64,000 bases of DNA. Origin: Acrocarpospora corrugata. GTDB taxonomy: Bacteria > Actinomycetota > Actinomycetes > Streptosporangiales > Streptosporangiaceae. Position 1 is the stretch's first letter, and each line of letters starts with the position of its first letter. Shown here piece by piece: positions 1-64,000 of the stretch. The stretch covers positions 124,001 to 188,000 of the forward strand of contig NZ_BLAD01000039.1 in assembly GCF_009687845.1 (NCBI RefSeq), in the 5' to 3' direction. Both the position numbers and the translations under genes were made by a program. The notes beneath the pieces were generated by a model. That model saw only the letters and a list, made by a program, of their open reading frames with translations, did no database searches and had not been told where the DNA came from.

Positions 1-3000
1 TGAGCGCGAGCGCGGCGGCGAGCGCGTCCCGGTCGGACACGTCGCACGCGGCGACCATCACCCGGGCGCCGTAACTGCCCAGGTGCGAGACGAGCCGGCC
101 GGCGCCGGGCGCGTCCAGCCCACGCCTGGAGACGAGCAGCAGATCCCGTACGCCGTGCCGCTCGACCAGCCGCCGGGCGACCAGGGCGCCGAGGGCCCCG
201 GTGCCGCCGGTGATCAGCACCGTGCCCGACCCCAGTTCGGCCGGGGCCTGGATCGGGCGGCGGGCCAGCCGGGGCACCAGGATCGCGCCGTCGCGGACGC
301 TGAGCTGCGACTCGCCCGCGCCCACCGCGGCGGCGACCTGGTCCCAGGCGGTGAAGCCGGGCCCGGCGTCCAGCAGGACGAACCTGCCGGGGTGCTCGGA
401 CTGCGCCGCCCGTACCAGGCCCCACACGGCCGCGCCGGCCAGGTCGTCGACGCGGGTACGGAACACCAGCCGGGAACCGGAGAAGCGTTCGCCGGCCACC
501 CAGGTCTGGATCAGGTTGAGCGCCTGGGTGGACAGCTCGCGTACGGTGGCGGGCACATTCCCCGAGGTGGCGGTCAGGGTGGCCACCACGAACCCGGGCA
601 GGGGGTCAGGCGACTGGAGCAGGGCCGGGTCCAGGAACGCGAACCCGGAGCCGTCGCCGCCCGTCACGGACACCTCCACCCAGTCCACCCCGTGCGGCAC
701 CGGGCCGGTCGAGGCGGCCAGCGCGGTCACCGGGACCGGCCGGACCCGGAGCGAGTCCATCGAGAAGACCGGCCGCCCCGCGTCGTCGGCCGCCTGGATG
801 GCGCAGCCGTCCGCGCCGATGGGCGTGAGCCGTACCCGCAGGCGGGAGGCCCCGGCGGCGAGCAGCCGCACGCCGCGGAACTCGAACGGGAGGCGGAGTT
901 CGCCGGGGGCGTCGCCGCCGGCCAGTAGCATGGGATGGAACATCGCGTCGAAGAGCGCGGGGTGGAGGCCGTAGCCGGTGACGTCCAGGTCGTCGTCGAC
1001 GGCGACCTCGGCGAGCAGGTCGTCGCCCTGCCGCCAGAGGGCGCGGACGGCCTGGAAGGTGGGGCCGTACTCGTAGCCGAGGTCGGCCAGCCGCTCGTAG
1101 CCGCCGTCGACGGCGACCGGGACGGCGTCGGCAGGCGGCCAGACGCCGGCCCAGGCGGCGACCGTTGCGGCGGGGGCCGCGGTGACGAGGCCGGAGACGT
1201 GCCGGGTCCAGGCGCCCTCGGGGTCGTCGGCGGGACGGGTGTAGACCCGGACCTGGCGGGGTCCTTCGGCGTGCCGGATGACGACCTGCACGTCGACCGC
1301 GCCCTTGGCGGGCAGGATCAGCGGGGCCTCGAACATGATCTCTTCGATCCGGTCGCAGCCGAGCCGGCCGCCCGCGTCCAGCACCAGGTCCACCAGCGCC
1401 GCGCCGGGCAGCACGGCCGAGCCGAGCATCACGTGCTCGCTCAGCCAGGGCGCGGACGCGGCGGAGAGCCGCCCGGTGAGGATCGTGGTGCCGTCGTCGG
1501 CGAGGTCGACGGCCGCGCCCAGCAGGGGGTGGCCGACGCCGCGGAGCCCGGCCGCGGCGACGTCGCCGGTGCGGCTCAGCGAGCTGAGCCAGAACCGCTC
1601 GCGGTCGAACGCGTAGGTGGGCAGTTCCACGTGCGTGCCGCCGCCGGACAGCGCCGCCCAGTCGACCGGGACTCCGGCGACGGCCACCCGCGCCAGGCAG
1701 GCGACGAGCGAGTCGGGCTCGGAGCGCTGCCGCCGGTACAGCGGGACGATCACCGCGTCCGGACCGGTGACGCAGTCGTGCGCCATCCCGGCCAGCACCG
1801 CCTCGGGCCCCACCTCCAGGAAGGCGCGGACGCCGTCCGCCTCCAGCCGGGCGATCATCGGCTGGAACAGGACCGCGTGCCTGATCTGGTCCAGCCAGTA
1901 CGCCGGATCCGTCCAGGTGGCGTCGCCGCCCAGGTTGGTGGCGGCCGGGAGCTGCGGCTCGGTGAACAGGACGGTGCGCAGTTCGGCCTCGAACGCGGCC
2001 AGCACCGGCTCCATCAGCGGCGAGTGGAAGGCGTGGCTGACCGGCAGCCTGCGGGTGCGGCGGCCGAGCTCGCGCCAGCGCGCCCCGACCGCGAGCGTCG
2101 CCTCCTCGGGGCCGGACACGACGACGGCTGCGGGCCCGTTGACGGCCGCGAAGCCGACCTGGCCGGTCAGGCCGGGCCGTACCTCATCCACGCTCGCCTC
2201 GATGGCGACCATCGCGCCGGGCACGTCCAGCGCCTGCATGAGCCGGCCCCTGGCGGCGATCAGCCGGGCCGCGTCGGCCAGCGACCAGACGCCGGACACG
2301 TGCGCGGCGGCGAACTCGCCGACCGAGTGGCCGGCCACGAAGTCGGGGGTGACGCCGAGCGATTCGAGCAGCCGGTAGGCGGCCACCTCGTAGGCGAACA
2401 GGGCGGGCTGGGTGTAGCGGGTCTTGTTCAGCAGGGCCGCGTCCGGGGTGCCGGGTTCGGCCCACATCACCTCGCGGAGCGGCCGGTCCAGGTAGCGGTC
2501 CAGGGCGGCGCAGACCTCGTCGAGCGCGGCGGCGAACACCGGCGAGGCGGCGGCCAGTTCGCGGCCCATGCCGGCCCGCTGGCCGCCCTGCCCGGTGAAC
2601 AGGAACGCCAGCCTGGGCCGGTCCGGCGCGGTGCCGGTGATCCACTCGTCCTGGCGGTGCCCGTCAAGGCCGGCCAGCAGGGTCTCCCTGTCGTGGCCGA
2701 TGACGACGGCGCGGTGCTCGAACCTGGCCCGCTTGGACGCGAGGGCGTGCGCGACGTCGGCGGGGGCCAGCGTCGGATCGGCGCTGACCAGCTTGTGCAG
2801 CCGGGCCGCCTGCTCGCGCAGCGAGGTGGCGGTGCGGGCGGTGAGCAGCCACGCGTGCGGGGCTCCGGTGACCGCGGGGGCCTGGCTCTGCGGTTCCGGC
2901 TGCTCGGGGGCCTCTTCGAGGATGACGTGCGCGTTCGTGCCGCCGATGCCGAAGGAGGAGACGCCGGCCCGGCGCGGGTGGCCTTCGCGGAACCAGCGGC

Positions 3001-4312
3001 GCGGGCCGGTCAGCAGCCGGATCCCGTCGGCCTGCCAGTCCACCGGGGCGCCCTGGCCGGTCTGGCCGGTCGCGTCGTCCACGTGCAGGGTGCGGGGCAG
3101 CACGCCGTGCCGCATCGCCTGCACCATCTTGATCAGGCCGGCCACTCCAGCGGCGGCCTGGGTGTGGCCGATGTTCGACTTCACCGAGCCCAGCCAGAGC
3201 GGGCGGTCCTTGGCGCGGCCCTGCCCGTAGGTGGCCAGCAGCGCGCCCGCCTCGATCGGGTCGCCGAGCCGGGTGCCGGTGCCGTGCGCCTCGACGACGT
3301 CGATGTCGCGGGTGTCCAGCCGGGAGTCGGCGAGCGCCTGCTCGACGACCTTCTCCTGGGCGGGGCCGTTCGGGGCGGTCAGCCCGTTGCTGGCGCCGTC
3401 CTGGTTGACGGCGGAGCCGCGGATGACGGCCAGCACGCGGCGGCCGTTGCGGCGCGCGTCCGACAGCCGCTCCAGCAGCAGGATGCCGGCGCCCTCGGCC
3501 CAGGACACGCCGTCCGCGTCGGCCGAGAACGACTTGCACCGCCCGTCCGGCGACAGCGCGCGCTGCCGGGAGAACTCGACGAAGGAGTCGGGAGTGGCCA
3601 TCACGGTGACGCCTCCCGCGAGCGCCATCGTGCACTCGCCGCGCCGCAGCGCCTGCACCGCCAGGTGCACCGCGACCAGCGAGGAGGAGCAGGCCGTGTC
3701 GACCGAGATCGACGGGCCCTCCAGCCCGAAGGTGTAGGAGACCCGCCCCGGCAGCACGCTCGGCGCGCTCGACACCAGCAGCGTGCCCTCGACCCCTTCC
3801 GGCACCGCGCCGTCGGTGAACCGGGTGGAGTAGTCGCTGTACATGTTCCCGACGTAGACCCCGGTACGGCTGCCGCGCAGCGTGGCCGGGTCGATCCCGG
3901 CCCGCTCGAACGCCTCCCAGGACGACTCCAGCACCAGCCGGTGCTGCGGGTCGGTGGCCAGCGCGGTACGCGGGCTCATCCCGAAGAAGGCCGCGTCGAA
4001 GTCGGCCGCGTCGTACAGGAAGCCGCCGTGCCGGGTGTAGGACTTGCCCATCGCCTCCGGGTCGGGGTCGTACATGCCCTCGACGTCCCAGCCCCGGTCG
4101 GCGGGCATCTCGCCGATGGCGTCGCGGCCCGCGGTGACCAGGTCCCACAGGTCTTCCGGGCTGGTCACGCCGCCGGGGTAGCGGCAGGCCATGCCGACGA
4201 TCGCGATGGGCTCGTGCCTGCGGTCGTCGCTGTCGCTGAGCCGCTGCCGGGCTTCGGCCAACTCGACGATCGCGCGCTTGAGATATTCGCGCAGTTTGTC
4301 CTCAGTCGCCAT
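1..4312 (-). CDS. Type I modular PKS, KS-AT-DH-KR module (3' end cut by window edge)
   Basis: Second PKS of the assembly line, incomplete: only about 1437 N-terminal residues lie in the window. Order seen: a charged coiled-coil N-terminal docking segment (about residues 1-30); KS with active-site C208 in a DTACSSS context; AT with GHSVG (S663) and HAFH at 760-763, the malonyl-CoA signature; DH with HxxxGxxxxP starting at H960 and a HPALFD catalytic Asp motif; then a KR Rossmann start (TGGTGALG near residue 1365). The start ATG lies inside the end of the upstream PKS gene (11-nt overlap), so the two are translationally coupled and colinear. The domains imply addition of an acetate unit, ketoreduction and dehydration to an alkene. 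KR stereotype, ACP and any further modules lie outside the window. Confidence 0.95.
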
Positions 4313-7300
4313 AATCGGACCTTTCCAGGGAGGACCTCAGTGGTGACGCCTTGGTCCGGTCGTCGAGCAAGGCGAAGATCTCCTCGTCCGAGGCGGAGCT
4401 GAGTTTCTCCGCCGCGTCCGTGGTGCCGCTCGGACGCGCGCGGAACCTGGTGATGGTGGCGGCCCCGAAGGTCTCCAGACCGCTCTGCAGAATCGCGACG
4501 AGCTTGCCGCGAAGGGCGTCCCCGTCGCCGTTGGCGGCGGCGACCATGGATTCGACCTGTTCCAGCGCGCCGCGCAGGGTGTCCTCCGCGGAGGGCGCGG
4601 CGGGTGCCAGGGTGCGGAACAGGTGGTCGGTGAGGGCCGCGACGGTGGGGTGGTCGAACACCAGCGTCGCCGGGAGCCGCAGCCCGGTGTCGGCATTGAG
4701 CCGGTTGCGCAGCTCGACCGCGGTGAGGGAGTCGAAGCCGAGTTCGTTGAAGGCGCGATCGACGCCGATGCTGCTCGCGCCGCCGTGCGCCAGGACGGCG
4801 GCGACGTGCGAACGGATGACGTCGATCAGGTGGGCCTGGGCGTCGGCCGGGGGGAGCTGGGCGAGGCGCTCGACCAGGCCGGTCTTTCCGGTCGCCCGCG
4901 CGTCGCCCTGACCGGCACTGCTCTGGCCGGCGGCCCGGCGCGGGGCGCGGACCAGGCCGCGCAGGGGCGGGGGCAGGTCGCCGGCCGCCGCCCTGGCGCG
5001 GAGCCCGGCGGTATCCCAGGTCGCGGCCACCAGCAGGGGGGTCCGCGCGGTCAGCGCCGCGTCGAAGAGCTCCAGACCTTGCTCGGTGCTCATCGGGGCG
5101 ATGCCGGCGCGGGCCAGCCGGGCCGTGTCGGCGTCGGACAGCGTGCCGGACATCCCCGATTCGGTGGCCCAGAGGCCCCAGGCGACGGAGACCGCCGGCA
5201 GGTTCTGGGCCTGGCGGTGCACGGCGAGCGAGTCCAGGAAGGCGTTGGCGGCGGCGTAGTTGCCCTGGCCGGGGTTGCCGAGCACGCCCGCCACCGAGGA
5301 GAACATCAGGAACGTGGTCGCGCCGGGGATCAGTTCGTGCAGGTTCCAGGCGGCGTCGGCCTTGGGCGCGAACACGGTGTCCAGGCGCTCGGCCGACATG
5401 CCCTCGACGGTGGCGTCGTCCAGGACGGCCGCGGTGTGGATGACGGCGGTGACCTCGTGGCCGGTGAGCAGGGCGGCCAGCCGGGTGCGGTCGGACACGT
5501 CGCAGGCGGCGATGGTGACCTGCGCGCCCAGGGCTTCCAGGTCGGCGCGCAGTTCCGCCGCGCCCGGCGCGCCGGAACCGCGCCGGGAGACCAGCAGCAG
5601 GTTCCGTACGCCGTGCCGCTCGACCAGCCGCCGGGCGACCAGCGCGCCCAGCCCGCCGGTGCCGCCGGTGACGAGCACGGTGCCCGCTCCCAGCCCGGGA
5701 CCGGATTCGCCCTGTTCCGCGATGGTCCGGCGAGCCAGGCGAGGGACCAGCACCGTGCCGTCACGCGTCACGAGCTGCGTCTCACCCGCGGCCACCGCCG
5801 CTGCGGCCAGGCCCCAGGCGGTGAACTCCTCTTCCACATCTAGCAGGACAAATCGCCCCGGATGTTCGGACTGCGCGGAGCGGACGAGCCCCCAGAGCGC
5901 GCCGCCCGCCGGCGAACTCCGCGCTCCCCTGGTGACGAACACCAGCCGCGATCCGGCGAACCGCTCGTCCCCCACCCAGGTCTGGATGAGGTTGAGCGCC
6001 TGGGACATACCGTTGTGCGCGCCGTAGGGAAGGTCGTCGTCCTCCGGCAGGTACGGCACCAGCACGGTGGCCGGCACGTCGCCGAAGGACATCTCCGCGA
6101 GGGAGGCGAGGTCGTAGCCGCGCGGCGCGTTCACCCCGGCCGCGACCAGCGCCGCGCCGATCTCGTCGGCGAACTCGTCGTACCCGACGACGGCCCAGCG
6201 CCGGCCGGCCAGGCCGTCGTCCGGTGTCGCCAGGTCGATCCAGTCGAGCGCGTACGCCTGCGCGGCGGGCCGGGCCGCGCCGCGGGCCACGCCGCGCAGG
6301 TGCAGCTCGTCGGCTTCGGCGATCTTGAAGCCGGTTCCGTCGTAGATCTCCAGCGAGTCGCCGGACAGGCGCACCCGGAGGGAGTCCGCGCCCGGGGCGG
6401 ACACCCGTACCCCGCTCCAGGAGAAGGGCAGCAGCAGCGTGCCGGGGTCACGCGCCTCGTCGGCGGCGTCCAGGACGAGGAGGTGCAGGGCCGCGTCCAG
6501 CAGCGCCGGGTGCAGCGTGAACCTGTCTCCGCGCAGCGGTTCGGGAAGCGCGACCTCCACGTAAGTGTCGGCGCCCGAGCGCCAGGCGGCGCGCAGGCCC
6601 TGGAAGGCGGGGCCGTACTGGTAGCCGTGGTCGGCCAGCCGCTGGTAGGCGTCGGCGACGTCGACGGGGTCGCCGGGCGGCCAGGCCAGCCGGTCGGCGT
6701 CGGCAGGGGCCGACATCGCGAGGGTGCCCGCCGCGTGCCTGGTCCACGGGAGTTCCGGGTCGCCGGCCGGGCGGGCGTGCACGGTGAACCCGCGACGTCC
6801 CTGCTCGTCGGCGGCGGTGACCGCGACCTGGACGTGCACCGACCACGCGCCTGGCAGCGGCAGCGGCGCCTCCAGCGTCAGGTCCTCGACCTCGTCGCAG
6901 TCCGAGGCGGCCGCGGCGGCCAGCGCGAACTCCACGAACGCCGTGCCCGGCAGGATCGCGTTCCCGTCCACGACGTGATCGCCCAGCCAGGGCGTGCTCC
7001 CGCGCGACAGCCGGCCGCTGAGCAGGAATCCGCCTTCGCCGGCCAGCGGGACGACCGTGCCGAGCAGCGGATGCCCCGCCTGAGCGTCGCCGTCGATCCA
7101 GTGGCGGTCGCGCTCGAACGGATAGGTGGGCAGGTCGACGTGGTGGCTGGGCCCGTCGCCGAGCGCGGCGGCCCAGTCGACGCCCGCGCCCAGCGTGTAC
7201 GCGTGGGCGACGGCCAGCAGGAACCTCGGCCGGCCGCCCTGGTCGCGGCGGAGCGTGCCGGTGGCGCCGCCCGGCCGGCCCGCCGCCGCCAGGGTGTCCT

Positions 7301-10300
7301 GGACGTGCCCGGTCAGCACCGGATGCGGGCTGGCCTCGATGAAGACCGGGGTGCCGTCGAACGCCTCGATGGCCTGCTGGAAACGGACCGGGGTGCGAAG
7401 GCTGGTGAACCAGTAGTCGGCGGTGAGTTCGGCCGGATCGATGAACGCGCCGTCGCGGGCCGAGCAGAACGCGACCTCGGTCCTGCGCGGTGTGACGTCG
7501 CCGAGCGTGGCGAGCAGTTCGTCGCGCAGCGCCGCGATGTGCGGGGTGTGCGCGGCGTAGTCGATCGCGACCGGCCGGGTCCGCACGCCTTCGCCGCAGT
7601 CGGCCGCGTACTCGGCCAGCGCGTCCAGGTCACCGGCGACGACCGTGTTGGCCGGACCGCTGTACACGGCCGGCCACAGCCGCCCGGCCCATCGGTCCAG
7701 CTCGATCCGGTCGGCCGGCAGCGACACGGCGAGCATGCCGCCGGTGCCGCCCAGCTTCATCAGCGCCCTGCTTCGGAGCGCCACGACCTTCGCCGCGTCC
7801 GCCAGCGACAGCGCCCCCGCGACGCACGCCGCGGTGATCTCGCCCTGGGAGTGCCCGACCACCGCCGTGGGATCGACCCCCACCGACCGCCACAACTCGG
7901 CCAGCGACACCATCACCGCGAACAGCACCGGCTGAATGACGTCGGACCCTTCGAGCTTCGGCGCTCCCTCGGCCTCGCGCAGCACGTCCGCCACCGACCA
8001 GCCGACATACGGCCGGAGCGCGTCCTCGCACCGGGTCAGCCACTCCCGGAACACGGCACTGGATTCGAGCAGTTCGACGGCCATCCCGGCCCACTGCGAC
8101 CCCTGCCCGGGGAAGACGAACACCGGCCGCGCCACACCGTCGGCGACCCCGGCCACCACGGCTCCGTGCGGCGTCCCTGCGGCGACGGCCGCCAGTCCTT
8201 CGAGCAGTTCCGCGCGGTTCCCGGCGACCACGACGGCCCGGTGGGCGAAGGCCGCCCGCCGCGCCAGCAGCCGCCCTGCGGCGGCCAGGTCCTCCTCCGC
8301 CGCGCCCTCGGCGAACGCGCCGAGGCGGATGGCGTGCTCCCGGAGCGCCGTCTCGCTCTTCGCCGACAGCGCCCAGACCAGCGCGGAGTCAGGGCCGCCC
8401 GGCTCCGCGTCGCGCCAGACCAGGGCGGAGTCCGGACCGGCCGGTTCCGCGTCGCGCCGGTCCCGGCCGGTGGCGGCTGGGCGTTCCAGGATGACGTGGG
8501 CGTTGGTGCCGCTGATGCCGAAGCTGGAGACGGCCGCGCGGAGCGGGCGGTCGGCGGGCAGGCCGACCGGTTCGGTGAGCAGGCGGACCTGGCCGGCCGA
8601 CCAGTCGACCTGGGTGGTGGGCTCGTCGGCGTGCAGGGTTCGCGGGAGCGTGCGGTGCTCCAGAGACTTGATCATCTTGATCAGCCCGCCGACTCCGGCC
8701 GCGGCCTGAGTGTGGCCGACGTTGGACTTCAGGGAGCCCAGCCAGACCGGCCGCCCGGGATCACGGCCGGTCCCGTACGCGGCGATGATCGATTCGGCTT
8801 CGATCGGGTCGCCGAGGCGGGTCCCCGTGCCGTGCGCCTCGACCACGTCGATCTCGGCGGCGGACATCCGTGCGTCGGCGAGGGCCTGGCGGATGACCTC
8901 CTGCTGGGCCTGGCCGCTCGGGGCGGTGAGGCCGTTGCTCGCGCCGTCCTGGTTGATCGCGCCGCCCCGCAGGACGGCCAGCACAGGGTGCCCGTGCCGT
9001 ACCGCGTCGGACTGCCGTTCGAGCAGGAGCAGGCCCGCGCCCTCGCCCCAGCCGGTGCCGTCCGCCTGCGCGGAGAACGCCTTGCAGCGGCCGTCGGCGG
9101 CGAGCCCGCGCTGCCGGCTGAACTCGACGAACAGCCCGGGGCTGGACATCACGGTCGCCCCGCCGGCCAGCGCCAGCGAGCATTCGCCGCGCCGCAGCGC
9201 CTGCATGGCCAGCACGATCGCGACCAGCGACGACGAGCACGCCGTGTCGACCGTGATCGCCGGGCCGCGCAGCCCCAGCGCGTACGCGATCCGGCCGGAC
9301 GCGACGCTGAGCGCGGTGCCGGTCAGCAGGTGGCCGTCGGCGACGCCGGTGGGCTGGTGCAGGCGCGGCCCGTAGTCGGAGGCCATCGCGCCGACGAACA
9401 CGCCGGTGGGCGTGCCGTTCAGCGTGCCGGGATCCACCCCGGCGCGTTCGAGGGTCTCCCAGGAGATCTCCATCAGCAGCCGCTGCTGGGGGTCCATGGC
9501 GACCGCCTCGCGCGGGCTGATCCCGAAGAATCCGGCGTCGAAGCGATCCGCGCCGGTGAGGAAGCCGCCGTAACGGGTGTCGCTGGCGCCCGGCCCGCCC
9601 GGTGCGAACAGCGCGTCGAGGTCCCAGCCCCGGTCCTCGGGGAACTCCCCGATGGCGTCGGCGCCGGCGTCGACGAGACGCCACAGGTCTTCGGGCGTGG
9701 TCACGCCGCCGGGGTAGCGGCAGCCCATCGCGACGACCACGATCGGGTCGCCGTCGGCGTCGGTCCGCTCGGCGGGGCCCGCCTCGGCCGTGCCACCGCG
9801 GGTCAGCGCGTACAGATGCTCGGTGAGCCGATCCGGCGTCGGATGATCGAACAGCAGCCCGGTCGGCAGCCGCAGCCCGGTCGCGGCGCGCAGCCTGGCC
9901 CGCAGATCCTCAGTGGCCGCCGACTCGAAACCAAGATCCTTGAACGTCCGGTACGGTTCGACGCCCGCACCGTCCCCATGCCCGAGGACACCGGCGGCGG
10001 TGCTGAGAACCAGTTCGCGGATCTCCCGCCGCGAAAGCCCGACAGGCGCGTCACCGGAGGTCACCGCCGGGGCCGGCGTGGAGGGGGAACGAGGCCCGGC
10101 CGCAGCCGGGGCGTAGTGGCTGCGCTGGAACGGATAGGTCGGCAGGTCGATCAGCCGCGCGGCCGGAACGAGGGCGGCCCAGTCGACGGGCGCCCCATAG
10201 GTGTACGCCTCCGCCAGCGACCGGGTGAACCGCTCCGGCCCGCCGTCGCCACGCCGCAGCGACCCGACGACCGCCACGTCCAGCTCCGCGGCCTCGGCCG

Positions 10301-12749
10301 TCTCGGCGACCCCGGAACCGACCACGGGATGCGGGCTGCACTCGATGAACAGCCCCGCGCCCAGGTCGAGCGCGCGGCGGGTGGCCTGCGCGAACCGGAC
10401 CGGCTGCCGGAGGCCGCGGTACCAGTACTCGGCGTCGAGCCCGGCCGTGTCCAGCGGCTCGCCGGTGAGGGTGGAGACGAACAGCGTCGGCGCGCTCACC
10501 GGCCGGATCGGTGCCAGCGCGGCGATGACCTCGTCGCGGATACCCTCGACCTCGGCCGAGTGGGACGCGTAGTCGACCGGCAGCAGCTTGACCCGGTGCC
10601 CGGCGGCGACCAGCCGCTCCCCCAGCTCGACGAGGGCCGCGCGCGGCCCGGACACGACCGCCGAGCGCGGGCCGTTGAACGCGGCCACGCCCACCTGCGG
10701 CGCCAGCGGCCGGACCGCCTCCTCGACGACGTCGAGCGGCGCGGCGATCGACATCATGCCGCCGTGGCCTGCGATCCCGGCGATGGCCCGGCTGCGCAGC
10801 GCCACGACCCGCGCGCCGTCCGCCAGGCTCAGCGCCCCGGCGACGGTGGCCGCGGCGATCTCGCCCTGCGAGTGCCCGAGGACCAGGTCGGGTTCGACGC
10901 CCCGCGCCCGCCACAGTCCGGCGAGCGACACCATGACCGCCCACAGCGAGGGCTGCACCACGTCGACCCGGTCCAGGCCGGGCGCGCCCGGCGCGCCGCG
11001 CAGGACGTCGAGGAGGGAGTAGTCCACGAACGGTTCGAGCGCCGCGCCGCAGGATTCGATCAGCGCGGCGAACTCCGGCGACCCGTCGAGCAGCCCGGCG
11101 GCCATCCCTGCCCACTGCGAACCCTGCCCGGGGAAGACGAACGCCCGCCGGCCGGCGATGACCGATCCGCTGACCACCGACTCCGCAGGCCGCCCAACGG
11201 CGAACGCGTCGAGCCCTTCGCGGCGGCGCTCCCCGAGAACGACCGCCCGATGCTCGAAGCGCGCCCGGGTCCGTACCAGCGAGAGGGCCACGTCGGCGAC
11301 GTCGGCCGCGGGTTCGCCGTTGACCCGGTCGTGGAGCCGTCCGGCCTGCGCCCGGAGCGCCTCGGCCGACCGGGCGGAGATCACCCAGGGCGGTCCCGCG
11401 TCGATGCCCATAGCCTGCGGGGGTCCCGCGCCGGCGTCCGGGGGCGGCGGGGTCTCGGCGGTCGGCGGGGCTTCGGCCAGGATCAGATGGCAGTTGGTGC
11501 CGCCCATGCCGAACGAGCTGACGCCGGCGATCAGCCGGCGGTCGGGCGCGGGCCACGGGCCGGACGACCGGACGACCTGGAGGGCCAGGTCGGTGAGCGG
11601 GATGTCCGGGTTCGGGGTCTCGAAGTTGAGGCTGGCCGGGAGTTCGCGGTTCTTGAGGCTGAGAACGATCTTGAGGAGGCCGGCGATGCCCGCCGCGCCT
11701 TCGAGATGGCCGATGTTCGTCTTCACGGAGCCGACCAGCAGCGGGTCGCCCGCCGGGCGGGCTCCGGCGTGGGCGGCGCCGAGCGCGCCGGCCTCGATCG
11801 GGTCGCCCACCCTGGTGCCGGTGCCGTGCAGTTCGACGTACTGGACCTCGGCGGGGGCGACCCCGGCGGAGCGGCGGGCCAGCGTGATGACCTCCCGCTG
11901 GGCGCGGGCGCTCGGCACGGTCAGGCCGTCGCCGCCGCCGTCGTTGTTGACGGCTCCGCCGAGGATCACGCAGTGCACCGCGTCCCCGTCGGCGAGCGCC
12001 GCCGCGAGCGGCTTGAGCACGACCAGCGCGCCGCCCTCGCCGCGCACATACCCGTTCGCCCGGCTGTCGAAGGTGTAACAGCGCCCGTCGGGAGAGAGCG
12101 CGCCGAAGCTGCCGATCGCGGTGGTGGTCTGGCCGAGCAGGTTCAGGTTGACGCCGCCGGCCAGCGCCAGGCCGGTCTCGCCCCTGCGCAGGCTCTGGCA
12201 GGCCAGCTCCACGGCGACCAGCGAGGAGGACTGCCCCGCGTCCAGCGTGAGGCTCGGGCCGCGCAGGCCCAGGAAGTACGAGACGCGATTGGCGATCATG
12301 GCGCGGTTGGCGCCGGTGTAGGTGTGCCGGCCGGGTTCGCCGAGCAGGGCGGCGTGGTCGTTGGAGATCGCGCCGATGAACACGCCGGCCGCCGCGTCGC
12401 GCAGGGCGGTGGGGGCGACCCTGGCGTTCTCCAGCGCCTCCCAGGCGAGTTCCAGCACCAGCCGCTGCTGCGGGTCCATGGCGGCGGCCTCGTGCGGGGA
12501 GATCCCGAAGAAGGCGGCGTCGAAACGGTCCACGTCGTCGACGAACCCGCCCCGGCCGCGGCCTGGCGTCTCGGCGTCCGGCCACCGGCCGGCGGGCGGC
12601 GCGGTCACCGCGTCCACCCCGTCCCGGAGCAGCCGCCAGAAACGCTCGGGAGTGTCGGCCTGGGGGAGCCGGCAGGACAGACCCACCACAGCGACCGGTT
12701 CGACCGACGAATCCCGCCGGGCGTCCGACTGAATCGACTCACCAACCAT
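4302..12749 (-). CDS. Type I modular PKS with KSQ loading module: KSQ-AT-ACP / KS-AT-DH-KR-ACP
   Basis: This 2815-residue protein begins the assembly line. Loading module: KSQ (about 16-426) with Q173 in place of the condensing Cys (codon at 12231-12233); AT (535-835) with GHSQG S627 and YASH 727-730, a methylmalonyl signature; ACP (903-980) with S943. Module 1: KS (1001-1423) with C1171; AT (1543-1840) with GHSQG S1634 but YAAH at 1731-1734; DH (1892-2150) with H1925 to P1934 and D2085; KR (2355-2540) with the LDD motif of B-type KRs at 2443-2445 and Y2498; ACP (2638-2712) with S2674. The C-terminal tail (2720-2815) looks like a docking domain for the next PKS. KSQ domains decarboxylate the ACP-bound dicarboxylate, so the predicted starter is propionyl. 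Module 1 should give an alkene at the reduced carbon; its AT choice is uncertain. Confidence 0.97.
8373..8456 (-). repeat. 42-bp tandem duplication inside the PKS KS-AT linker
   Basis: Two adjacent 42-bp units (8373-8414 and 8415-8456) differ at only a few bases. In the protein they give two 14-residue copies, [14 protein letters not shown] and [14 protein letters not shown] (about residues 1432-1459), in the linker between KS and AT of module 1. The insertion is in frame and lies outside catalytic motifs. Confidence 0.9.
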
Positions 12750-13068
12750 GAATGCGCCACCTCAAGCCTCGGGCGTCACCGGCAACGCCGCGCCGGTTTC
12801 TCTAAACCCATCCGGAGAAAATGATGGACACTTAGGATTTATTCAAATGGGCACCGCTGGAAGTTACTGCGACCCTAAGGGCGGGTCCCTTCCCCGGACC
12901 ACGATCGTGTGCTGGCACCTTGTTGCCAGTAGCTAGCTGTCAGCACGACCTGGTGGCAGCTCCCTTGACACGCGGGAGGCGAGTTCGGATCCTGGTACGA
13001 CACGCTAATATTGGCCAAAATCGAATACGCGTCGTCGCGGAATTCATCTCTTTGGAGAAGAGGCGGGG
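12750..13068. promoter_or_regulatory. Divergent intergenic region with palindromes upstream of the PKS operon
   Basis: This 319-bp gap separates the divergent PKS genes and the membrane protein gene. It contains CTGGCA-N6-TGCCAG at 12912-12929, the self-complementary AGCTAGCT at 12931-12938 and a looser GCTGTCA / TGGCAGC pair just downstream. An AT-rich stretch at 12830-12850 faces the PKS. A TTGACA at 12965-12970 points toward the plus-strand gene but has no good -10 at 17-18 bp. The palindromes look like operator DNA; no regulator can be assigned. Confidence 0.45.
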
Positions 13069-13653
13069 ATGAGTGACCACCAGAACGCGCCGAACTCCAG
13101 AATTGCCGGCCCCCCATTCGATCTGATCTGGGCCGGCCTGGCCGGGACCTGGCTGGTCGTCGAGAGTGTGCTGTTCGGGGTGCGCGGGATGGATCCGGTG
13201 GTGTCGGCCGTCTGGGCGGCCGGGCTGGTGGTCGCCGGGCTCCTGGTCGTGACGAGGCGGGGCGAGCCGGAACTGGTGTCGGCGCTGCGGTGGGGTTCCT
13301 CGGTCACCGTGGCCGGAGGTGCGGCCGCACTCGCTATCGGTGGAAATTTTACGTTGTTTCTGGCGATGCATGCGCTGCTGGTGGTCGTGCTGTGCGCCGC
13401 GGTGCTCCGGCCGGTGGCCCGCCGTACCGACTGGGTGGCGTCCGGCCGGGTCAGGGTGCGGCTCACCTGGACCGTCGCCGGGACCTGCGCCGGCCTGATC
13501 GCGTTCAGCCTGATGCAGGATCTGCGGGGGTTGCCGCTGATCCATCCCGACGTGGCGAGCCTGGTCACGCTCGGGACCATGTTCGAGACGGCGGTCACCG
13601 TCGCCATCGCCGTGCTGTGGCGGGGGCGGCGGGAAACCGTCACGACCCGCTAG
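13069..13653 (+). CDS. Small integral membrane protein of unknown function
   Basis: A 194-residue hydrophobic protein with about five to six predicted membrane segments (around residues 18-36, 44-62, 73-88, 93-110, 128-147 and 160-185) separated by short polar loops; no catalytic motif is recognisable. A GGAGAAG Shine-Dalgarno precedes the ATG. The stop is eight bases before the condensation gene at 13662, so the two are probably co-transcribed. ORFs on the opposite strand here (12940-13643) lack a good ribosome site and read as low-complexity Arg/Pro-rich shadows. A role in export, self-resistance or holding an enzyme at the membrane is possible but not shown. Confidence 0.7.
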   Translation: MSDHQNAPNSRIAGPPFDLIWAGLAGTWLVVESVLFGVRGMDPVVSAVWAAGLVVAGLLVVTRRGEPELVSALRWGSSVTVAGGAAALAIGGNFTLFLAMHALLVVVLCAAVLRPVARRTDWVASGRVRVRLTWTVAGTCAGLIAFSLMQDLRGLPLIHPDVASLVTLGTMFETAVTVAIAVLWRGRRETVTTR

Positions 13654-13661
13654 GAGAATCG

Positions 13662-15032
13662 ATGCCCGTCGACGCCCCCCTCAGCCACGGCCAGCTGTTC
13701 AGCTGGCGCGAGATCGAGCGGTATCCGGACGATTGGATGCAGGACGCGAACCTCCCCATCGTCTCCGACCTGCGCGGGCTCCCGCTGGCCCGGGTCGAGA
13801 ACGCGCTGCGGGTGCTGATGGCGCGGCACGAGCCGCTGCGCACCACCTACCACCTCGTGGACGGGCAGCCGGTGCAGCGCGTGCACGAGACGGCGGAGCC
13901 GCCGATCGAGCGGGTGGACCGGGTGGTCCGCGACTGGGAGGACCCGGAGGACGTCAAGAACGAGCTCTGCGCGGTGCCGTTCGCGATGGAGGGCGGCCTG
14001 TGCTGGCGCGGGCAGCTGGTCACCACCAACGGGTCGCCGGTGTTCCTGGCGCTGTCCTTCTCGCACCTGATCCTGGACGTGTGGTCGATCAACCACCTGA
14101 CCGACCAGTTCGGCGCCCTGGTGGCCGATCCGGAGGCCGTCGCCGAGCTCGGGCCCTCGCCCACCGAACTGGCCCACGAGCAGCGGACCGACCTGTGGCG
14201 GGACCGGAAGGAGGCGTCCGAGCGGTACTGGCGGCGCACCCTCGGCGACGTCCTGGCCGACCCGCTGCCAACGCTGCCGGCCAAGGTGAAGCGCGACCGC
14301 CTGGAGGCGACCCTGCACTCCCATCGCCTCGGCGGGCTGGCCGCGCTGGCCGCCAGGAAGCTCGGCGTCACCGCGCCCGCGCTGGTGATGGCGCTGGTCG
14401 CGGCCGGTCTGGCCCGGCACACCAACACCGGCAAGGTGGCGATGAGCCTGATGGCCTCCAACCGGTTCGCGCCGGAGCACCACCACGTGATCGGCACGAT
14501 GAACCAGCTCATCCCGGTCGTCGCGACGGTCGATCCGGGGGCGCCGCTGAGCGAGCACGTCAAGCGCCTGCACTGGGCCGGGGCCAGGGCCTACCGGTAC
14601 TCGTCCTACGATTTCGACCGCGTCGCCGTACTCGCCGCCGAGGCCGCCGCGGAACGCGGCGAGGAACCGGCGCACGACTGCTGGGTGAACCAGCTGTTCC
14701 GCTGCTGGTTCAACTACGTGCAGCTCGATCGCCAGCCCTCCGACCCCGTCGCCAAGACCCCGGCCGAGCTGCTGTGGACGCCGCTGGCCCAGCAGTACGG
14801 CCAGCCGTTCCGGGTCAGGGTGTCGGTGATCAACGGCCGGACCAGCATCCTGATGCTGGCCGACCCGACGATCATCCCGGCCGAGGGCATGGCGGACATG
14901 CTGCGCACGATCGCCCTCGGCGTCCAGGTCGCCGCGACCGACCCGGAGACCAGCCTCAAGGACCTGTGGAACGCCGGCCACGAAACCCTGGCGCCGTCCC
15001 TGTTCCCGGCGGTCATCCCCATGCCGGAGTGA
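13662..15032 (+). CDS. Free-standing condensation-domain enzyme
   Basis: A 456-residue protein covering one NRPS-type condensation domain. Visible motifs are RHEPLRTTYH (residues 55-64) and SHLILDVWS, where H135 and D139 occupy the catalytic second His and the Asp of the HHxxxDG motif; the first His is Ser. The second subdomain is present, as expected for a full C domain, and no A or PCP domain is attached. The start is the ATG after AGGAGA, eight bases beyond the preceding stop. Such stand-alone enzymes form amide or ester bonds between carrier-bound acyl groups and amines or alcohols. With the amine-making trio next door, joining a polyketide acyl chain to an amine is a reasonable inference; the substrate is unproven. 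Confidence 0.88.
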   Translation: MPVDAPLSHGQLFSWREIERYPDDWMQDANLPIVSDLRGLPLARVENALRVLMARHEPLRTTYHLVDGQPVQRVHETAEPPIERVDRVVRDWEDPEDVKNELCAVPFAMEGGLCWRGQLVTTNGSPVFLALSFSHLILDVWSINHLTDQFGALVADPEAVAELGPSPTELAHEQRTDLWRDRKEASERYWRRTLGDVLADPLPTLPAKVKRDRLEATLHSHRLGGLAALAARKLGVTAPALVMALVAAGLARHTNTGKVAMSLMASNRFAPEHHHVIGTMNQLIPVVATVDPGAPLSEHVKRLHWAGARAYRYSSYDFDRVAVLAAEAAAERGEEPAHDCWVNQLFRCWFNYVQLDRQPSDPVAKTPAELLWTPLAQQYGQPFRVRVSVINGRTSILMLADPTIIPAEGMADMLRTIALGVQVAATDPETSLKDLWNAGHETLAPSLFPAVIPMPE

Positions 15033-15036
15033 GCAC

Positions 15037-15061
15037 GTGCCGGGCGCGGCGCGCCCGGCAC
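15037..15061. terminator. Bidirectional hairpin between convergent genes
   Basis: A perfect 11-bp inverted repeat (GTGCCGGGCGC / GCGCCCGGCAC) with a 3-nt loop sits in the 35-bp gap between the convergent condensation and decarboxylase genes. There is no T-tract, which is common in high-GC actinomycete terminators. Confidence 0.75.
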
Positions 15062-15067
15062 CCGGTT

Positions 15068-16270
15068 TCACACGAGCACTTCGACCGGCGCCGGATGGCT
15101 GAGGAACCCCGTCGGGCTCGCCGTGAGGCCGTACGCGCCGGCCTGGAACAGGGCGATCAGATCGCCGATCTCGACTCTCGGCAGTTCCACCCGGTCGCCG
15201 AGCAGGTCGAGCGGTGTGCACAGGCAGCCGACCACGTTGACCGGCTCGTCCGGCGCCTCGCCCAGCCGGTTGGCCACGGCCATCGGATAGTTGCGCCGGA
15301 TCACCTGCCCGAAGTTCCCTGACGCCGCCAGCTGGTGATGCAGCCCGCCGTCCACGACCACGAAAGTCGTCCCCCGGGATTCCTTCCGGTCCACCACCCG
15401 GGTGATGTACACCCCCGCCTCGCCGACCAGATAACGCCCGAGCTCGATGACGACCCGGGCCCCCGGCAGCCGGGGAACGACGCGCTCGCGCATGAGCCGC
15501 GCCAGGTTGTCGCCGATCGGCTCCAGGTCGAGGGGACTGTCGCGGCGCGAGTAGGGAATGCCGAACCCGCCGCCCAGATTGACGTACCGCACGGGCGGCG
15601 ACAGGTCGGCGAGTTCGAGTATCAGGTCCACCGTGCGCCGCTGCGCCTCGCAGATGTCGTCCGCGCGCAGGTTCTGCGAGCCCGCGAACACGTGGAACCC
15701 CTGGAAGTCGACGTCGTCCCCCAGCCCGGCGAGCACCTTGGGCACCCGTTCCGCGTCGATCCCGAACTGCCGCGGCCCGCCGCCCAGGCGCATCCCCGAC
15801 CCGCGCACGGTGAAATCGGGATTCACCCGGAGCGCGATCCGGGCCGGAACCCCGGTGGCGGCGCTGATCGCGCGCGCCCTGGCCAGTTCGGTCTCCGATT
15901 CCAGCTCCACCGTCACGCCGGCCGCGATCGCCTGGGACAGCTCCTCGACGGTCTTGCCGGGCCCGGCGAAACTGATCCGGCCGGCGTGCGTCGGCGTGTC
16001 CAGCGCATGCCGCATCTCCTGCGCCGAGGCCACGTCGAAGCCGTCGACGAGCCCGCTCAGATGCTGGAGCAGCGCGGGCATCGGGTTCGCCTTGACGGCG
16101 TAGCTCAGCTGGATTCCGGCCGGCAGGGCGGCCCGGAGGGCGGCGACCCTGCGGGTGACGAGGTCGCGGTCGTAGGCGAAGAACGGCGTGCTCCCGATCC
16201 GGGCGGCGAGCCGCTCGACCGGGATTCCGCCGACGGTCAGCTGCCCGTCGCGGCGGCCCTGCCAGGTCAT
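15068..16270 (-). CDS. PLP-dependent decarboxylase, fold type III (DAP/ornithine decarboxylase family)
   Basis: A 400-residue alanine-racemase-fold decarboxylase. The PLP lysine is K60 in SYAVKANP; NLGGGFGIPY is the phosphate-binding glycine loop; GCLCTPLDLLG near residue 345 carries the cysteine that acts from the partner subunit in this family. Its ATG overlaps the ligase stop (ATGA). Gene order ACP, ligase, decarboxylase matches systems in which an amino acid is loaded on an ACP and decarboxylated there: BtrI/BtrJ/BtrK in butirosin and VinL/VinN/VinO in vicenistatin biosynthesis. The likely reaction is decarboxylation of an aminoacyl-ACP to an amine-bearing acyl-ACP. A free amino acid substrate remains possible. 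Confidence 0.9.
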   Translation of the reverse strand: MTWQGRRDGQLTVGGIPVERLAARIGSTPFFAYDRDLVTRRVAALRAALPAGIQLSYAVKANPMPALLQHLSGLVDGFDVASAQEMRHALDTPTHAGRISFAGPGKTVEELSQAIAAGVTVELESETELARARAISAATGVPARIALRVNPDFTVRGSGMRLGGGPRQFGIDAERVPKVLAGLGDDVDFQGFHVFAGSQNLRADDICEAQRRTVDLILELADLSPPVRYVNLGGGFGIPYSRRDSPLDLEPIGDNLARLMRERVVPRLPGARVVIELGRYLVGEAGVYITRVVDRKESRGTTFVVVDGGLHHQLAASGNFGQVIRRNYPMAVANRLGEAPDEPVNVVGCLCTPLDLLGDRVELPRVEIGDLIALFQAGAYGLTASPTGFLSHPAPVEVLV

Positions 16271-17730
16271 CGGGCCGCGCTCCGGCGGATCTCGGCGCGG
16301 TCGAACTTGCCGTTTCCCGACCGGGGCAGCGCGGTGGCGGTCACGATCCGGCGCGGCACCATGTACCGGGGCAGGTCGCGTTCCAGCGCCAGGCGCAGCC
16401 CGTCCGGAGCCGCGGCTTCGGTGAGCACCACGTGGAGCACGACGTGCTCCCCCAGGTCCTCGTCCGGTACGCCGACGGCGACGGCCTCGGCGACCAGGCC
16501 GGTCGCGTACGCCGCCTCCTCCACCTCGGTCGGGCTCAGCCGGTAGCCGGACGTCTTGATCATGTCGTCGGTACGGCCGACGAAGAAGATGAACCCCTCC
16601 TCGTCCCGGTAGGCCACATCGCCCGACCACACGGCGATCTCGTCGCCGCCGGGAGGAAACGGCCGGAACCGCTCCGCGGTACGGGCCGGGTCGTTCCAGT
16701 AGCCGAGCGACACCAGCGCCCCCCGATGCACGATCTCGCCTTCCTCGCCCGGGTCGCACTCCGAACCGTCCGCCCGCACGACCAGGACCTCGGCGTTCGG
16801 CACGGCCTTGCCGATCGAGCCGGGCCTGCGGTCGATCTCGGCGGGATCCAGGTAGGTGGACCGGAACGCCTCGGTCAGGCCGTACATCAGGAAGGGGGTG
16901 GCCTGCGGGAACGTCTCGCGCAGCCAGGCCAGTGTGGTCTTGGGCAGGCGTCCGCCGGTGTTCGCGAAATAGCGCAGGCCGCGCGTCGCCTCGGCGGGCC
17001 ACCGCTGCGTCGCGAGCTGCGCCCACAGCGGCGGCACGCAGGTCAGCGCCGTCACCCCGTGGGTGGCGCAGAGCCGGACGACCTCGCGGGGCAGCAGGTA
17101 GTTGACCAGCACCACGTGTGCTCCGGCCAGGAACGACGTGGTCAGCTGGCTCAGCCCGGCGTCGAAACTCAACGGCAGCGCCGCGAGGACCACGTCGTCG
17201 TGGGCGTGACCGAGGTAGCCGGCGACGCTCGCCGCGCCCGCGAGCAGGTTGCCGTGACTCAGCACGACCCCCTTCGGCGAGCCGGTGCTCCCGGACGTGT
17301 AGAGAATGCCCGCGATATCCGAAATATCGTGATCGACGGAGGAGGGCGGATCCGTCGTGACGACGTCCAGGTCTCCGATCAGCACCGTGCGCACAGAACC
17401 GCTCAGCGTGCGCGCCCGCTCCGGAGTGGTGATCAGCAGCGCGGCCGCACAATCCTCGATCACATACTCAACCTGCCGAGCCTTAAAGAGCGGATTTATC
17501 GGGACAAAGACGCCGCCGGCCGCTGCCACCGCGAACATCGCGACGACCGTTTCGAGCTGCTTCTCCGCATAGATCGCGACCCGGGCGCCAGGCTCCAGCC
17601 AGCGCAACCCCTCCGCCGCCCGCGCGACCCGCTCACGCAGCTCGCCATAGGTGAGCGTCACATTCTTGTAGGTGACCGCGGCGTGCTCGGCGGCCCCGAA
17701 CCCCAGCAGCTCCTCGAAGCGCGTCAGCAT
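16267..17730 (-). CDS. ANL-superfamily acyl/aminoacyl-ACP ligase
   Basis: A 487-residue adenylate-forming enzyme. Motifs in order: YTSGSTGSPKG (P-loop), MYGLTEAF, the SGD and GRTDDMIKTSGYR hinge region, and the C-terminal GNGKFDR with the catalytic lysine. It has no fused carrier domain, but an ACP gene ends three bases upstream and the decarboxylase gene overlaps its stop by 4 nt. It probably activates a carboxylic or amino acid as the AMP ester and transfers it to the neighbouring ACP. A similar ligase/decarboxylase/ACP trio is found in exosortase-associated loci. Substrate specificity cannot be read by eye. Confidence 0.9.
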   Translation of the reverse strand: MLTRFEELLGFGAAEHAAVTYKNVTLTYGELRERVARAAEGLRWLEPGARVAIYAEKQLETVVAMFAVAAAGGVFVPINPLFKARQVEYVIEDCAAALLITTPERARTLSGSVRTVLIGDLDVVTTDPPSSVDHDISDIAGILYTSGSTGSPKGVVLSHGNLLAGAASVAGYLGHAHDDVVLAALPLSFDAGLSQLTTSFLAGAHVVLVNYLLPREVVRLCATHGVTALTCVPPLWAQLATQRWPAEATRGLRYFANTGGRLPKTTLAWLRETFPQATPFLMYGLTEAFRSTYLDPAEIDRRPGSIGKAVPNAEVLVVRADGSECDPGEEGEIVHRGALVSLGYWNDPARTAERFRPFPPGGDEIAVWSGDVAYRDEEGFIFFVGRTDDMIKTSGYRLSPTEVEEAAYATGLVAEAVAVGVPDEDLGEHVVLHVVLTEAAAPDGLRLALERDLPRYMVPRRIVTATALPRSGNGKFDRAEIRRSAAR

Positions 17731-17733
17731 GGC

Positions 17734-17991
17734 TCAGAATCCGATCCGCGCCGCGTCCAGCAGGAACGACAAGGTCAGCCACAACGATCCCACCGTCGCG
17801 AACGTCTCCTCGCTGAGGATGTCGTCGGGCAGTTCGAGGTCGTACCCGTCCTCCAGGTCCACCATCAGCTGCACGACCCCCATCGAATCCAGCCCGAGCG
17901 AGGTGAGGTCGTCACCGGGGGTCAGGTCACCCGGCCCCGCGTACGGCAGATACCGGCGGAGAACGGCCTGGAACTCGTGAGGTATTTCCAT
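17734..17991 (-). CDS. Discrete acyl carrier protein (amine-unit ACP)
   Basis: An 85-residue ACP with phosphopantetheine serine S36 in LGLDSMGVVQL. I chose the ATG at 17991 because GAGGAG precedes it by 7 nt; a longer GTG start at 18006 would place the Shine-Dalgarno inside the coding sequence. It is the first gene of the ACP-ligase-decarboxylase set and is probably the carrier on which the amino acid is decarboxylated. It is divergent from the second condensation gene. Confidence 0.88.
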   Translation of the reverse strand: MEIPHEFQAVLRRYLPYAGPGDLTPGDDLTSLGLDSMGVVQLMVDLEDGYDLELPDDILSEETFATVGSLWLTLSFLLDAARIGF

Positions 17992-18082
17992 CGGAGGTCT
18001 CCTCACAATGCCTGAGCTGAATTACCCGTTCAGGGTCGTTTAATTCCGCGACAGGTGTCAAGCGGGAGCCCTGGCAGCTTTT

Positions 18083-18107
18083 GGCCGCTGACAATATGCC
18101 AGCGGCC
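18083..18107. promoter_or_regulatory. Palindromic element in a divergent promoter
   Basis: GGCCGCTG at 18083-18090 is repeated inverted as CAGCGGCC at 18100-18107 around a 9-nt AT-rich spacer. It lies midway in the about 185-bp region between the divergent ACP and condensation genes. It may be an operator or a hairpin; no regulator is assignable. Confidence 0.4.
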
Positions 18108-18175
18108 GGCCGGCGCGGCGAGCCTATTCTCATTTAGCCTGAGTGGGCTGGACCGTTCAACCGTGGGAGGCCGGG

Positions 18176-19786
18176 TTGTCCGTTGTGAAGAACGCGAATC
18201 TCGGCTGGGGCCAGCGTTATATGTGGCTCCGCTATCACGACCTGCCGCCACACGCTCGCCACAATACACATATTATTCTGAAACTACAGATTCCGGTCGG
18301 CCTGACGATCCAGAACTGCCGGGCGATACTCAATCAGACGGCCCGCCGGCACGAGACGCTGCGCACCACCTACCACTTCGATCTCGACGGCGATCCGTAC
18401 CGGGTGGTGCGCCCGCCTGGCCCGTGTCCCCTCGTCGTGGTGTCCACCGAGGAGGACGGCACGCCGATGCCGGCCGAGGTGATGGAACGACTGGGCGGGG
18501 CCGAGTTCGACATCGCCGTGGACTGGCCGATCCGGACCTCCGTCATCACCACCGAGGGAGTGCCCCAGCAGCTCGTGCTGGTGCTGAACCACCTCGCGGT
18601 GGACATGTGGACGGTCACGGAGCTCCAGCGCGAACTACAGCTGAACTGCACGGCGGTGCTGGCCCGGCGGCTCGCCGCGATCGAACCTGTCCGGCATCGC
18701 CCGTCCGATCTGATCCGGTACGAGACGACCCTGGACCCGGGGCCGGCCTTGGCGTACTGGGAGAAGGAGATCGAGTCCATCCCACCGGACGCGTTCGGCG
18801 ACCGCCGCAGGCACGGCGTGCCGCCGGAGACCCGGCGGGCGACGCTGGTGTCCCCGGCCCTGCTGGCCGCCTCGCGGCGGATCGCGGCCCGCCAGAAGGT
18901 GTGGCCGTCGCAGGTGCACCTGGCGGCCTACACGGCGCTGATGGCCGCCTATACCGGCGGCCCGTCCTTCGACCACCTGACGTTCACCGGAAACCGCGAG
19001 AACGGCCCGTACGCTACGGTCCTGACCTGCATGTTCTCCCCGCTGCTCCTGCGCGTGGACGTATCGGACGACCCGACCTTCACCGAGCTGCTCGCCCGGG
19101 TCGGCGACCGGTTCGAGCAGGCGCGCGAGCACGCCTACGTCCCGTACGACGAGGTAGCCGAACTGCTGGCCAGAAAGGGCGCGCGACTGGCGTCGGAGTT
19201 CAACTTCATCAAGCAGGTCACCCTCGAGTCCCGCGCGCGGCGCAGCCGGATCACCTGGCAGACGCCGCCCGAGGATCACGGCGCCGACACCTACGTCCGG
19301 GTCGACGAATGGAAGGACGCCGTGGTGATCGCGCTGAGCGCCGCGTCGTCGGTCATGGACGCGGACTCCATCGAACGTTTTCTGCGCGCCTGGGAGACCA
19401 CGATCCTCAGCTACGACGCGACGCCGGACGCCCTGCGCACCAGCGACATCGCCGCGCTGGCCGGCTTCGCCCCCGCGCCGCCGCCCAGCCGGCGCACCGA
19501 ATCACGAAATATCCCGGACAAGGCGGCGGAGGAGGTCCTCGCGGCCGTCGTCGGGCAGGCGAACGGGCTCGCCGAGGTCGATCCGGCCCAGAGCTACACC
19601 GGCACAGGGGGCAGGGTCCTGCGGATTCCGCGGGTGCTGGCTCTGCTCCGGAGCCACGGGTGGGAGGGAGTCACCGTCCACCAGCTCACTGGTGCCGCGC
19701 CATTGAGCGCACTGGCCTGCCTGCTCGCCCCAGCGGCCAGCGTCACGCCATCTCCAGAACCGCTACAACCCGGAGTCCGACCATGA
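18176..19786 (+). CDS. Condensation enzyme with a serine-less carrier-like C-terminus
   Basis: A second free condensation enzyme (536 residues from the TTG start). It has RRHETLRTTYH (58-68) and NHLAVDMWT, with H139 and D143 as catalytic His and Asp. After the C domain, residues about 445-520 resemble a PCP (helix I, VDPAQSY, GG motif, then helices), but the attachment motif reads GGRVL, so V481 replaces the serine and R480 the Asp. It therefore cannot carry a phosphopantetheine arm. I prefer the TTG at 18176 because GGGAGG precedes it by 5 nt; the GTG at 18143 is an alternative. Its stop overlaps the next start (ATGA). The N-terminal codons include a low-GC run near 18260-18290. Confidence 0.85.
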   Translation: MSVVKNANLGWGQRYMWLRYHDLPPHARHNTHIILKLQIPVGLTIQNCRAILNQTARRHETLRTTYHFDLDGDPYRVVRPPGPCPLVVVSTEEDGTPMPAEVMERLGGAEFDIAVDWPIRTSVITTEGVPQQLVLVLNHLAVDMWTVTELQRELQLNCTAVLARRLAAIEPVRHRPSDLIRYETTLDPGPALAYWEKEIESIPPDAFGDRRRHGVPPETRRATLVSPALLAASRRIAARQKVWPSQVHLAAYTALMAAYTGGPSFDHLTFTGNRENGPYATVLTCMFSPLLLRVDVSDDPTFTELLARVGDRFEQAREHAYVPYDEVAELLARKGARLASEFNFIKQVTLESRARRSRITWQTPPEDHGADTYVRVDEWKDAVVIALSAASSVMDADSIERFLRAWETTILSYDATPDALRTSDIAALAGFAPAPPPSRRTESRNIPDKAAEEVLAAVVGQANGLAEVDPAQSYTGTGGRVLRIPRVLALLRSHGWEGVTVHQLTGAAPLSALACLLAPAASVTPSPEPLQPGVRP

Positions 19787-20673
19787 GTGAAGTGTTCGCA
19801 GAGACCATAGCCAAGTCCCACCAGCTCGTCGGCTCTGAGCAGGAGCTCCGCGCCGCCATCGACCGCGAACTCGCATCGGCCCCCCTGACCGAACTCGTCG
19901 TCATGGGCGGCCATTTCATGCTGTTCGAGGACGAGGACAGCGGCGCACTCGTCCCCGGCGTCATGGAGGCACAGTCCTCCACCCTCATGCGCGACCGGAT
20001 CGCTGGCCGGGTGGGCATCTTCCCGGCCTACTCCTGGCAGCTCTCAGTCGACCTGATCACGGCATACGCGAAGCTCGTCAAGGACGCCAAGCTGCTGCTC
20101 CTCATCAACGACTGGCAGTACGTCCCCACCGGCGGCCGGCCCGCCAGCACGCTCCGAGCCGAGTTCTTCGAGAGCTTCACCGGCCTGCCGGACGGCTACC
20201 AGCAGATCCTGCGCGCGGCCGGGCTGGACGCGCGGAGTCTGCTGCCCAGCCGCAAACACCCGCTGGCGTTCCCGGAGACGTGGCTCAAGTACCGCTTCCA
20301 GAAGGCCGCCGACAAGTTCGTCAAGCAGGGCAGGCTCGAAAAGCGGGTGCTGGAGTCCGGCGCGAAGGACACCGAGGTCGCGTTCCTGGACGAGGCGGGC
20401 AACTACCGCACGCTGATCAGTTGCGGCATCACCGGCTGCGCCGGCGAGATCACCGAGATGATCTCCGAGGTGTACCAGGCCGGCTACCGGGCCATCGTGA
20501 TCTTCGCGCCGGGCGAGTGCCTGGCTCCCGTACAGACCGGGGTCGAGATCGCGCTCAGTCTCTACCGGCTCACCGGCATGGTCGTCGTGATCGCCGACCC
20601 GGGCGGCAGCGGCGAGATGTCCACCGACGAGATCTACTCAAAACTGGTGACGGTCAGCACCTTCCGGAGCTGA
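19783..20673 (+). CDS. Unrecognised cysteine-containing protein paired with cysteine desulfurase
   Basis: A 296-residue soluble protein that I cannot place in a family. It is coupled to the condensation gene by an ATGA overlap and ends 10 bases before the desulfurase gene. The N-terminal half alternates helices and strands (LTELVVMGGHFMLF, residues 36-48; KLLLLINDWQY, 103-113); the middle is basic; the C-terminal half has a Rossmann-like alternation with three cysteines, C214 and C219 in SCGITGCAGE and C246 in APGEC. No signal peptide or membrane segment is visible. Position beside a desulfurase suggests a sulfur acceptor or transferase, or an adapter for it. That is inference from context only. 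Confidence 0.75.
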   Translation: MSEVFAETIAKSHQLVGSEQELRAAIDRELASAPLTELVVMGGHFMLFEDEDSGALVPGVMEAQSSTLMRDRIAGRVGIFPAYSWQLSVDLITAYAKLVKDAKLLLLINDWQYVPTGGRPASTLRAEFFESFTGLPDGYQQILRAAGLDARSLLPSRKHPLAFPETWLKYRFQKAADKFVKQGRLEKRVLESGAKDTEVAFLDEAGNYRTLISCGITGCAGEITEMISEVYQAGYRAIVIFAPGECLAPVQTGVEIALSLYRLTGMVVVIADPGGSGEMSTDEIYSKLVTVSTFRS

Positions 20674-20683
20674 GGGCGGGACG

Positions 20684-21862
20684 ATGGACGTCATTTACCT
20701 GGACAACTGCGCCACCACCCGGGTGGACGAAGAAGTGCTCGACGCGATGCTCCCGTACCTGCGGGAGGAGTTCGGCAACCCGTCCTCCCCGCACCTGCTG
20801 GGCAAGCGGGCCCGCCGGGCGGTGGACGCGGCCACCGAGTCGGTCGCCGGACTGCTCGGCGCCGATCCGGCCGGCATCGTGTTCACCTCGGGCGCGACCG
20901 AGAGCAACAACATCGCGCTGCTCGGCGTGTTCGGTCACGGCGACCGCGCCCCGGTCAACGCGGTGTTCTGCCCCACCGACCACAAGTCGTCGCTGTCGAT
21001 CGCCCGCGCGCTGCGCGAACGCGGCGTCGGCATCAGGACCACGGCGGTCCGGGCCGACGGCGTGGTCGACCTCGCCAGGTTCGCCAACCTGCTCGACTTC
21101 GACACCCGGGTGGCCACGGTGGCCTGGGTGAACAGCGAGATCGGCACGATCCAGCCGGTCCGCGAGATGGCCGCGCTCTGCCACGAGAGCGGCGCGCTGC
21201 TGCACGTCGACGCCGCTCCGGCGGCGGGCCGGATCCCGATCGACGTGGTCGGCACGGCCGTCGACACGCTGGCCATGTCCGCCCACAAGATCGGCGGCCC
21301 GAAGGGGATCGGCGTCCTGTGCATCCGGCCGGAGATCCGCCGCAGGATCCGCCCCATCACCCACGGCGGCGGCCAGTACGACCTGCGCAGCGGCACCATC
21401 CCCACCCACCTGGTGGTCGGCCTCGGCAAGGCCTGCCAGCTGGCCGCGGCCCGGATGGCGGAGGACGGCGAGAAGGTCGCGGTGCTGCGCTCGATCGCGA
21501 TGGAGCTGCTCACCCGCCGGATTCCCGGCCTGCGGATCAACGGCCACCCGCGGGCCGGCGTCCCGCACGTGCTGAACCTGGTGCTGCCGGGGGTGCGCGG
21601 CGAGAGCCTGGTGGCGAGCCTGCCGTCGGTGGCGCTGTCCACCGGATCGGCGTGCAACTCCGACTCCCAGGAGCCCTCACCGGTGCTCACCGCGATCGGG
21701 GTGAGCGCCGAGGATGCCAACAGCTCCATCCGGATGTGCCTGAGCCCACGCATGACGGCCGAGGAGCTGGTCAGGGGGCTGAACCTGGTCTGCGACCGGG
21801 CTCGCGGCCTGGCCGGCGTGGTGGTGGCGAGGCGTGCGGCCGACGGCGTCGCCGTACTCTGA
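20684..21862 (+). CDS. Cysteine desulfurase (NifS/IscS family, PLP)
   Basis: A 392-residue class V aminotransferase-fold enzyme. The N-terminus YLDNCATT, the PLP lysine K202 in SAHKIGGPKG and the persulfide-forming C324 in STGSACNS are all present, and length is normal for the family. It mobilises sulfur from L-cysteine as an enzyme persulfide. No IscU, SufB or ThiI-type partner lies in the window, so the acceptor may be the unknown protein immediately upstream. Within a biosynthetic cluster it suggests a sulfur-containing product or thiolation chemistry; a housekeeping copy captured here is the alternative. Confidence 0.93.
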   Translation: MDVIYLDNCATTRVDEEVLDAMLPYLREEFGNPSSPHLLGKRARRAVDAATESVAGLLGADPAGIVFTSGATESNNIALLGVFGHGDRAPVNAVFCPTDHKSSLSIARALRERGVGIRTTAVRADGVVDLARFANLLDFDTRVATVAWVNSEIGTIQPVREMAALCHESGALLHVDAAPAAGRIPIDVVGTAVDTLAMSAHKIGGPKGIGVLCIRPEIRRRIRPITHGGGQYDLRSGTIPTHLVVGLGKACQLAAARMAEDGEKVAVLRSIAMELLTRRIPGLRINGHPRAGVPHVLNLVLPGVRGESLVASLPSVALSTGSACNSDSQEPSPVLTAIGVSAEDANSSIRMCLSPRMTAEELVRGLNLVCDRARGLAGVVVARRAADGVAVL

Positions 21863-21880
21863 GGACGCCCCTGAGGACGC

Positions 21881-21909
21881 GGGGCCCGCCGTGACACACG
21901 GCGGGCCCC
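21881..21909. terminator. Bidirectional hairpin ending two convergent operons
   Basis: A perfect 13-bp inverted repeat (GGGGCCCGCCGTG / CACGGCGGGCCCC) with an ACA loop fills the 49-bp gap between the convergent desulfurase and LuxR-type regulator genes. Confidence 0.85.
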
Positions 21910-21911
21910 TC

Positions 21912-22904
21912 TCACGCGCCGCTGGCCAGGAATTTGCGGGCCGCCTGCACCCCGGCCTGGAACCTGCTGGTGGCGTCCAGGTCGCGCATCAGGGTGGCGA
22001 TGTGCCGGCGGCAGCTCCGTACCGACATGCCGAGTTTGCGGGCCACCACCTCGTCGGTGTAGCCCTTCGCCATCAGCCCGGCGATGGCGTGCCGCAGGTC
22101 GTCGGCCACGTTCGCGTAGCCGGAGTCGGCGCTCTCCAGCGGCATCGCGGTGTCCCACAGATGGTCGAACAGGTCGAGCAGGAACCTGACGATGCCGTCG
22201 TTGTGCACCCGCGCCACGTTGGTCTCGCCGTCGGCCAGGCCGAACAGCACGACCAGCGACCGGTCGAAGACGACCGCGGAGCGGGGGATGTGACTGACCG
22301 TGCCGATCGCGGCGCCCGCGTCGGTGAGCTGCTTCAGCTTCATCCGGGTGGACAGGTCGGCCCGGTTCCGGTGCCGGCAGATGATCCGCACGGTGACGCC
22401 GCGCGCGAGCAGCGGCAGGTACGCCTGCGCCAGCTCCTCGGCGTCCTCCTCACTGGACTGCAGAACCAGCACCTCGGTACGGCAGGCGTCGCCGGCCATC
22501 TTCAGAAAGCCGCGCACCTCCAGCGACCCGACCAGATACTCGATCGGCGACGGCGCCGAGGTGGGGCCGCGGTAGTCCTCCCGGAACACGTCCTTGATCT
22601 GGTCGATCAGCTCGCGCCGCTGGTAGATCTCCCGCTCCACCGAGGAGACCAGCGCGTTGGCCGCGACCTGCGGGTCCACCGGGATGAACCGGCGGGCCGC
22701 CCCGTCCACGGCGCGTAACAGGCGGTTCTCGACGAGCTGGTCCACCGCCTCGTTCAGCTCGTGCATGCCGATGCCGAGCTCGACGGCGGCCACATCCAGG
22801 ACGTCGATGGCCCCGTTCCTGGTCGCGTAGCGGTAGACGCCGGCGACGTTGGCGCCACCGGCGCGGACGGAATCGGAAAGCCACCTGGTGGTCGAATTCA
22901 TCAT
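21912..22904 (-). CDS. TrmB-like / LuxR-type HTH transcriptional regulator
   Basis: A 330-residue regulator. The N-terminal third resembles a winged-helix unit (IDVLDVAAVELGIGMHELN), the middle a PLD-like sensing domain of TrmB-type regulators (EVLVLQSSEE, RGVTVRIICRH, VVFDRSLVVLFG), and the C-terminus a LuxR HTH (GYTDEVVARKLGMSVRSCRRHI). It has no receiver or kinase domain. It is the last gene of the 18-gene minus-strand operon, 11 bases after the exporter genes. It may sense the product or a sugar-like ligand and control export or biosynthesis; the target is unknown. The tandem ATGs at 22904 and 22901 are equally plausible starts. Confidence 0.82.
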   Translation of the reverse strand: MMNSTTRWLSDSVRAGGANVAGVYRYATRNGAIDVLDVAAVELGIGMHELNEAVDQLVENRLLRAVDGAARRFIPVDPQVAANALVSSVEREIYQRRELIDQIKDVFREDYRGPTSAPSPIEYLVGSLEVRGFLKMAGDACRTEVLVLQSSEEDAEELAQAYLPLLARGVTVRIICRHRNRADLSTRMKLKQLTDAGAAIGTVSHIPRSAVVFDRSLVVLFGLADGETNVARVHNDGIVRFLLDLFDHLWDTAMPLESADSGYANVADDLRHAIAGLMAKGYTDEVVARKLGMSVRSCRRHIATLMRDLDATSRFQAGVQAARKFLASGA

Positions 22905-22915
22905 GTGCTGTCTCC

Positions 22916-24058
22916 TCAGAGGATTCTCGTGCGTCGGCTGAACAGGACCAGGGACAGGCTCAGCAGGACGGCGGCCATGACGGCCAGTACGGCGACGTCG
23001 AGCAGCACGTCGCCGAGCCCGGTGCCGGGCCGGGACAGAGTCAGGAGCGCGTCCATTCCCCACAAGTGCGGGAACAGCCGCCCGATGGCGTTGAGCGTGT
23101 CGCCGGCGGCCTCGCTGGGCCACAGGCAGCCGCCGAGCATGCCGAGCACGATGCCGAGCGGCGGCCCGATCGCGGACGGCTGCGCGGAGGAGCGGACCAG
23201 GCTGCCCATCAGAATCGCGGCGCCGGTGGAGACCAGCGCGAACACGCCGACGACGGTGGCGACGCCGAGCGGCTGGCCCCAGGAGACGCCGAACAGCAGG
23301 GAGCTCACCACCATGATCAGCACGGCTTGGGCGGCGGCCACGATGAACCGGCTGAGCGCCTCGCCGAACAGGACGGCGCCGCGCCGCACCGGGGCGGCGA
23401 AGGCCCGCTGCAGCATGCCGATGCGGCGGCTCTCGGCGAGCGCGGCGGCGACGGCCATGGAGTTGATGAAGGTGAACAGCAGCAGGTTGGCCGGGGCGGT
23501 GTAGGCGAACCCGCGCGGCGTGCCGGACGCGGTCGAGGAGTTGACCACGTCGACATCGGCCGAGGCGGCCTCCGCCTTCCGTACCAGCGCGGCGGCCTCG
23601 GCCGGGGTGGCGCCGGCCGAGGTGGCGGCGCGGGTGGCTTCGATGACGGCCGCGACCTTGCCGACCGCGACGTCGACGGCGCTGCGCGCGGCCATGCCGC
23701 TGCCGTTGGACTGCGTCATGACCAGCTCGAATTTGGTCGAGCCCGGCGGGATGACGACCCCGGCGGCCAGCGCGCCCGCCCGCACTCCGGCCCGCAGTTC
23801 CGCTTTGCCGGCGACTGCGGTGATCTCCAGGTCGGGGTGCGCGCGCAGTTCCCGCAGGACGGCGGCGGCCACCGGGTCGAAGTCCTGGGCGACCACGCCG
23901 ACCGGCAGCCGGGACGCGGCGGTGCCGCCGCCCAGCGCCATGCCGACGAAGATGATGCTGACGAACGGCATCACCACGATGAAGAACAGGCCGACCCGGT
24001 CGCGGGAGTGGCGGCGCAGGTTGGCGGCGACGAGCGCCCAGACAGGGTGCGGTCTCAT
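22916..24058 (-). CDS. ABC-2 type transporter permease
   Basis: A 380-residue membrane protein with one N-terminal membrane helix (VGLFFIVVMPFVSIIFVG), a large extracytoplasmic domain (about 50-190) and five C-terminal helices, the usual ABC-2 exporter permease layout. Its start overlaps the preceding permease gene by ATGA. With the second permease and the ATPase it forms a DrrAB-type exporter, probably for the cluster product and so also a self-resistance factor. Confidence 0.9.
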   Translation of the reverse strand: MRPHPVWALVAANLRRHSRDRVGLFFIVVMPFVSIIFVGMALGGGTAASRLPVGVVAQDFDPVAAAVLRELRAHPDLEITAVAGKAELRAGVRAGALAAGVVIPPGSTKFELVMTQSNGSGMAARSAVDVAVGKVAAVIEATRAATSAGATPAEAAALVRKAEAASADVDVVNSSTASGTPRGFAYTAPANLLLFTFINSMAVAAALAESRRIGMLQRAFAAPVRRGAVLFGEALSRFIVAAAQAVLIMVVSSLLFGVSWGQPLGVATVVGVFALVSTGAAILMGSLVRSSAQPSAIGPPLGIVLGMLGGCLWPSEAAGDTLNAIGRLFPHLWGMDALLTLSRPGTGLGDVLLDVAVLAVMAAVLLSLSLVLFSRRTRIL

Positions 24059-25233
24059 CCGAGCAGTCCTTTCCTGAAACCCATCGCGGACAGCCCGAAG
24101 GCGACCACGGCGATCGCGCACAGCACGCCGATCGGCGCGGCCACCGAGGCCAGCCCCGCGCCGGAGCCGGCCAGCCCGGTCAGCCCGGTGGTGGTCCAGG
24201 CGTTCGGGGTGAACAGGGCGAGCTTCTGGAGCACGTCGGGCAGGCTGTAGAGCGGGACCAGGCTGCCGCCGAAGAACGCGGCCACGAACGAGATCACCAT
24301 GATCACTCCGTCCGCCTGGGCGTCGGTCCTGGCCCGGCTGGCGACCAGCATGGTGATCGCGGTGGCGGCCAGCACGTGCGCCAGCAGGAGGGTGAACACG
24401 GCCACCGGGTCCCCCCAGCTGGAGCCGAAGATCAGCACCGAGGACGCCCAGGTGACGCAGACGCTGACCATGGCCAGGCCGAACCCGACGACGGCCTTGC
24501 CGGCGATCGGCACCCAGGCGTGGATCGGTCCGGCCCGCATCCGGTCCAGGGTGCCCTGCTTGCGTTCGATCAGCAGGCTGCGGAAGGACGCGCCGACCAC
24601 GAAGAAGGCGAACAGCGCCGCCATCCCCGCGCCGTAGTAGACCGACAGGTCGACCTTGCCGCCGGCCATCGGGTCGTTCGCCAAGGTCAGGGCGGGCCCG
24701 CCGGCGCCGTTGCGCTCCACGAACTCCTTGACCTCAGAAGCGGGCACGCCCGCGTCCAGGGAGGCGCGGACCGCGAGCGTGCGGGCCCGCACCAGGGCGG
24801 AGATCCGGTCCACGACCGCGTTCGCGACCACTCCGGCCAGCGGCGTGTCCGCCGAGGTCAGCACGCCGACCTGGCCGCCTTCGCCGGCGCCGACGCTGGT
24901 GCTGAAGCCCGCGGGGAACACGATCGCGGCCCCGATGTCGCCGGCGTCCAGGGCGGTCTGGGCCTGCTCGCGGCCGGGCAGGTCGCGCAGCGTCAGCACG
25001 CCTTCGAGCTCGGTGGAGGCGGTGAGCTCCCGCCGGACGCCGGCCGGGAACTCGCCGCCGTCCAGGTCGACGAAGCCCACGGTGGCCCGCAGCGGCGGGT
25101 CGTCGCCGCCGAGCGCCACGCCGAACAGGGTGGCCATGGCCACCGGCACGACGATCGCGATGACCAGGGCGGTCCGATCCCGGATCCGGGTGCGGAGCTC
25201 CAGGGCGCTCACGGTGAGAAGCGGTCGCAACAT
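24055..25233 (-). CDS. ABC-2 type transporter permease
   Basis: A 392-residue paralogue of the following permease with the same layout: one N-terminal helix (TALVIAIVVPVAMATLFGVAL), an extracytoplasmic domain and a bundle of C-terminal helices. One base separates it from the ATPase gene, and its stop overlaps the next permease start. The two permeases probably form a heterodimer. Confidence 0.9.
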   Translation of the reverse strand: MLRPLLTVSALELRTRIRDRTALVIAIVVPVAMATLFGVALGGDDPPLRATVGFVDLDGGEFPAGVRRELTASTELEGVLTLRDLPGREQAQTALDAGDIGAAIVFPAGFSTSVGAGEGGQVGVLTSADTPLAGVVANAVVDRISALVRARTLAVRASLDAGVPASEVKEFVERNGAGGPALTLANDPMAGGKVDLSVYYGAGMAALFAFFVVGASFRSLLIERKQGTLDRMRAGPIHAWVPIAGKAVVGFGLAMVSVCVTWASSVLIFGSSWGDPVAVFTLLLAHVLAATAITMLVASRARTDAQADGVIMVISFVAAFFGGSLVPLYSLPDVLQKLALFTPNAWTTTGLTGLAGSGAGLASVAAPIGVLCAIAVVAFGLSAMGFRKGLLG

Positions 25234-25234
25234 G

Positions 25235-26173
25235 TCAGTCCCTGAGCGTGCTGCCGGTGAGGTGCAGGAAGGTGGCCTCTAGGTCGGGTTCGACGACCTC
25301 CACGGCGGTGACGGTGGCGATGCCGTCGACCGTGGAGATGATCGCGGGCAGCAGGTACCGGCCGCCTTCGGCGATCAGCCGGACCGACCCGGCCGAGGTG
25401 CGGACCGCCTCGGTGACGCCGCCCACGCCGTGCAGCTTGGCGAGCGCGGTCTCGACGTCGCCGTCCAGGGTCAGCTCGATCCGGTCGACGCCGCCGACCA
25501 GCTCGATCAGCTCGTGCCGGGTGCCCTCGGCGACGATGGCGCCGTGGTCGATGATGGCGACCCGGTGGCAGAGCCGCTCGACCTCCTCCATGTAGTGCGA
25601 GGTGTAGAGCAGGGCCATGCCGTCGGCCACCAGGCGTTCGACGCCGTCCAGGATGGACTTGCGGCTCTGCGGGTCGACGCCGACCGTGGGCTCGTCCAGG
25701 ATGAGCAGCTCGGGGCGGTGCAGCAGGGCGGCGCCGATGTTGATGCGCCGCTTCATGCCGCCGGAGTAGGTGTCGAGTTTGGCGTCGGCACGGTCGGCGA
25801 GCCCGACCAGGTCGAGCACCTCCTCGACGCGCCCGCGCAGCGCCTTGCGCGGGAGGCCGAACAGGCGGCCGAAGAAGCGCAGGTTCTCCCGGCCGGTCAG
25901 GTCCGGGTAGAGGGCGATCTCCTGCGGAACGTAGCCGATCTTCGCCTTGGCCGCCATGGGCTCGGCCGCCAGGTCGGTGCCGCCGACCACGACCGTGCCG
26001 GTGTCGGGCTTGAGCAGGCCGACCAGCATGGAGATCGTGGTGGTCTTGCCGGCGCCGTTGGGGCCCAGCAGCCCGTACGCCTCACCCGGGGCGATGGTGA
26101 ATCCGACGTCCCGGACCGCGATCGCGCCGCCGTAACGCTTGCTGAGGTTCGCGCAGGTCAGCGTGTTGGTCAT
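25235..26173 (-). CDS. ABC transporter ATP-binding protein (DrrA-like)
   Basis: A 312-residue ATPase with Walker [11 protein letters not shown], signature YSGGMKRR, Walker [13 protein letters not shown] and a switch His ([14 protein letters not shown]), followed by the C-terminal extension typical of drug-export ATPases. The start is the ATG overlapping the beta-helix gene stop (ATGA). It energises the two ABC-2 permeases. Confidence 0.95.
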
Positions 26174-27183
26174 GACCGCCACCCGGCCAGTTCCACGGGG
26201 TCGCCGTTGGCGGCGAGGTTGCCGGCGAAGGTCTGGAGTCCCGTTTCGACGCCGAGCTGGTAGTCCAGCGGGGTGTTGCCGGTGACCCGGTTCCAGAGGA
26301 TGTGGTTGGCCACCGCGTCGTCGCCGCCCCAGCCCTTGGACGAGCCCATCACGAACCCGGCGCCCATCACGGACGGGCCGCTGGGGTGGTTGTCGTGTAT
26401 GTGGTTGTCGACCACGCTGACCCGCTCGGTGCCGATCAGCGCGATCCCCACCCCCGAGATGGGCGGGCCGGCCGCGCCCAGCGAACCGGGGTCGTCGCCG
26501 CCGGCGGCCAGGTCGTTGCCGTGCACGTCGTTGCCGGCGACCAGGCAGTCCCTGACCCCGCCGTCCGGCTCCCCGTCGTAGGTCTGGTTGAGCAGCATCA
26601 GCCCGATCGCGTTGCCGTGGCTGGTGTTGCGCAGCACCCGTACGCCGCTGGAGTTGTCGACGAACACGCCGAACGCGTTGGCGAAGGTCTCGTTGCCCTC
26701 AATGAGGGCCGCACCGGCGCAGAAGCTGACCGCGACACCCGCGTACTGGCTGCCGGAGGCCCGGCAGCTCACCACTTCGCAGCCGGTGCTCTCCCGCACG
26801 TAGACTCCCCAGACCGCGTTGTCCACGACCGTCACATCCCGTACGGCGAGGCCGGTGACGGAGTGGGCGTAGACGCCGGCGCCGGAGAAGCCGCGCACCG
26901 AGAGCCCGGTGACGGTGAGGTCGCGGACGCCGTGCGCGACGACGCCGGAGACCACGTCCTCACTCGCGTCGTGCAGTTTGGGCATGTCGGCGCGCACCCC
27001 CGGCCCGGGGACCAGCACCGCCCCCTCACCGTGCAGGGTCACCCCGTCATGCCTGATCCAGACGCTTCCCGGGTACGTCCCCGGGGCGAGCAGGATCGTC
27101 GCGCCGGGGCCCGCCTCGTCCAGTGCGTCCTGGATCGACTCACCGGGCCGGACTGTTCGGTTTCCGGACATCGTTATGGACAT
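26170..27183 (-). CDS. Right-handed parallel beta-helix repeat protein
   Basis: A 337-residue protein that starts like NosD/pectate-lyase-type beta-helices (SIQDALDEAGPGATILLAPGTY) and continues as about ten PbH1-like coils, with repeated patterns such as GVYAHSVTGLAVRDVTV, GVYVRESTGCEVVS and GVFVDNSSGVRVLRN. No signal peptide is visible, which is unusual for secreted beta-helix lyases and points to a cytoplasmic role. Its start overlaps the PPTase stop by 10 nt and its stop overlaps the ABC ATPase start, so it is embedded in the biosynthetic operon. Possible roles include an epimerase, lyase or cyclase on a carrier-bound intermediate; none is shown. Confidence 0.85.
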   Translation of the reverse strand: MSITMSGNRTVRPGESIQDALDEAGPGATILLAPGTYPGSVWIRHDGVTLHGEGAVLVPGPGVRADMPKLHDASEDVVSGVVAHGVRDLTVTGLSVRGFSGAGVYAHSVTGLAVRDVTVVDNAVWGVYVRESTGCEVVSCRASGSQYAGVAVSFCAGAALIEGNETFANAFGVFVDNSSGVRVLRNTSHGNAIGLMLLNQTYDGEPDGGVRDCLVAGNDVHGNDLAAGGDDPGSLGAAGPPISGVGIALIGTERVSVVDNHIHDNHPSGPSVMGAGFVMGSSKGWGGDDAVANHILWNRVTGNTPLDYQLGVETGLQTFAGNLAANGDPVELAGWRS

Positions 27184-27635
27184 CGGGCGTCCTTCCTGTG
27201 GACGTAGACGACCGCCAGCGAGACGAGCAGCCCGTCGCCGCTCCCCCAGCGGGCCGCGCCCGCCACCGGGCCGGCCAGGCGGAGGCGGGCGGCGTCCCGG
27301 CAGGCGCCGCTCAGGGTGTAGGCCGCGCCGCCGGTCAGGGTCAGGCCGGTGGCGGCGGTGAGTTCGGCCGCCGCCTCATCGAGCAGCTCGCCGGTCCAGC
27401 CCGGCGGCGGCTCCCGCACGGCCTCGAAGTCGTGCCAGGTGAAGCCGGGCGGGCGGCCGCCGACCGCCTTGATGAAGCTCTCCTTGACCGAGAACGTCGC
27501 CGTGCCCGGACTGAGGTCGCGTTCCGCGACGGTGGTGAGGTGGCGGGTGAAGGTCGCGCCGCCGCGCGCGGCGGCCCTGGCCAGCCGGTCTGCCGCGACG
27601 ATGTCCACTCCGATCAGGACGGCGGGAACGGTCAT
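27174..27635 (-). CDS. Holo-ACP synthase type 4'-phosphopantetheinyl transferase
   Basis: A 153-residue AcpS-family protein with both family motifs: IGVDIV at the N-terminus (metal-binding Asp) and FSVKESFIKAVGG (metal-binding Glu and catalytic Lys). It should transfer phosphopantetheine from CoA to the ACPs of this cluster. It overlaps the hydrolase stop (ATGA) upstream and the beta-helix gene downstream. A second, degenerate homologue lies at 29286-29723. Confidence 0.88.
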   Translation of the reverse strand: MTVPAVLIGVDIVAADRLARAAARGGATFTRHLTTVAERDLSPGTATFSVKESFIKAVGGRPPGFTWHDFEAVREPPPGWTGELLDEAAAELTAATGLTLTGGAAYTLSGACRDAARLRLAGPVAGAARWGSGDGLLVSLAVVYVHRKDARCP

Positions 27636-28417
27636 GCCGGCACCCGGCCGCAGCGGTCCAGGAAGGATTCCAGGAACGCGGTGTAGTCGGCGGCCTTTTC
27701 GATCATCGGGATGTGGCCGCTGTCGGCCACCACGACGACCTCGGTCTCCGGGTATTCGGCGAGCAGCTCCAGCCAGGGGTCGACGGGGGTCATCCGGTCG
27801 TGCCGGCCCCACACGTACGCGGACGGGCAGCGCACCTGGTCCAGCGCGGGCCGTACCCGGTAGCGGCGGGTGGCCTTGATGCTGCGGGCCATGCTGACCA
27901 TCGCCTCGGGCCGCAGCAGCATGGTGCCGACGCCGTCCATCTGCTCCTGGGTGAAGAACCGCTCCTCGCCGTGGAACAGCGCGGCCATCATCCGGTCGCC
28001 GAACTCCGCGCCGACCGGTCGCACGCTGGCGCGCCGGTCGAAGCTGAGGCCGACGTCGGGGTCGGGGGTGAGGCCGGGGGCGCCGCTGACCACGATGCCG
28101 CGGACCCGGTCGGGGCACCGCCCGGCGAGGTCGATGGCGACCAGCCCGCCGAGCGAGTTGGCGCACACGATCACCTCGCCCACGCCGGCCTCGTCGCAGG
28201 CCGCCAGCAGCGCGTCGCCGAGCCGTTCGATCGACCCGGCCACCTGCCGGTCCAGGGCGCAGATGGCTTCGTGGGTGCGGAGCACCGGCCACCCGGCCGC
28301 CGCCAGGCGCCGGTAGGGGTGCTCCCAGATCCAGCCGCCGGCGAACAGCGCGGACATGAACACCACGGTCGGCTGGTCGCCGTCCCCCGGCGCGTGCTCG
28401 TAGGTGAAATCGGTCAT
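27632..28417 (-). CDS. Alpha/beta hydrolase
   Basis: A 261-residue alpha/beta hydrolase. The nucleophile Ser lies in CANSLGG (an Ala-Asn variant of the usual GxSxG elbow), an acid candidate in WGRHDRM, and the His in DSGHIPM. The start at 28417 lies 12 bases after the preceding stop. It could be a thioesterase-like release enzyme or an ester hydrolase. It is coupled to the downstream PPTase by ATGA. Confidence 0.85.
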   Translation of the reverse strand: MTDFTYEHAPGDGDQPTVVFMSALFAGGWIWEHPYRRLAAAGWPVLRTHEAICALDRQVAGSIERLGDALLAACDEAGVGEVIVCANSLGGLVAIDLAGRCPDRVRGIVVSGAPGLTPDPDVGLSFDRRASVRPVGAEFGDRMMAALFHGEERFFTQEQMDGVGTMLLRPEAMVSMARSIKATRRYRVRPALDQVRCPSAYVWGRHDRMTPVDPWLELLAEYPETEVVVVADSGHIPMIEKAADYTAFLESFLDRCGRVPA

Positions 28418-28428
28418 CGGTGCTCCAG

Positions 28429-29286
28429 TCACAGTAGGGGGACGTCGTCGGGGGTCCACCCGCAGCCGCAGGCAGCGCCATCACCATCGCCGTCGCCGGC
28501 GCCGAGCTTGACGACGGTGCCGCAGTCGGCGCAGCGGGCGTACTCGCGGATGGCCTCGGGGATCAGCAGGCCGGTGAGGGCTCGGGCGCAGAGCCCGGCC
28601 TTGAAGAACCGGCGCATCGCCCGCTGGTGCGGCCGGGCGTGCACGGCGCGCACCGACTCCGGCCGGTCGAACGCCGTGAGCGTGTACTTGCGGTTGCCGA
28701 TGTCGAACGTGGCGACCCCGAGGAAGCCCCTGGAGGTCCGCAGCCCTTTGACGATCTCCACGCTGAGCAGGTCCACGTCGGCCGCCTCCGCCTCGTCCCT
28801 GACCTCCAGCCAGGTCAGCGTGAACGCGCCGGGCCGGTCGGTACGGCTGCTCGCCGCCCGCGCGCTGACCCCGAACTCGCGCACCTCGTCGGCGGCGGGC
28901 ACGAACCTGGCCGTGTACCCGAGCGCTTCTGCGACGGCCAGCCGGTCGAAGCAGCGCCGGACCATCCCGTCGGCGGTGACCAGGTCGGTCCCGGCCACGC
29001 GGACGGCGCCGCCGACGGCGGGCATCCCCAGGTAGGAGGCACGGTGGTCGGCTTCCATCACCCACCAGACGGTCGCGGCGTCCGCGTCGCCGGTCACCCG
29101 CTCGACCTGGAAGCGCAGGTTCTTGAAGCGCTCCATGACCTCGGCCGCGTGCGCGGCCAGCGCGTCACCGGCCAGCGAGCCGTCGGTGTCGGGGTCCTGG
29201 AACCCGGTGACCGAGGCGGCCACGGCGGCGGGATCGGCGTTCCGCCAGGCTTCCAGATTCGCTTCGGCGATCTTCCGTGCGTCCAT
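28429..29286 (-). CDS. SnoaL-like domain fused to a ferredoxin-like domain and a C-terminal zinc-ribbon-like tail
   Basis: A 285-residue protein. Residues 1-130 look like a SnoaL/NTF2-type cone (NLEAWRNADPAAVAASV at the start), the fold of polyketide cyclases. Residues about 145-230 (TLTWLEV, LLSVEIVKG, FLGVATF) resemble a ferredoxin-like, monooxygenase-type domain. The C-terminus has CADC and CGCGW, a possible zinc-binding pair. Start and preceding stop share one base (TGATG). It may be a cyclase or an accessory enzyme for the dissociated PKS. I do not know this exact architecture. Confidence 0.65.
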   Translation of the reverse strand: MDARKIAEANLEAWRNADPAAVAASVTGFQDPDTDGSLAGDALAAHAAEVMERFKNLRFQVERVTGDADAATVWWVMEADHRASYLGMPAVGGAVRVAGTDLVTADGMVRRCFDRLAVAEALGYTARFVPAADEVREFGVSARAASSRTDRPGAFTLTWLEVRDEAEAADVDLLSVEIVKGLRTSRGFLGVATFDIGNRKYTLTAFDRPESVRAVHARPHQRAMRRFFKAGLCARALTGLLIPEAIREYARCADCGTVVKLGAGDGDGDGAACGCGWTPDDVPLL

Positions 29287-29723
29287 CACGCGTCCCCGCC
29301 TTCCGAGAAGTCCTGGAGGTCCTCCGGAAGCCCGGCCGAAGCCACGGCCACCGCCAGGGCCCGGCCACTGGTGTGGCTGAGCGAGAGCCGGATCCGCTGA
29401 TCGGTCCGGGCGGCGAGAGCGGGCCCGAGGCGTACGACCGGGGGATGGCCGTCGTGGCACGCGGCGGTGCGGGCGCAGGCGGCGGTGGGCCGGGGCAGGA
29501 CCTCGACCTGGGCCAGGTGCTCGGCCGTCGGCGGGACGCCGAGCAGGCGCAGCACGGCGCGTTTGGCGGCCAGCCGGCCGGCCCAGTGCTGGAGCGAGCG
29601 CCCTGCTCCGGAGCGCAGCCGTTCCGCGGGGGTGTAGACGTCCTCCAGGCGCATGCCGTCCAGCAGGTCATGAGGCAGGGTGAGCCCGGCGAAGCCGACG
29701 ACGGCGCTGCCCCACCGGTTCAT
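29286..29723 (-). CDS. Degenerate AcpS/PPTase-like protein
   Basis: A 145-residue protein with the AcpS fold pattern (a WAGRLAAKRAVLRLLG helix, then a terminal LSLSHTSGRALAVAVA strand). In active AcpS the helix reads xAxKEA, with a metal-binding Glu; here it is AAKRA, so the Glu is Arg. The N-terminal IGxDxV motif with the metal-binding Asp is also missing. It is therefore probably not an active transferase, although an intact homologue is encoded at 27174-27635. It overlaps the acyltransferase gene by ATGA. A structural or carrier-binding role is possible. Confidence 0.72.
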   Translation of the reverse strand: MNRWGSAVVGFAGLTLPHDLLDGMRLEDVYTPAERLRSGAGRSLQHWAGRLAAKRAVLRLLGVPPTAEHLAQVEVLPRPTAACARTAACHDGHPPVVRLGPALAARTDQRIRLSLSHTSGRALAVAVASAGLPEDLQDFSEGGDA

Positions 29724-30625
29724 GCCGCCGACTCCCTGGCCAGGCGGCGCAGCGTGCCGGGGTCGGCCATGCTCAGGCAGCGCGCGCCGGTCCGGCGGGA
29801 CAGCCCGGCCAGCACCTTGCTGTCGCCCACCTCGACGGCGAGCGCGAGGCCGTCCACCACCGCGACGGTCTCCGTCCAGCGGACCCGGCCGGTCAGCTGG
29901 GCGATCAGCGAGTCCCTGATCAGTTCGAGGTCGGTGGTGGGCCGGCCGGTGACGTTCGGGACGACCGGCACCCGGGGCGGCCGCATCGGCGCGGCCCTGA
30001 CGGCCTCCGCCCAGCCCGGCACGGCCGAGGCCATCAGCGGCGAGTGGAACGCGTTGCCCACCGCGAGCGACATGATCTTGCTGGCGTCGGCGGCCAGCTC
30101 AGTCAGCCGGTCCAGCGCCTTCAGGGAGCCGGAGACGACCACATGTCCAGGCGCGTTCTCCAGCCCGACCACGAGCGGCTCGTCCGAGGTCCCGGCCAGC
30201 GCGGCCAGCTCCTCGACCCGCTCGACCGGCAGGCCCATCACCGCGCGCATCCCGCCGGTGACGCCGACCTGCGACATCAGCCGCGACCTGGTCTCCACCA
30301 GGCCGACCACCTCGGCCCGCCCGAGCACCCCGGCCGCGTGCAGCGCGGTCAGCTCGCCGACGCTGTGACCGGCCACCACGCCCGGCTCGTAGCCCTCTTC
30401 CGCCAGCACGGCCAGCGCCGCCAGATTGCACGCGGTCACCGCGATCTGCGCGTGCTCGGTGGCCACCAGCCGATCCAGCGGCCCGCGCGCGCACAGCGCC
30501 GAGATCGGCCGCGTCAGCAGCTCGTCGACCTCTTCGAGCACCGCGCGGGCGACCGGGCGGCGGCGCAGCCAGGCGCCCATGCCGACCCGGACGGTGCCCT
30601 GACCGGGGAACAGGTAGCCGAGCAC
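29720..30625 (-). CDS. Malonyl-CoA:ACP acyltransferase (FabD-like)
   Basis: A 301-residue discrete acyltransferase: N-terminal FPGQG, nucleophile S88 in GHSVGE, and an AFH near residue 198 (NAFHSPLM), typical of malonyl specificity. The GTG start overlaps the preceding TAG by one base. It should load malonyl onto the discrete ACP at 37245-37535, completing the dissociated PKS. Confidence 0.93.
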   Translation of the reverse strand: MLGYLFPGQGTVRVGMGAWLRRRPVARAVLEEVDELLTRPISALCARGPLDRLVATEHAQIAVTACNLAALAVLAEEGYEPGVVAGHSVGELTALHAAGVLGRAEVVGLVETRSRLMSQVGVTGGMRAVMGLPVERVEELAALAGTSDEPLVVGLENAPGHVVVSGSLKALDRLTELAADASKIMSLAVGNAFHSPLMASAVPGWAEAVRAAPMRPPRVPVVPNVTGRPTTDLELIRDSLIAQLTGRVRWTETVAVVDGLALAVEVGDSKVLAGLSRRTGARCLSMADPGTLRRLARESAA

Positions 30626-31503
30626 TAGAGCCGCCGGCGCGGACGTCGTTCGGCCTGCGCCGAGTCCTGCGAGCCGAGGAAGTCCAGCAGCAGCTTGCTG
30701 ACCACCTCGGGGGCGTCGAGCGGAATCCAGTGGCCGGCGTCCTCAACCCGCTCGTACCGCCACGGGCCTTTCACGAACTTGGCGGAACCGTGCATGCCCT
30801 CCTCGCGGAGCGCCTGGTCGCCGGCCCCCCAGATGCCGAGGGTGGGGGCCAGGACCGGCGGGAACGGCCGGGCGGGCCGCAGCTCCGCCTCCGGCGAGCG
30901 GTTCGCCCGGTACCAGTTCAGCCCCGCGGTCAGCGCGCCGGGGCGGGCCATGTCGCGCAGGTATCGGTCGTAGTCGCCGTCCTTGCCCATGATCTCCTTG
31001 AACAGCCGCCAGCCGTTGCGGCGCAGCAGCTCCTCGCTGATCCCGGGGAACTGGTAGAGCAGCATGTACCAGGAGGCCGCGCGCTGCTCGATGGACGGCC
31101 TCGCGAACACGCCCGGGTGGCCGACCGACAGCACGGCCAGGTGGTCGATCCTGCGCGGCATCAGGAACGCGTACATCCAGGCGATGGCCGCGCCCCAGTC
31201 GTGGCCGACCACGTGCGGGCGGCGGATGCCGAGCTTGGCGGTGAGCGCGACGATGTCGTTGACGATCGTCTGCATCCGGTACGCCTCGATCTCCTGCGGC
31301 TTGGAGGAGTCGCCGAAGCCGCGCAGGTCCGGCGCGATCACCCGGAAGCCGCCCTCGGCGAGCGCCGGGATCTGGTGCCGCCACAGGTAGGAGGAGTCGG
31401 GGTAGCCGTGCAGCAGGATGACGGGGTCGCCCTCGCCCGCCTCCACGTAGGCGATGTCGACGTCGTTGACGCGCACCGTCTTCTTGTCGGTCATGTCGGT
31501 CAT
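30625..31503 (-). CDS. Alpha/beta hydrolase, epoxide hydrolase family
   Basis: A 292-residue hydrolase with HGYPDSSYLWR (oxyanion HGxP), Asp nucleophile in VGHDWG and His in DAGHWIP, the pattern of epoxide hydrolases and haloalkane dehalogenases. With the FAD oxidoreductase immediately upstream, epoxidation of an alkene followed by hydrolysis or ring closure is plausible. The start overlaps the upstream stop (ATGA). Confidence 0.9.
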   Translation of the reverse strand: MTDMTDKKTVRVNDVDIAYVEAGEGDPVILLHGYPDSSYLWRHQIPALAEGGFRVIAPDLRGFGDSSKPQEIEAYRMQTIVNDIVALTAKLGIRRPHVVGHDWGAAIAWMYAFLMPRRIDHLAVLSVGHPGVFARPSIEQRAASWYMLLYQFPGISEELLRRNGWRLFKEIMGKDGDYDRYLRDMARPGALTAGLNWYRANRSPEAELRPARPFPPVLAPTLGIWGAGDQALREEGMHGSAKFVKGPWRYERVEDAGHWIPLDAPEVVSKLLLDFLGSQDSAQAERRPRRRL

Positions 31504-32729
31504 GCCGTCTCCCTGAACAACCGCTCCGCGAAGAACTCGCTGAATCCGAATTCGGGCACATCCTCGGGGGCCACCATGTTCAGCAGACCGGTGACCTGGG
31601 CGGCGAAGTTCTTCGCCATCAGCCGGCGGGCCCGCCGCCGGCGCTCGACCGCCACCTCGCCGAACTCAACGTGCAGCCGGCTGATGATGTCCGCGCCGAA
31701 CGCGAGCCGGTCCAGCCGGAACAGGCGCTCTTCCACGTACGGGTCGAACGCCGCAGGCGACCAGTCGTCGGAGCCGAGCAGGATGTCGCACACGGTCCTG
31801 GAGTCGCGCATCGCGCAGGACAGCCCGGTGCCGAGCACGGTGTCCGCGTTGCCGGCCTCGTCGCCGATCAGCACCACGCCCTCGGCCAGCGGCGGCCCCT
31901 CCGGCACGCTCGACACCGACGGCCACACCGACAGCGGCCCGGCCGGGATCGCCTCGGTGACGGCCTTGCCGCGATCGGGCAGGCAGTCGAGCTCGAACGC
32001 GGCGAGGAATCGTTCGACGCCGCCCTCGCCCCGGTAGCGCAGCTTGTTCTCGGCGGGGAAGTTCAGGTAGAGGCGGGCGCGGCCGTACCCCTGCGGGAAG
32101 ACCATGAACATCACGTCGCCCTCGGTGCCCATGGCCTGCACGTCGGCCGGCCAGGAGTCCAGGCCCTCGACCATCATGCCGCCGCCCCAGTGGTGCATGG
32201 AGTTGCGCATGGTGACGCCGATCTGCCGCCCGACCGTGCAGCCGCGGCCGGTCGCGCCGAGCACCATCCTCGGGCGGATCTCATGCTCGCCCTCGGCGGT
32301 CCGGTAGGTGACCACGGGTTCCGCGCCGGCGGTGACGGTGATCCTGGAGGCGTCCATCACCAGGCGGGCGCCGGAACCGACGGCCTGCGCGGCCATCAGC
32401 TCGCACACCGCGTGGTGCGGGAACGACATCGGGCCGCCGACGCCGGGGATGAAACTGGTCATGTCCACGGCTTCGACCTCGTCGTCGGAGACCGCCTCGT
32501 CCCAGGTCATCCACTCCCGGATCTCCCAGCCGCCGCCCGCGCCGAAGCAGTCGTACACGCCGAGCCGCTGCGCCTCGCGGATGCCCCAGGGGGCCAGCCA
32601 CTCGCCGCGGACCAGATCGTGGTAGACGTCCTGCTTCTCCAGCAGCACCACGTCCAGGCCGCCGGCGGACAGCTTGCAGGCCGCCGACGCGCCCGCGATG
32701 CCACCCCCGACGATCACGACATCGGTCAT
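31500..32729 (-). CDS. FAD-dependent oxidoreductase (geranylgeranyl reductase / monooxygenase-like)
   Basis: A 409-residue flavoprotein with N-terminal VIVGGGIAGASAA (dinucleotide binding) and GDEAGNADTVLGTG (second FAD motif, GD), as in class A flavin enzymes. The C-terminus carries an arginine-rich helix (ERRRRARRL). The start at 32729 is the ATG before VVIVGGG; it overlaps the nitroreductase stop. It could epoxidise or hydroxylate the polyketide or reduce double bonds; sequence alone does not separate these. Confidence 0.85.
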   Translation of the reverse strand: MTDVVIVGGGIAGASAACKLSAGGLDVVLLEKQDVYHDLVRGEWLAPWGIREAQRLGVYDCFGAGGGWEIREWMTWDEAVSDDEVEAVDMTSFIPGVGGPMSFPHHAVCELMAAQAVGSGARLVMDASRITVTAGAEPVVTYRTAEGEHEIRPRMVLGATGRGCTVGRQIGVTMRNSMHHWGGGMMVEGLDSWPADVQAMGTEGDVMFMVFPQGYGRARLYLNFPAENKLRYRGEGGVERFLAAFELDCLPDRGKAVTEAIPAGPLSVWPSVSSVPEGPPLAEGVVLIGDEAGNADTVLGTGLSCAMRDSRTVCDILLGSDDWSPAAFDPYVEERLFRLDRLAFGADIISRLHVEFGEVAVERRRRARRLMAKNFAAQVTGLLNMVAPEDVPEFGFSEFFAERLFRETA

Positions 32730-33448
32730 GCCTGCCACCTCTCCCAGTACGTGCGTTCTTTCGCGCTGGCCCGATCGGCCGGGCGGAACTCGGTGCCCAC
32801 CGTGTAGGCGACCGGGATCATGCAGACCTGGGTCACCCCGGACGGGATCCCCAGCAGCTCGCCGACCGGCCGCTCGTACGGGACGTGCATGCAGGTGATC
32901 GTGCTGCCGAGGCCACGGCTGCGCAGCGCCAGCTGGAAGGACCAGATGGCGGGGAAGATCGAGCCGTAGAAGATGCTGGACCGCATCGGGCCGAGCCTGA
33001 CCAGGTGGCCCGGGTCCTGCGGCGGCTTGGTCGACATGCGCTCCCGCCAGGCGGCGTCGATCGCCTCGGTGTCCGGCGGGCGGCCGAGCACGCACGGGAT
33101 GACCAGGATCGGCACCCGCGCGATCGTCTCGGCCAGCACGACCACCGACTCGTTGTTGCGGCGCGCCTGGGCCGTGTTCCGCCGCCGCCCGGCGTTGGTC
33201 CACACGTCGTTGCGGTGGAACAGCCAGGACGACAGCGTCCGCTCGGCGATCTTCTCCTTGGTCGCCGGGTCGCTGATCACCAGCCAGCGCCAGTTCTGGT
33301 GGTTGTTCGCGGTGGGCGCCTGGACGGCCACCTCCAGCGTCTCCTCGATGATCTCTCGCGGCACCGGCCGGTCCAGGTCCAGGCGGCGCCGTACGGAGCG
33401 GGTGGTGGTCAGCAGCCGATCGGTCTCGCCGACGTCGAAGGGGGTCAT
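32726..33448 (-). CDS. Nitroreductase-family FMN oxidoreductase
   Basis: A 240-residue protein starting with the family pattern TTTRSVRRRLD...REIIEETLEVAVQAPTANN, followed by an NHQNWRW flavin-contact segment and a C-terminal GIPSGV region. These FMN enzymes reduce nitro groups or enones or act as dehydrogenases and BluB-like enzymes. Position between the KS-CLF and the FAD enzyme suggests a redox step on the chain. ATGA overlaps the KS-CLF stop. Confidence 0.88.
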   Translation of the reverse strand: MTPFDVGETDRLLTTTRSVRRRLDLDRPVPREIIEETLEVAVQAPTANNHQNWRWLVISDPATKEKIAERTLSSWLFHRNDVWTNAGRRRNTAQARRNNESVVVLAETIARVPILVIPCVLGRPPDTEAIDAAWRERMSTKPPQDPGHLVRLGPMRSSIFYGSIFPAIWSFQLALRSRGLGSTITCMHVPYERPVGELLGIPSGVTQVCMIPVAYTVGTEFRPADRASAKERTYWERWQA

Positions 33449-35679
33449 ACCGCCCCCAGCAGGACCGCGCCGCGCACCGATCCGGGCGCGGAGCTGAGCA
33501 CCAGCGCCCGCTCGACCGGCTCAGGCGGATTCGGCTTCATCAGGTAGTCGTCCAGGCCACCCGCCGCCGGCGCGGCCAGCCCGGTGAGCGCGGGGGCGAT
33601 CCCGTCCCTGATCGCGAGGGCGGCCAGCGCGATGTTCAGCCCGCCGGTCGCGGCCTGGCAGTCGCCGGTCAGCCCGGCCGACGCGGTCAGCGGCACGCCG
33701 GGCAGCGCGGCCAGCACGGCCGCGGCCTCCTCGGCGTCCTCGCCGCCGCCGGTGCCCGCGCCGACGACCAGATCGGGCCGCCCGCCGGGCAGCCCGGCGA
33801 TCCCGTCGAACCTCCCGCCGACGTGGCTGGTGCCCAGCACCCGCGCGTACGGCGTCCCGCCCCGCGCCGCGCAGTACTCGGCCGCCTCCACCACGAACGC
33901 CACCGCCGCCGACCCGGGCACGCTGCCGGAGTCCCGGTCGTACGGCGACACGAACGCGCCCTCGGGCACCGCCGTGACATGTTCGTCCGCGGCCACCACC
34001 AGGACCACGTCCGCCTTGCCCGCCCTGATCATCTCCAGCGCGCAGTCCAGCGCGATCGACGCCGACGCCCCGCCGTTGCAGATCGTCGTGGTCGGCCCGC
34101 GCAGCCCGAGGGTCTGGCAGACCGCGCCGCCGGTGGCGTTCAGCACCACGTTGGAGAAGCTCAGCACGGCCGGTTTGCTGGGGTTGGCCGCGATGCTGTC
34201 GTCGAACCCGCCGGTGCTCTCGGCCGACCCCGCGCCGGTGGCGAACACCAGCCCGACGTCGTCGAGTTCCTTCCTGGGCAGCTTCAGCCCGGCGTCCTCC
34301 CAGCTCAGCCGGGAGGCCGCGATCGCCATCCTGGACAGGTTGTTCATGTGCCGCCAGAGCGAGCGCGGCGCGAACGTCCTGCCCTCCAGGGAGGGCCGCA
34401 CGCCGAGCGCCGGCCGCCCGGCCAGGATCGCCTCGGTGGTCTCGGCGATCCCGACGCCGAGCCCGCTGACCGGCCCGAGCCCGGTGATCACGGCCTCCCG
34501 GCGGGGCAGCTCGGTGTGCTCCCGGTCCGGGCCGGGGGTGGTCAGGATCAGCGAGACGTTGTTCCCGCCGAACGCGTAGTTGTTGGACACGACCGTGTCC
34601 ATCGGGAGCGCGCGCGCCAGGTTGGGCACGAAGTCCAGATCGCCAGGCACGGCGTCGGGGGCGAAGCCGATCGTGGGCGGCGCGACGCCGTCCCGCAGGG
34701 CGAGCACCGCGGCGACCGCCTCGACCGCGCCGGCCGCGCCGAGGGTGTGGCCGACGAACGACTTGATGCTGCTGGTCGGCACCTGCCCGGCGCGCGGCCC
34801 GAAGACCGTGCGCATGACCTTGGCCTCCATCGTGTCGTTGGCCGGGGTGCCGGTACCGTGCCCGCTGACGTAGCCGACGTGGTCGGGGGTGAGGCCGGCG
34901 TCGGCCAGCGCCCGCCGCATCGCGGACGTGCCGCCCCGGCCGGTGGGGTCGGGGGCGGTGGCGTGGTAGGCGTCGGCCGACAGGCCGTACCCGGCGACCT
35001 CGGCCAGCGGCACCGCGCCCCTGGCCAGGGCCAGGTCCAGCGGCTCCAGCAGCAGGAACGCGGCTCCTTCGCCGAGGTTCAGGCCGTCGGAGTGGCTGTA
35101 GGGGCGGCACGGCCCGGTGCTCAGGGCCTTGAGTCCGGCGAAGCCGGCGTAGGTGCCGAACAGCAGCGGGTCGACGCCGCCCGCCAGCACGGCGTCGGCC
35201 GCGCCGACCAGGATCTTGTCCTTGGCCAGGCCGACCGCGTTGCCGCCGGCCGCGCAGGCCGTCGACACCAGGATGCGCGGGCCGCGCATCCCCAGCCGGT
35301 CGGCGATCACGTCCTGGGTGCGGTGCATGGGCTGGTAGTGGCCGGCCGCGTCCGGGGTGGCCTGGCATTTGCCGAGGATCATCCCGAACCGTTCCGGGTC
35401 GAGGCCGGTCAGCCCCGCCTGGGCGACGGCCTGGCGGGCCGCGATCAGGGCCAGGCCGGCGGTGCGGTCCAGGGCGGCGTCGGACTCGGGGAGCTGCCCC
35501 GTGATCCACTCGTCCGGGACCTGGCCCGCGTACCTGGCCTCGAAGACCGCGAAGGCCGGGTCCTGGATGGGGGTGAGGCCCCCCTGGCCGGTGGTGAGCC
35601 GGTGCCAGAACTCGGCGGGGTCGCGGCCGATGGCACAGATGACTCCAAGGCCGGTGACGACGACGGGCCGCAGCGCCAT
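33445..35679 (-). CDS. Fused ketosynthase-chain length factor (KS-CLF) of a type II-like PKS
   Basis: A 744-residue fusion of two FabF-like units. Unit 1 (about 1-385) has the full KS triad: C142 in VSTACAAG, H274 in SGHGTGTP, H311 in VGHTLGAAG, with K306. Unit 2 (about 393-744) aligns across RGP...NGGASAS, which puts G537 where the Cys should be, and it lacks both histidines (GAGTGGG and TGDCQAATGG instead). It is therefore CLF-like, non-condensing and shorter. In type II systems KS and CLF are normally separate genes; a fused KS-CLF is familiar from PfaC-type proteins. It sits with KR, ACP, DH and MCAT genes, so it should elongate a reduced or polyene chain iteratively. The stop overlaps the nitroreductase start. 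Confidence 0.93.
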   Translation of the reverse strand: MALRPVVVTGLGVICAIGRDPAEFWHRLTTGQGGLTPIQDPAFAVFEARYAGQVPDEWITGQLPESDAALDRTAGLALIAARQAVAQAGLTGLDPERFGMILGKCQATPDAAGHYQPMHRTQDVIADRLGMRGPRILVSTACAAGGNAVGLAKDKILVGAADAVLAGGVDPLLFGTYAGFAGLKALSTGPCRPYSHSDGLNLGEGAAFLLLEPLDLALARGAVPLAEVAGYGLSADAYHATAPDPTGRGGTSAMRRALADAGLTPDHVGYVSGHGTGTPANDTMEAKVMRTVFGPRAGQVPTSSIKSFVGHTLGAAGAVEAVAAVLALRDGVAPPTIGFAPDAVPGDLDFVPNLARALPMDTVVSNNYAFGGNNVSLILTTPGPDREHTELPRREAVITGLGPVSGLGVGIAETTEAILAGRPALGVRPSLEGRTFAPRSLWRHMNNLSRMAIAASRLSWEDAGLKLPRKELDDVGLVFATGAGSAESTGGFDDSIAANPSKPAVLSFSNVVLNATGGAVCQTLGLRGPTTTICNGGASASIALDCALEMIRAGKADVVLVVAADEHVTAVPEGAFVSPYDRDSGSVPGSAAVAFVVEAAEYCAARGGTPYARVLGTSHVGGRFDGIAGLPGGRPDLVVGAGTGGGEDAEEAAAVLAALPGVPLTASAGLTGDCQAATGGLNIALAALAIRDGIAPALTGLAAPAAGGLDDYLMKPNPPEPVERALVLSSAPGSVRGAVLLGAV

Positions 35680-35706
35680 GCTGGTCTCCTTACCTGGCGG
35701 TCCCGA

Positions 35707-36771
35707 TCAGATGATCGGGATGCTCCAGCTCTTGGGCACGATGTACGGGCTGGTCAGCGTGGTCACATCGACGCCTTCGACGGTGAACTCCAGACCGGCG
35801 GCGGCCAGTTCCGCGTCCACCCTGGCCAGGCCGAGGGTCGCGCCGAGGCCGACGCTGCGGACCGCGAGCACCACCTCGCCGACGTCCTCGCCGCCGGCCA
35901 GGACGCGGGCGCCCGGCTCGGGCACGGTGTCGCCGCCGGAGAAGCCAACGGTCCTGCGGCCCTGCCCGGACTCGAAGGCGGCCAGCACGGCCTCCTTGCC
36001 GACGAACTCGTCCTTGGTGACGTCGACCAGCCAGTTGGCGCCGATCTCGATCACGTTCACGCCGCCGGCGGTCTCCAGCCGCGGGATCGGCTGGCGCACC
36101 TCCAGCATGGCCAGCTCCAGCGCCTCCTGCCCGGCGGCGGCGACGTGCTCCAGGGCGGCCCGCCACAGGTCGGCGGCGGACTCGATCGGGACGATCATCT
36201 GGTAGCCGTACTCGCCGGTGAATCCGGTCCGAGCGAAGATGATCTCGACGTCGTTCCAGACGGTGTCCGACACCGCCTCGAACGGCAGCGAGGCCAGCTC
36301 ACCGTCGATCAGCCGGCCGACCACGCCCCACGCGTACGGGCCCTCCAGGCCGAGCACGGTCAGGTCGCCGGACCGGTCGGTGATCTCCACGCCCTCGTCG
36401 TTGTTGGCCCGCAGGTGCTCGATCAGCCGGGTGCCCGCCCCGACCGAGCTCTCCAGCAGCAGCCCGTTCTCCCGGCCGAACGCCAGGACCTGGTCGACGA
36501 CCTGCCCGGCGTCGTCCAGCACCAGGCTCATCATGCAGCGCTCGGAGGTGAGGTACTCGACGTCGCGGGCCAGCAGCCGCTGCGCGAAGTCCACGGCGGC
36601 GGGGCCGCTGATCTCGATCAGCCGGTGCCCGCTCAGGTCGAGCACCGCGGCCCGGTCCCTGAGCACCTGGTACTCCGCCGACAGGCCGGCGAAGCGGAGC
36701 GGGACGGAGGCGTCGCCGACCTGGCCGTAAACAGTGTCCCCAGGGTGCGCGTGCGCGAGGACGGTAGTCAT
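35707..36771 (-). CDS. GcvT-like (aminomethyltransferase-fold) protein
   Basis: A 354-residue protein of the GcvT/YgfZ/DmdA superfamily: LDLSGHRLIEISGPAAVDF, then RTGFTGEYGY (181-190), and the C-terminal barrel. The folate-site motif of glycine cleavage T-proteins (NAGxxxKD) reads GAGTRLIE at 111-118, so the Asn, Lys and Asp positions are altered. No other glycine-cleavage gene is nearby. It lies between the DH and KS-CLF genes. A folate-dependent C1 transfer, demethylation, or a purely folate-binding role are possible; the altered motif argues against ordinary glycine cleavage. Confidence 0.8.
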   Translation of the reverse strand: MTTVLAHAHPGDTVYGQVGDASVPLRFAGLSAEYQVLRDRAAVLDLSGHRLIEISGPAAVDFAQRLLARDVEYLTSERCMMSLVLDDAGQVVDQVLAFGRENGLLLESSVGAGTRLIEHLRANNDEGVEITDRSGDLTVLGLEGPYAWGVVGRLIDGELASLPFEAVSDTVWNDVEIIFARTGFTGEYGYQMIVPIESAADLWRAALEHVAAAGQEALELAMLEVRQPIPRLETAGGVNVIEIGANWLVDVTKDEFVGKEAVLAAFESGQGRRTVGFSGGDTVPEPGARVLAGGEDVGEVVLAVRSVGLGATLGLARVDAELAAAGLEFTVEGVDVTTLTSPYIVPKSWSIPII

Positions 36772-36774
36772 TGG

Positions 36775-37248
36775 TCACACCTTTCGTACGGCGGTGTTCC
36801 CCGCCGGATCGACGATCGTGAGAATTCCTTCGGCCGCGACCTGGCCGTCGACCCGGGCCGAGACGCGGAACTCGGCGAAGCCCGCGCCACCCCCGGTCCG
36901 CTCGGCGGTCAGGGCGAGCTGATCGCCGGGGACGACGGGGCGGCGGAACCGCATCGACCTGACCCCGGCCAGGTAACTGATCCGGCTGGCCCCGGACAGG
37001 GCGAAGACCAGGCCGGCGAGTTGCGCCATCGCCTCGATCATCACCACGCCGGGCAGCACCGCCTCGGTCGGGAAGTGGCCCTGGAACCACAGCTCGGTCC
37101 CGGTGACGTTCTTGGTCGCGGTGCCCTTCGTGCCCGGTTCGACCTTGCCGACCCGGTCCAGCAGCAGCATCGGCCAGCGGTGCGGCAGCACGTCGCGGAT
37201 CTGGTCATTGCTCAGCCCGGTGATCGGGGCCGCCGCCACGATCGTCAT
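36775..37248 (-). CDS. FabZ-like 3-hydroxyacyl-ACP dehydratase
   Basis: A 157-residue hotdog-fold enzyme: LPHRWPMLLLDRV, then QGHFPTEAVLPGVVMIEAMAQ with catalytic H58 and E72. Length and motifs match FabZ. It should dehydrate beta-hydroxyacyl-ACP made by the FabG-type KR, giving the enoyl or polyene chain of the dissociated PKS. Its start overlaps the ACP stop (ATGA), and three bases separate it from the GcvT-like gene. Confidence 0.94.
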   Translation of the reverse strand: MTIVAAAPITGLSNDQIRDVLPHRWPMLLLDRVGKVEPGTKGTATKNVTGTELWFQGHFPTEAVLPGVVMIEAMAQLAGLVFALSGASRISYLAGVRSMRFRRPVVPGDQLALTAERTGGGAGFAEFRVSARVDGQVAAEGILTIVDPAGNTAVRKV

Positions 37249-37535
37249 GCGGCCGCCTTGAGCTGCGGATTGACCTCGTCGGCCAGCCGGGAGACCGACC
37301 CGAAGACGGCCATCTCGCTGTCGTAGAGCGCCACCCCGAACTCGGCCTCGATCGCGACGTACAGTTCAAGCACGTCCAGGCTGTCGAGTTCGAGGCCGCG
37401 CCCGAAGAGCGGCTGGTCGTCGGTGATCCAGTCGGGCTCGATCTCCAGGTCGAGGCGGGACACGATCATCTTCTTGATCTGGGTGCACGTCTGCTGCCGC
37501 TCGGCGGCCTTGGCGCGCAGCTCGTCGATGGTCAT
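37245..37535 (-). CDS. Acyl carrier protein of the dissociated PKS
   Basis: A 96-residue ACP with S52 in RGLELDSLDVLELYV. It has an N-terminal extension of about 15 residues relative to FabC. It is translationally coupled to the dehydratase and is the presumed carrier for the KS-CLF, KR, DH and MCAT enzymes of this operon. Confidence 0.93.
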   Translation of the reverse strand: MTIDELRAKAAERQQTCTQIKKMIVSRLDLEIEPDWITDDQPLFGRGLELDSLDVLELYVAIEAEFGVALYDSEMAVFGSVSRLADEVNPQLKAAA

Positions 37536-37557
37536 CTGTCCTCCAGGTTGGGGTTCT

Positions 37558-38310
37558 TCAGCCGAGGCCGCCGCCGTGGGCGACCACGACGGCGCCGGAG
37601 ATGTAGGACGCCTTGTCGGAAGCGAGGAAGCTGACGATCGAGGCGATCTCCTCGGGCCGCCCCATCCGGCCCAGCCGGATGCGGGACTCGTACTGCTTCC
37701 TGATCCCGGCGGGCACCTTGCGGGTCATGTCGGTGGCCACGAAACCGGGCGCGACGACGTTGGCGCGCACCCCGTGCGGAGCGGCCTCGTTGGACAGCGC
37801 CTGGGTGAACGCGATGATCGCGCCTTTGGACGCCACGTAGTTGGTCTGGCCGGGGAAGCCGCCGTCCAGGCCGCTGGTCGAGGACAGCGTCACGATCGCG
37901 CCGCTGCGCTGGTGCTGCATAAGCCGCAGGCCTTCCCGGCAGCTCAGGAACGTTCCGATCACGTTGACGTCCATCGGCCTGCGGAACTGCTCAAGGTTCA
38001 TGGCGACGAGGTAGCGGTCCAGGGTGATGCCGGCGCTGGTCACCAGAATGTCCAGCCGGCCGCGGGTGCTGCGGACGTCCTGGAACATCTGCCGCACCGC
38101 GCCCTCATCGGTCACATCCGCCTGTACGGCCGTCCCGGTGCCGCCGCGCTCCTCGATGAGGGCGACGACCTCCTTGGCGTCCGCTTCTGAGCGGGCGTAG
38201 TTGACGATGACGTGCGCGCCCTCGGCCGCGAGGTCAAGCGCGACGGCCCGGCCGATTCCGCGGGAACCGCCCGTAACCAGGGCCACGGATCCTTCGGCAA
38301 AGAGCATCAT
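37558..38310 (-). CDS. FabG-like 3-oxoacyl-ACP reductase (SDR)
   Basis: A 250-residue short-chain dehydrogenase: VTGGSRGIG (NADPH binding), NVIGTF, catalytic Ser in TLSSTSG, and the Y-x-x-x-K pair in NYVASKGA. It starts at the tandem ATGs 38310/38307 just after GGAG; a longer in-frame extension upstream has no ribosome site and runs through the promoter. First gene of the 18-gene operon, with a SARP-type promoter immediately upstream. Confidence 0.93.
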   Translation of the reverse strand: MMLFAEGSVALVTGGSRGIGRAVALDLAAEGAHVIVNYARSEADAKEVVALIEERGGTGTAVQADVTDEGAVRQMFQDVRSTRGRLDILVTSAGITLDRYLVAMNLEQFRRPMDVNVIGTFLSCREGLRLMQHQRSGAIVTLSSTSGLDGGFPGQTNYVASKGAIIAFTQALSNEAAPHGVRANVVAPGFVATDMTRKVPAGIRKQYESRIRLGRMGRPEEIASIVSFLASDKASYISGAVVVAHGGGLG

Positions 38311-38373
38311 CGTCTCCAGATTCGCGGGGATTCGACAATCACACTGCAAATAGCCGTATCTTTCACGAATCAA

Positions 38374-38417
38374 GTTACTATGGCCCGATATCACGCCTGT
38401 ATCACCGAGTTATCCGA
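38374..38417 (-). promoter_or_regulatory. SARP-type promoter driving the 18-gene operon
   Basis: On the minus strand three related heptamers, TCGGATA (38417-38411), GGTGATA (38406-38400) and CGTGATA (38395-38389), are spaced at exactly 11 bp. They are followed after exactly 8 bp by a -10-like TAGTAAC (38380-38374). This is the architecture known for SARP-activated promoters. Transcription would start near 38367, giving a leader of about 57 nt before fabG. The plus-strand FAD monooxygenase gene starts on the other side. Confidence 0.7.
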
Positions 38418-38438
38418 GCATTGACGCGCATTAGGAAA

Positions 38439-40013
38439 ATGTATGACTCTGACTCCGTGGAGCCGGATGTCGAGAATGTCGAAACGCTGATCGTGGGTGG
38501 CGGCCCGGTCGGGCTGGCCGCGTCCATCGAGCTTTCCCGGCACGGAATATCGTCACTGCTCGTCGAAAAACATCCGGGCACGTCCCTTTTCCCGAAGGCC
38601 CGGCTGGTCTCGACCCGGACCATGGAGATCCTGCGCGCCTGGGGCCTCCAGGACGAGGTGGAGCGGGCCGGCATGCCGCGCGAGGACGTGCTGGCGGTTG
38701 GCGTCGGCACCTCGCTGAGCGCCCCCGACTACCTCCGCAAGGCGGCGGCCATCGCCGAGGACGCGGCGCAAAGCCCGACCTACACCTACCTCTGCTCGCA
38801 GGACATCCTCGAAGTGATCATGCGCGGGGTCGCCGAGTCCGCGAGCGACGTGCGCTTCGGCACCACCATGACGGACCTGCGCGTCGGCCCTGACGGGGTC
38901 GAGGCGGTGGTGGAGTCCGGCGGCGTCGCGACCCGGGTCAGGGCCCGCTACCTGATCGCCGCCGACGGCGCCCGCAGCGGCATCCGCGACCGGCTCGGCA
39001 TCGCCGTGACGGGGCCGCCCCCGCTCGGGCACATGGTCAGCATCATGTTCGACGCCGACTTCGACTTCCTGCCCCCCGGCCGCAGGGCCGCCCTCTCCTT
39101 CGTCCGCAGCACCCCCGGCGGCGCCATCGAGGCCGTCGACAACCGCCGCCGCTGGATCATGCAGACCGGGTACGACCCCGCCAACGGCGGCAGCGCCGAC
39201 GACTTCACCGAGGAGTACTGCCTGGCCGCGGTGCGTTCGGCGATCGGCATCCCCGATCACCCGGTCGACATCGTCGGCGTGATGCCCTGGCTCCAGCAGG
39301 CCGTGGTGGCCGCCGAGTTCGCCAGGGACCCGGTCTACCTGGTCGGGGACGCCGCGCACGTGGCCACCCCGCAGGGCGGGTTCGGCATGAACTGCGGCAT
39401 CCAGGACGCGCACAACCTGGCCTGGAAACTGGCCGCCGTCCTGCGCGGCGAAGCCGGCCCCGAACTGCTGGCCACCTACGCGGAGGAACGCCGCCCTGTC
39501 GCGCTCCGCACCGTGGACGAGAGCCTGGTCAACGCCATGATCACGTTTCAGATGATGGCCGGGCGGCTGTCCATGCACGAGGCCATCGAACGGCAGGCGG
39601 GGCGGCGCGGGTCGGAGGGGCTGGTGCTGGGCTTCCACTACGAGTCTGCGGCCGTCATCCCCGACGGCACGCCGGAGCCCGCGCCGGCTGATCCGTACCG
39701 GACGTATGTGGCGACCGCCCGGCCGGGGCACCGCGCGCCGCACGTCTGGGTGTCGCCCGGCGTGTCCACGCTCGACCTGCTCGGCCCGTCGTTCACGCTG
39801 CTCACCGCGCCGGGAAGCGGCTGGGCCCGGCCCGCCGCGGCGGCGGGGGTGCAGGTCGCCGAGATCGATTCCGCGGAGTGGGCCGAGCAGTACGGCGTCG
39901 GCGCCACCGGCGCGGTGCTGGTGCGCCCCGACGGTCATGTCGGGTGGCGCACCCAGAGCGCGGATTTCGCCGAGCTGGCGAAAGCGCTGAGCGTCATCCT
40001 GGTCAGGCCGTGA
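38439..40013 (+). CDS. FAD-dependent aromatic-type hydroxylase / monooxygenase
   Basis: A 524-residue class A flavoprotein monooxygenase of the PheA/TfdB and polyketide-hydroxylase family: LIVGGGPVGLAASIEL (FAD), a DG motif (IAADGARSGIRD), GDAAHVATPQGGFGMNCG (second FAD motif) and a C-terminal thioredoxin-like domain. Length is right for the family. I use the ATG at 38439; a TTG at 38421 is in frame, and neither has a clear ribosome site, so a leaderless or near-leaderless message is possible. It is divergent from fabG and overlaps the convergent SARP gene by 11 nt. Probably hydroxylates or epoxidises the product or an intermediate. Confidence 0.92.
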   Translation: MYDSDSVEPDVENVETLIVGGGPVGLAASIELSRHGISSLLVEKHPGTSLFPKARLVSTRTMEILRAWGLQDEVERAGMPREDVLAVGVGTSLSAPDYLRKAAAIAEDAAQSPTYTYLCSQDILEVIMRGVAESASDVRFGTTMTDLRVGPDGVEAVVESGGVATRVRARYLIAADGARSGIRDRLGIAVTGPPPLGHMVSIMFDADFDFLPPGRRAALSFVRSTPGGAIEAVDNRRRWIMQTGYDPANGGSADDFTEEYCLAAVRSAIGIPDHPVDIVGVMPWLQQAVVAAEFARDPVYLVGDAAHVATPQGGFGMNCGIQDAHNLAWKLAAVLRGEAGPELLATYAEERRPVALRTVDESLVNAMITFQMMAGRLSMHEAIERQAGRRGSEGLVLGFHYESAAVIPDGTPEPAPADPYRTYVATARPGHRAPHVWVSPGVSTLDLLGPSFTLLTAPGSGWARPAAAAGVQVAEIDSAEWAEQYGVGATGAVLVRPDGHVGWRTQSADFAELAKALSVILVRP

Positions 40014-41427
40014 GGGGCCTGGTCCGCGACCGTATCCGGGCGGCGCCCAGCCGCAGCCGCAGCGGGTTGCCGTAGGAGTGCGCCAGCAGGTCGGTCACGG
40101 TCTGCGCCTCGACCGAGCCGACCAGCAGATCGGCCAGTTCCCTGGCGGCCTCGGTGGCGAGCGGGCGGACGAACTCGCGGTGTGCGCCCTGCCGGGCCAC
40201 CAGCTCGTCCAGCGGATCGGTGCTGGTCACGATCACCCGGCAGTTCGCGCCGCCGGGCAGCAGCGGCAGCACCTGGGTGGCGTTCCTGGCCCTGTCCAGC
40301 ACCACGACCAGCCGGCGGCGGGCCGTCCAGCTGCGGAACAGCGCGACCCGCTCGGCCCGGTCGCCGGGGATGTCGGTGCGGGGCACGCCGAGCGCGCGCA
40401 GGAACCGGCCCAGCACGACGGCGGGCTCGGCCTCGTCCAGGTCGGCGAAGAGGTGACCGTCCGGGAACCAGTCGGCCCGGTCGTGCGCCCACTGCAACGC
40501 GAGCGCGGTCTTGCCGACGCCGGCCGGACCGCACAGCACGGTCGTGCCGGGCAGCGCCACCTCGGGGTCGGGCCGCAGCACCGCGTCCAGCGCGGCCAGC
40601 TCCTCACCCCGCCCGACGAACGGCAGGACCCTCGGCGGGAGCTGGGACGGCACGACCGTCCCGCCCCGGTGTGGGAGCTGCCGCATCAGGCCGGCCTCGT
40701 CGCGCAGGATCTGGTCGTGCAGGTGGCGCAGCGCGGGGCCGGGCTCCAGGCCGATCTGGTCGCGCAGGTAGCGGCGGGTCTCCTGGTAGGTGCGCAGCGC
40801 GTCGGCGCGTCGGCCGGCCCGGTACTGGGCCAGCATGAGCTGGGCCCTGATCCGCTCCCGGAACGGATGCTCGGCGACCAGCGCCAGCAGTTCGGGGATG
40901 ACCTGGTGGTGCTGGCCGAGCTCGATCTCCAGCTCCAGGCAGGCCTCGGCGGCCTCCAGCCGGGACTCCTCCATCCTGGCCACGTCGTAGCGCAGGCCCC
41001 GGATGTCCTCGAACGGGTTGCCGCGCCACAGCGCGAGCGCCTCCCGCAGCAGCCGGACCGCCTCCTCCCGGTGCTTGCCCGCGACCTCGTTGCGGGAGCG
41101 GGCCACCAGGGCCCGGAACTCCAGCCAGTCGATGCTGCCGGGGGCCGGGCGGATCAGGTAGCCGGGGCTGGAGGTCTCGATCACCCCGGCGCCCACGACG
41201 CGGCGCAGCCGGGACACGCAGATGGCGATCTGGCGGCGCGCGCTGGGCGGCGCTGAGCCCGCCCAGACCGTCTCGATCAGGCGGTCGACGCTGACCACGC
41301 GGCCCGCGTTGAGCACCAGGCCGGCCAGGATCGCCAGCTCGCGGCTGGCGCAGATCTGCAGTTCTGTGCCGTCCCTGAGCACCTGCATGGGGCCGAGCAC
41401 CCGGAATCTGAGGCCCTCGTCCATCAT
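40003..41427 (-). CDS. SARP-family activator with partial NB-ARC domain (AfsR-like, short)
   Basis: A 474-residue regulator: winged-helix DNA-binding domain (about 1-100), bacterial transcriptional activation (BTAD) domain (about 100-250), then a P-loop (CGPAGVGKTALALQW) and the first part of an NB-ARC ATPase. It stops there, lacking the rest of the NB-ARC and the TPR region of AfsR. It probably activates cluster promoters with 11-bp heptamer repeats, such as those at 38389-38417 or 41662-41679. Convergent with, and overlapping, the FAD monooxygenase gene. Confidence 0.93.
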   Translation of the reverse strand: MMDEGLRFRVLGPMQVLRDGTELQICASRELAILAGLVLNAGRVVSVDRLIETVWAGSAPPSARRQIAICVSRLRRVVGAGVIETSSPGYLIRPAPGSIDWLEFRALVARSRNEVAGKHREEAVRLLREALALWRGNPFEDIRGLRYDVARMEESRLEAAEACLELEIELGQHHQVIPELLALVAEHPFRERIRAQLMLAQYRAGRRADALRTYQETRRYLRDQIGLEPGPALRHLHDQILRDEAGLMRQLPHRGGTVVPSQLPPRVLPFVGRGEELAALDAVLRPDPEVALPGTTVLCGPAGVGKTALALQWAHDRADWFPDGHLFADLDEAEPAVVLGRFLRALGVPRTDIPGDRAERVALFRSWTARRRLVVVLDRARNATQVLPLLPGGANCRVIVTSTDPLDELVARQGAHREFVRPLATEAARELADLLVGSVEAQTVTDLLAHSYGNPLRLRLGAARIRSRTRPLTA

Positions 41428-41660
41428 CGGGCCCGCGTCTCACTACTGATACGCGGAGGAAACATGAAGAGATATTTTCGCGCCATTTAAGAATCTCTCC
41501 CGCAGATTACTCGAGGGGTATCCGCTACTTCTGAACCTAATGAGTGGTCCAGCTATCCCGGCACCCCTAGGCACCCCCTGTAACCCTTCACCCCAGGCGT
41601 CCGATAAGGGGTCCCCTATTTCTCCCGGGACCGACGGCACCTGGGCCTTCGCTGTACGCT
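41428..41660. promoter_or_regulatory. SARP gene upstream region with direct repeats
   Basis: Between the divergent SARP and aldo/keto reductase genes. It holds GGCACCCC twice at 10-bp period (41560-41567 and 41570-41577) and CCCCTATT at 41613-41620, a motif also seen upstream of the second SARP and near the carboxylase gene. No protein-coding sequence is evident. Confidence 0.4.
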
Positions 41661-41661
41661 T

Positions 41662-41693
41662 TTGACCGGACTTTGACCGGCGCAGGCTATCAA
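41662..41693 (+). promoter_or_regulatory. SARP-type promoter of the aldo/keto reductase gene
   Basis: TTGACCG occurs at 41662-41668 and 41673-41679, an 11-bp period, and 8 bp later comes TATCAA (41688-41693) as -10. The heptamer differs from the one upstream of fabG. The expected transcript start is near 41700, about 22 nt before the TTG start codon. Confidence 0.65.
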
Positions 41694-41721
41694 TGGATGG
41701 ACCAGGCGCTGAGGGGGGCAA

Positions 41722-42633
41722 TTGCGTTACACGAGGCTCGGGCGGGCGGGCCCGGTGATCTCCAACATCGGGCTGGGCACGCTCGCGCTGTCCGGCGCGT
41801 ACGGGCCGGTGGACCCCGGCGAGGCGTTCGATCTGATCGGCCGCGCGCTGGACTCGGGCGTCAGCTTCGTCGACACCGCCGACCTGTACGACGACGGCCG
41901 GGTCGAGCGCCTGATCGGCCGGGCGGTCGCGAGCCGCCGCGAGGAGATCGTGATCTGCACCCGGGGCAGCGGCACCGCGCAGGCGTGCGAGGCGTCGCTG
42001 AAACGACTCGGCGTCGACGCCATCGACCTCTACTACCTGCGCTGCCGGCGCCAGGACGCCCCGATCGAGGAGGACATGGCGCAGCTGGCCGACCTGGTCA
42101 GCGCCGGGAAGATCCGCTATCTCGGCCTGTCCAACGGGTCACTGCGGCAGCTCCGCCAGGCCCATGCCGTGCATCCGCTCACCGCGCTCGCGGTGGAGTA
42201 CTCGCTGTGGGGGCTGCCCGCCCAGCCCGGCCTGCTGGCCGAGGTCCTGCGGCTGGGCCTCAGCGTGGTGGCCGCGCGCCCGGTCGGCCGGGGCTTCCTC
42301 ACCGGCCGCATCCGCTCCGCCGACCAGTTGACGCCCGGCGACTGGCGCCGCCGCGACCCCCGCTTCCAGCCCGCCGGGCTGCGCCGGGGTCTGGACCCGC
42401 TGCGCGAGGTCGAGGACGTCGCCGCCAGGCTGGATCTCGGCGCGGGCCGGCTCGCGATCGGCTGGCTGCTGTCCCAGGGCGAGCACGTCGTCCCGGTGCC
42501 GAGCACCCGCGACCAGGTCCACCTGGAGATGAATCTGGCCGCCTCCGACGTCGCCCTCGCCCCCGACATCCGGGACGAGCTCAGCCGGATCTTCCCGCCG
42601 GCGGCGGATCAGTCCGACTCGCTCCTGCTCTGA
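41722..42633 (+). CDS. Aldo/keto reductase homologue with altered catalytic tetrad
   Basis: A 303-residue AKR-fold protein. D51 and Y56 of the tetrad are present in DTADLYDDG, but the Lys position reads R81 (VICTRG instead of the usual TK) and the His position reads R107 (DLYYLR instead of LH). The NADP-binding end (VPVPSTRDQVHLEMNL) is recognisable. It may still bind NADPH, but ordinary carbonyl reduction is doubtful. Start TTG at 41722 follows GAGGGGGG. A SARP-type promoter precedes it. The 3' end overlaps the convergent response-regulator gene by 25 nt. Confidence 0.85.
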   Translation: MRYTRLGRAGPVISNIGLGTLALSGAYGPVDPGEAFDLIGRALDSGVSFVDTADLYDDGRVERLIGRAVASRREEIVICTRGSGTAQACEASLKRLGVDAIDLYYLRCRRQDAPIEEDMAQLADLVSAGKIRYLGLSNGSLRQLRQAHAVHPLTALAVEYSLWGLPAQPGLLAEVLRLGLSVVAARPVGRGFLTGRIRSADQLTPGDWRRRDPRFQPAGLRRGLDPLREVEDVAARLDLGAGRLAIGWLLSQGEHVVPVPSTRDQVHLEMNLAASDVALAPDIRDELSRIFPPAADQSDSLLL

Positions 42634-43277
42634 GCCGGGATCAGCGACGCGGCCAGGGCCTTGTTGACCGCGTCGATCCGGGAGACCGCGTTGAGCTTCA
42701 CGAAGATGTTCCGCATGTGCCGTTTCACGGTCGCCTCGGCCAGCCCGAGCCGGCGGGCGATCTGCAGATTGCTCAGCGCCTGCGCCGCCAGCTTCAGGAT
42801 CTCCTTCTCCTTGTCGGTCAGCACTCCCGCCGGGGGGCCTTCGACCTGGGCCAGGCTGGTCCTGGACACGGCGAGCACGACCCGGCCAGGGTCCTCGTAC
42901 ACGCTGCGGACGGCCGCGAGCAGTTCGTGCCGGTGGATGCTCTTGAGCAGGTAGCCGCTGATCCCGGCCGCCAGCAGGCGGGTGAGCAGATGCGGGCCGT
43001 CGTACATGCTCAGGATGATGATCTGCGTGCACGGCGACAGGGTGCGGATGCGGGCGACAGTCTCGATCACCTCGTCGCCGGGGATCTCGACGTCCAGCAG
43101 CACCACGTTCGGCCGGGTCTCCTGGACCAGCCGGACCGCGTCGGAGGAGTTGCCCGCCTCGCCGGCGATGACCAGGTCTGAGGTGGATTCGAGGATCTCG
43201 CGCAGGCCCTCGCGGAACAGGGCGTGGTCGTCGACGAGCACGACCGAGATCTTGCCGCTAGAGCTCGTCGGGCTCAC
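42609..43277 (-). CDS. NarL/FixJ-type response regulator
   Basis: A 222-residue regulator: receiver domain with acidic pair in LVDDHALFREG and phospho-acceptor D62 in LLDVEIPG, Lys in GYLLKS, and a C-terminal LuxR HTH (LTDKEKEILKLAAQALSNLQIARRLG region). The GTG start lies 20 nt inside the end of the histidine kinase gene, so the pair is translationally coupled. Confidence 0.95.
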   Translation of the reverse strand: MSPTSSSGKISVVLVDDHALFREGLREILESTSDLVIAGEAGNSSDAVRLVQETRPNVVLLDVEIPGDEVIETVARIRTLSPCTQIIILSMYDGPHLLTRLLAAGISGYLLKSIHRHELLAAVRSVYEDPGRVVLAVSRTSLAQVEGPPAGVLTDKEKEILKLAAQALSNLQIARRLGLAEATVKRHMRNIFVKLNAVSRIDAVNKALAASLIPAQSRSESD

Positions 43278-44361
43278 GGGACTGCCTCTTGAGCGGGATG
43301 GACAGTTCGACCTGGCAGCCGCTGCCCGGTTCGCTGGTGATCGTCAGCCCGCCGCCGAGCAGCTCGGCCCGCTCCCGCATCGAGGCCAGCCCGACCCCGC
43401 CGGTGCGTACCCTGGCCCGGGACGGCTCGAAGCCCCGGCCGTTGTCCTGCACCAGCGCCCTGAGCTCGTGCGGGGCGATGTCCACCCGCATCAGGATGGC
43501 CGACGGCGTGCCGTGGGTCAGCGCGTTCCTGGTCGCCTCGCGGATGATCAGGAACGACTCGTCCAGGACGCGCGGGTCGGCCCACGACTCGTCGCCGTTC
43601 ACGTCCAGCCCGACCGAGACCGACTCGTCCTCGACCGCTTCGAGGAAGCCGAGCAGCGCCTTCTCCAGGCTCTTGACCGGCACCTGCGGGTGCAGCTCCG
43701 AGGTGATCTGGCGGAGGTTCTCCATCGCCTCCTGGATCGCCTGCTGGGCGACCCCGATCTTGACGGCCGCCCTGGCCGGGTCGGTGCCGCGGTGCAGCTC
43801 AGACAGCGCGAGCTGCTGGTGGGCGACGCTGATGCCGTGGCCGATCCGGTCGTGCAGTTCGCGCGCGATCCGGCGCCGCTCCTGCTCCTGCACCTCCTGG
43901 ACCTGGTTGAGCAGGAACCCGTGGTAGCTCTCGGAGGCTTCCCTGACCCGGCGCGACAGGCTCTCCTCCATGCCGGTGGCGACCAGCGCGAACGTCTCGG
44001 AAGGGTGCTCCGAGTCCGCCGCTATTCGCCTTGCGAGATGCGTCAGCGCGGACCTGAAGAAAAGTGAGCCAGCCTCAAGAGAGGCCTTCGGATGAACTCC
44101 GGAAGCGGCCCTGCTGATGCCTACTTCCCAGGCATGGAATTTATAAAGGTCGTTGACCTGCACCCTTCCGGTGCGCAGTGTCGCGGCCACATCGTCCAGA
44201 ACGTACTCGGCGGTCATAAGAGCCTGCCGGATGGCGCTCGGATCCGTAGAGAGCGCGTTACCGGTGGTGTGCAACACCGACTCGAATTCCTCAAGGATTT
44301 CCGCCCGGCACTCATCTACGAATCTCGCCGGATCGCTCGCCGCCCCGAAACCAGCACCCAA
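43258..44361 (-). CDS. Cytoplasmic NarL-family sensor histidine kinase
   Basis: A 367-residue kinase with no membrane segment. The N-terminal about 170 residues form a helical sensing region I do not recognise. They are followed by the HisKA_3 box RRIARELHDRIGHG with the phospho-His, and an HATPase domain with N box (IIREATRNALTHG), DNGRGFE and GVGLASMRERAELLGGGL. TTG start after GGAGG. Partner of the downstream response regulator; it probably senses an intracellular cue. Confidence 0.92.
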   Translation of the reverse strand: MGAGFGAASDPARFVDECRAEILEEFESVLHTTGNALSTDPSAIRQALMTAEYVLDDVAATLRTGRVQVNDLYKFHAWEVGISRAASGVHPKASLEAGSLFFRSALTHLARRIAADSEHPSETFALVATGMEESLSRRVREASESYHGFLLNQVQEVQEQERRRIARELHDRIGHGISVAHQQLALSELHRGTDPARAAVKIGVAQQAIQEAMENLRQITSELHPQVPVKSLEKALLGFLEAVEDESVSVGLDVNGDESWADPRVLDESFLIIREATRNALTHGTPSAILMRVDIAPHELRALVQDNGRGFEPSRARVRTGGVGLASMRERAELLGGGLTITSEPGSGCQVELSIPLKRQSREPDEL

Positions 44362-44413
44362 GGAAGTCCCTCCGATTTGGGACGCGTGAGGCCCTAACTA
44401 TCTCCCACTTTCG

Positions 44414-45364
44414 TTACCAAAGCAACATATCCTGTCGAATATTGGTGAACAGGACCGTAATGTGAACGACGTGTTGTGTCCCCATGAACGCTCGGTAAGG
44501 GCGCCGACGTCGACGGCCGACGTCGACGGCCGCCGCCCGTCCCGCCAGGACGACCGCCACCGCGCCGGCCAGCATGGCCAGCGCCGCCCCGGCGAGCGGC
44601 ATCGCGAGGGCCAGGCCGACCAGGCAGAATGACACCGCCAGGATCAGCGCGGTGGCCGACATGACGTTCCTGGTCACCCGCGCGCCCCAGGTCACCGCGA
44701 TGGTGCGCCGACCGGCGGCGGCGTCCCCCGCGATGTCGGACAGGTCCTTGGCGGGGATGCCGACCAGCGTCATCCAGCAGGTCGCGGCCACCGCGAACAT
44801 GATCAGCGTGATCGGCGTGGGCACGCCCGCGCCGCCGACGACCACGGTGAATCCGCCCCAGTAGGCCAGCAGCCCCGACCCGCAGAGCACCGCGACGGCA
44901 CCGCCGGACCGGCCCTTCAGGTGGAACGGCGCGCCCGAGTACAGGTAGCCGAGAACCAGATTGACCGCGATCACCCAGGTCATCGCGCCGGGCAGCCCGG
45001 CGGTGGCCAGCAGCGACGCGACCGCGGCGAGCACGGCGACCAGAGCCGCCGCGCGCGGGTCCAGGTCACCGCGGGCGATCGGCCGGCGGGAACCGTTGAC
45101 CCGGTCCTCTGTGACGTCCGATACCCCGTTCCCGACGTAGATCGCGAAGATCGACAGCACCCAGGCGGCGCCGCCCTGCAGCACTTTCGCCAGCTCGGGG
45201 GAGGCGGCCGCCGGCAGCGCCAGAGCCGCCCCCACCAGGAACCTCAGCATGGACACGGCCAGCACGGACGGCCGGGCCTCGACCGCGCAGAACCCCAGTA
45301 TTCTCACCGCGCTCTTGAGGGCGGAGGGGCCGGACGCCCGGCCCGATGTCCATGTGCTCGCCAT
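44414..45364 (-). CDS. UbiA-family prenyltransferase
   Basis: A 316-residue membrane protein with about eight to nine helices and both Asp-rich motifs: NGVSDVTEDRVNGSRRP (NxxxDxxxD) and KDLSDIAGD (DxxxD). It transfers a prenyl group to an aromatic or other acceptor at the membrane. I use the ATG at 45364, because the open frame further upstream crosses a promoter-like region. In the cluster it could prenylate the product; a menaquinone or lipid role cannot be excluded. Confidence 0.88.
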   Translation of the reverse strand: MASTWTSGRASGPSALKSAVRILGFCAVEARPSVLAVSMLRFLVGAALALPAAASPELAKVLQGGAAWVLSIFAIYVGNGVSDVTEDRVNGSRRPIARGDLDPRAAALVAVLAAVASLLATAGLPGAMTWVIAVNLVLGYLYSGAPFHLKGRSGGAVAVLCGSGLLAYWGGFTVVVGGAGVPTPITLIMFAVAATCWMTLVGIPAKDLSDIAGDAAAGRRTIAVTWGARVTRNVMSATALILAVSFCLVGLALAMPLAGAALAMLAGAVAVVLAGRAAAVDVGRRRRRPYRAFMGTQHVVHITVLFTNIRQDMLLW

Positions 45365-45587
45365 GCCCGGATTGTTACGCCGGGACGGCGATCCGTTAAG
45401 AGGGATAACCCGAGAGTTGTAGGCCGGAATACAACTTTGGATACCCCCCTTGCCACTCCGGGCTACTTTCCCCGAACTGCCGGTCCCCCGTCTTGCCGGG
45501 CGCCGGGGACCCCTATTAGCTTGAGCCCAGCGGAATAAGGGTCGTGTAACTTTCAACAAGTCGGTCGACTTAACCTTAGGGACGCTG
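45365..45587. promoter_or_regulatory. Divergent promoter between UbiA and SARP genes
   Basis: This 223-bp region has an inverted repeat GTTGTA (45416-45421) / TACAAC (45430-45435) and CCCCTATT at 45510-45517, shared with two other promoter regions in the cluster. No ORF is supported here. Confidence 0.4.
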
Positions 45588-46334
45588 ATGCCGGATTTCA
45601 AGCTGCTGGGCCCGACCGAGGTGCTGGACGGCGACGGCCATTCCCGCACACCCGGCGGCCCCAAGCTCCGGCAGGTGCTGGCATTGCTGGCGCTCAATGC
45701 GGGAAAGGTCGTCAGCGTCGACGTCCTCGTCACTGAATTGTGGGGCGAGGTCACCAGGAAGTCCGAAATAAAAACCCTGCAGACGCATATCTACCACCTG
45801 CGCCGGGCGCTGGGCGGCGGCCTCGTCGACACCCGGGCGCCCGGCTACACGCTGCGGGCCGACCCTGGCCGGGTCGACGCCCTGATCTTTCCCCGCCTGG
45901 TCGACCGGGCCGCCGAGCACCGGCAGGCCGGCGATCACCGGGCCGCCGAACTGGTCCTCCGCGACGCGCTGGCCATGTGGACCGGGCCGGCGCTGGCCGA
46001 TGTGCGGCTCGGCCCGGTGCTCGCGCCGTACGCGACGGCCCTGCACGAGCGGCGGCTGCGCGCGCAGGAGATGCACATGGACGCCAGGATCAGCCTGGGC
46101 CTGCACGGCGAGGTCATCGAGGAATTGCGCATGCTGGTCGCCGCCCACCCGCTCAATGAGAATTTCCACGCCCAGTTGATCACCGCGCTCAGCGGCAACG
46201 GCCGGCGCACCGACGCGCGGCGCGCCTATGAAGGGCTGCGCGCGCTTCTGCACACCGAACTCGGTGTCGCGCCCTCATTCGCCATCTCTGATCTTCACGC
46301 CAGGAGTAATAAAGGAAAGGAAATCCGACGATGA
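45588..46334 (+). CDS. SARP-family transcriptional activator (small)
   Basis: A 248-residue SARP with only the winged-helix (FKLLGPTEVLDGDGH..., LQTHIYHLRRALG) and BTAD domains, the size of pathway-specific SARPs. Its stop overlaps the start of the LeuA-type gene (ATGA), so regulator and precursor enzyme are co-translated. It is the second SARP in the cluster, which matches the presence of two different heptamer-repeat promoters. Confidence 0.94.
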   Translation: MPDFKLLGPTEVLDGDGHSRTPGGPKLRQVLALLALNAGKVVSVDVLVTELWGEVTRKSEIKTLQTHIYHLRRALGGGLVDTRAPGYTLRADPGRVDALIFPRLVDRAAEHRQAGDHRAAELVLRDALAMWTGPALADVRLGPVLAPYATALHERRLRAQEMHMDARISLGLHGEVIEELRMLVAAHPLNENFHAQLITALSGNGRRTDARRAYEGLRALLHTELGVAPSFAISDLHARSNKGKEIRR

Positions 46335-48061
46335 AGGGTGTCGAGCGTTACTCCGGATTCACCCCCCTCGCCCTGACCGACCGCACCTGGCCGGGAAACC
46401 GCCTCACCGCCGCGCCGCGCTGGCTCTCCACCGACCTCCGGGACGGCAACCAGTCGCTCGCCGAGCCGATGACCCCCGAGCGGAAACTTCTGATCTTCGA
46501 CCTGCTGGTCAAGATCGGCTACAAGGAGATCGAGGTCGGTTTCCCGGTGGCCAGCCGGAGCGACCACGACTTCGTCCGCCTGCTGATCGAACGCGACCGC
46601 ATCCCGGATGACGTCTGGATCACCGTGCTCACCCAGGCCCGCGACGACCAGATCCGGCGCACCGTCGAGTCCGTACGGGGCGCGAGCCGCGCGGTCGTGC
46701 ACATCTACAACGCCACCTCGCCCCTGTTCCGCCGCACCGTGTTCAACCTGGACCGGGCCGGGGTGCGCGACCTCGCCGTCCGGGGCACCCGGACGATGAT
46801 GGACCACGCCGAGCGGGTGCTGCGCGACTGCGACCTGGTCTACCAGTACTCCCCCGAGCTGTTCAACGAGACCGAGGCCGACTTCGCCCTGGAGGTGTGC
46901 GAGGCCGTCATGCGGGTCTGGCAGCCCGAGCGCGGGCGCGGCATGATCCTGAACTTCCCCACCACGGTGGAGCGCTCCCTCCCGAACGTCTTCGCCGACC
47001 AGATCGAGTGGCTGCACCGCAACCTGTCCGGGCGCGAGCACGTCTGCCTGTCGGTGCACCCGCACAACGACCGGGGCACCGCGGTCGCCGCCGCGGAACT
47101 GGCCCTGCTGGCCGGCGCGGAACGGGTCGAAGGCTGCCTGTTCGGCAACGGCGAACGGGCCGGCAACGTCTGCCTGGTCACCCTCGCGATGAACCTGTAC
47201 AGCCACGGCGTCGACCCCGGCGTCGACTTCTCCGACATCAACACGGTCCGGCGAACCGTCGAGCGGTGCACCGGGCTGCCGGTCCACCCCCGCCACCCGT
47301 ACGGCGGCGACCTCGTCTACACCGCGTTCTCCGGGTCGCACCAGGACGCCATCAAGAAGGGCTTCGACGCGCTCGAACGGCAGGCCGCCGAGACCGGTGT
47401 GCGCGCTGACGCGCTGCCGTGGCGGGTGCCGTACCTGCCGGTGGACCCCAGGGACGTGGGCCGCACCTACGAGGCGGTGGTCCGGGTGAACGGCCAGTCC
47501 GGCAAGGGCGGCGTGGCGTACGTCATGAGTGCCTGGCACGGCCTGAACCTGCCGCGCGGCCTCCAGGCCGACCTGGCAGAACGCGTTCAGCGGCAGGCCG
47601 ACGCGGCCGGCGGCGAGCTGACCCCGAACCGGATCGGCGCGCTGTTCACCGGGGAGTACCTCTACCACGGCGATCCGTCCGGACCACTCCAGGTGGGCTG
47701 CGAGCCGCTCACCGCGACCCTGTACGTGGACGGCGGCTTCGACGTCAGCGGCGACCAGGCCGACGCGTTCCGCACCCTCGGCTCGGTGCTGAGCCCCTGG
47801 GGCATCCAGGTCTGCGTGGTGCACCGGACCGGACTGCCCCTGGACCACGAGGACCTCACCCCGAACCAGGCGATCCACTCCGGCGACGAGACCGTGATCT
47901 ACGCGGAATGTCACAGCGGCGGCGCCGTCGCCTGGGGCGCCGGCATCGACAGGGACATCGCGACGGCGGCCTTCTCCGCGGTCCGCGCGGCGGCCGACCG
48001 GCTCGTCCGGGACGGTCACCTGGACGACGACGCCCCCCGGCTCGCCGCCGCCGGGCACTAG
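46331..48061 (+). CDS. 2-Isopropylmalate synthase-like acyltransferase (LeuA family)
   Basis: A 576-residue, full-length LeuA-type enzyme: STDLRDGNQSL at the catalytic N-terminus, SVHPHNDRG metal motif and a C-terminal regulatory domain (about 440-560). It condenses acetyl-CoA with a 2-oxo acid. A copy between a SARP and a LAL regulator suggests a dedicated role, such as elongating a 2-oxo acid toward an unusual amino acid, perhaps the substrate of the ligase/decarboxylase trio, or relieving leucine feedback. A housekeeping leuA is the alternative, but leuB, leuC and leuD are absent here. Confidence 0.92.
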   Translation: MKGVERYSGFTPLALTDRTWPGNRLTAAPRWLSTDLRDGNQSLAEPMTPERKLLIFDLLVKIGYKEIEVGFPVASRSDHDFVRLLIERDRIPDDVWITVLTQARDDQIRRTVESVRGASRAVVHIYNATSPLFRRTVFNLDRAGVRDLAVRGTRTMMDHAERVLRDCDLVYQYSPELFNETEADFALEVCEAVMRVWQPERGRGMILNFPTTVERSLPNVFADQIEWLHRNLSGREHVCLSVHPHNDRGTAVAAAELALLAGAERVEGCLFGNGERAGNVCLVTLAMNLYSHGVDPGVDFSDINTVRRTVERCTGLPVHPRHPYGGDLVYTAFSGSHQDAIKKGFDALERQAAETGVRADALPWRVPYLPVDPRDVGRTYEAVVRVNGQSGKGGVAYVMSAWHGLNLPRGLQADLAERVQRQADAAGGELTPNRIGALFTGEYLYHGDPSGPLQVGCEPLTATLYVDGGFDVSGDQADAFRTLGSVLSPWGIQVCVVHRTGLPLDHEDLTPNQAIHSGDETVIYAECHSGGAVAWGAGIDRDIATAAFSAVRAAADRLVRDGHLDDDAPRLAAAGH

Positions 48062-48073
48062 GGAGACCACGAG

Positions 48074-50770
48074 ATGACGGTGGACGACGGACGCGAGGGC
48101 CTGGCGACCCTGCGGGCGCTGCTGGCCGAGGCGGTCGCGGGCAAGGGCAGGATCGCGATGGTCACCGGCGCGGTGGCGACCGGCAAGAGCGAACTGCTGT
48201 ACGCGATCGCCGAACGCGCCTTCGACCAGGGCGCGCTGCCCCTGACGGCCACCGGTTCACCGGCCGAGTCCGGCCTGCCGCTGGGCGTGCTGTCCCAGCT
48301 CCTGCACAGTGCGCCGCTGCCTGACTCGAAGCGGCGCACCGTGCTCGGCCTCCTGGACGACGACCGGGGCGCCGAATCGGCCGAGCACGTCGACGTGCGG
48401 ATCGTCGACGCCCTCGGCAGGATCCTGCTGGATCTGGCCGAACGCTGCCCGCTGCTGATCGCGGTCGACGACGTGCACCACGCCGACCGCGCCTCCCAGC
48501 AGTGCCTGGCCTACCTGGCCAGGCGGGTCAAGTTCGCCAACGTCATGCTCGTGCTGAGCGCCGCGGAACACAGCCCCCACCTGCGCACCCTCTTCCACAC
48601 CGAAGTGCTCAGGCAGCCGCACTGCCGCCAGGTACGGCTCACGCACCTGTCCAGGGCCGGCGTCGACGCCCGGCTAGGCGAGGACGCCCACCGGTTCGGC
48701 GCGGTCGTCCACACGCTGAGCGGCGGCAACCGGCTACTCGTCGACGCCCTGCTCGAAGACCTCCAGAGCACCGGCGCCCCCGGCGACCACTACGGCGAAG
48801 CGGTCCTCGCGTGTGTGCGCAGGCTCGGACCGTGCATCCAGGAAACCGCCTACGGCCTGGCGGTGCTGGGCGAGCCCGGCTCGATCGGCCGGCTGCTCGG
48901 GCTCGGCGAGAGCGACGCCGTCGTCGACAAGTCGCTGCGGGCGCTGACCGGGGCCGGGCTGCTGACCGACGGCCGGTTCCGGCACCAGGCGGCCCGCTCG
49001 GCCGTCCTGGCGGAACTGGACACCGCCGACCGCATCCACCTGCACCGCCGCGCCGCCGAACTGGCCCACCGCGACGGCGCGAGCGCCGACGTGGTGGCCG
49101 GCCACCTCCTCCAGGCCAGCCACGCGGGCGACCCGTGGGCGCTGTCGGCCCTGGAGGAGGCGGCCAGGCTCGCGTTGCGCGACAACGGCGTGGAAGCCGC
49201 GATCGAATACCTCAAACTCGCCTGGCGGGCCTGCGACGACGAACGCCGCCGGGCCAGAATCGGCACGGCGCTGGTCCGGGCCGAATGGCGGATCGACCCC
49301 GGCGCCCCCACCGGCCATCTGGCCGAACTGACCGACGCGCTGCGCAAGGGCCACCTCGGCGGCGGCGACACCGTCGTGCTGGCCAAGGCGCTGCTCTGGC
49401 ACGGCCACGTCCAGGACGCCATAAACGTCCTGGACCGCCTGCGCGAACTCGGCGAACCCGACCAGGAGACCACGGCGGAGCTCGCCGCCGCCCGCCCGTG
49501 GTTCCGCGCCCTCTACCCGTCGTTCCTGGCGCACCTGCCGGAGGTCACCGTCTCGCAGGCGACCGCCGCCGCGTCCTCCCTGGGCGTCGGCCGCCGGATC
49601 GAGTCGGCGGGCGCGCTCGCCGGGGTGCTCACCCATGGCCCCCGTGAGGAGACCGTGGCGACCGCCGAACACATCCTGCGTGGCTCCCGGCTGGACGAAA
49701 TGACCATGGACACGGTCGAGACGGCGCTGCTGGCCCTCACTTACACCGACCGTTCCGGCCGTGCCGCCCCTTGGTGCGACGCCTTCATCGCCGAGGCGGA
49801 GACCCGCGGCGCCCCCAGCCGCCAGGCCCGCCTGTCCGCCATCCGGGCGGAGATCGGCCTCCGGGAGGGCGACCTGGCCGCGGCCGCCGCGGCCGCGCGG
49901 CGCGCCTTGGAGATCATTCCCGCGGAGAGCTGGGGGGTGGCCGTGGGCGGGCCGCTGGGCACCCTGCTGCTGGCCGGCGCCGCGATGGGCCGCCTGAACG
50001 ACTTTCTGCCCGAGTTCAACCGGTCAGTTCCCGAGGCGATGCTGGAGACCAGGCACGGCCTGCAGTACCTGCGCGGCAAGGGCCGGTTCAACCTGATGGC
50101 CGACCAGCCCGACCAGGCGCTGCGCGACTTCCTGCGATGCGGCGAACTGATGACGCGCTGGGAGCTGGACGTCCCCGGCTTCATCGCGTGGCGACTGGAC
50201 GCCGCCGAGGCGCTCATCGCACTGCGGGAGGACGACGAAGCCAGGCGGCTGGTGAACGACCAGCTCTCCCGGTGCGGGCGCCAGTCCCAGCGGGTGCGGG
50301 GTTCGTCGTTACGCCTGCTGGCCGCCGTCAGCGAGGTCCGCCACCGCCCGGCCATCCTCCGGCAGGCCGCCGATCTGCTGGAGGCGGGCGGCGACCAGTA
50401 CGAGTACGCCCGGCTGCTGTTCGACCTCACCGAGGCCTACCACGCCACCGGCGAACACCGCAGGGCCGGGATGCTCGGGCAGCGCGCCCGCGCCCTGGCC
50501 GAGGAGTGCCACGCCGAACCGCTCAGCCGGGCCCTGCCCCGGCGGGACTGGGACGATGCCGCGGCGGCCGACCTGCCGACGCAGCTCAGCGACGCCGAAC
50601 GGCGGGTGGCGGAACTGGCCGCCGACGGGTTGACGAACCGGGAGATCTCCGGGCGGCTGTTCATCACGGTCAGCACGGTCGAGCAGCATCTGACCCGCGT
50701 CTTCCGCAAGCTGAAGGTGTCCCGCCGGACGGATCTGCCGGAACTCCTCGCCGGTGAGGCGAGCGCGTGA
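48074..50770 (+). CDS. LAL-type (large ATP-binding LuxR) transcriptional regulator
   Basis: An 898-residue regulator: N-terminal AAA ATPase with Walker A GAVATGKS and Walker B-like LLIAVDDVHHAD, a long TPR-like middle, and a C-terminal LuxR HTH (LSDAERRVAELAADGLTNREI). Codon 746 is TTA (50309-50311, in frame), rare in such genomes and a hallmark of bldA-controlled genes. It follows the LeuA-type gene by 12 bases and abuts the convergent carboxylase gene. It is likely a cluster-situated activator. Confidence 0.95.
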   Translation: MTVDDGREGLATLRALLAEAVAGKGRIAMVTGAVATGKSELLYAIAERAFDQGALPLTATGSPAESGLPLGVLSQLLHSAPLPDSKRRTVLGLLDDDRGAESAEHVDVRIVDALGRILLDLAERCPLLIAVDDVHHADRASQQCLAYLARRVKFANVMLVLSAAEHSPHLRTLFHTEVLRQPHCRQVRLTHLSRAGVDARLGEDAHRFGAVVHTLSGGNRLLVDALLEDLQSTGAPGDHYGEAVLACVRRLGPCIQETAYGLAVLGEPGSIGRLLGLGESDAVVDKSLRALTGAGLLTDGRFRHQAARSAVLAELDTADRIHLHRRAAELAHRDGASADVVAGHLLQASHAGDPWALSALEEAARLALRDNGVEAAIEYLKLAWRACDDERRRARIGTALVRAEWRIDPGAPTGHLAELTDALRKGHLGGGDTVVLAKALLWHGHVQDAINVLDRLRELGEPDQETTAELAAARPWFRALYPSFLAHLPEVTVSQATAAASSLGVGRRIESAGALAGVLTHGPREETVATAEHILRGSRLDEMTMDTVETALLALTYTDRSGRAAPWCDAFIAEAETRGAPSRQARLSAIRAEIGLREGDLAAAAAAARRALEIIPAESWGVAVGGPLGTLLLAGAAMGRLNDFLPEFNRSVPEAMLETRHGLQYLRGKGRFNLMADQPDQALRDFLRCGELMTRWELDVPGFIAWRLDAAEALIALREDDEARRLVNDQLSRCGRQSQRVRGSSLRLLAAVSEVRHRPAILRQAADLLEAGGDQYEYARLLFDLTEAYHATGEHRRAGMLGQRARALAEECHAEPLSRALPRRDWDDAAAADLPTQLSDAERRVAELAADGLTNREISGRLFITVSTVEQHLTRVFRKLKVSRRTDLPELLAGEASA

Positions 50771-52186
50771 TCACAGCGGAATGTTGCTGTGGCGTCCTCG
50801 TGCGTAGGGCGCCTGGTCGAGGGCCTCGGCCAGCCGGAATCGGGTGGAGTCCGGGGAGATGACCTCGTCGACGACGCCGAGCGCGAGTGCGCGCTGGACC
50901 CCGCCGGAGACGCGGAGGTGTTCCTGGGTGAGGTGCGCCTTCAGGGCGGCGCGCTCCTCGTCGGGGGCGGCGGCGAGGGCCTTGCGGTGCAGGATGCCGA
51001 CGGCGGCCTCGGCGCCCATGACCGCGACTTCGGCGTCCGGCCAGGCGAAGACCGAGGTGGCGCCGAGGGAGCGGGAGTTCATCGCGATGTACGCCCCGCC
51101 GTACGACTTGCGGGTGATCAGGGTGACCCGGGGGACGACCGATTCGGCGAAGGCGTGCAGCAGTTTCGCGCCGCGCCGGACGACGCCGTCCCATTCCTGG
51201 GCGACGCCGGGCAGATAGCCGGGGACGTCGACGAGCACCACCAGGGGCACGCCGAGCGAGTCGCACATCCGTACGAACCTGGACGCCTTCTCGGCGGAGA
51301 GGGTGTCCAGGCAGCCGCCCTTGCGGATCGGGTTGTTGGCCAGCACGCCCACCGAGCGCCCGCCCAGGCGGCCCAGGCCGACCAGGATGTTGGCGGCCCA
51401 GCGGGGCTGCAACTCCTGGAACCCCTCGTCGACGATCGCGTGCACGAGGGGGCGGACGTCGTAGGCGCGGCGCGGCGAGTCGGGCAGGAACGCGGCCAGG
51501 TCGCGGCGTTCGGCGAGCGCGCCGAGGTGGAAGGCGCCGGGTTTGGTGAAGATGCCGGTGAGGCGGCGGGCCCGCTCGTAGGCCTCGTCCTCGCCGCCGG
51601 TGACCACGTGGGCGACGCCGGACTTGGGGCCGTGCGCCTCGGGGCCGCCGAGGCCGGCCATGTCGATGCGCTCACCGGTGACGCCGCGGACGATCTCGGG
51701 GCCGGTGATGAAGATCCGCGCGTCCTCGGCCATGATCACGATGTCGGTGAGGGCGGGCCCGTACGCGGCGGCTCCCGCGGCGGGGCCGAGCACGACCGAG
51801 ATCTGCGGGATCACGCCGGAGACCCTGGTCATCGCGGCGAACATGCGGCCCACGCCGTGCATCGACTCGACGCCGTCGGCCAGGCGCGCGCCACCGGAGT
51901 GCCACAGGCCGATCACCGGGCAGCCGAGGCGTTCGGCCGCGCCGATGGCCTCGACGATGTGCTCCGCGCCGGCGCCGCCGAGCGAGCCGCCCATCCGGGT
52001 CGCGTCGGTGCAGTAGGCGACGACGGGCGAGCCGTCCACCCGACCGCACACGGCCTGGACGCCGCTGTCGTCGTCGGCGTGCAGGGGCACGAGCGAGCCG
52101 GGGTCCAGCAACCGGGCCAGCCGGATCGAAGGGGCCCGGTGGTCCAACTCGATTTCAACGGTTTCGACGATCTGCATGGCTGTCAT
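50771..52186 (-). CDS. Acyl-CoA carboxylase beta subunit (propionyl/acetyl-CoA carboxyltransferase)
   Basis: A 471-residue biotin-dependent carboxyltransferase with crotonase-like halves; WHSGGARLADGVESMHG and YLPGVAQEWDGVVRRGAKLL are typical of PccB/AccD proteins. It is somewhat shorter than the usual about 520 residues. It makes methylmalonyl-CoA or malonyl-CoA with a biotinylated alpha subunit that is not in this window. In the cluster it would feed the methylmalonyl-type ATs. Start ATG 52186 (52177 is an alternative). Confidence 0.92.
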   Translation of the reverse strand: MTAMQIVETVEIELDHRAPSIRLARLLDPGSLVPLHADDDSGVQAVCGRVDGSPVVAYCTDATRMGGSLGGAGAEHIVEAIGAAERLGCPVIGLWHSGGARLADGVESMHGVGRMFAAMTRVSGVIPQISVVLGPAAGAAAYGPALTDIVIMAEDARIFITGPEIVRGVTGERIDMAGLGGPEAHGPKSGVAHVVTGGEDEAYERARRLTGIFTKPGAFHLGALAERRDLAAFLPDSPRRAYDVRPLVHAIVDEGFQELQPRWAANILVGLGRLGGRSVGVLANNPIRKGGCLDTLSAEKASRFVRMCDSLGVPLVVLVDVPGYLPGVAQEWDGVVRRGAKLLHAFAESVVPRVTLITRKSYGGAYIAMNSRSLGATSVFAWPDAEVAVMGAEAAVGILHRKALAAAPDEERAALKAHLTQEHLRVSGGVQRALALGVVDEVISPDSTRFRLAEALDQAPYARGRHSNIPL

Positions 52187-52418
52187 CCGCGAATCCCGAT
52201 TCCCTGGGAGAAACAGATCGGTGTTATCGCCGAATGTGCCAAGCCGACCCCCTGCGGCCAACCCCTATTTTCCGCCGACCCGGCCAGAAAGGCCGCTGAC
52301 CAGCGACAACACGGCATTGGCAACTTGTGACCGGCAATTCTGCTGATTGACCGCCTGCTCACATTCCCGTTTCCTCGTCGTGATCACGATGTTCTGATCG
52401 CACCGAGGGAGTACTTCC
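52187..52418. promoter_or_regulatory. Boundary intergenic region between cluster and glycan region
   Basis: A divergent 232-bp gap. Seen: CCCCTATT at 52262-52269 (as upstream of the two SARP genes). I find no further gene. It marks the likely right edge of the biosynthetic cluster. Confidence 0.4.
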
Positions 52419-55400
52419 TTGTCCATATGGTCAGCACCGATGGTCGCCGCCCTCGTGGCGACGATGGCATTGCCGGCGGGTGCGGTTCACGACACCGTGC
52501 CGGCCCCGGCCACCGACGTGGCCGCACTGGTCAACCCCTTCCTCGGCACCAAGGCGGGCGCCGCGGACTTCGGGCACGGCGGCGGCGCGGGCATGAACTT
52601 CCCCGGCGCGGTCGTGCCGTTCGGCATGATGCAGTGGAGCCCCGACACGATGGAGAACGCCGGGGGCGGCTACGCGTATGAGGACAACCGCCTGCGCGGC
52701 TTCTCGATGACGCACATCTCCGGGCCCGGCTGCACCGGCGCGCAGGATTTTCCGGTGATCCCGATCTCCGGCCCGATCGGCCGGTCACCCGCCACCCACG
52801 GCGCCGACTACATCCAGACCTTCAAGCACGAGAACGAGAAAGCCTCCCCCGGCTTCTACAGCTCGGTTCTCGACACCGGCATCAAGACCGAGCTGACGGC
52901 GAGCCCCCGTGGCGGCGTGGGCCGGTTCACCTTCCCGGCCGGCAAGCCGGGCACGCTCCTGCTGAACACCAGCGGCTCGGTCAACGGCGTGGACGACGGC
53001 GAGACCAGGATCAGCGGTAACACGGTCACCGGCTGGGTGCAGACGGGCGGGTTCTGTGGCCCGCCGATGCGGTACAAGGTGTACTTCCACGCCACGTTCG
53101 ACCAGCCGATCCTCGGCTACGGCACCTGGAAGGACGACACCGTCACGCCGGGGGGCGCGGCCGTGCGCAACGCCTCCGAGGCGAAGGTCGCCAACGCCGA
53201 CGTGGTCACCCCGGGGGACATCGCGGTGAACGGGCCCGGCTCGGGCGCGTACCTGGAGTTCGATCCGGCCCGGCCGGTTCAGATGCGGGTGGGTCTGTCC
53301 TATGTGAGCCTGGCCGGCGCGAAGAACAACCTGGCCGCCGAGATCGGCCAGGACGGGGTGGAGCAGGTCGCCGCGAAGGCGCGGGCCGGCTGGAACGCCC
53401 GGCTGGGACAGGTACGGATCGGCGGCGGCACCGACGAGCGGCGGCGCACGTTCTACAGCAACCTCTACCACGCGCTGCTCCAGCCGTACGTGTTCGAGGA
53501 CGTGGACGGCGCCTACACCGGCATGGACGGCCGGCCGTACAAGGTGGCTCCAGGAAAGCACCACTACGCGACCTTCTCCGGCTGGGACATCTACCGCAGC
53601 GAGGTCCAGCTCCTCGCCCTGCTCGCGCCGGATGTGGCCAGTGACATCGCCCAGTCGATGTACGACAACGCGCAGTCGGTCGGGAACGTCTGGGACCGCT
53701 GGTCGCACCAGAACGCGATCACCGGCGTCATGGTCGGCGACCCGTTCCACTCGATCCTGGCCAGCATGTACGCCTTCGGCGCGCGCGGCTTCGACGCCCC
53801 CGCGGCGCTGGACGCGATGGCCAGGGCGGCCCGCCGGGTCGGCCCGCAGGACATCGGCCACCCGCAGCTCGGCTACGACGAGCGCCCAGGCAACGCCGAC
53901 TTCATGGCCAAGGGCTACGTCCCGATGGACCCGTCCACCACCCTGGAGTACGGCATCGCCGACTTCGGCATCGCCCAGCTGGCCGCCCGCCTGGGCAACG
54001 CCGCGCTGGCGGGCGAGTTCATGAAGCGCGCACAGGCCTGGCAGAGCACCTACAACCCGGCGAACACCTGGATTCAGCCGAAGATGGGCGACGGCGCGTT
54101 CCGGTCGCCGTTCGACCCGGCCTCGATGAACTCCTACATCGAGGGCAACGGCGCCCAGTACCAGTGGCTGGTGCCGCACAACGTGCGCGGCCTGTTCGAC
54201 GCGATGGGCGGCAACGCGGCGGCGGTCTCCCGGCTGGACGAGTTCTTCAAGGTCCTCAACGCCGGCCCGAACCAGCCGTACGCCTACCTGGGCAACGAGC
54301 CTTCGGCGGCCACGCCGTGGTTGTACGCGTGGGCGCGCCAGCCGTACAGGACCCAGGACCTGGTGCGGCGGATCCAGAACGAGCTTTTCACCTCGGCCCC
54401 GGACGGCCTGGTCGGCAACGACGACCTCGGCGCGATGGGCTCCTGGTACGTCTGGTCCGCGATCGGCCTGTTCCCGGCCATTCCCGGCCGGGCCGAACTG
54501 CTGGTCAACACGCCGCTGTTCGACTCGATCACCATCAAGCGCCCGGCCGGCGACCTGGTCGTCAACGCCCCGGGTTCGGCCAACCGGTACGTGCGGACGC
54601 TGAAGGTCAACGGCGTGGCGACGACGAAGGCGTGGCTGCCGGAGACGATCGCGCAGCGCGGCGGCCGGCTGGACTTCACCACCGCCGCCACCCCGAACAC
54701 CGCGTTCGGTTCGGCCGCCGCGGACGCGCCGCCCGCGTTCAACGACGGCGCGAAGCCGCTGGTGCTGGGCCTGAACCCGGGCAGCGGTCCCGCCGAACCC
54801 GGCCGGACCTTCGTGACCACGATCACGGCACGGTCGGCCGGCAGCACCGCAGGGTCGGTGCGCTGGGAGGCGAAGCCGCCGCCCGGCCTCTCGGTCGCCC
54901 CGGTCAGCGGCACACTCAGCCCGGCAGCGGGCGGCGGCGCGGCCTCACAGCGGATCACGGTGACCGTGCCCGCGAACACCCCGCTCGGCATGGTCAGCAT
55001 CCCGATCATCGGATCCGGCGGACTCAACGCCGCAATCCGATTGAACGTGGCCAAGCCCGGCACTCCCGCCTGGCACCACAACAACGCCAGCATCGGCGAC
55101 GACACCAAGCCCGGCAGCGCCAACGTGGACGGGGCCAACTTCAGCTACTCCGCCCAGGCGCTCGGCGCGGTCGGCCTCACCCCAGGCGCGGCGATCAACT
55201 GGAACGGCTTCACGTTCACCTGGCCGAACCGCGTACCCGGCGAATGGGACGACATCCAGCCCGGCGTCAAACCGCTGGACGTCACGGCTCCCCCCGGCGC
55301 CACCAAGATCGCCTTCCTGGGCGCAGGCACCGGCGGCTACCCCGAGGTCGACGCGACGCTCACCTACACCGACGGCACCACGACCAAGGCCAAACTCGGC

Positions 55401-55631
55401 ATGAGCGACTGGCTCCTCGACTTCGGCGGCGGCCGGCCGGAGTACGGCAACGAGATCATCGCCTCCAGCCCCTACCGGCTGTACGGCGGCTCATGGGCCA
55501 TGCAGCCCATCCCGGCCCACGTGTTCGCGGCCCAGCCGCTCACGCTCAACCCGGCGAAGAAGCTGAAGACCATCACGTTCTCCCCCGCCGAGGACGGAAC
55601 CCTCCACCTCTTCACCTGGGCCTTCCTGTAA
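52419..55631 (+). CDS. Secreted GH92-family alpha-mannosidase
   Basis: A 1070-residue exported enzyme. The N-terminal helix (MVAALVATMALPAGAV) is a signal peptide. The GH92 domain (about 35-740) has VNPFLGTKAGAADFGHGGG, GMMQWSPDT and GNDDLGAMGSWYVWSAIGLFP. An Ig-like linker (about 780-880) and a C-terminal NPCBM-like carbohydrate-binding domain (about 885-1070) follow. GH92 enzymes are calcium-dependent exo-alpha-mannosidases acting on mannan or N-glycans. TTG start after GAGGGA. It belongs with the sugar importer downstream. Confidence 0.92.
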   Translation: MSIWSAPMVAALVATMALPAGAVHDTVPAPATDVAALVNPFLGTKAGAADFGHGGGAGMNFPGAVVPFGMMQWSPDTMENAGGGYAYEDNRLRGFSMTHISGPGCTGAQDFPVIPISGPIGRSPATHGADYIQTFKHENEKASPGFYSSVLDTGIKTELTASPRGGVGRFTFPAGKPGTLLLNTSGSVNGVDDGETRISGNTVTGWVQTGGFCGPPMRYKVYFHATFDQPILGYGTWKDDTVTPGGAAVRNASEAKVANADVVTPGDIAVNGPGSGAYLEFDPARPVQMRVGLSYVSLAGAKNNLAAEIGQDGVEQVAAKARAGWNARLGQVRIGGGTDERRRTFYSNLYHALLQPYVFEDVDGAYTGMDGRPYKVAPGKHHYATFSGWDIYRSEVQLLALLAPDVASDIAQSMYDNAQSVGNVWDRWSHQNAITGVMVGDPFHSILASMYAFGARGFDAPAALDAMARAARRVGPQDIGHPQLGYDERPGNADFMAKGYVPMDPSTTLEYGIADFGIAQLAARLGNAALAGEFMKRAQAWQSTYNPANTWIQPKMGDGAFRSPFDPASMNSYIEGNGAQYQWLVPHNVRGLFDAMGGNAAAVSRLDEFFKVLNAGPNQPYAYLGNEPSAATPWLYAWARQPYRTQDLVRRIQNELFTSAPDGLVGNDDLGAMGSWYVWSAIGLFPAIPGRAELLVNTPLFDSITIKRPAGDLVVNAPGSANRYVRTLKVNGVATTKAWLPETIAQRGGRLDFTTAATPNTAFGSAAADAPPAFNDGAKPLVLGLNPGSGPAEPGRTFVTTITARSAGSTAGSVRWEAKPPPGLSVAPVSGTLSPAAGGGAASQRITVTVPANTPLGMVSIPIIGSGGLNAAIRLNVAKPGTPAWHHNNASIGDDTKPGSANVDGANFSYSAQALGAVGLTPGAAINWNGFTFTWPNRVPGEWDDIQPGVKPLDVTAPPGATKIAFLGAGTGGYPEVDATLTYTDGTTTKAKLGMSDWLLDFGGGRPEYGNEIIASSPYRLYGGSWAMQPIPAHVFAAQPLTLNPAKKLKTITFSPAEDGTLHLFTWAFL

Positions 55632-55637
55632 GCACGC

Positions 55638-55671
55638 AAAAGGGGTGCCGGGCGGAACCGGCACCCCTTTT
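55638..55671. terminator. Bidirectional rho-independent terminator
   Basis: A perfect 14-bp inverted repeat (AAAAGGGGTGCCGG / CCGGCACCCCTTTT) with a 6-nt loop sits between the convergent GH92 and GH5 genes and has A/T tracts on both sides, so it can act in both directions. Confidence 0.93.
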
Positions 55672-55675
55672 CCGA

Positions 55676-57046
55676 TCAGCCGGCGGTCAGCTGGTCGCGC
55701 AGGGTGGTGCGGACGTCGCAGTTGGCCACGGCGAAAGAGTCGGCCAGCGCGATGAGGTCGTCGTCAGTGAGGTCACGGAACAGTTCGGCGTACTCGTAGG
55801 CCAGGGGCTGCGCCACCGTGAGGTTGAGGATCAAGGTGCGGACCCAGTCGAAACGGCCCCACGGGTACGGGTCGAAGTCGGGGAACTCTTCGGCGATCAT
55901 CTCGTAGAACGGCTTGGTGACCTCGGGGATGCCGAGGCCGTTGCTGCCCCACTGGTCCGCGCCGAGCCGGTTCTTCTTGGCCACGAAATCGCCGAAACGC
56001 TTCAGGTAGGGCGAGTCGGGGCGGACCATGACCAGGCCCTGACGGCCCAGGTCCTTGTACATCCAGATGGACCAGCCGGCGTCGTCGCGGCGGTAGATGT
56101 CGAGCTGGTCGGTCAGCAGCTGGCGGCGCATGGCGTCGCCGCGCTCGTCGCCGTTGTAGATGGGGCCGAACTCGCCGACCCAGATGGGGGTGTCGGTGCG
56201 GCGGCAGTATTCGGTGCGCTCGGCGTACTTGGCTTCCAGGGCCGCCTTGTCGAAGTACTTGCCGTCGGTCAGGCCGGGGTAGTCGCCGCCGCCGCCGAGG
56301 CCCGGGGCCGCGTAGTCGTGGGCGACGTAGACGGTGTTCTCCCACGGCTCGTCGAAGACGTCGAACTCGGTGGAGTAGGTGTTGCCGTCCAGGAACAGGA
56401 TGTGCCGGTCGTCGATGGCCCGGATGGCCTTCACCAGGCGGGTGTAGAACGGGCCGACCACCAGGCGGGACTCGTCGGCGGGCTCGTTGATCGGGTTGTA
56501 CCCGGCCACCCAGGGGTTGTCCTTGTAGTGCTCGGCGATGTGCTCCCACATCGCCACCACGCGGTCCTGGAAGTGCGGGTGGTCCCAGAACGCGGGCCGG
56601 TGGGTGGGGTTGTCGGAGTGCCAGTGGTGGTTCTGCGAGCCGGGGAGCGCGTGCAGGTCGATGACCGAGTAGATGCCGTGCCGCGCGCACGCCTCGATCG
56701 CCCGGTCCAGGTGGCGGAACCCGTCCTTCTTGAACTCGAACGGCTTGCTGTCGTCCTCGAAGTGGCGGTAGTTGACCGGGAAGCGCACGCAGTTCATGCC
56801 CGCGTCGGCCAGCAGCTTCGCGTCGTCCTCGCCGAAGAACGCGGTCAGCAGGCGCTCGAAGAAGAGCTCGTAGCGGTCGTCACCCAGTACCGAACGGACC
56901 GTGCTGCGCATGAGGGACTCATTGCCGGAGTAACCGGTGATGAAGTTTTCCATGTTCAGCCAGCCGCCGACCGCGACGCCGCGCAGACGGACGGGGGTGT
57001 CCGTCTCGTCGACGAACTGGCGTCCCACGGTACGAAGAAACGTCAT
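55676..57046 (-). CDS. GH5-family glycoside hydrolase (cytoplasmic)
   Basis: A 456-residue TIM-barrel glycosidase. Acid/base Glu in YNPINEPAD, nucleophile Glu in VGEFGPIY, and the GH5 HisTyr-type strand (NCVRFPVNYRHF) are present. No signal peptide, so it acts on imported oligosaccharides. It is the last gene of the transporter operon, 30 bases after the permease gene, and probably hydrolyses the sugar brought in by the ABC transporter. Confidence 0.9.
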   Translation of the reverse strand: MTFLRTVGRQFVDETDTPVRLRGVAVGGWLNMENFITGYSGNESLMRSTVRSVLGDDRYELFFERLLTAFFGEDDAKLLADAGMNCVRFPVNYRHFEDDSKPFEFKKDGFRHLDRAIEACARHGIYSVIDLHALPGSQNHHWHSDNPTHRPAFWDHPHFQDRVVAMWEHIAEHYKDNPWVAGYNPINEPADESRLVVGPFYTRLVKAIRAIDDRHILFLDGNTYSTEFDVFDEPWENTVYVAHDYAAPGLGGGGDYPGLTDGKYFDKAALEAKYAERTEYCRRTDTPIWVGEFGPIYNGDERGDAMRRQLLTDQLDIYRRDDAGWSIWMYKDLGRQGLVMVRPDSPYLKRFGDFVAKKNRLGADQWGSNGLGIPEVTKPFYEMIAEEFPDFDPYPWGRFDWVRTLILNLTVAQPLAYEYAELFRDLTDDDLIALADSFAVANCDVRTTLRDQLTAG

Positions 57047-57075
57047 GGGGTCTGTTCCTCAAATCTGGTTAATGG

Positions 57076-57873
57076 TTACTTGATCGCGCCGGCCGACAGG
57101 CCGCGCTCGAAGAGCCCTTGCAGGCACAGGTAGGCCACGATCTCGGGGATCGCGGTGATGACCGCGCTGGCCAGCACCTTGGTCTGGTCGTTGCTGAACT
57201 GGCTGACGAAGAACTGCGGCAGCAGCGTGACGGTCTGCTGGGCCGGGTCCTGGATGAGGACCAGCGGCAGCAGGTAGGCGTTCCACGAACCGATCAGCGT
57301 CAGCACCACGATCGCCGCGGCGATCGGGCGGGTCATCGGGACGACGATGTAGCGGAAGGCCGTGAACGTGCCGGCGCCGTCGATCCTGGCCGCGTCGAAG
57401 AGCGCGTCCGGGACGCCGTCGATGAACCTGCGCGCGATCAGGATGGTGAACGGGATCTGCAGCGCGGCCAGCGGCAGCACCACCGCCCAGTAGGTGTCGT
57501 ACACGCCGAGCGCGAGGGTGGTCGCGAACAGCGGGGTGAGCAGCACGACCTCGGGCAGGGTGAGGGCGGCCAGGATCATCCAGAAGTAGATCTCCTTGCG
57601 GCGGATCTGCAGCTTGGAGAATCCGAACGCGGCCAGCATCGTCAGGACGTACACGATCAGGATCGTGGAGACGGAGATGATGACGCTGCTCTTGAAGAAC
57701 GTCCCGAGGGCGCCGACCTCGAACACCGCGCGGTAGTTGCCGACGCCTTCGCCCGCCAGTGAGCCCTGCACCATGACGATCAGGGGAAACAGGTACGGGA
57801 TGATCATCAGGGTGGCGAGGATCTGCAGGATGAGTTTGGCCGACAGGCGGCGAGCCTCAAACACCGGTCTCAC
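57076..57873 (-). CDS. Carbohydrate ABC transporter permease (MalG/CUT1 type)
   Basis: A 265-residue permease with about six membrane helices and the EAA loop (DALFDAARIDGAGTFTAFRYIVVP). I use the GTG at 57873, preceded by GGAAGGA, which overlaps the upstream permease by 17 nt; longer starts run through the upstream gene. Forms the channel with the MalF-type permease. No ATPase gene is in the operon, so a shared MsiK-type ATPase is likely. Confidence 0.92.
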   Translation of the reverse strand: MRPVFEARRLSAKLILQILATLMIIPYLFPLIVMVQGSLAGEGVGNYRAVFEVGALGTFFKSSVIISVSTILIVYVLTMLAAFGFSKLQIRRKEIYFWMILAALTLPEVVLLTPLFATTLALGVYDTYWAVVLPLAALQIPFTILIARRFIDGVPDALFDAARIDGAGTFTAFRYIVVPMTRPIAAAIVVLTLIGSWNAYLLPLVLIQDPAQQTVTLLPQFFVSQFSNDQTKVLASAVITAIPEIVAYLCLQGLFERGLSAGAIK

Positions 57874-58813
57874 TGTCCTTCCGGTTGGCCCGGACCGCGA
57901 TGGCGATGGCGCCGACCAGGGCCAGGATGAGCAACATGATCGACAGGGCCGCGCCGTACCCGACGTGGGCACTGGGGATGCTGATCCGGTAGATGTAGGT
58001 GCCGAGGAACTCGGTGGCGTAGTTGGGGCCGCCGATGGTCACCAGATAGGGGACGTCGAAGGTCTTCAGCGCCCCGATCACGCTGAGCATGCCCAGCGCC
58101 ACGGTGGTGCCGCGCACGCCGGGCCACACGATGCTGACCAGGGTGCGGATGTTGCTGGCCCCGTCGGTACGGGCCGCTTCCAGCGTCTCGGGGTCGATCT
58201 GCCCCATCGCCGCGTAGTAGAGGACGAAGGTCAGGCCGGTGAAGTTCCAGACGGTGATGAACATGATGACCGGCATCGCGGTGCTCGACTGGGCCAGCCA
58301 CGGCTGGGACAGGAAGCCCAGGCCGAGGTGGTCGAGGGTCCAGTTGAGCTGGCCGTCGGCGGCGAACATCTGCCGGAACACCGGCGCCATCGTGGCCGGC
58401 GCGATCACCACCGGGGTGAACACGATCACCTTGTAGACGGCGCTGAGCTTGACCTTCGAGTGCAGCAGGGCCGCGAACACGAACCCGAGTGCGGTCTGCG
58501 CGGTGAAGGTCACGATGAAGAAGATCACCGTGTGCCAGATGGCCTGCCAGAAGATCGGGTCCTGCAGAATCTGCTCGTAGTTGCCGAGGCCCACCGAGGT
58601 CGGGGTCGGGCTGGTGCCGTCCCAGTCCAGGGTCGACAGGTAGCCGGTCTCGCCGATGCAGAAGTAGAGCAGGCCGACGACGAGGATGAACGCCGGCAGG
58701 ATCCATGGAAGGCCGGAGGGTCGCGCCACCCTCCCCCGGGATCTTCCCGGGGAAGGGGGCGCGGTGGACGACGGACGGCGCGCCCCGGTCTTCGGCGAGG
58801 TCGTGGAGGTCAT
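57857..58813 (-). CDS. Carbohydrate ABC transporter permease (MalF/CUT1 type)
   Basis: A 318-residue permease with a polar N-terminal tail of about 30 residues, six membrane helices and the EAA loop (PETLEAARTDGASNIRTLVSI). It lies between the binding-protein gene and the MalG-type gene and pairs with the latter. Confidence 0.93.
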   Translation of the reverse strand: MTSTTSPKTGARRPSSTAPPSPGRSRGRVARPSGLPWILPAFILVVGLLYFCIGETGYLSTLDWDGTSPTPTSVGLGNYEQILQDPIFWQAIWHTVIFFIVTFTAQTALGFVFAALLHSKVKLSAVYKVIVFTPVVIAPATMAPVFRQMFAADGQLNWTLDHLGLGFLSQPWLAQSSTAMPVIMFITVWNFTGLTFVLYYAAMGQIDPETLEAARTDGASNIRTLVSIVWPGVRGTTVALGMLSVIGALKTFDVPYLVTIGGPNYATEFLGTYIYRISIPSAHVGYGAALSIMLLILALVGAIAIAVRANRKDSETGV

Positions 58814-58855
58814 GGGTCTCCCTGCACGTAGTGGTTGGGACGGGCCGTCCGCGGG

Positions 58856-60232
58856 TTACTTGATCTTCGAGGCGGTGGCCTGCAGGGTGGCCGCGGCCTC
58901 CTCGGGGGTGGCCTCACCCGCCGCCACCGTGGTCGAGGCGACGCCGATCGCGGTCTGCAGGTCGGCGACCACGGTCGCCAGGCGCGGCTCGGTGGACTTG
59001 CCGGCGTCGGTGATCAGCTTCTCCAGGGCCGGCTTCTGCACCTCGGGGTTGACCAACTTGACGGTGTCCCAGTTGGGCTGCGCGCTGACCAGGGCGGGGA
59101 TGTCGTTGAGGACGTCGGCCACCACCTGCTGGCCTTCCGCGGAGGTGCCCAGCCAGGTCGCGAAGGTCGTGGCGGCGGCGATGGACTTGGACCTCTTGTT
59201 CACGGCCAGCCCGAAGTCCGCGTCACCGTAGAGCGCGCCGACGTTGCCGGTGCCCGCCACGTCCGGGAACGGGATGGGGAGCTGGGTGAACGGCTTGGCG
59301 TCGGCGACGCCGGCGCCGGAGATGGCCGCCGTGCTGCCTTCGATGGTGGAGTACTGCATGTACCAGGTGCCCATCATCACCATGGCGTACTTGCCGGACA
59401 TGAAGCCGTTGTTGGCGTCCGGGTACTGCTGCATGCCGAGGGCGCCCTCCTGCATGATCCCGTCGTCGAACAGCTTCTTCCACAGGCCCAGCGCCTTGAC
59501 GATCGCCGGGTCGGTCCACGGGACCTCACCCTTGAGCGCCTTCTCCCACACGCCGGGGGCGACGTTGTCGGTGATGGCCTGGATGGTGTCCTCGTTGAAC
59601 GCGGTCTGCGCGGCGCCCTGCACGAAACAGCCGACGTTGTTGGCCTTGAAGGTCTGACAGACCTTCAGCCACTCGTCGTACGTCGTCGGCGGGGTCAGCT
59701 GGTACTTGTCGAACAGGTCCTTGTTCACCCAGACCGTTCCGGAGAACACCGAACCGACGGACAGGGCGGCGAGCTTGTTCTCGTTCATCAGGCTGGTCAC
59801 CCCGATCGGGGCCAGCTTGGACTTCCAGTCCGCGCCCAGCGTCTTCTCGACGGCGGGCGTGAGGTCGATGGCGTTGACGCCGTAGATGTCGACCGAGCCG
59901 TTGGCCGCGCCGGGCGCGACGTCGAAGACGTCCGGGCCGACCGAGGAGGCCAGCGCGGGGCGGATGGCCGCGTCATAGCCGTCGATGGTGAGCTTCTTGA
60001 AGGTGACCTTGATGTTCGGGTAGACCTTGTTGAAGGCCTTGATGTAGGCCTCGGCAGGGGTCGCGTCGGGTGTCCACCCCCACCAGGTGATGTTCCCCGA
60101 GTCGGCGGAGCCCTGGTCCGCGGTCTCGGCCGGCGCGCCGCCGGCGCATCCGGCGAGCGCCAGCGCTCCGACCATGAGCGCGGCAACGGCTCCAAGGGGG
60201 CTGCGCTTGAAGATTCGCGAAGATCCCAGCAT
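58856..60232 (-). CDS. Sugar-binding lipoprotein of ABC importer (extracellular solute-binding family 1)
   Basis: A 458-residue lipoprotein: positively charged N-terminus, hydrophobic helix and lipobox LALAGC with lipidated C29, then ITWWGWTPDATPAEAYIKAFN typical of family 1 binding proteins. AGGAGAG precedes the ATG at 60232. It captures the oligosaccharide for the two permeases. Upstream are operator-like palindromes for the LacI regulator. Confidence 0.95.
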   Translation of the reverse strand: MLGSSRIFKRSPLGAVAALMVGALALAGCAGGAPAETADQGSADSGNITWWGWTPDATPAEAYIKAFNKVYPNIKVTFKKLTIDGYDAAIRPALASSVGPDVFDVAPGAANGSVDIYGVNAIDLTPAVEKTLGADWKSKLAPIGVTSLMNENKLAALSVGSVFSGTVWVNKDLFDKYQLTPPTTYDEWLKVCQTFKANNVGCFVQGAAQTAFNEDTIQAITDNVAPGVWEKALKGEVPWTDPAIVKALGLWKKLFDDGIMQEGALGMQQYPDANNGFMSGKYAMVMMGTWYMQYSTIEGSTAAISGAGVADAKPFTQLPIPFPDVAGTGNVGALYGDADFGLAVNKRSKSIAAATTFATWLGTSAEGQQVVADVLNDIPALVSAQPNWDTVKLVNPEVQKPALEKLITDAGKSTEPRLATVVADLQTAIGVASTTVAAGEATPEEAAATLQATASKIK

Positions 60233-60605
60233 GTGATCTCTCCTTGCAACGTGATAGGCACGCACCGTGGTATGACGCCGTTTCCGCGCCCTGCGAGAAC
60301 TGCCGACGGTTCGACCGAACGACGAGAGCCGGACCTGGCTAAACTTCCGAAAGTTTCGGAAAGTGGTCTCGGGAGAGCGAAACATCGGGCGCCCGGCAGT
60401 GTCAAGAATCTGGGCTAAATTGTTTCCGTTAAGTTTCGAAACACTCGATCTTCACAATCCCGTAATCCTGGCCGTTTCCGAGCGTCGGGATGGGGGTCCT
60501 CTCGCACGTTTCCGCAGCTCTCCTGGCATCTGGGCAGTTCAGGCCGGGCCGGTGCTACGGTTATAGAAAGTTTCGACAGGTCGAATCTACGCATGAAGAG
60601 GTGTC
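60233..60605. promoter_or_regulatory. Divergent promoter with LacI operators
   Basis: This 373-bp region separates the transporter operon and the lacI-type gene. A perfect 17-bp palindrome TTCCGAAAGTTTCGGAA lies at 60345-60361. On the minus strand a TTGACA (60405-60400) upstream of it is a -35 candidate, so the palindrome would sit just after the transcript start and block it. A second palindrome, GTTTCGAAAC, is at 60433-60442. GAAAGTTTC at 60566-60574 overlaps a TTATAG -10-like box in front of the lacI-type gene, which suggests autoregulation. Confidence 0.7.
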
Positions 60606-61652
60606 GTGGCGATCGAACCGTTGGCCCCGAGCACACGGAAGCGGCCCAAGCGTGCCAGCCGTGTGACCATCGCGATGGTCGCCCGGGAGGCGGGCGTGTC
60701 CGTGCCGACCGTGAGCAAGGTGCTGAACGGCCGGGACGCCGTCGGCCCGGAGACCCGCCGGCGCGTGCAGGATGCGCTGAATTCGACAGGTTACCAGCGT
60801 AGGGCCAGGTCAGAGCCACGAAAGGTGGGTCTGGTGGACTTCGTGATCACCGAGCTGGACACCGCCTGGGCCTGCGAACTGCTCCGTGGCGCGGAGCAGG
60901 AGGCCTACCGGCTGGGCACCCGGCTGGTGCTGACAGTCACCCACGACCGGCAGGCCAACCCGCGCGAATGGCTGCACACCCTCGCCTCCCGGCCGACCGA
61001 CGGCGTGGTCCTGGTGGCGTCGAGCACCCGGCAGGTCGCCGCGACACGGCTCCGAACGATCGAGGCTCCGTTCGTTGTCATCGACCAGTACGGCGGCTAC
61101 GACCACGACATCCCGACGATCGGCGCCACCAACTGGGCCGGCGGTTTCGCCGCCACCGAGCACCTGATCGGCCTCGGCCACCGCCGGATCGGCGTGATCA
61201 CCGGACCGGACGACGTCCGGTGCAGCCTGGAGCGCCTGGACGGCTACCGCGCCGCCCTCCGCCGCGCCGGCCTGCCGGTCGACGAACGCCTGGTACGGCA
61301 GGGCGACTTCTACGCCGAGGGCGGCAGGCGCGGCGCGGGAGAGCTGCTTGACCTGCCGGAACCTCCGACCGCGGTGTTCGCCGGCTCCGACCAGCAGGCG
61401 GCCGGCGTGTACGAGGAAATGCGCGTCCGTGGCCTGCGGGTGCCCGATGACCTCAGCGTGGTCGGCTTCGATGACACCGAGGTCTGCGAGTGGATGGCCC
61501 CCCGGCTGACCACCATCCGCCAGCCCCTCGCCCAGATGGCCGTGCTGGCGGTGCGCAATGTGCTGGAAGCAGGACACCCGGGTGGCGAGCCCCTGCGCCT
61601 GGAGCTCTCCACCAGCCTGGTCGTCCGGGAAAGCACCAGCCCACCCAGGTAA
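60606..61652 (+). CDS. LacI-family transcriptional repressor
   Basis: A 348-residue regulator. The HTH and hinge (about 20-66: VTIAMVAREAGVSVPTVSKVLNG at its start) are followed by a periplasmic-binding-protein-like sensor domain (about 75-340) with TGPDDVRCSLERLDGY and GFDDTEVCEWMAP. GTG start. Divergent from the sugar transporter; the recurrent GAAAGTTTC palindromes are its probable sites. Confidence 0.95.
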   Translation: MAIEPLAPSTRKRPKRASRVTIAMVAREAGVSVPTVSKVLNGRDAVGPETRRRVQDALNSTGYQRRARSEPRKVGLVDFVITELDTAWACELLRGAEQEAYRLGTRLVLTVTHDRQANPREWLHTLASRPTDGVVLVASSTRQVAATRLRTIEAPFVVIDQYGGYDHDIPTIGATNWAGGFAATEHLIGLGHRRIGVITGPDDVRCSLERLDGYRAALRRAGLPVDERLVRQGDFYAEGGRRGAGELLDLPEPPTAVFAGSDQQAAGVYEEMRVRGLRVPDDLSVVGFDDTEVCEWMAPRLTTIRQPLAQMAVLAVRNVLEAGHPGGEPLRLELSTSLVVRESTSPPR

Positions 61653-61655
61653 AAC

Positions 61656-62513
61656 TCAGAGCATGTCGCGCCAGGAGTACTCCGGCTCGAACCCCAGCTC
61701 AGCGCGTGCCCGCGTGATGTCGAGCGCGCCCTCGTAACCCTCCAGCGGGCGGCGCACCGGCACTCCGGGGAACACCTCCGCCGCCAGTTCGGCCGTGGGC
61801 CGATCCATCAAGGTGTCGTTCGCGGCGATCACATACGACGGCGCCCCGGTCACGTCGGCGAGCAGACCACGGCGACACGCCTGCGCCACATCACGTTCGT
61901 CGATGTACCCCCACAGGTCAAACACCCTGGTCAGCGGGTCGCCCCAGAAGCCGGGCAGCTTCGGATAGTCGGCCGCGACATGGATGTTGGACAGCCGCAG
62001 CGACACGATCGGAATGCCCGACCAAGCCGAAATATGCTCTGCCATCGTCTCCCCGACCACCTTCGACAGCGCGTAGGTCGACAGCGGATACGGATAGTGG
62101 TCCTCGTCCACCGGCAGGTAACGCGGCGGCGCGTCCGGACCGAACGGGAACCCCAGCGCGGTCTCGCTGGACGCCCACACGACCCGGCCGACGCCGAGTT
62201 TGGCCGCGGCCAGGAAGACGTTGCCGTTCATGGCGTTGTTGGTGTTGAGCGTGCGGGCGTCGGTGAAGTACCCCGGCGCGGGTATCGCCGCCAGATGAAC
62301 CACGCCGTCCACGCCGGTCAGCGCGTCGACGGTGTCGCCGAAGTCGGTCAGGTCCGCGCGCAGCAGCGGCGTGCCGAGCTGTTCCCACAGCTCACCGCGG
62401 TCGCCGGGCGCTCCGGCCACGTCGACGGCCCGCACTTCGTGCCCGTGGGCGAGCAGGTCCTGGAGCACGGCCCGTCCGGCCTTGCCGCTCGCTCCTGTTA
62501 CCGCGATCTTCAC
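61656..62513 (-). CDS. NAD-dependent epimerase/dehydratase (extended SDR, uronate dehydrogenase-like)
   Basis: A 285-residue extended SDR: VTGASGKAGRAV (NAD binding), VWASSETALG (Ser) and YALSKVVGE (Y-x-x-x-K). The GTG at 62513 follows GAGG by 6 nt and starts at the first beta strand; the longer frame to 62561 would run through the operator. It probably acts on a sugar, sugar acid or lactone from the glycan being used. Ends four bases from the convergent lacI-type gene. Confidence 0.88.
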   Translation of the reverse strand: MKIAVTGASGKAGRAVLQDLLAHGHEVRAVDVAGAPGDRGELWEQLGTPLLRADLTDFGDTVDALTGVDGVVHLAAIPAPGYFTDARTLNTNNAMNGNVFLAAAKLGVGRVVWASSETALGFPFGPDAPPRYLPVDEDHYPYPLSTYALSKVVGETMAEHISAWSGIPIVSLRLSNIHVAADYPKLPGFWGDPLTRVFDLWGYIDERDVAQACRRGLLADVTGAPSYVIAANDTLMDRPTAELAAEVFPGVPVRRPLEGYEGALDITRARAELGFEPEYSWRDML

Positions 62514-62560
62514 GGCTGGCCTCGCTTTCGTTCGGAATCCATACGGTAGTAGATCAGGCA

Positions 62561-62577
62561 CCGAAAGTTCGTCGAAA
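62561..62577 (-). promoter_or_regulatory. Operator-like site upstream of the epimerase gene
   Basis: CCGAAAGTTCGTCGAAAC carries two GAAA half-sites of the GAAAGTTTC-type motif and lies about 50 bp before the epimerase GTG start. An imperfect match to the 17-bp palindrome at 60345. Confidence 0.45.
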
Positions 62578-62650
62578 CTATCGCACCCCGCCAGCGGGCC
62601 CTGACAAGCAAAAACGCGGTCAATCGGGCCTGGCCGTTCGGTCCTGCACC

Positions 62651-62725
62651 TTGACGTCCGAGGTCGGTCGCTCTACTTTGTCAACGTACATCTGAAGTTT
62701 CGGATAATTTCCGAAAGTTTCCGCG
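62651..62725 (+). promoter_or_regulatory. Sigma-70-like promoter with downstream LacI-type operator
   Basis: TTGACG (62651-62656), a 17-bp spacer and TACTTT (62674-62679) form a good vegetative-type promoter. Just downstream, TTTCGGA-N5-TCCGAAA (62698-62716) and a near copy of the 17-bp operator (62709-62725) lie where a bound repressor would block transcription. It drives the tautomerase-like and epimerase genes. Confidence 0.65.
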
Positions 62726-62745
62726 CAATTCTGAAGGAGTCACCG

Positions 62746-63111
62746 GTGCCTCTGGTGCAGATCGACCTTGAGCGTTCCCTCGCCGAACGGCTGGGCGGGC
62801 AGATCAGCGAAGGGATCCATCAAGCCCTGGTGGACGCGCTCGGGATGGACCCGACCGACAAGTTCCAGATCTTCCGCACGCACGCGCCGGGCGAGATCGT
62901 CTTCGACCCGACGTACAACGGCGTCGACCGCCGTGACCTGGTCAGCATCCAGATCCAGATGGTCCACATGTACGACGTGACCACCAAGTGGGCGATGTTC
63001 GACCAGATCGCCAAGCGGCTGGCGGAGCTCGGCATCCGCAACGACGACCTGCTGATCAGCATCGTGGAGAACGGCTTCGAGGACTGGTACGCCGGCAAGT
63101 CCCGCAGCTGA
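62746..63111 (+). CDS. Tautomerase-family protein (4-oxalocrotonate tautomerase-like)
   Basis: A 121-residue protein starting Met-Pro (MPLVQIDLERS), giving the N-terminal proline used as general base by tautomerase enzymes once Met is removed. The length is that of the single-chain, two-beta-alpha-beta type. GTG start after GAAGGAG. It may isomerise a keto-enol intermediate of sugar-acid breakdown. Confidence 0.82.
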   Translation: MPLVQIDLERSLAERLGGQISEGIHQALVDALGMDPTDKFQIFRTHAPGEIVFDPTYNGVDRRDLVSIQIQMVHMYDVTTKWAMFDQIAKRLAELGIRNDDLLISIVENGFEDWYAGKSRS

Positions 63112-63140
63112 CCTCGATCCCCACAGAGCTGGAGTCCACC

Positions 63141-64000
63141 ATGAAAGTCCTCTACATCGGCGGCACCGGCACGATCAGCTCGTCGTGCGTGGCCGAATCC
63201 GTACGCCAGGGCCAGGACGTGTACGTCCTGAACCGCGGCCGCACCGCACGCCGCCCTCTGCCCGAGGGCGTCACCCCCATCACCGGCGACGTCCAGGACC
63301 CCGAATCCGTACGCGCGGCCCTGGACGGCACGGCGTTCGACAGCGTGGTCAACTTCCTCAGCTTCGGCGCCGACGACACCGAGACGGCGGTCGGCCTGCT
63401 CAACGGCCGCGTCGGCCAGTACGTCCACATCAGCTCCGCCTCCATCTACCACAAACCGGTACGGCAGTGGCCGATCACCGAGTCGACCACCCGGCGCAAC
63501 CCGTACCTGGCCTACGCCCGGGACAAGATCGCCGCCGAGGACGTGCTGCACCGCGCGTACCAGGAGCGCGACTTCCCGGTCACCGTCGTGCGCCCGTCGC
63601 ACACCTACGACGACGCCAACCCGCCGCTGCCCGGCGACTGGACGGCCTGGGACCGGATCGCGCGCGGCGACGAACTGGTCGTGCCCGGCGATGGCACCAG
63701 CCTGTGGACCCTGACGCACGCGCGCGACTTCGCCGTCGGCCTGGCCGGCCTGATCGGCAACTGGCAGGCCATCGGCGAGGACTTCCACATCACCTCCGAC
63801 GAGGCGCTGACCTGGAACGAGATCTACGGGATCATCGGCCGCACGGCCGGCTCCCCGGCCAGGCTGCTGCACCTGCCGTCGGAGTTCCTGCCGAAGGTGG
63901 CGCCGGACTGGTTCTGGTCCGACCTGATCCTCGGCGACCTGGCGCACAGCGCGGTGTTCGACAACAGCAAGATCAAGCGGTTCGTCCCCGCGTTCCGGCC
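63141..64000 (+). CDS. NAD-dependent epimerase/dehydratase (cut by window end)
   Basis: The first 286 residues of an extended-SDR protein: VLYIGGTGTISSSCV (NAD binding), HISSASIYHKP, and a Y-x-x-x-K pair in YLAYARDKIAAE. The stop lies beyond the window. It follows the tautomerase gene by 29 bases and is co-regulated with it. Probably a sugar-nucleotide or sugar-acid modifying enzyme. Confidence 0.88.
   Translation, partial: MKVLYIGGTGTISSSCVAESVRQGQDVYVLNRGRTARRPLPEGVTPITGDVQDPESVRAALDGTAFDSVVNFLSFGADDTETAVGLLNGRVGQYVHISSASIYHKPVRQWPITESTTRRNPYLAYARDKIAAEDVLHRAYQERDFPVTVVRPSHTYDDANPPLPGDWTAWDRIARGDELVVPGDGTSLWTLTHARDFAVGLAGLIGNWQAIGEDFHITSDEALTWNEIYGIIGRTAGSPARLLHLPSEFLPKVAPDWFWSDLILGDLAHSAVFDNSKIKRFVPAFR

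What the first reader, a model, noticed from the sequence alone, without database searches (positions are those of the whole stretch)
19783..21862. Unknown three-cysteine protein coupled to a cysteine desulfurase within the cluster
The desulfurase has K202 and C324. The 296-residue protein just upstream (C214, C219, C246) matches no family I know and is translationally linked to the condensation gene. Sulfur may be delivered to the product by a route not built on ThiS-like or SH-domain systems, none of which appear here.
Basis: partly seen in the sequence, partly recalled or inferred. Interest (0 to 1): 0.65.

Follow-up and report, generated by a model that had tools for sequence, protein, structure and literature searches.

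The report
Two-gene sulfur-transfer cassette, unknown product
A previously uncharacterised protein with three unchanging cysteines is encoded next to its own dedicated sulfur-releasing enzyme in bacteria from several distant groups, and the pair probably builds a small sulfur-containing building block or antibiotic by a route not yet described.

Summary
A 296-residue protein (C214, C219, C246) overlaps the upstream condensation gene by ATGA; a desulfurase (K202, C324) follows 10 bases later. It is not family-less: Pfam LPD16, of unknown function, matches 20 of 20 relatives scanned. AlphaFold models of two orthologues resemble the class I aminoacyl-tRNA-synthetase core (VIA-align Z 14.2 and 15.7; Foldseek TM only 0.36-0.42), yet HIGH, KMSKS and PP-loop patterns occur in 0 of 35 sequences. 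The cysteines, H44 and NDWQY are invariant in 35 of 35.

The desulfurase gene follows directly in 34 of 34 loci outside the window, in actinobacteria, Bacilli, Pseudomonas, Xenorhabdus and Brucella, and forms its own clade. Outside actinobacteria the pair often travels with an EamA exporter (5 of 8 contexts) or a D-Ala-D-Ala ligase (4 of 8), and on Priestia plasmid NZ_CP085444 also alanine racemase and permease: reminiscent of D-cycloserine self-resistance.

Best reading: a dedicated sulfur-relay pair. The desulfurase passes sulfur to the three-cysteine protein, which places it on an amino-acid-like substrate; here the product would feed a polyketide/peptide line, elsewhere it may be an alanine antimetabolite. 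Sulfur transfer, substrate and product are inferred.

The parts
19783..20673 (+). 296-aa LPD16-type protein with predicted class I aaRS-like core and three invariant cysteines (C214, C219, C246), H44 and NDWQY motif
20684..21862 (+). dedicated cysteine desulfurase, PLP lysine K202, persulfide cysteine C324, subfamily-specific SACN loop
18143..19786 (+). stand-alone condensation-domain protein (C2), stop overlaps the start of the 296-aa gene; its own start codon is uncertain
   Evidence: in 26 of 26 actinobacterial loci
13650..15032 (+). second stand-alone condensation-domain protein (C1), start uncertain
   Evidence: Pfam Condensation; in 24 of 26 actinobacterial loci (the other two, L008 and L011, start too late at a contig edge; the 25th hit counted, in L008, is a cross-hit to C2)
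17734..18006 (-). stand-alone carrier protein (DSMG motif by eye)
   Evidence: in 25 of 26 loci
16267..17730 (-). adenylation enzyme (AMP-binding; TIGR03098 above cut-off)
   Evidence: at 60% identity or more in 10 of 26 loci
15068..16270 (-). PLP decarboxylase of the ornithine/DAP decarboxylase fold (TIGR03099 above cut-off)
   Evidence: in 10 of 26 loci, two of the rest (L008, L011) not judgeable
21912..23123 (-). regulator with weak LuxR-type HTH match (below cut-off), start uncertain
   Evidence: in 25 of 26 loci
22916..24121 (-). ABC-type permease (named by eye)
   Evidence: in 25 of 26 loci
24055..25233 (-). second ABC-type permease (named by eye)
   Evidence: in 25 of 26 loci
25235..26182 (-). 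ABC transporter ATPase (Walker A by eye)
   Evidence: in 25 of 26 loci
26170..27183 (-). NosD-like repeat protein (named by eye)
   Evidence: in 25 of 26 loci
4302..12749 (-). modular type I polyketide synthase of the same cluster (named by eye)

Best explanation
A two-protein sulfur-transfer unit. The desulfurase takes sulfur from cysteine as a persulfide on C324 (inferred from conserved catalytic residues). It hands it to the adjacent LPD16-type protein (inferred from the constant pairing), whose three invariant cysteines hold it as a persulfide relay or on a [4Fe-4S] or metal site (inferred). That protein has a class I aaRS-like core (predicted, two orthologues) and places the sulfur on an activated amino-acid-like substrate, giving a small thio-amino acid (inferred). 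Having neither a HIGH nor a KMSKS pattern it may take a pre-activated donor, such as an aminoacyl-carrier protein or aminoacyl-tRNA, rather than make its own adenylate. In this window the coupled condensation enzyme would then join that unit to the polyketide/peptide chain. In the free-standing operons the product would be exported and would interfere with alanine/D-alanine metabolism.
For: Desulfurase directly downstream in 34 of 34 loci (median gap 9 bases, max 124, measured from the aligned start). The pair occurs in Actinomycetota, Bacilli, Gamma- and Alphaproteobacteria and on two Priestia plasmids. Partner desulfurases form one clade, 100/100, apart from 19 other desulfurases (E up to 1e-40) of nine of the same genomes; pairwise distances of the two families correlate, r 0.96 over 595 pairs and 0.79 over 21 non-actinobacterial pairs. 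H100, K202, C324 in 35 of 35, and N325 in 35 of 35 against 0 of 12 other desulfurases. C214, C219, C246, H44, NDWQY, GGSGE in 35 of 35. Fold: best Z 14.2 and 15.7; the 50 rows listed in each comparison are class I aaRS or MshC; the top viral-library match is also an arginine-tRNA ligase. Three-cysteine [4Fe-4S] sulfurtransferases are known: TtuA and CxxC-C MnmA (PMC8584467, passages). EamA exporter in five contexts, D-Ala-D-Ala ligase in four, alanine racemase and AlaP as annotated on a Priestia plasmid.
Against: No HIGH, KMSKS or PP-loop pattern in 35 of 35 (narrow patterns), so the activation chemistry is unexplained. Foldseek TM-scores to ArgRS are only 0.36-0.42 with large rmsd. No sequence-level link to aaRS: phmmer against the PDB found nothing relevant and my profile comparisons were flawed. 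In Caldalkalibacillus and Xenorhabdus no exporter or ligase was found beside the pair with the queries used. None of nine neighbour proteins from other loci, ligase and racemase included, matches in the window or 40 kb to its left. No product is known.
Confidence: 0.45

Rival explanations
1. The desulfurase only builds an Fe-S cluster or other sulfur-containing cofactor in the 296-aa protein, which then does non-sulfur chemistry; the product has no sulfur.
For: Three invariant cysteines with a conserved histidine are compatible with a cluster or metal site; a distant relative keeps equivalents of C219, C246 and the GH with no desulfurase recognised by eye beside it.
Against: A dedicated, co-diverging desulfurase subfamily is unusual if general Fe-S assembly would serve; no scaffold or carrier gene was recognised by eye beside the pair in the eight loci read.
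Confidence: 0.22
2. The 296-aa protein is a cysteine-handling ligase like MshC or CysRS: the cysteines (with H44) bind zinc that grips cysteine, an aminoacyl or cysteinyl group is transferred, and the desulfurase acts later on a cysteine-derived intermediate.
For: After the ArgRS rows, CysRS and MshC are among the next (Z 11.5 and 10.9; 12.4 and 11.9), tied with MetRS and GlnRS. Coupled condensation enzyme and carrier protein suggest amino-acid chemistry. aaRS-like enzymes are known in natural-product pathways (PyrN, PMC8664883, passages).
Against: HIGH and KMSKS patterns in 0 of 35; ArgRS, not CysRS, is the best fold match.
Confidence: 0.18
3. The pair thiolates tRNA or serves general metabolism and sits in biosynthetic loci by accident.
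For: Three-cysteine sulfurtransferases that act on tRNA are known (PMC8584467, passages).
Against: Rare: leaving out the genome on which each search was centred, 0 of 395 genomes of the phylum, 1 of 397 and 1 of 368 (the last only a distant relative) of two other classes. It lies with the coupled condensation gene in 26 of 26 actinobacterial loci and elsewhere beside exporters or signalling genes.
Confidence: 0.06

Closest known systems
Class I aminoacyl-tRNA synthetase catalytic core (ArgRS; also CysRS, MetRS, MshC)
   Same: Predicted fold: about 200 residues superpose with ArgRS at 3.4-3.8 A, Z 14.2 and 15.7 in two orthologues
   Different: No HIGH or KMSKS pattern (0 of 35), only 296 residues, three invariant cysteines, constant desulfurase partner; low Foldseek TM-score (0.36-0.42)
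Three-cysteine sulfurtransferases of the PP-loop group (TtuA, CxxC-C MnmA, LarE homologues)
   Same: Three conserved cysteines, cysteine desulfurase upstream in the sulfur path (PMC8584467, passages); that PP-loop enzymes and class I aaRS share the HUP fold class is recalled, from no call
   Different: No SGGxDS PP-loop (0 of 35); Cx4C...C instead of CxxC...C; genomic context of small-molecule biosynthesis
LPD16 (Pfam PF18830)
   Same: Matches 20 of 20 members scanned, best E 9.2e-9; RefSeq names the Priestia relative LPD16 domain-containing
   Different: The window protein scores 24.3 against a cut-off of 27 and only over residues 100-193; LPD16 was named from polyvalent proteins of conjugative elements (PMC5512222, one passage)
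D-cycloserine cluster self-resistance (DcsI ligase, DcsJ membrane protein)
   Same: A D-Ala-D-Ala ligase and a membrane protein beside biosynthetic genes (PMC6100412, two passages; here)
   Different: I did not search for dcs biosynthetic genes; the pair is not part of that cluster as I recall it, and the product is unknown
IscS/NifS/DndA cysteine desulfurases
   Same: Fold family, PLP lysine, persulfide cysteine
   Different: Separate clade, SACN loop, below the cut-off of each of the 25 NCBIfam models listed

Membership tests
Cysteine desulfurase (IscS/NifS group) | PLP lysine and persulfide cysteine in SAC loop | tested here: met
   K202 and C324 in 35 of 35 partner proteins
Cysteine desulfurase (IscS/NifS group) | Score above a named NCBIfam cut-off | tested here: not met
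   Best 330.7 bits against 548 for NF010611
Class I aminoacyl-tRNA synthetase | Rossmann-type catalytic core | tested here: met
   Two predicted models, VIA-align Z 14.2 and 15.7 to ArgRS; Foldseek TM-scores are low
Class I aminoacyl-tRNA synthetase | HIGH and KMSKS signatures | tested here: not met
   0 of 35 sequences by narrow patterns HxGH, HxxH and K[MFLI]S[KRN]; true synthetases can also deviate from these (recalled)
PP-loop sulfurtransferase (TtuA/TtcA/MnmA/LarE) | SGGxDS PP-loop | tested here: not met
   0 of 35
PP-loop sulfurtransferase (TtuA/TtcA/MnmA/LarE) | Three cysteines holding a [4Fe-4S] cluster | not testable with these tools
   Three invariant cysteines; the cluster needs spectroscopy
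LPD16 | Pfam gathering score | tested here: not met
   Window protein 24.3 bits against 27; that 20 of 20 members match at E up to 0.01 suggests a divergent branch
ThiS-dependent sulfur incorporation | ThiS-like carrier encoded in the cluster | tested here: not met
   Five ThiS matches in the genome, none on contig C39
Polyketide sulfur insertion by an SH-type domain | SH-type domain in the polyketide synthase | not tested
   The polyketide synthases were not scanned
D-cycloserine-type pathway | Product is a D-Ala antagonist | not testable with these tools
   Only resistance-like neighbours seen, outside actinobacteria

The most novel reading that the evidence does not exclude
A new class of sulfur-inserting enzyme: a class I aaRS-like core stripped of its usual ATP motifs takes persulfide sulfur from a dedicated desulfurase and turns an activated amino acid (aminoacyl-carrier protein or aminoacyl-tRNA) into a thio-amino acid. 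In free-standing, in some cases quorum-linked, operons that compound is itself an antibiotic against alanine racemase or D-Ala-D-Ala ligase; in actinobacteria the same module was recruited into a polyketide/peptide assembly line.
Probability: 0.25. Interest if true: 0.85.

Novelty: new variant of a known kind. Interest (0 to 1): 0.6.

Why it matters
Routes that put sulfur into natural products are few, and those known mostly use ThiS-like carriers, PP-loop enzymes or PKS-borne domains (from general knowledge). A two-gene cassette spread over several phyla, with an unassigned aaRS-like acceptor, would be a further route and gives a ready genome-mining handle. The resistance-like neighbours outside actinobacteria point to a testable target, alanine/D-alanine metabolism, for an unknown small antibiotic.

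Tried and rejected
Sequence-level aaRS link: phmmer of the window protein against the PDB gave only chance-level hits (best xanthine dehydrogenase, 0.077). Profile comparisons with ArgRS and CysRS built from fetched loci are not valid tests, because several reference rows were read in wrong frames or orientations; they showed nothing and I do not count them.

Viral or mobile origin: no relative in 50,697 phage records or, with the peptide patterns used, in viral contigs; 2 of 72,556 plasmid records, both Priestia. LPD16 by its own Pfam model in 321 genomes rang nowhere, the 14 controls and the Xenorhabdus genome that does hold a relative included, so it says nothing. A distant relative (L050, E 4.1e-4) keeps GH and three cysteines near the same places, has no Pfam match up to E 0.001, no desulfurase recognised by eye beside it, and no plasmid relative.

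Actinobacterial resistance gene: nine neighbour proteins of other loci (ligases, racemase, transporters, ATP-grasp, methyltransferase, radical SAM, PLP enzyme) have no tblastn match up to E 1e-3 in the window or 40 kb to its left.

Literature: open PMC library only; no bioRxiv, few subscription journals. Listings (25 of 56 papers listed; 15 of 19 listed; none found) showed no paper on such a pair; (LPD16) gave one relevant paper, of which I saw one passage. The Herbidospora genome survey (PMC4599437, passages) excluded single-domain genes and its main text does not hold the word desulfurase.
Full report
The observation. The 296-residue frame (19783-20673, +) starts inside the stop of the condensation gene (ATGA) and is followed after 10 bases by a desulfurase (20684-21862, +). 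The window lies in contig C39 of a 9.27-Mb genome; its nearest relatives by this gene are Acrocarpospora species.

It is real and conserved. One scan of genome contigs gave 34 loci: 26 actinobacterial (L002-L026, L034), plus Pseudomonas TH31, Halalkalibacter, Paenibacillus, Caldalkalibacillus, two Xenorhabdus, Brucella pecoris, and a truncated copy in Pseudomonas guariconensis (L035). Two Priestia plasmids were added by tblastn. That scan used exact peptide patterns, so more distant relatives would be missed. The family is rare: leaving out the genome on which each search was centred, 0 of 395 genomes of the phylum, 2 of 4 others of the genus, 1 of 397 in the class of Halalkalibacter and 1 of 368 in that of Xenorhabdus, the last a very distant relative at E 4.1e-4.

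The pair is constant as far as seen. In 34 loci with a complete gene (33 and one Priestia plasmid, L038) the desulfurase gene lies directly downstream, median gap 9 bases measured from the aligned start. The truncated copy cannot be judged; L036, L037 and L039 repeat others and were not counted. In nine genomes searched with the window's desulfurase (E up to 1e-40), the best match is the cluster partner and the 19 other desulfurases are 30-41% identical to it. A maximum-likelihood tree of 35 partners and those 19 puts the partners in one clade, 100/100; the program warns of long branches and of joins between them, and some of the 19 rows are partial. Distances within the two families correlate (r 0.96, 595 pairs; 0.79 over 21 pairs among seven non-actinobacterial loci); no control for relatedness was made, so this shows joint inheritance, not contact.

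Residues. Across window plus 34 loci, C214, C219, C246, H44, N109-Y113, E222, E245 and G274-E278 are identical in 35 of 35. Partners keep H100, K202, C324 and N325 in 35 of 35; N325 is in none of 12 other desulfurases (the other 7 of the 19 had been read in the wrong orientation and were dropped from that count).

Family and fold. NCBIfam gives nothing up to E 1. Pfam LPD16 matches 20 of 20 members, in the window protein over residues 100-193 and below cut-off. AlphaFold2 on 19 relatives: pLDDT 84.4, pTM 0.86. A second prediction, with the most diverged complete orthologue (about 50% identical) first: pLDDT 89.3, pTM 0.89. Foldseek ranks ArgRS first for both (1.5e-4; 1.3e-5), with TM-scores of only 0.36-0.42 by query length and large rmsd; the best match in the viral library is an arginine-tRNA ligase too. 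VIA-align gives Z 14.2 (209 residues, 3.8 A) and 15.7 (201 residues, 3.4 A); the 50 listed entries in each case are class I aaRS or MshC, above the typical background of 7-8 that the tool states. By secondary structure, H44 lies in the first core strand, P81-Y83-W85 where HIGH would be, NDWQY at the end of the second strand, C214/C219 after the third, E245/C246 after the fourth, GGSGE where KMSKS would be (the mapping is my inference from fold topology, no coordinates were seen). So the invariant residues would line the usual active-site rim, but HIGH, KMSKS and PP-loop patterns occur in 0 of 35.

Contexts in actinobacteria. Of 26 loci, the pair and the second condensation protein (C2) are in 26; carrier protein, regulator, two ABC permeases, ATPase and NosD-like protein in 25 each, the missing one being L011 or L023, which end early at contig edges. 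The first condensation protein (C1) is in 24: one search counts 25, but the hit in L008 is a cross-hit to C2. The decarboxylase is in 10 of 26, and the adenylation enzyme at 60% identity or more in 10 of 26; L008 and L011 cannot be judged, and in the other 14 a different adenylation gene (29-31%) stands on the other strand. The pair (66-91% and 67-94% identity) is more conserved than its coupled condensation protein (48-82%).

Contexts elsewhere. Counting eight (two Pseudomonas, Halalkalibacter, Paenibacillus, Caldalkalibacillus, Xenorhabdus, Brucella, Priestia), an EamA exporter lies close by in five: Pseudomonas TH31, Halalkalibacter, Paenibacillus, Brucella and Priestia. A D-Ala-D-Ala ligase lies close by in four: Pseudomonas TH31, P. 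guariconensis, Brucella and Priestia; in Brucella one of two ligases may be the housekeeping gene. The Priestia plasmid adds ComX with genes that look like comQ, comP and comA, a carrier protein, amino acid:[ACP] ligase, an acyl-CoA-dehydrogenase-like protein, an ATP-grasp ligase, alanine permease and alanine racemase (annotation; Pfam/NCBIfam). The Pseudomonas TH31 locus has a LuxI-type synthase just upstream. Caldalkalibacillus shows the pair alone, with under 600 bases of upstream sequence; Xenorhabdus has a methyltransferase next to it.

Mechanism. Shown: pairing, conservation, dedicated desulfurase clade. Predicted: the fold. Inferred: sulfur moves from C324 to the three-cysteine protein; the acceptor is an amino-acid-like molecule; the free product hits alanine/D-alanine metabolism. 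The last point rests on ligase, racemase, permease and exporter neighbours, as in the D-cycloserine cluster, where a ligase and a membrane protein are involved in self-resistance (PMC6100412, passages). The three-cysteine pattern recalls TtuA and CxxC-C MnmA, in which three cysteines hold or are linked with a [4Fe-4S] cluster (PMC8584467, passages). An aaRS-like activator in a natural-product pathway is known from PyrN (PMC8664883, passages). By the motifs tested the protein is a standard member of neither family.

Rivals kept open: a cofactor-only role for the desulfurase, and a zinc-bound cysteine ligase. Against all: no product is known, and no chemistry was tested.

Verdict. The sulfur-relay reading is the best supported but not shown.

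Noticed in passing
window 28429-38394: A second biosynthetic block beside the cluster: SnoaL-like, acyltransferase, alpha/beta hydrolase, KS-type protein, GcvT-like, FabA-like dehydratase, carrier protein (by eye), ketoreductase; parts of it are seen in other actinobacterial loci too.
   Followed up: no
window 15068-18006: Adenylation enzyme and decarboxylase match above cut-off two models named for exosortase A systems (TIGR03098, TIGR03099), next to a carrier protein; in 14 of 26 actinobacterial loci the adenylation gene is a different one and the decarboxylase is absent.
   Followed up: partly
L033 5429-8234 and L035 1827-4860: B12-binding radical SAM protein (TIGR04434 above cut-off in L033) with a cystathionine-lyase-like PLP enzyme and a D-Ala-D-Ala ligase beside the pair: perhaps another alanine-pathway antimetabolite module.
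   Followed up: partly
L050 1129-1974 (-): Very distant relative with GH and three cysteines at near-equivalent places, beside a sodium-symporter-like gene (named by eye) and with no desulfurase recognised nearby.
   Followed up: partly
L033 8495-9708: Two transposase-like frames (by eye) between the PLP gene and the pair in Brucella pecoris.
   Followed up: no
L035 4910-5404: The relative in Pseudomonas guariconensis is cut short (164 codons, in-frame stop, near the contig end).
   Followed up: no
window 13650-15032 and 18143-19786: Both stand-alone condensation proteins have altered active-site motifs by eye (SHLILDV and NHLAVDM in place of HHxxxDG), keeping the second histidine and the aspartate.
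   Followed up: no
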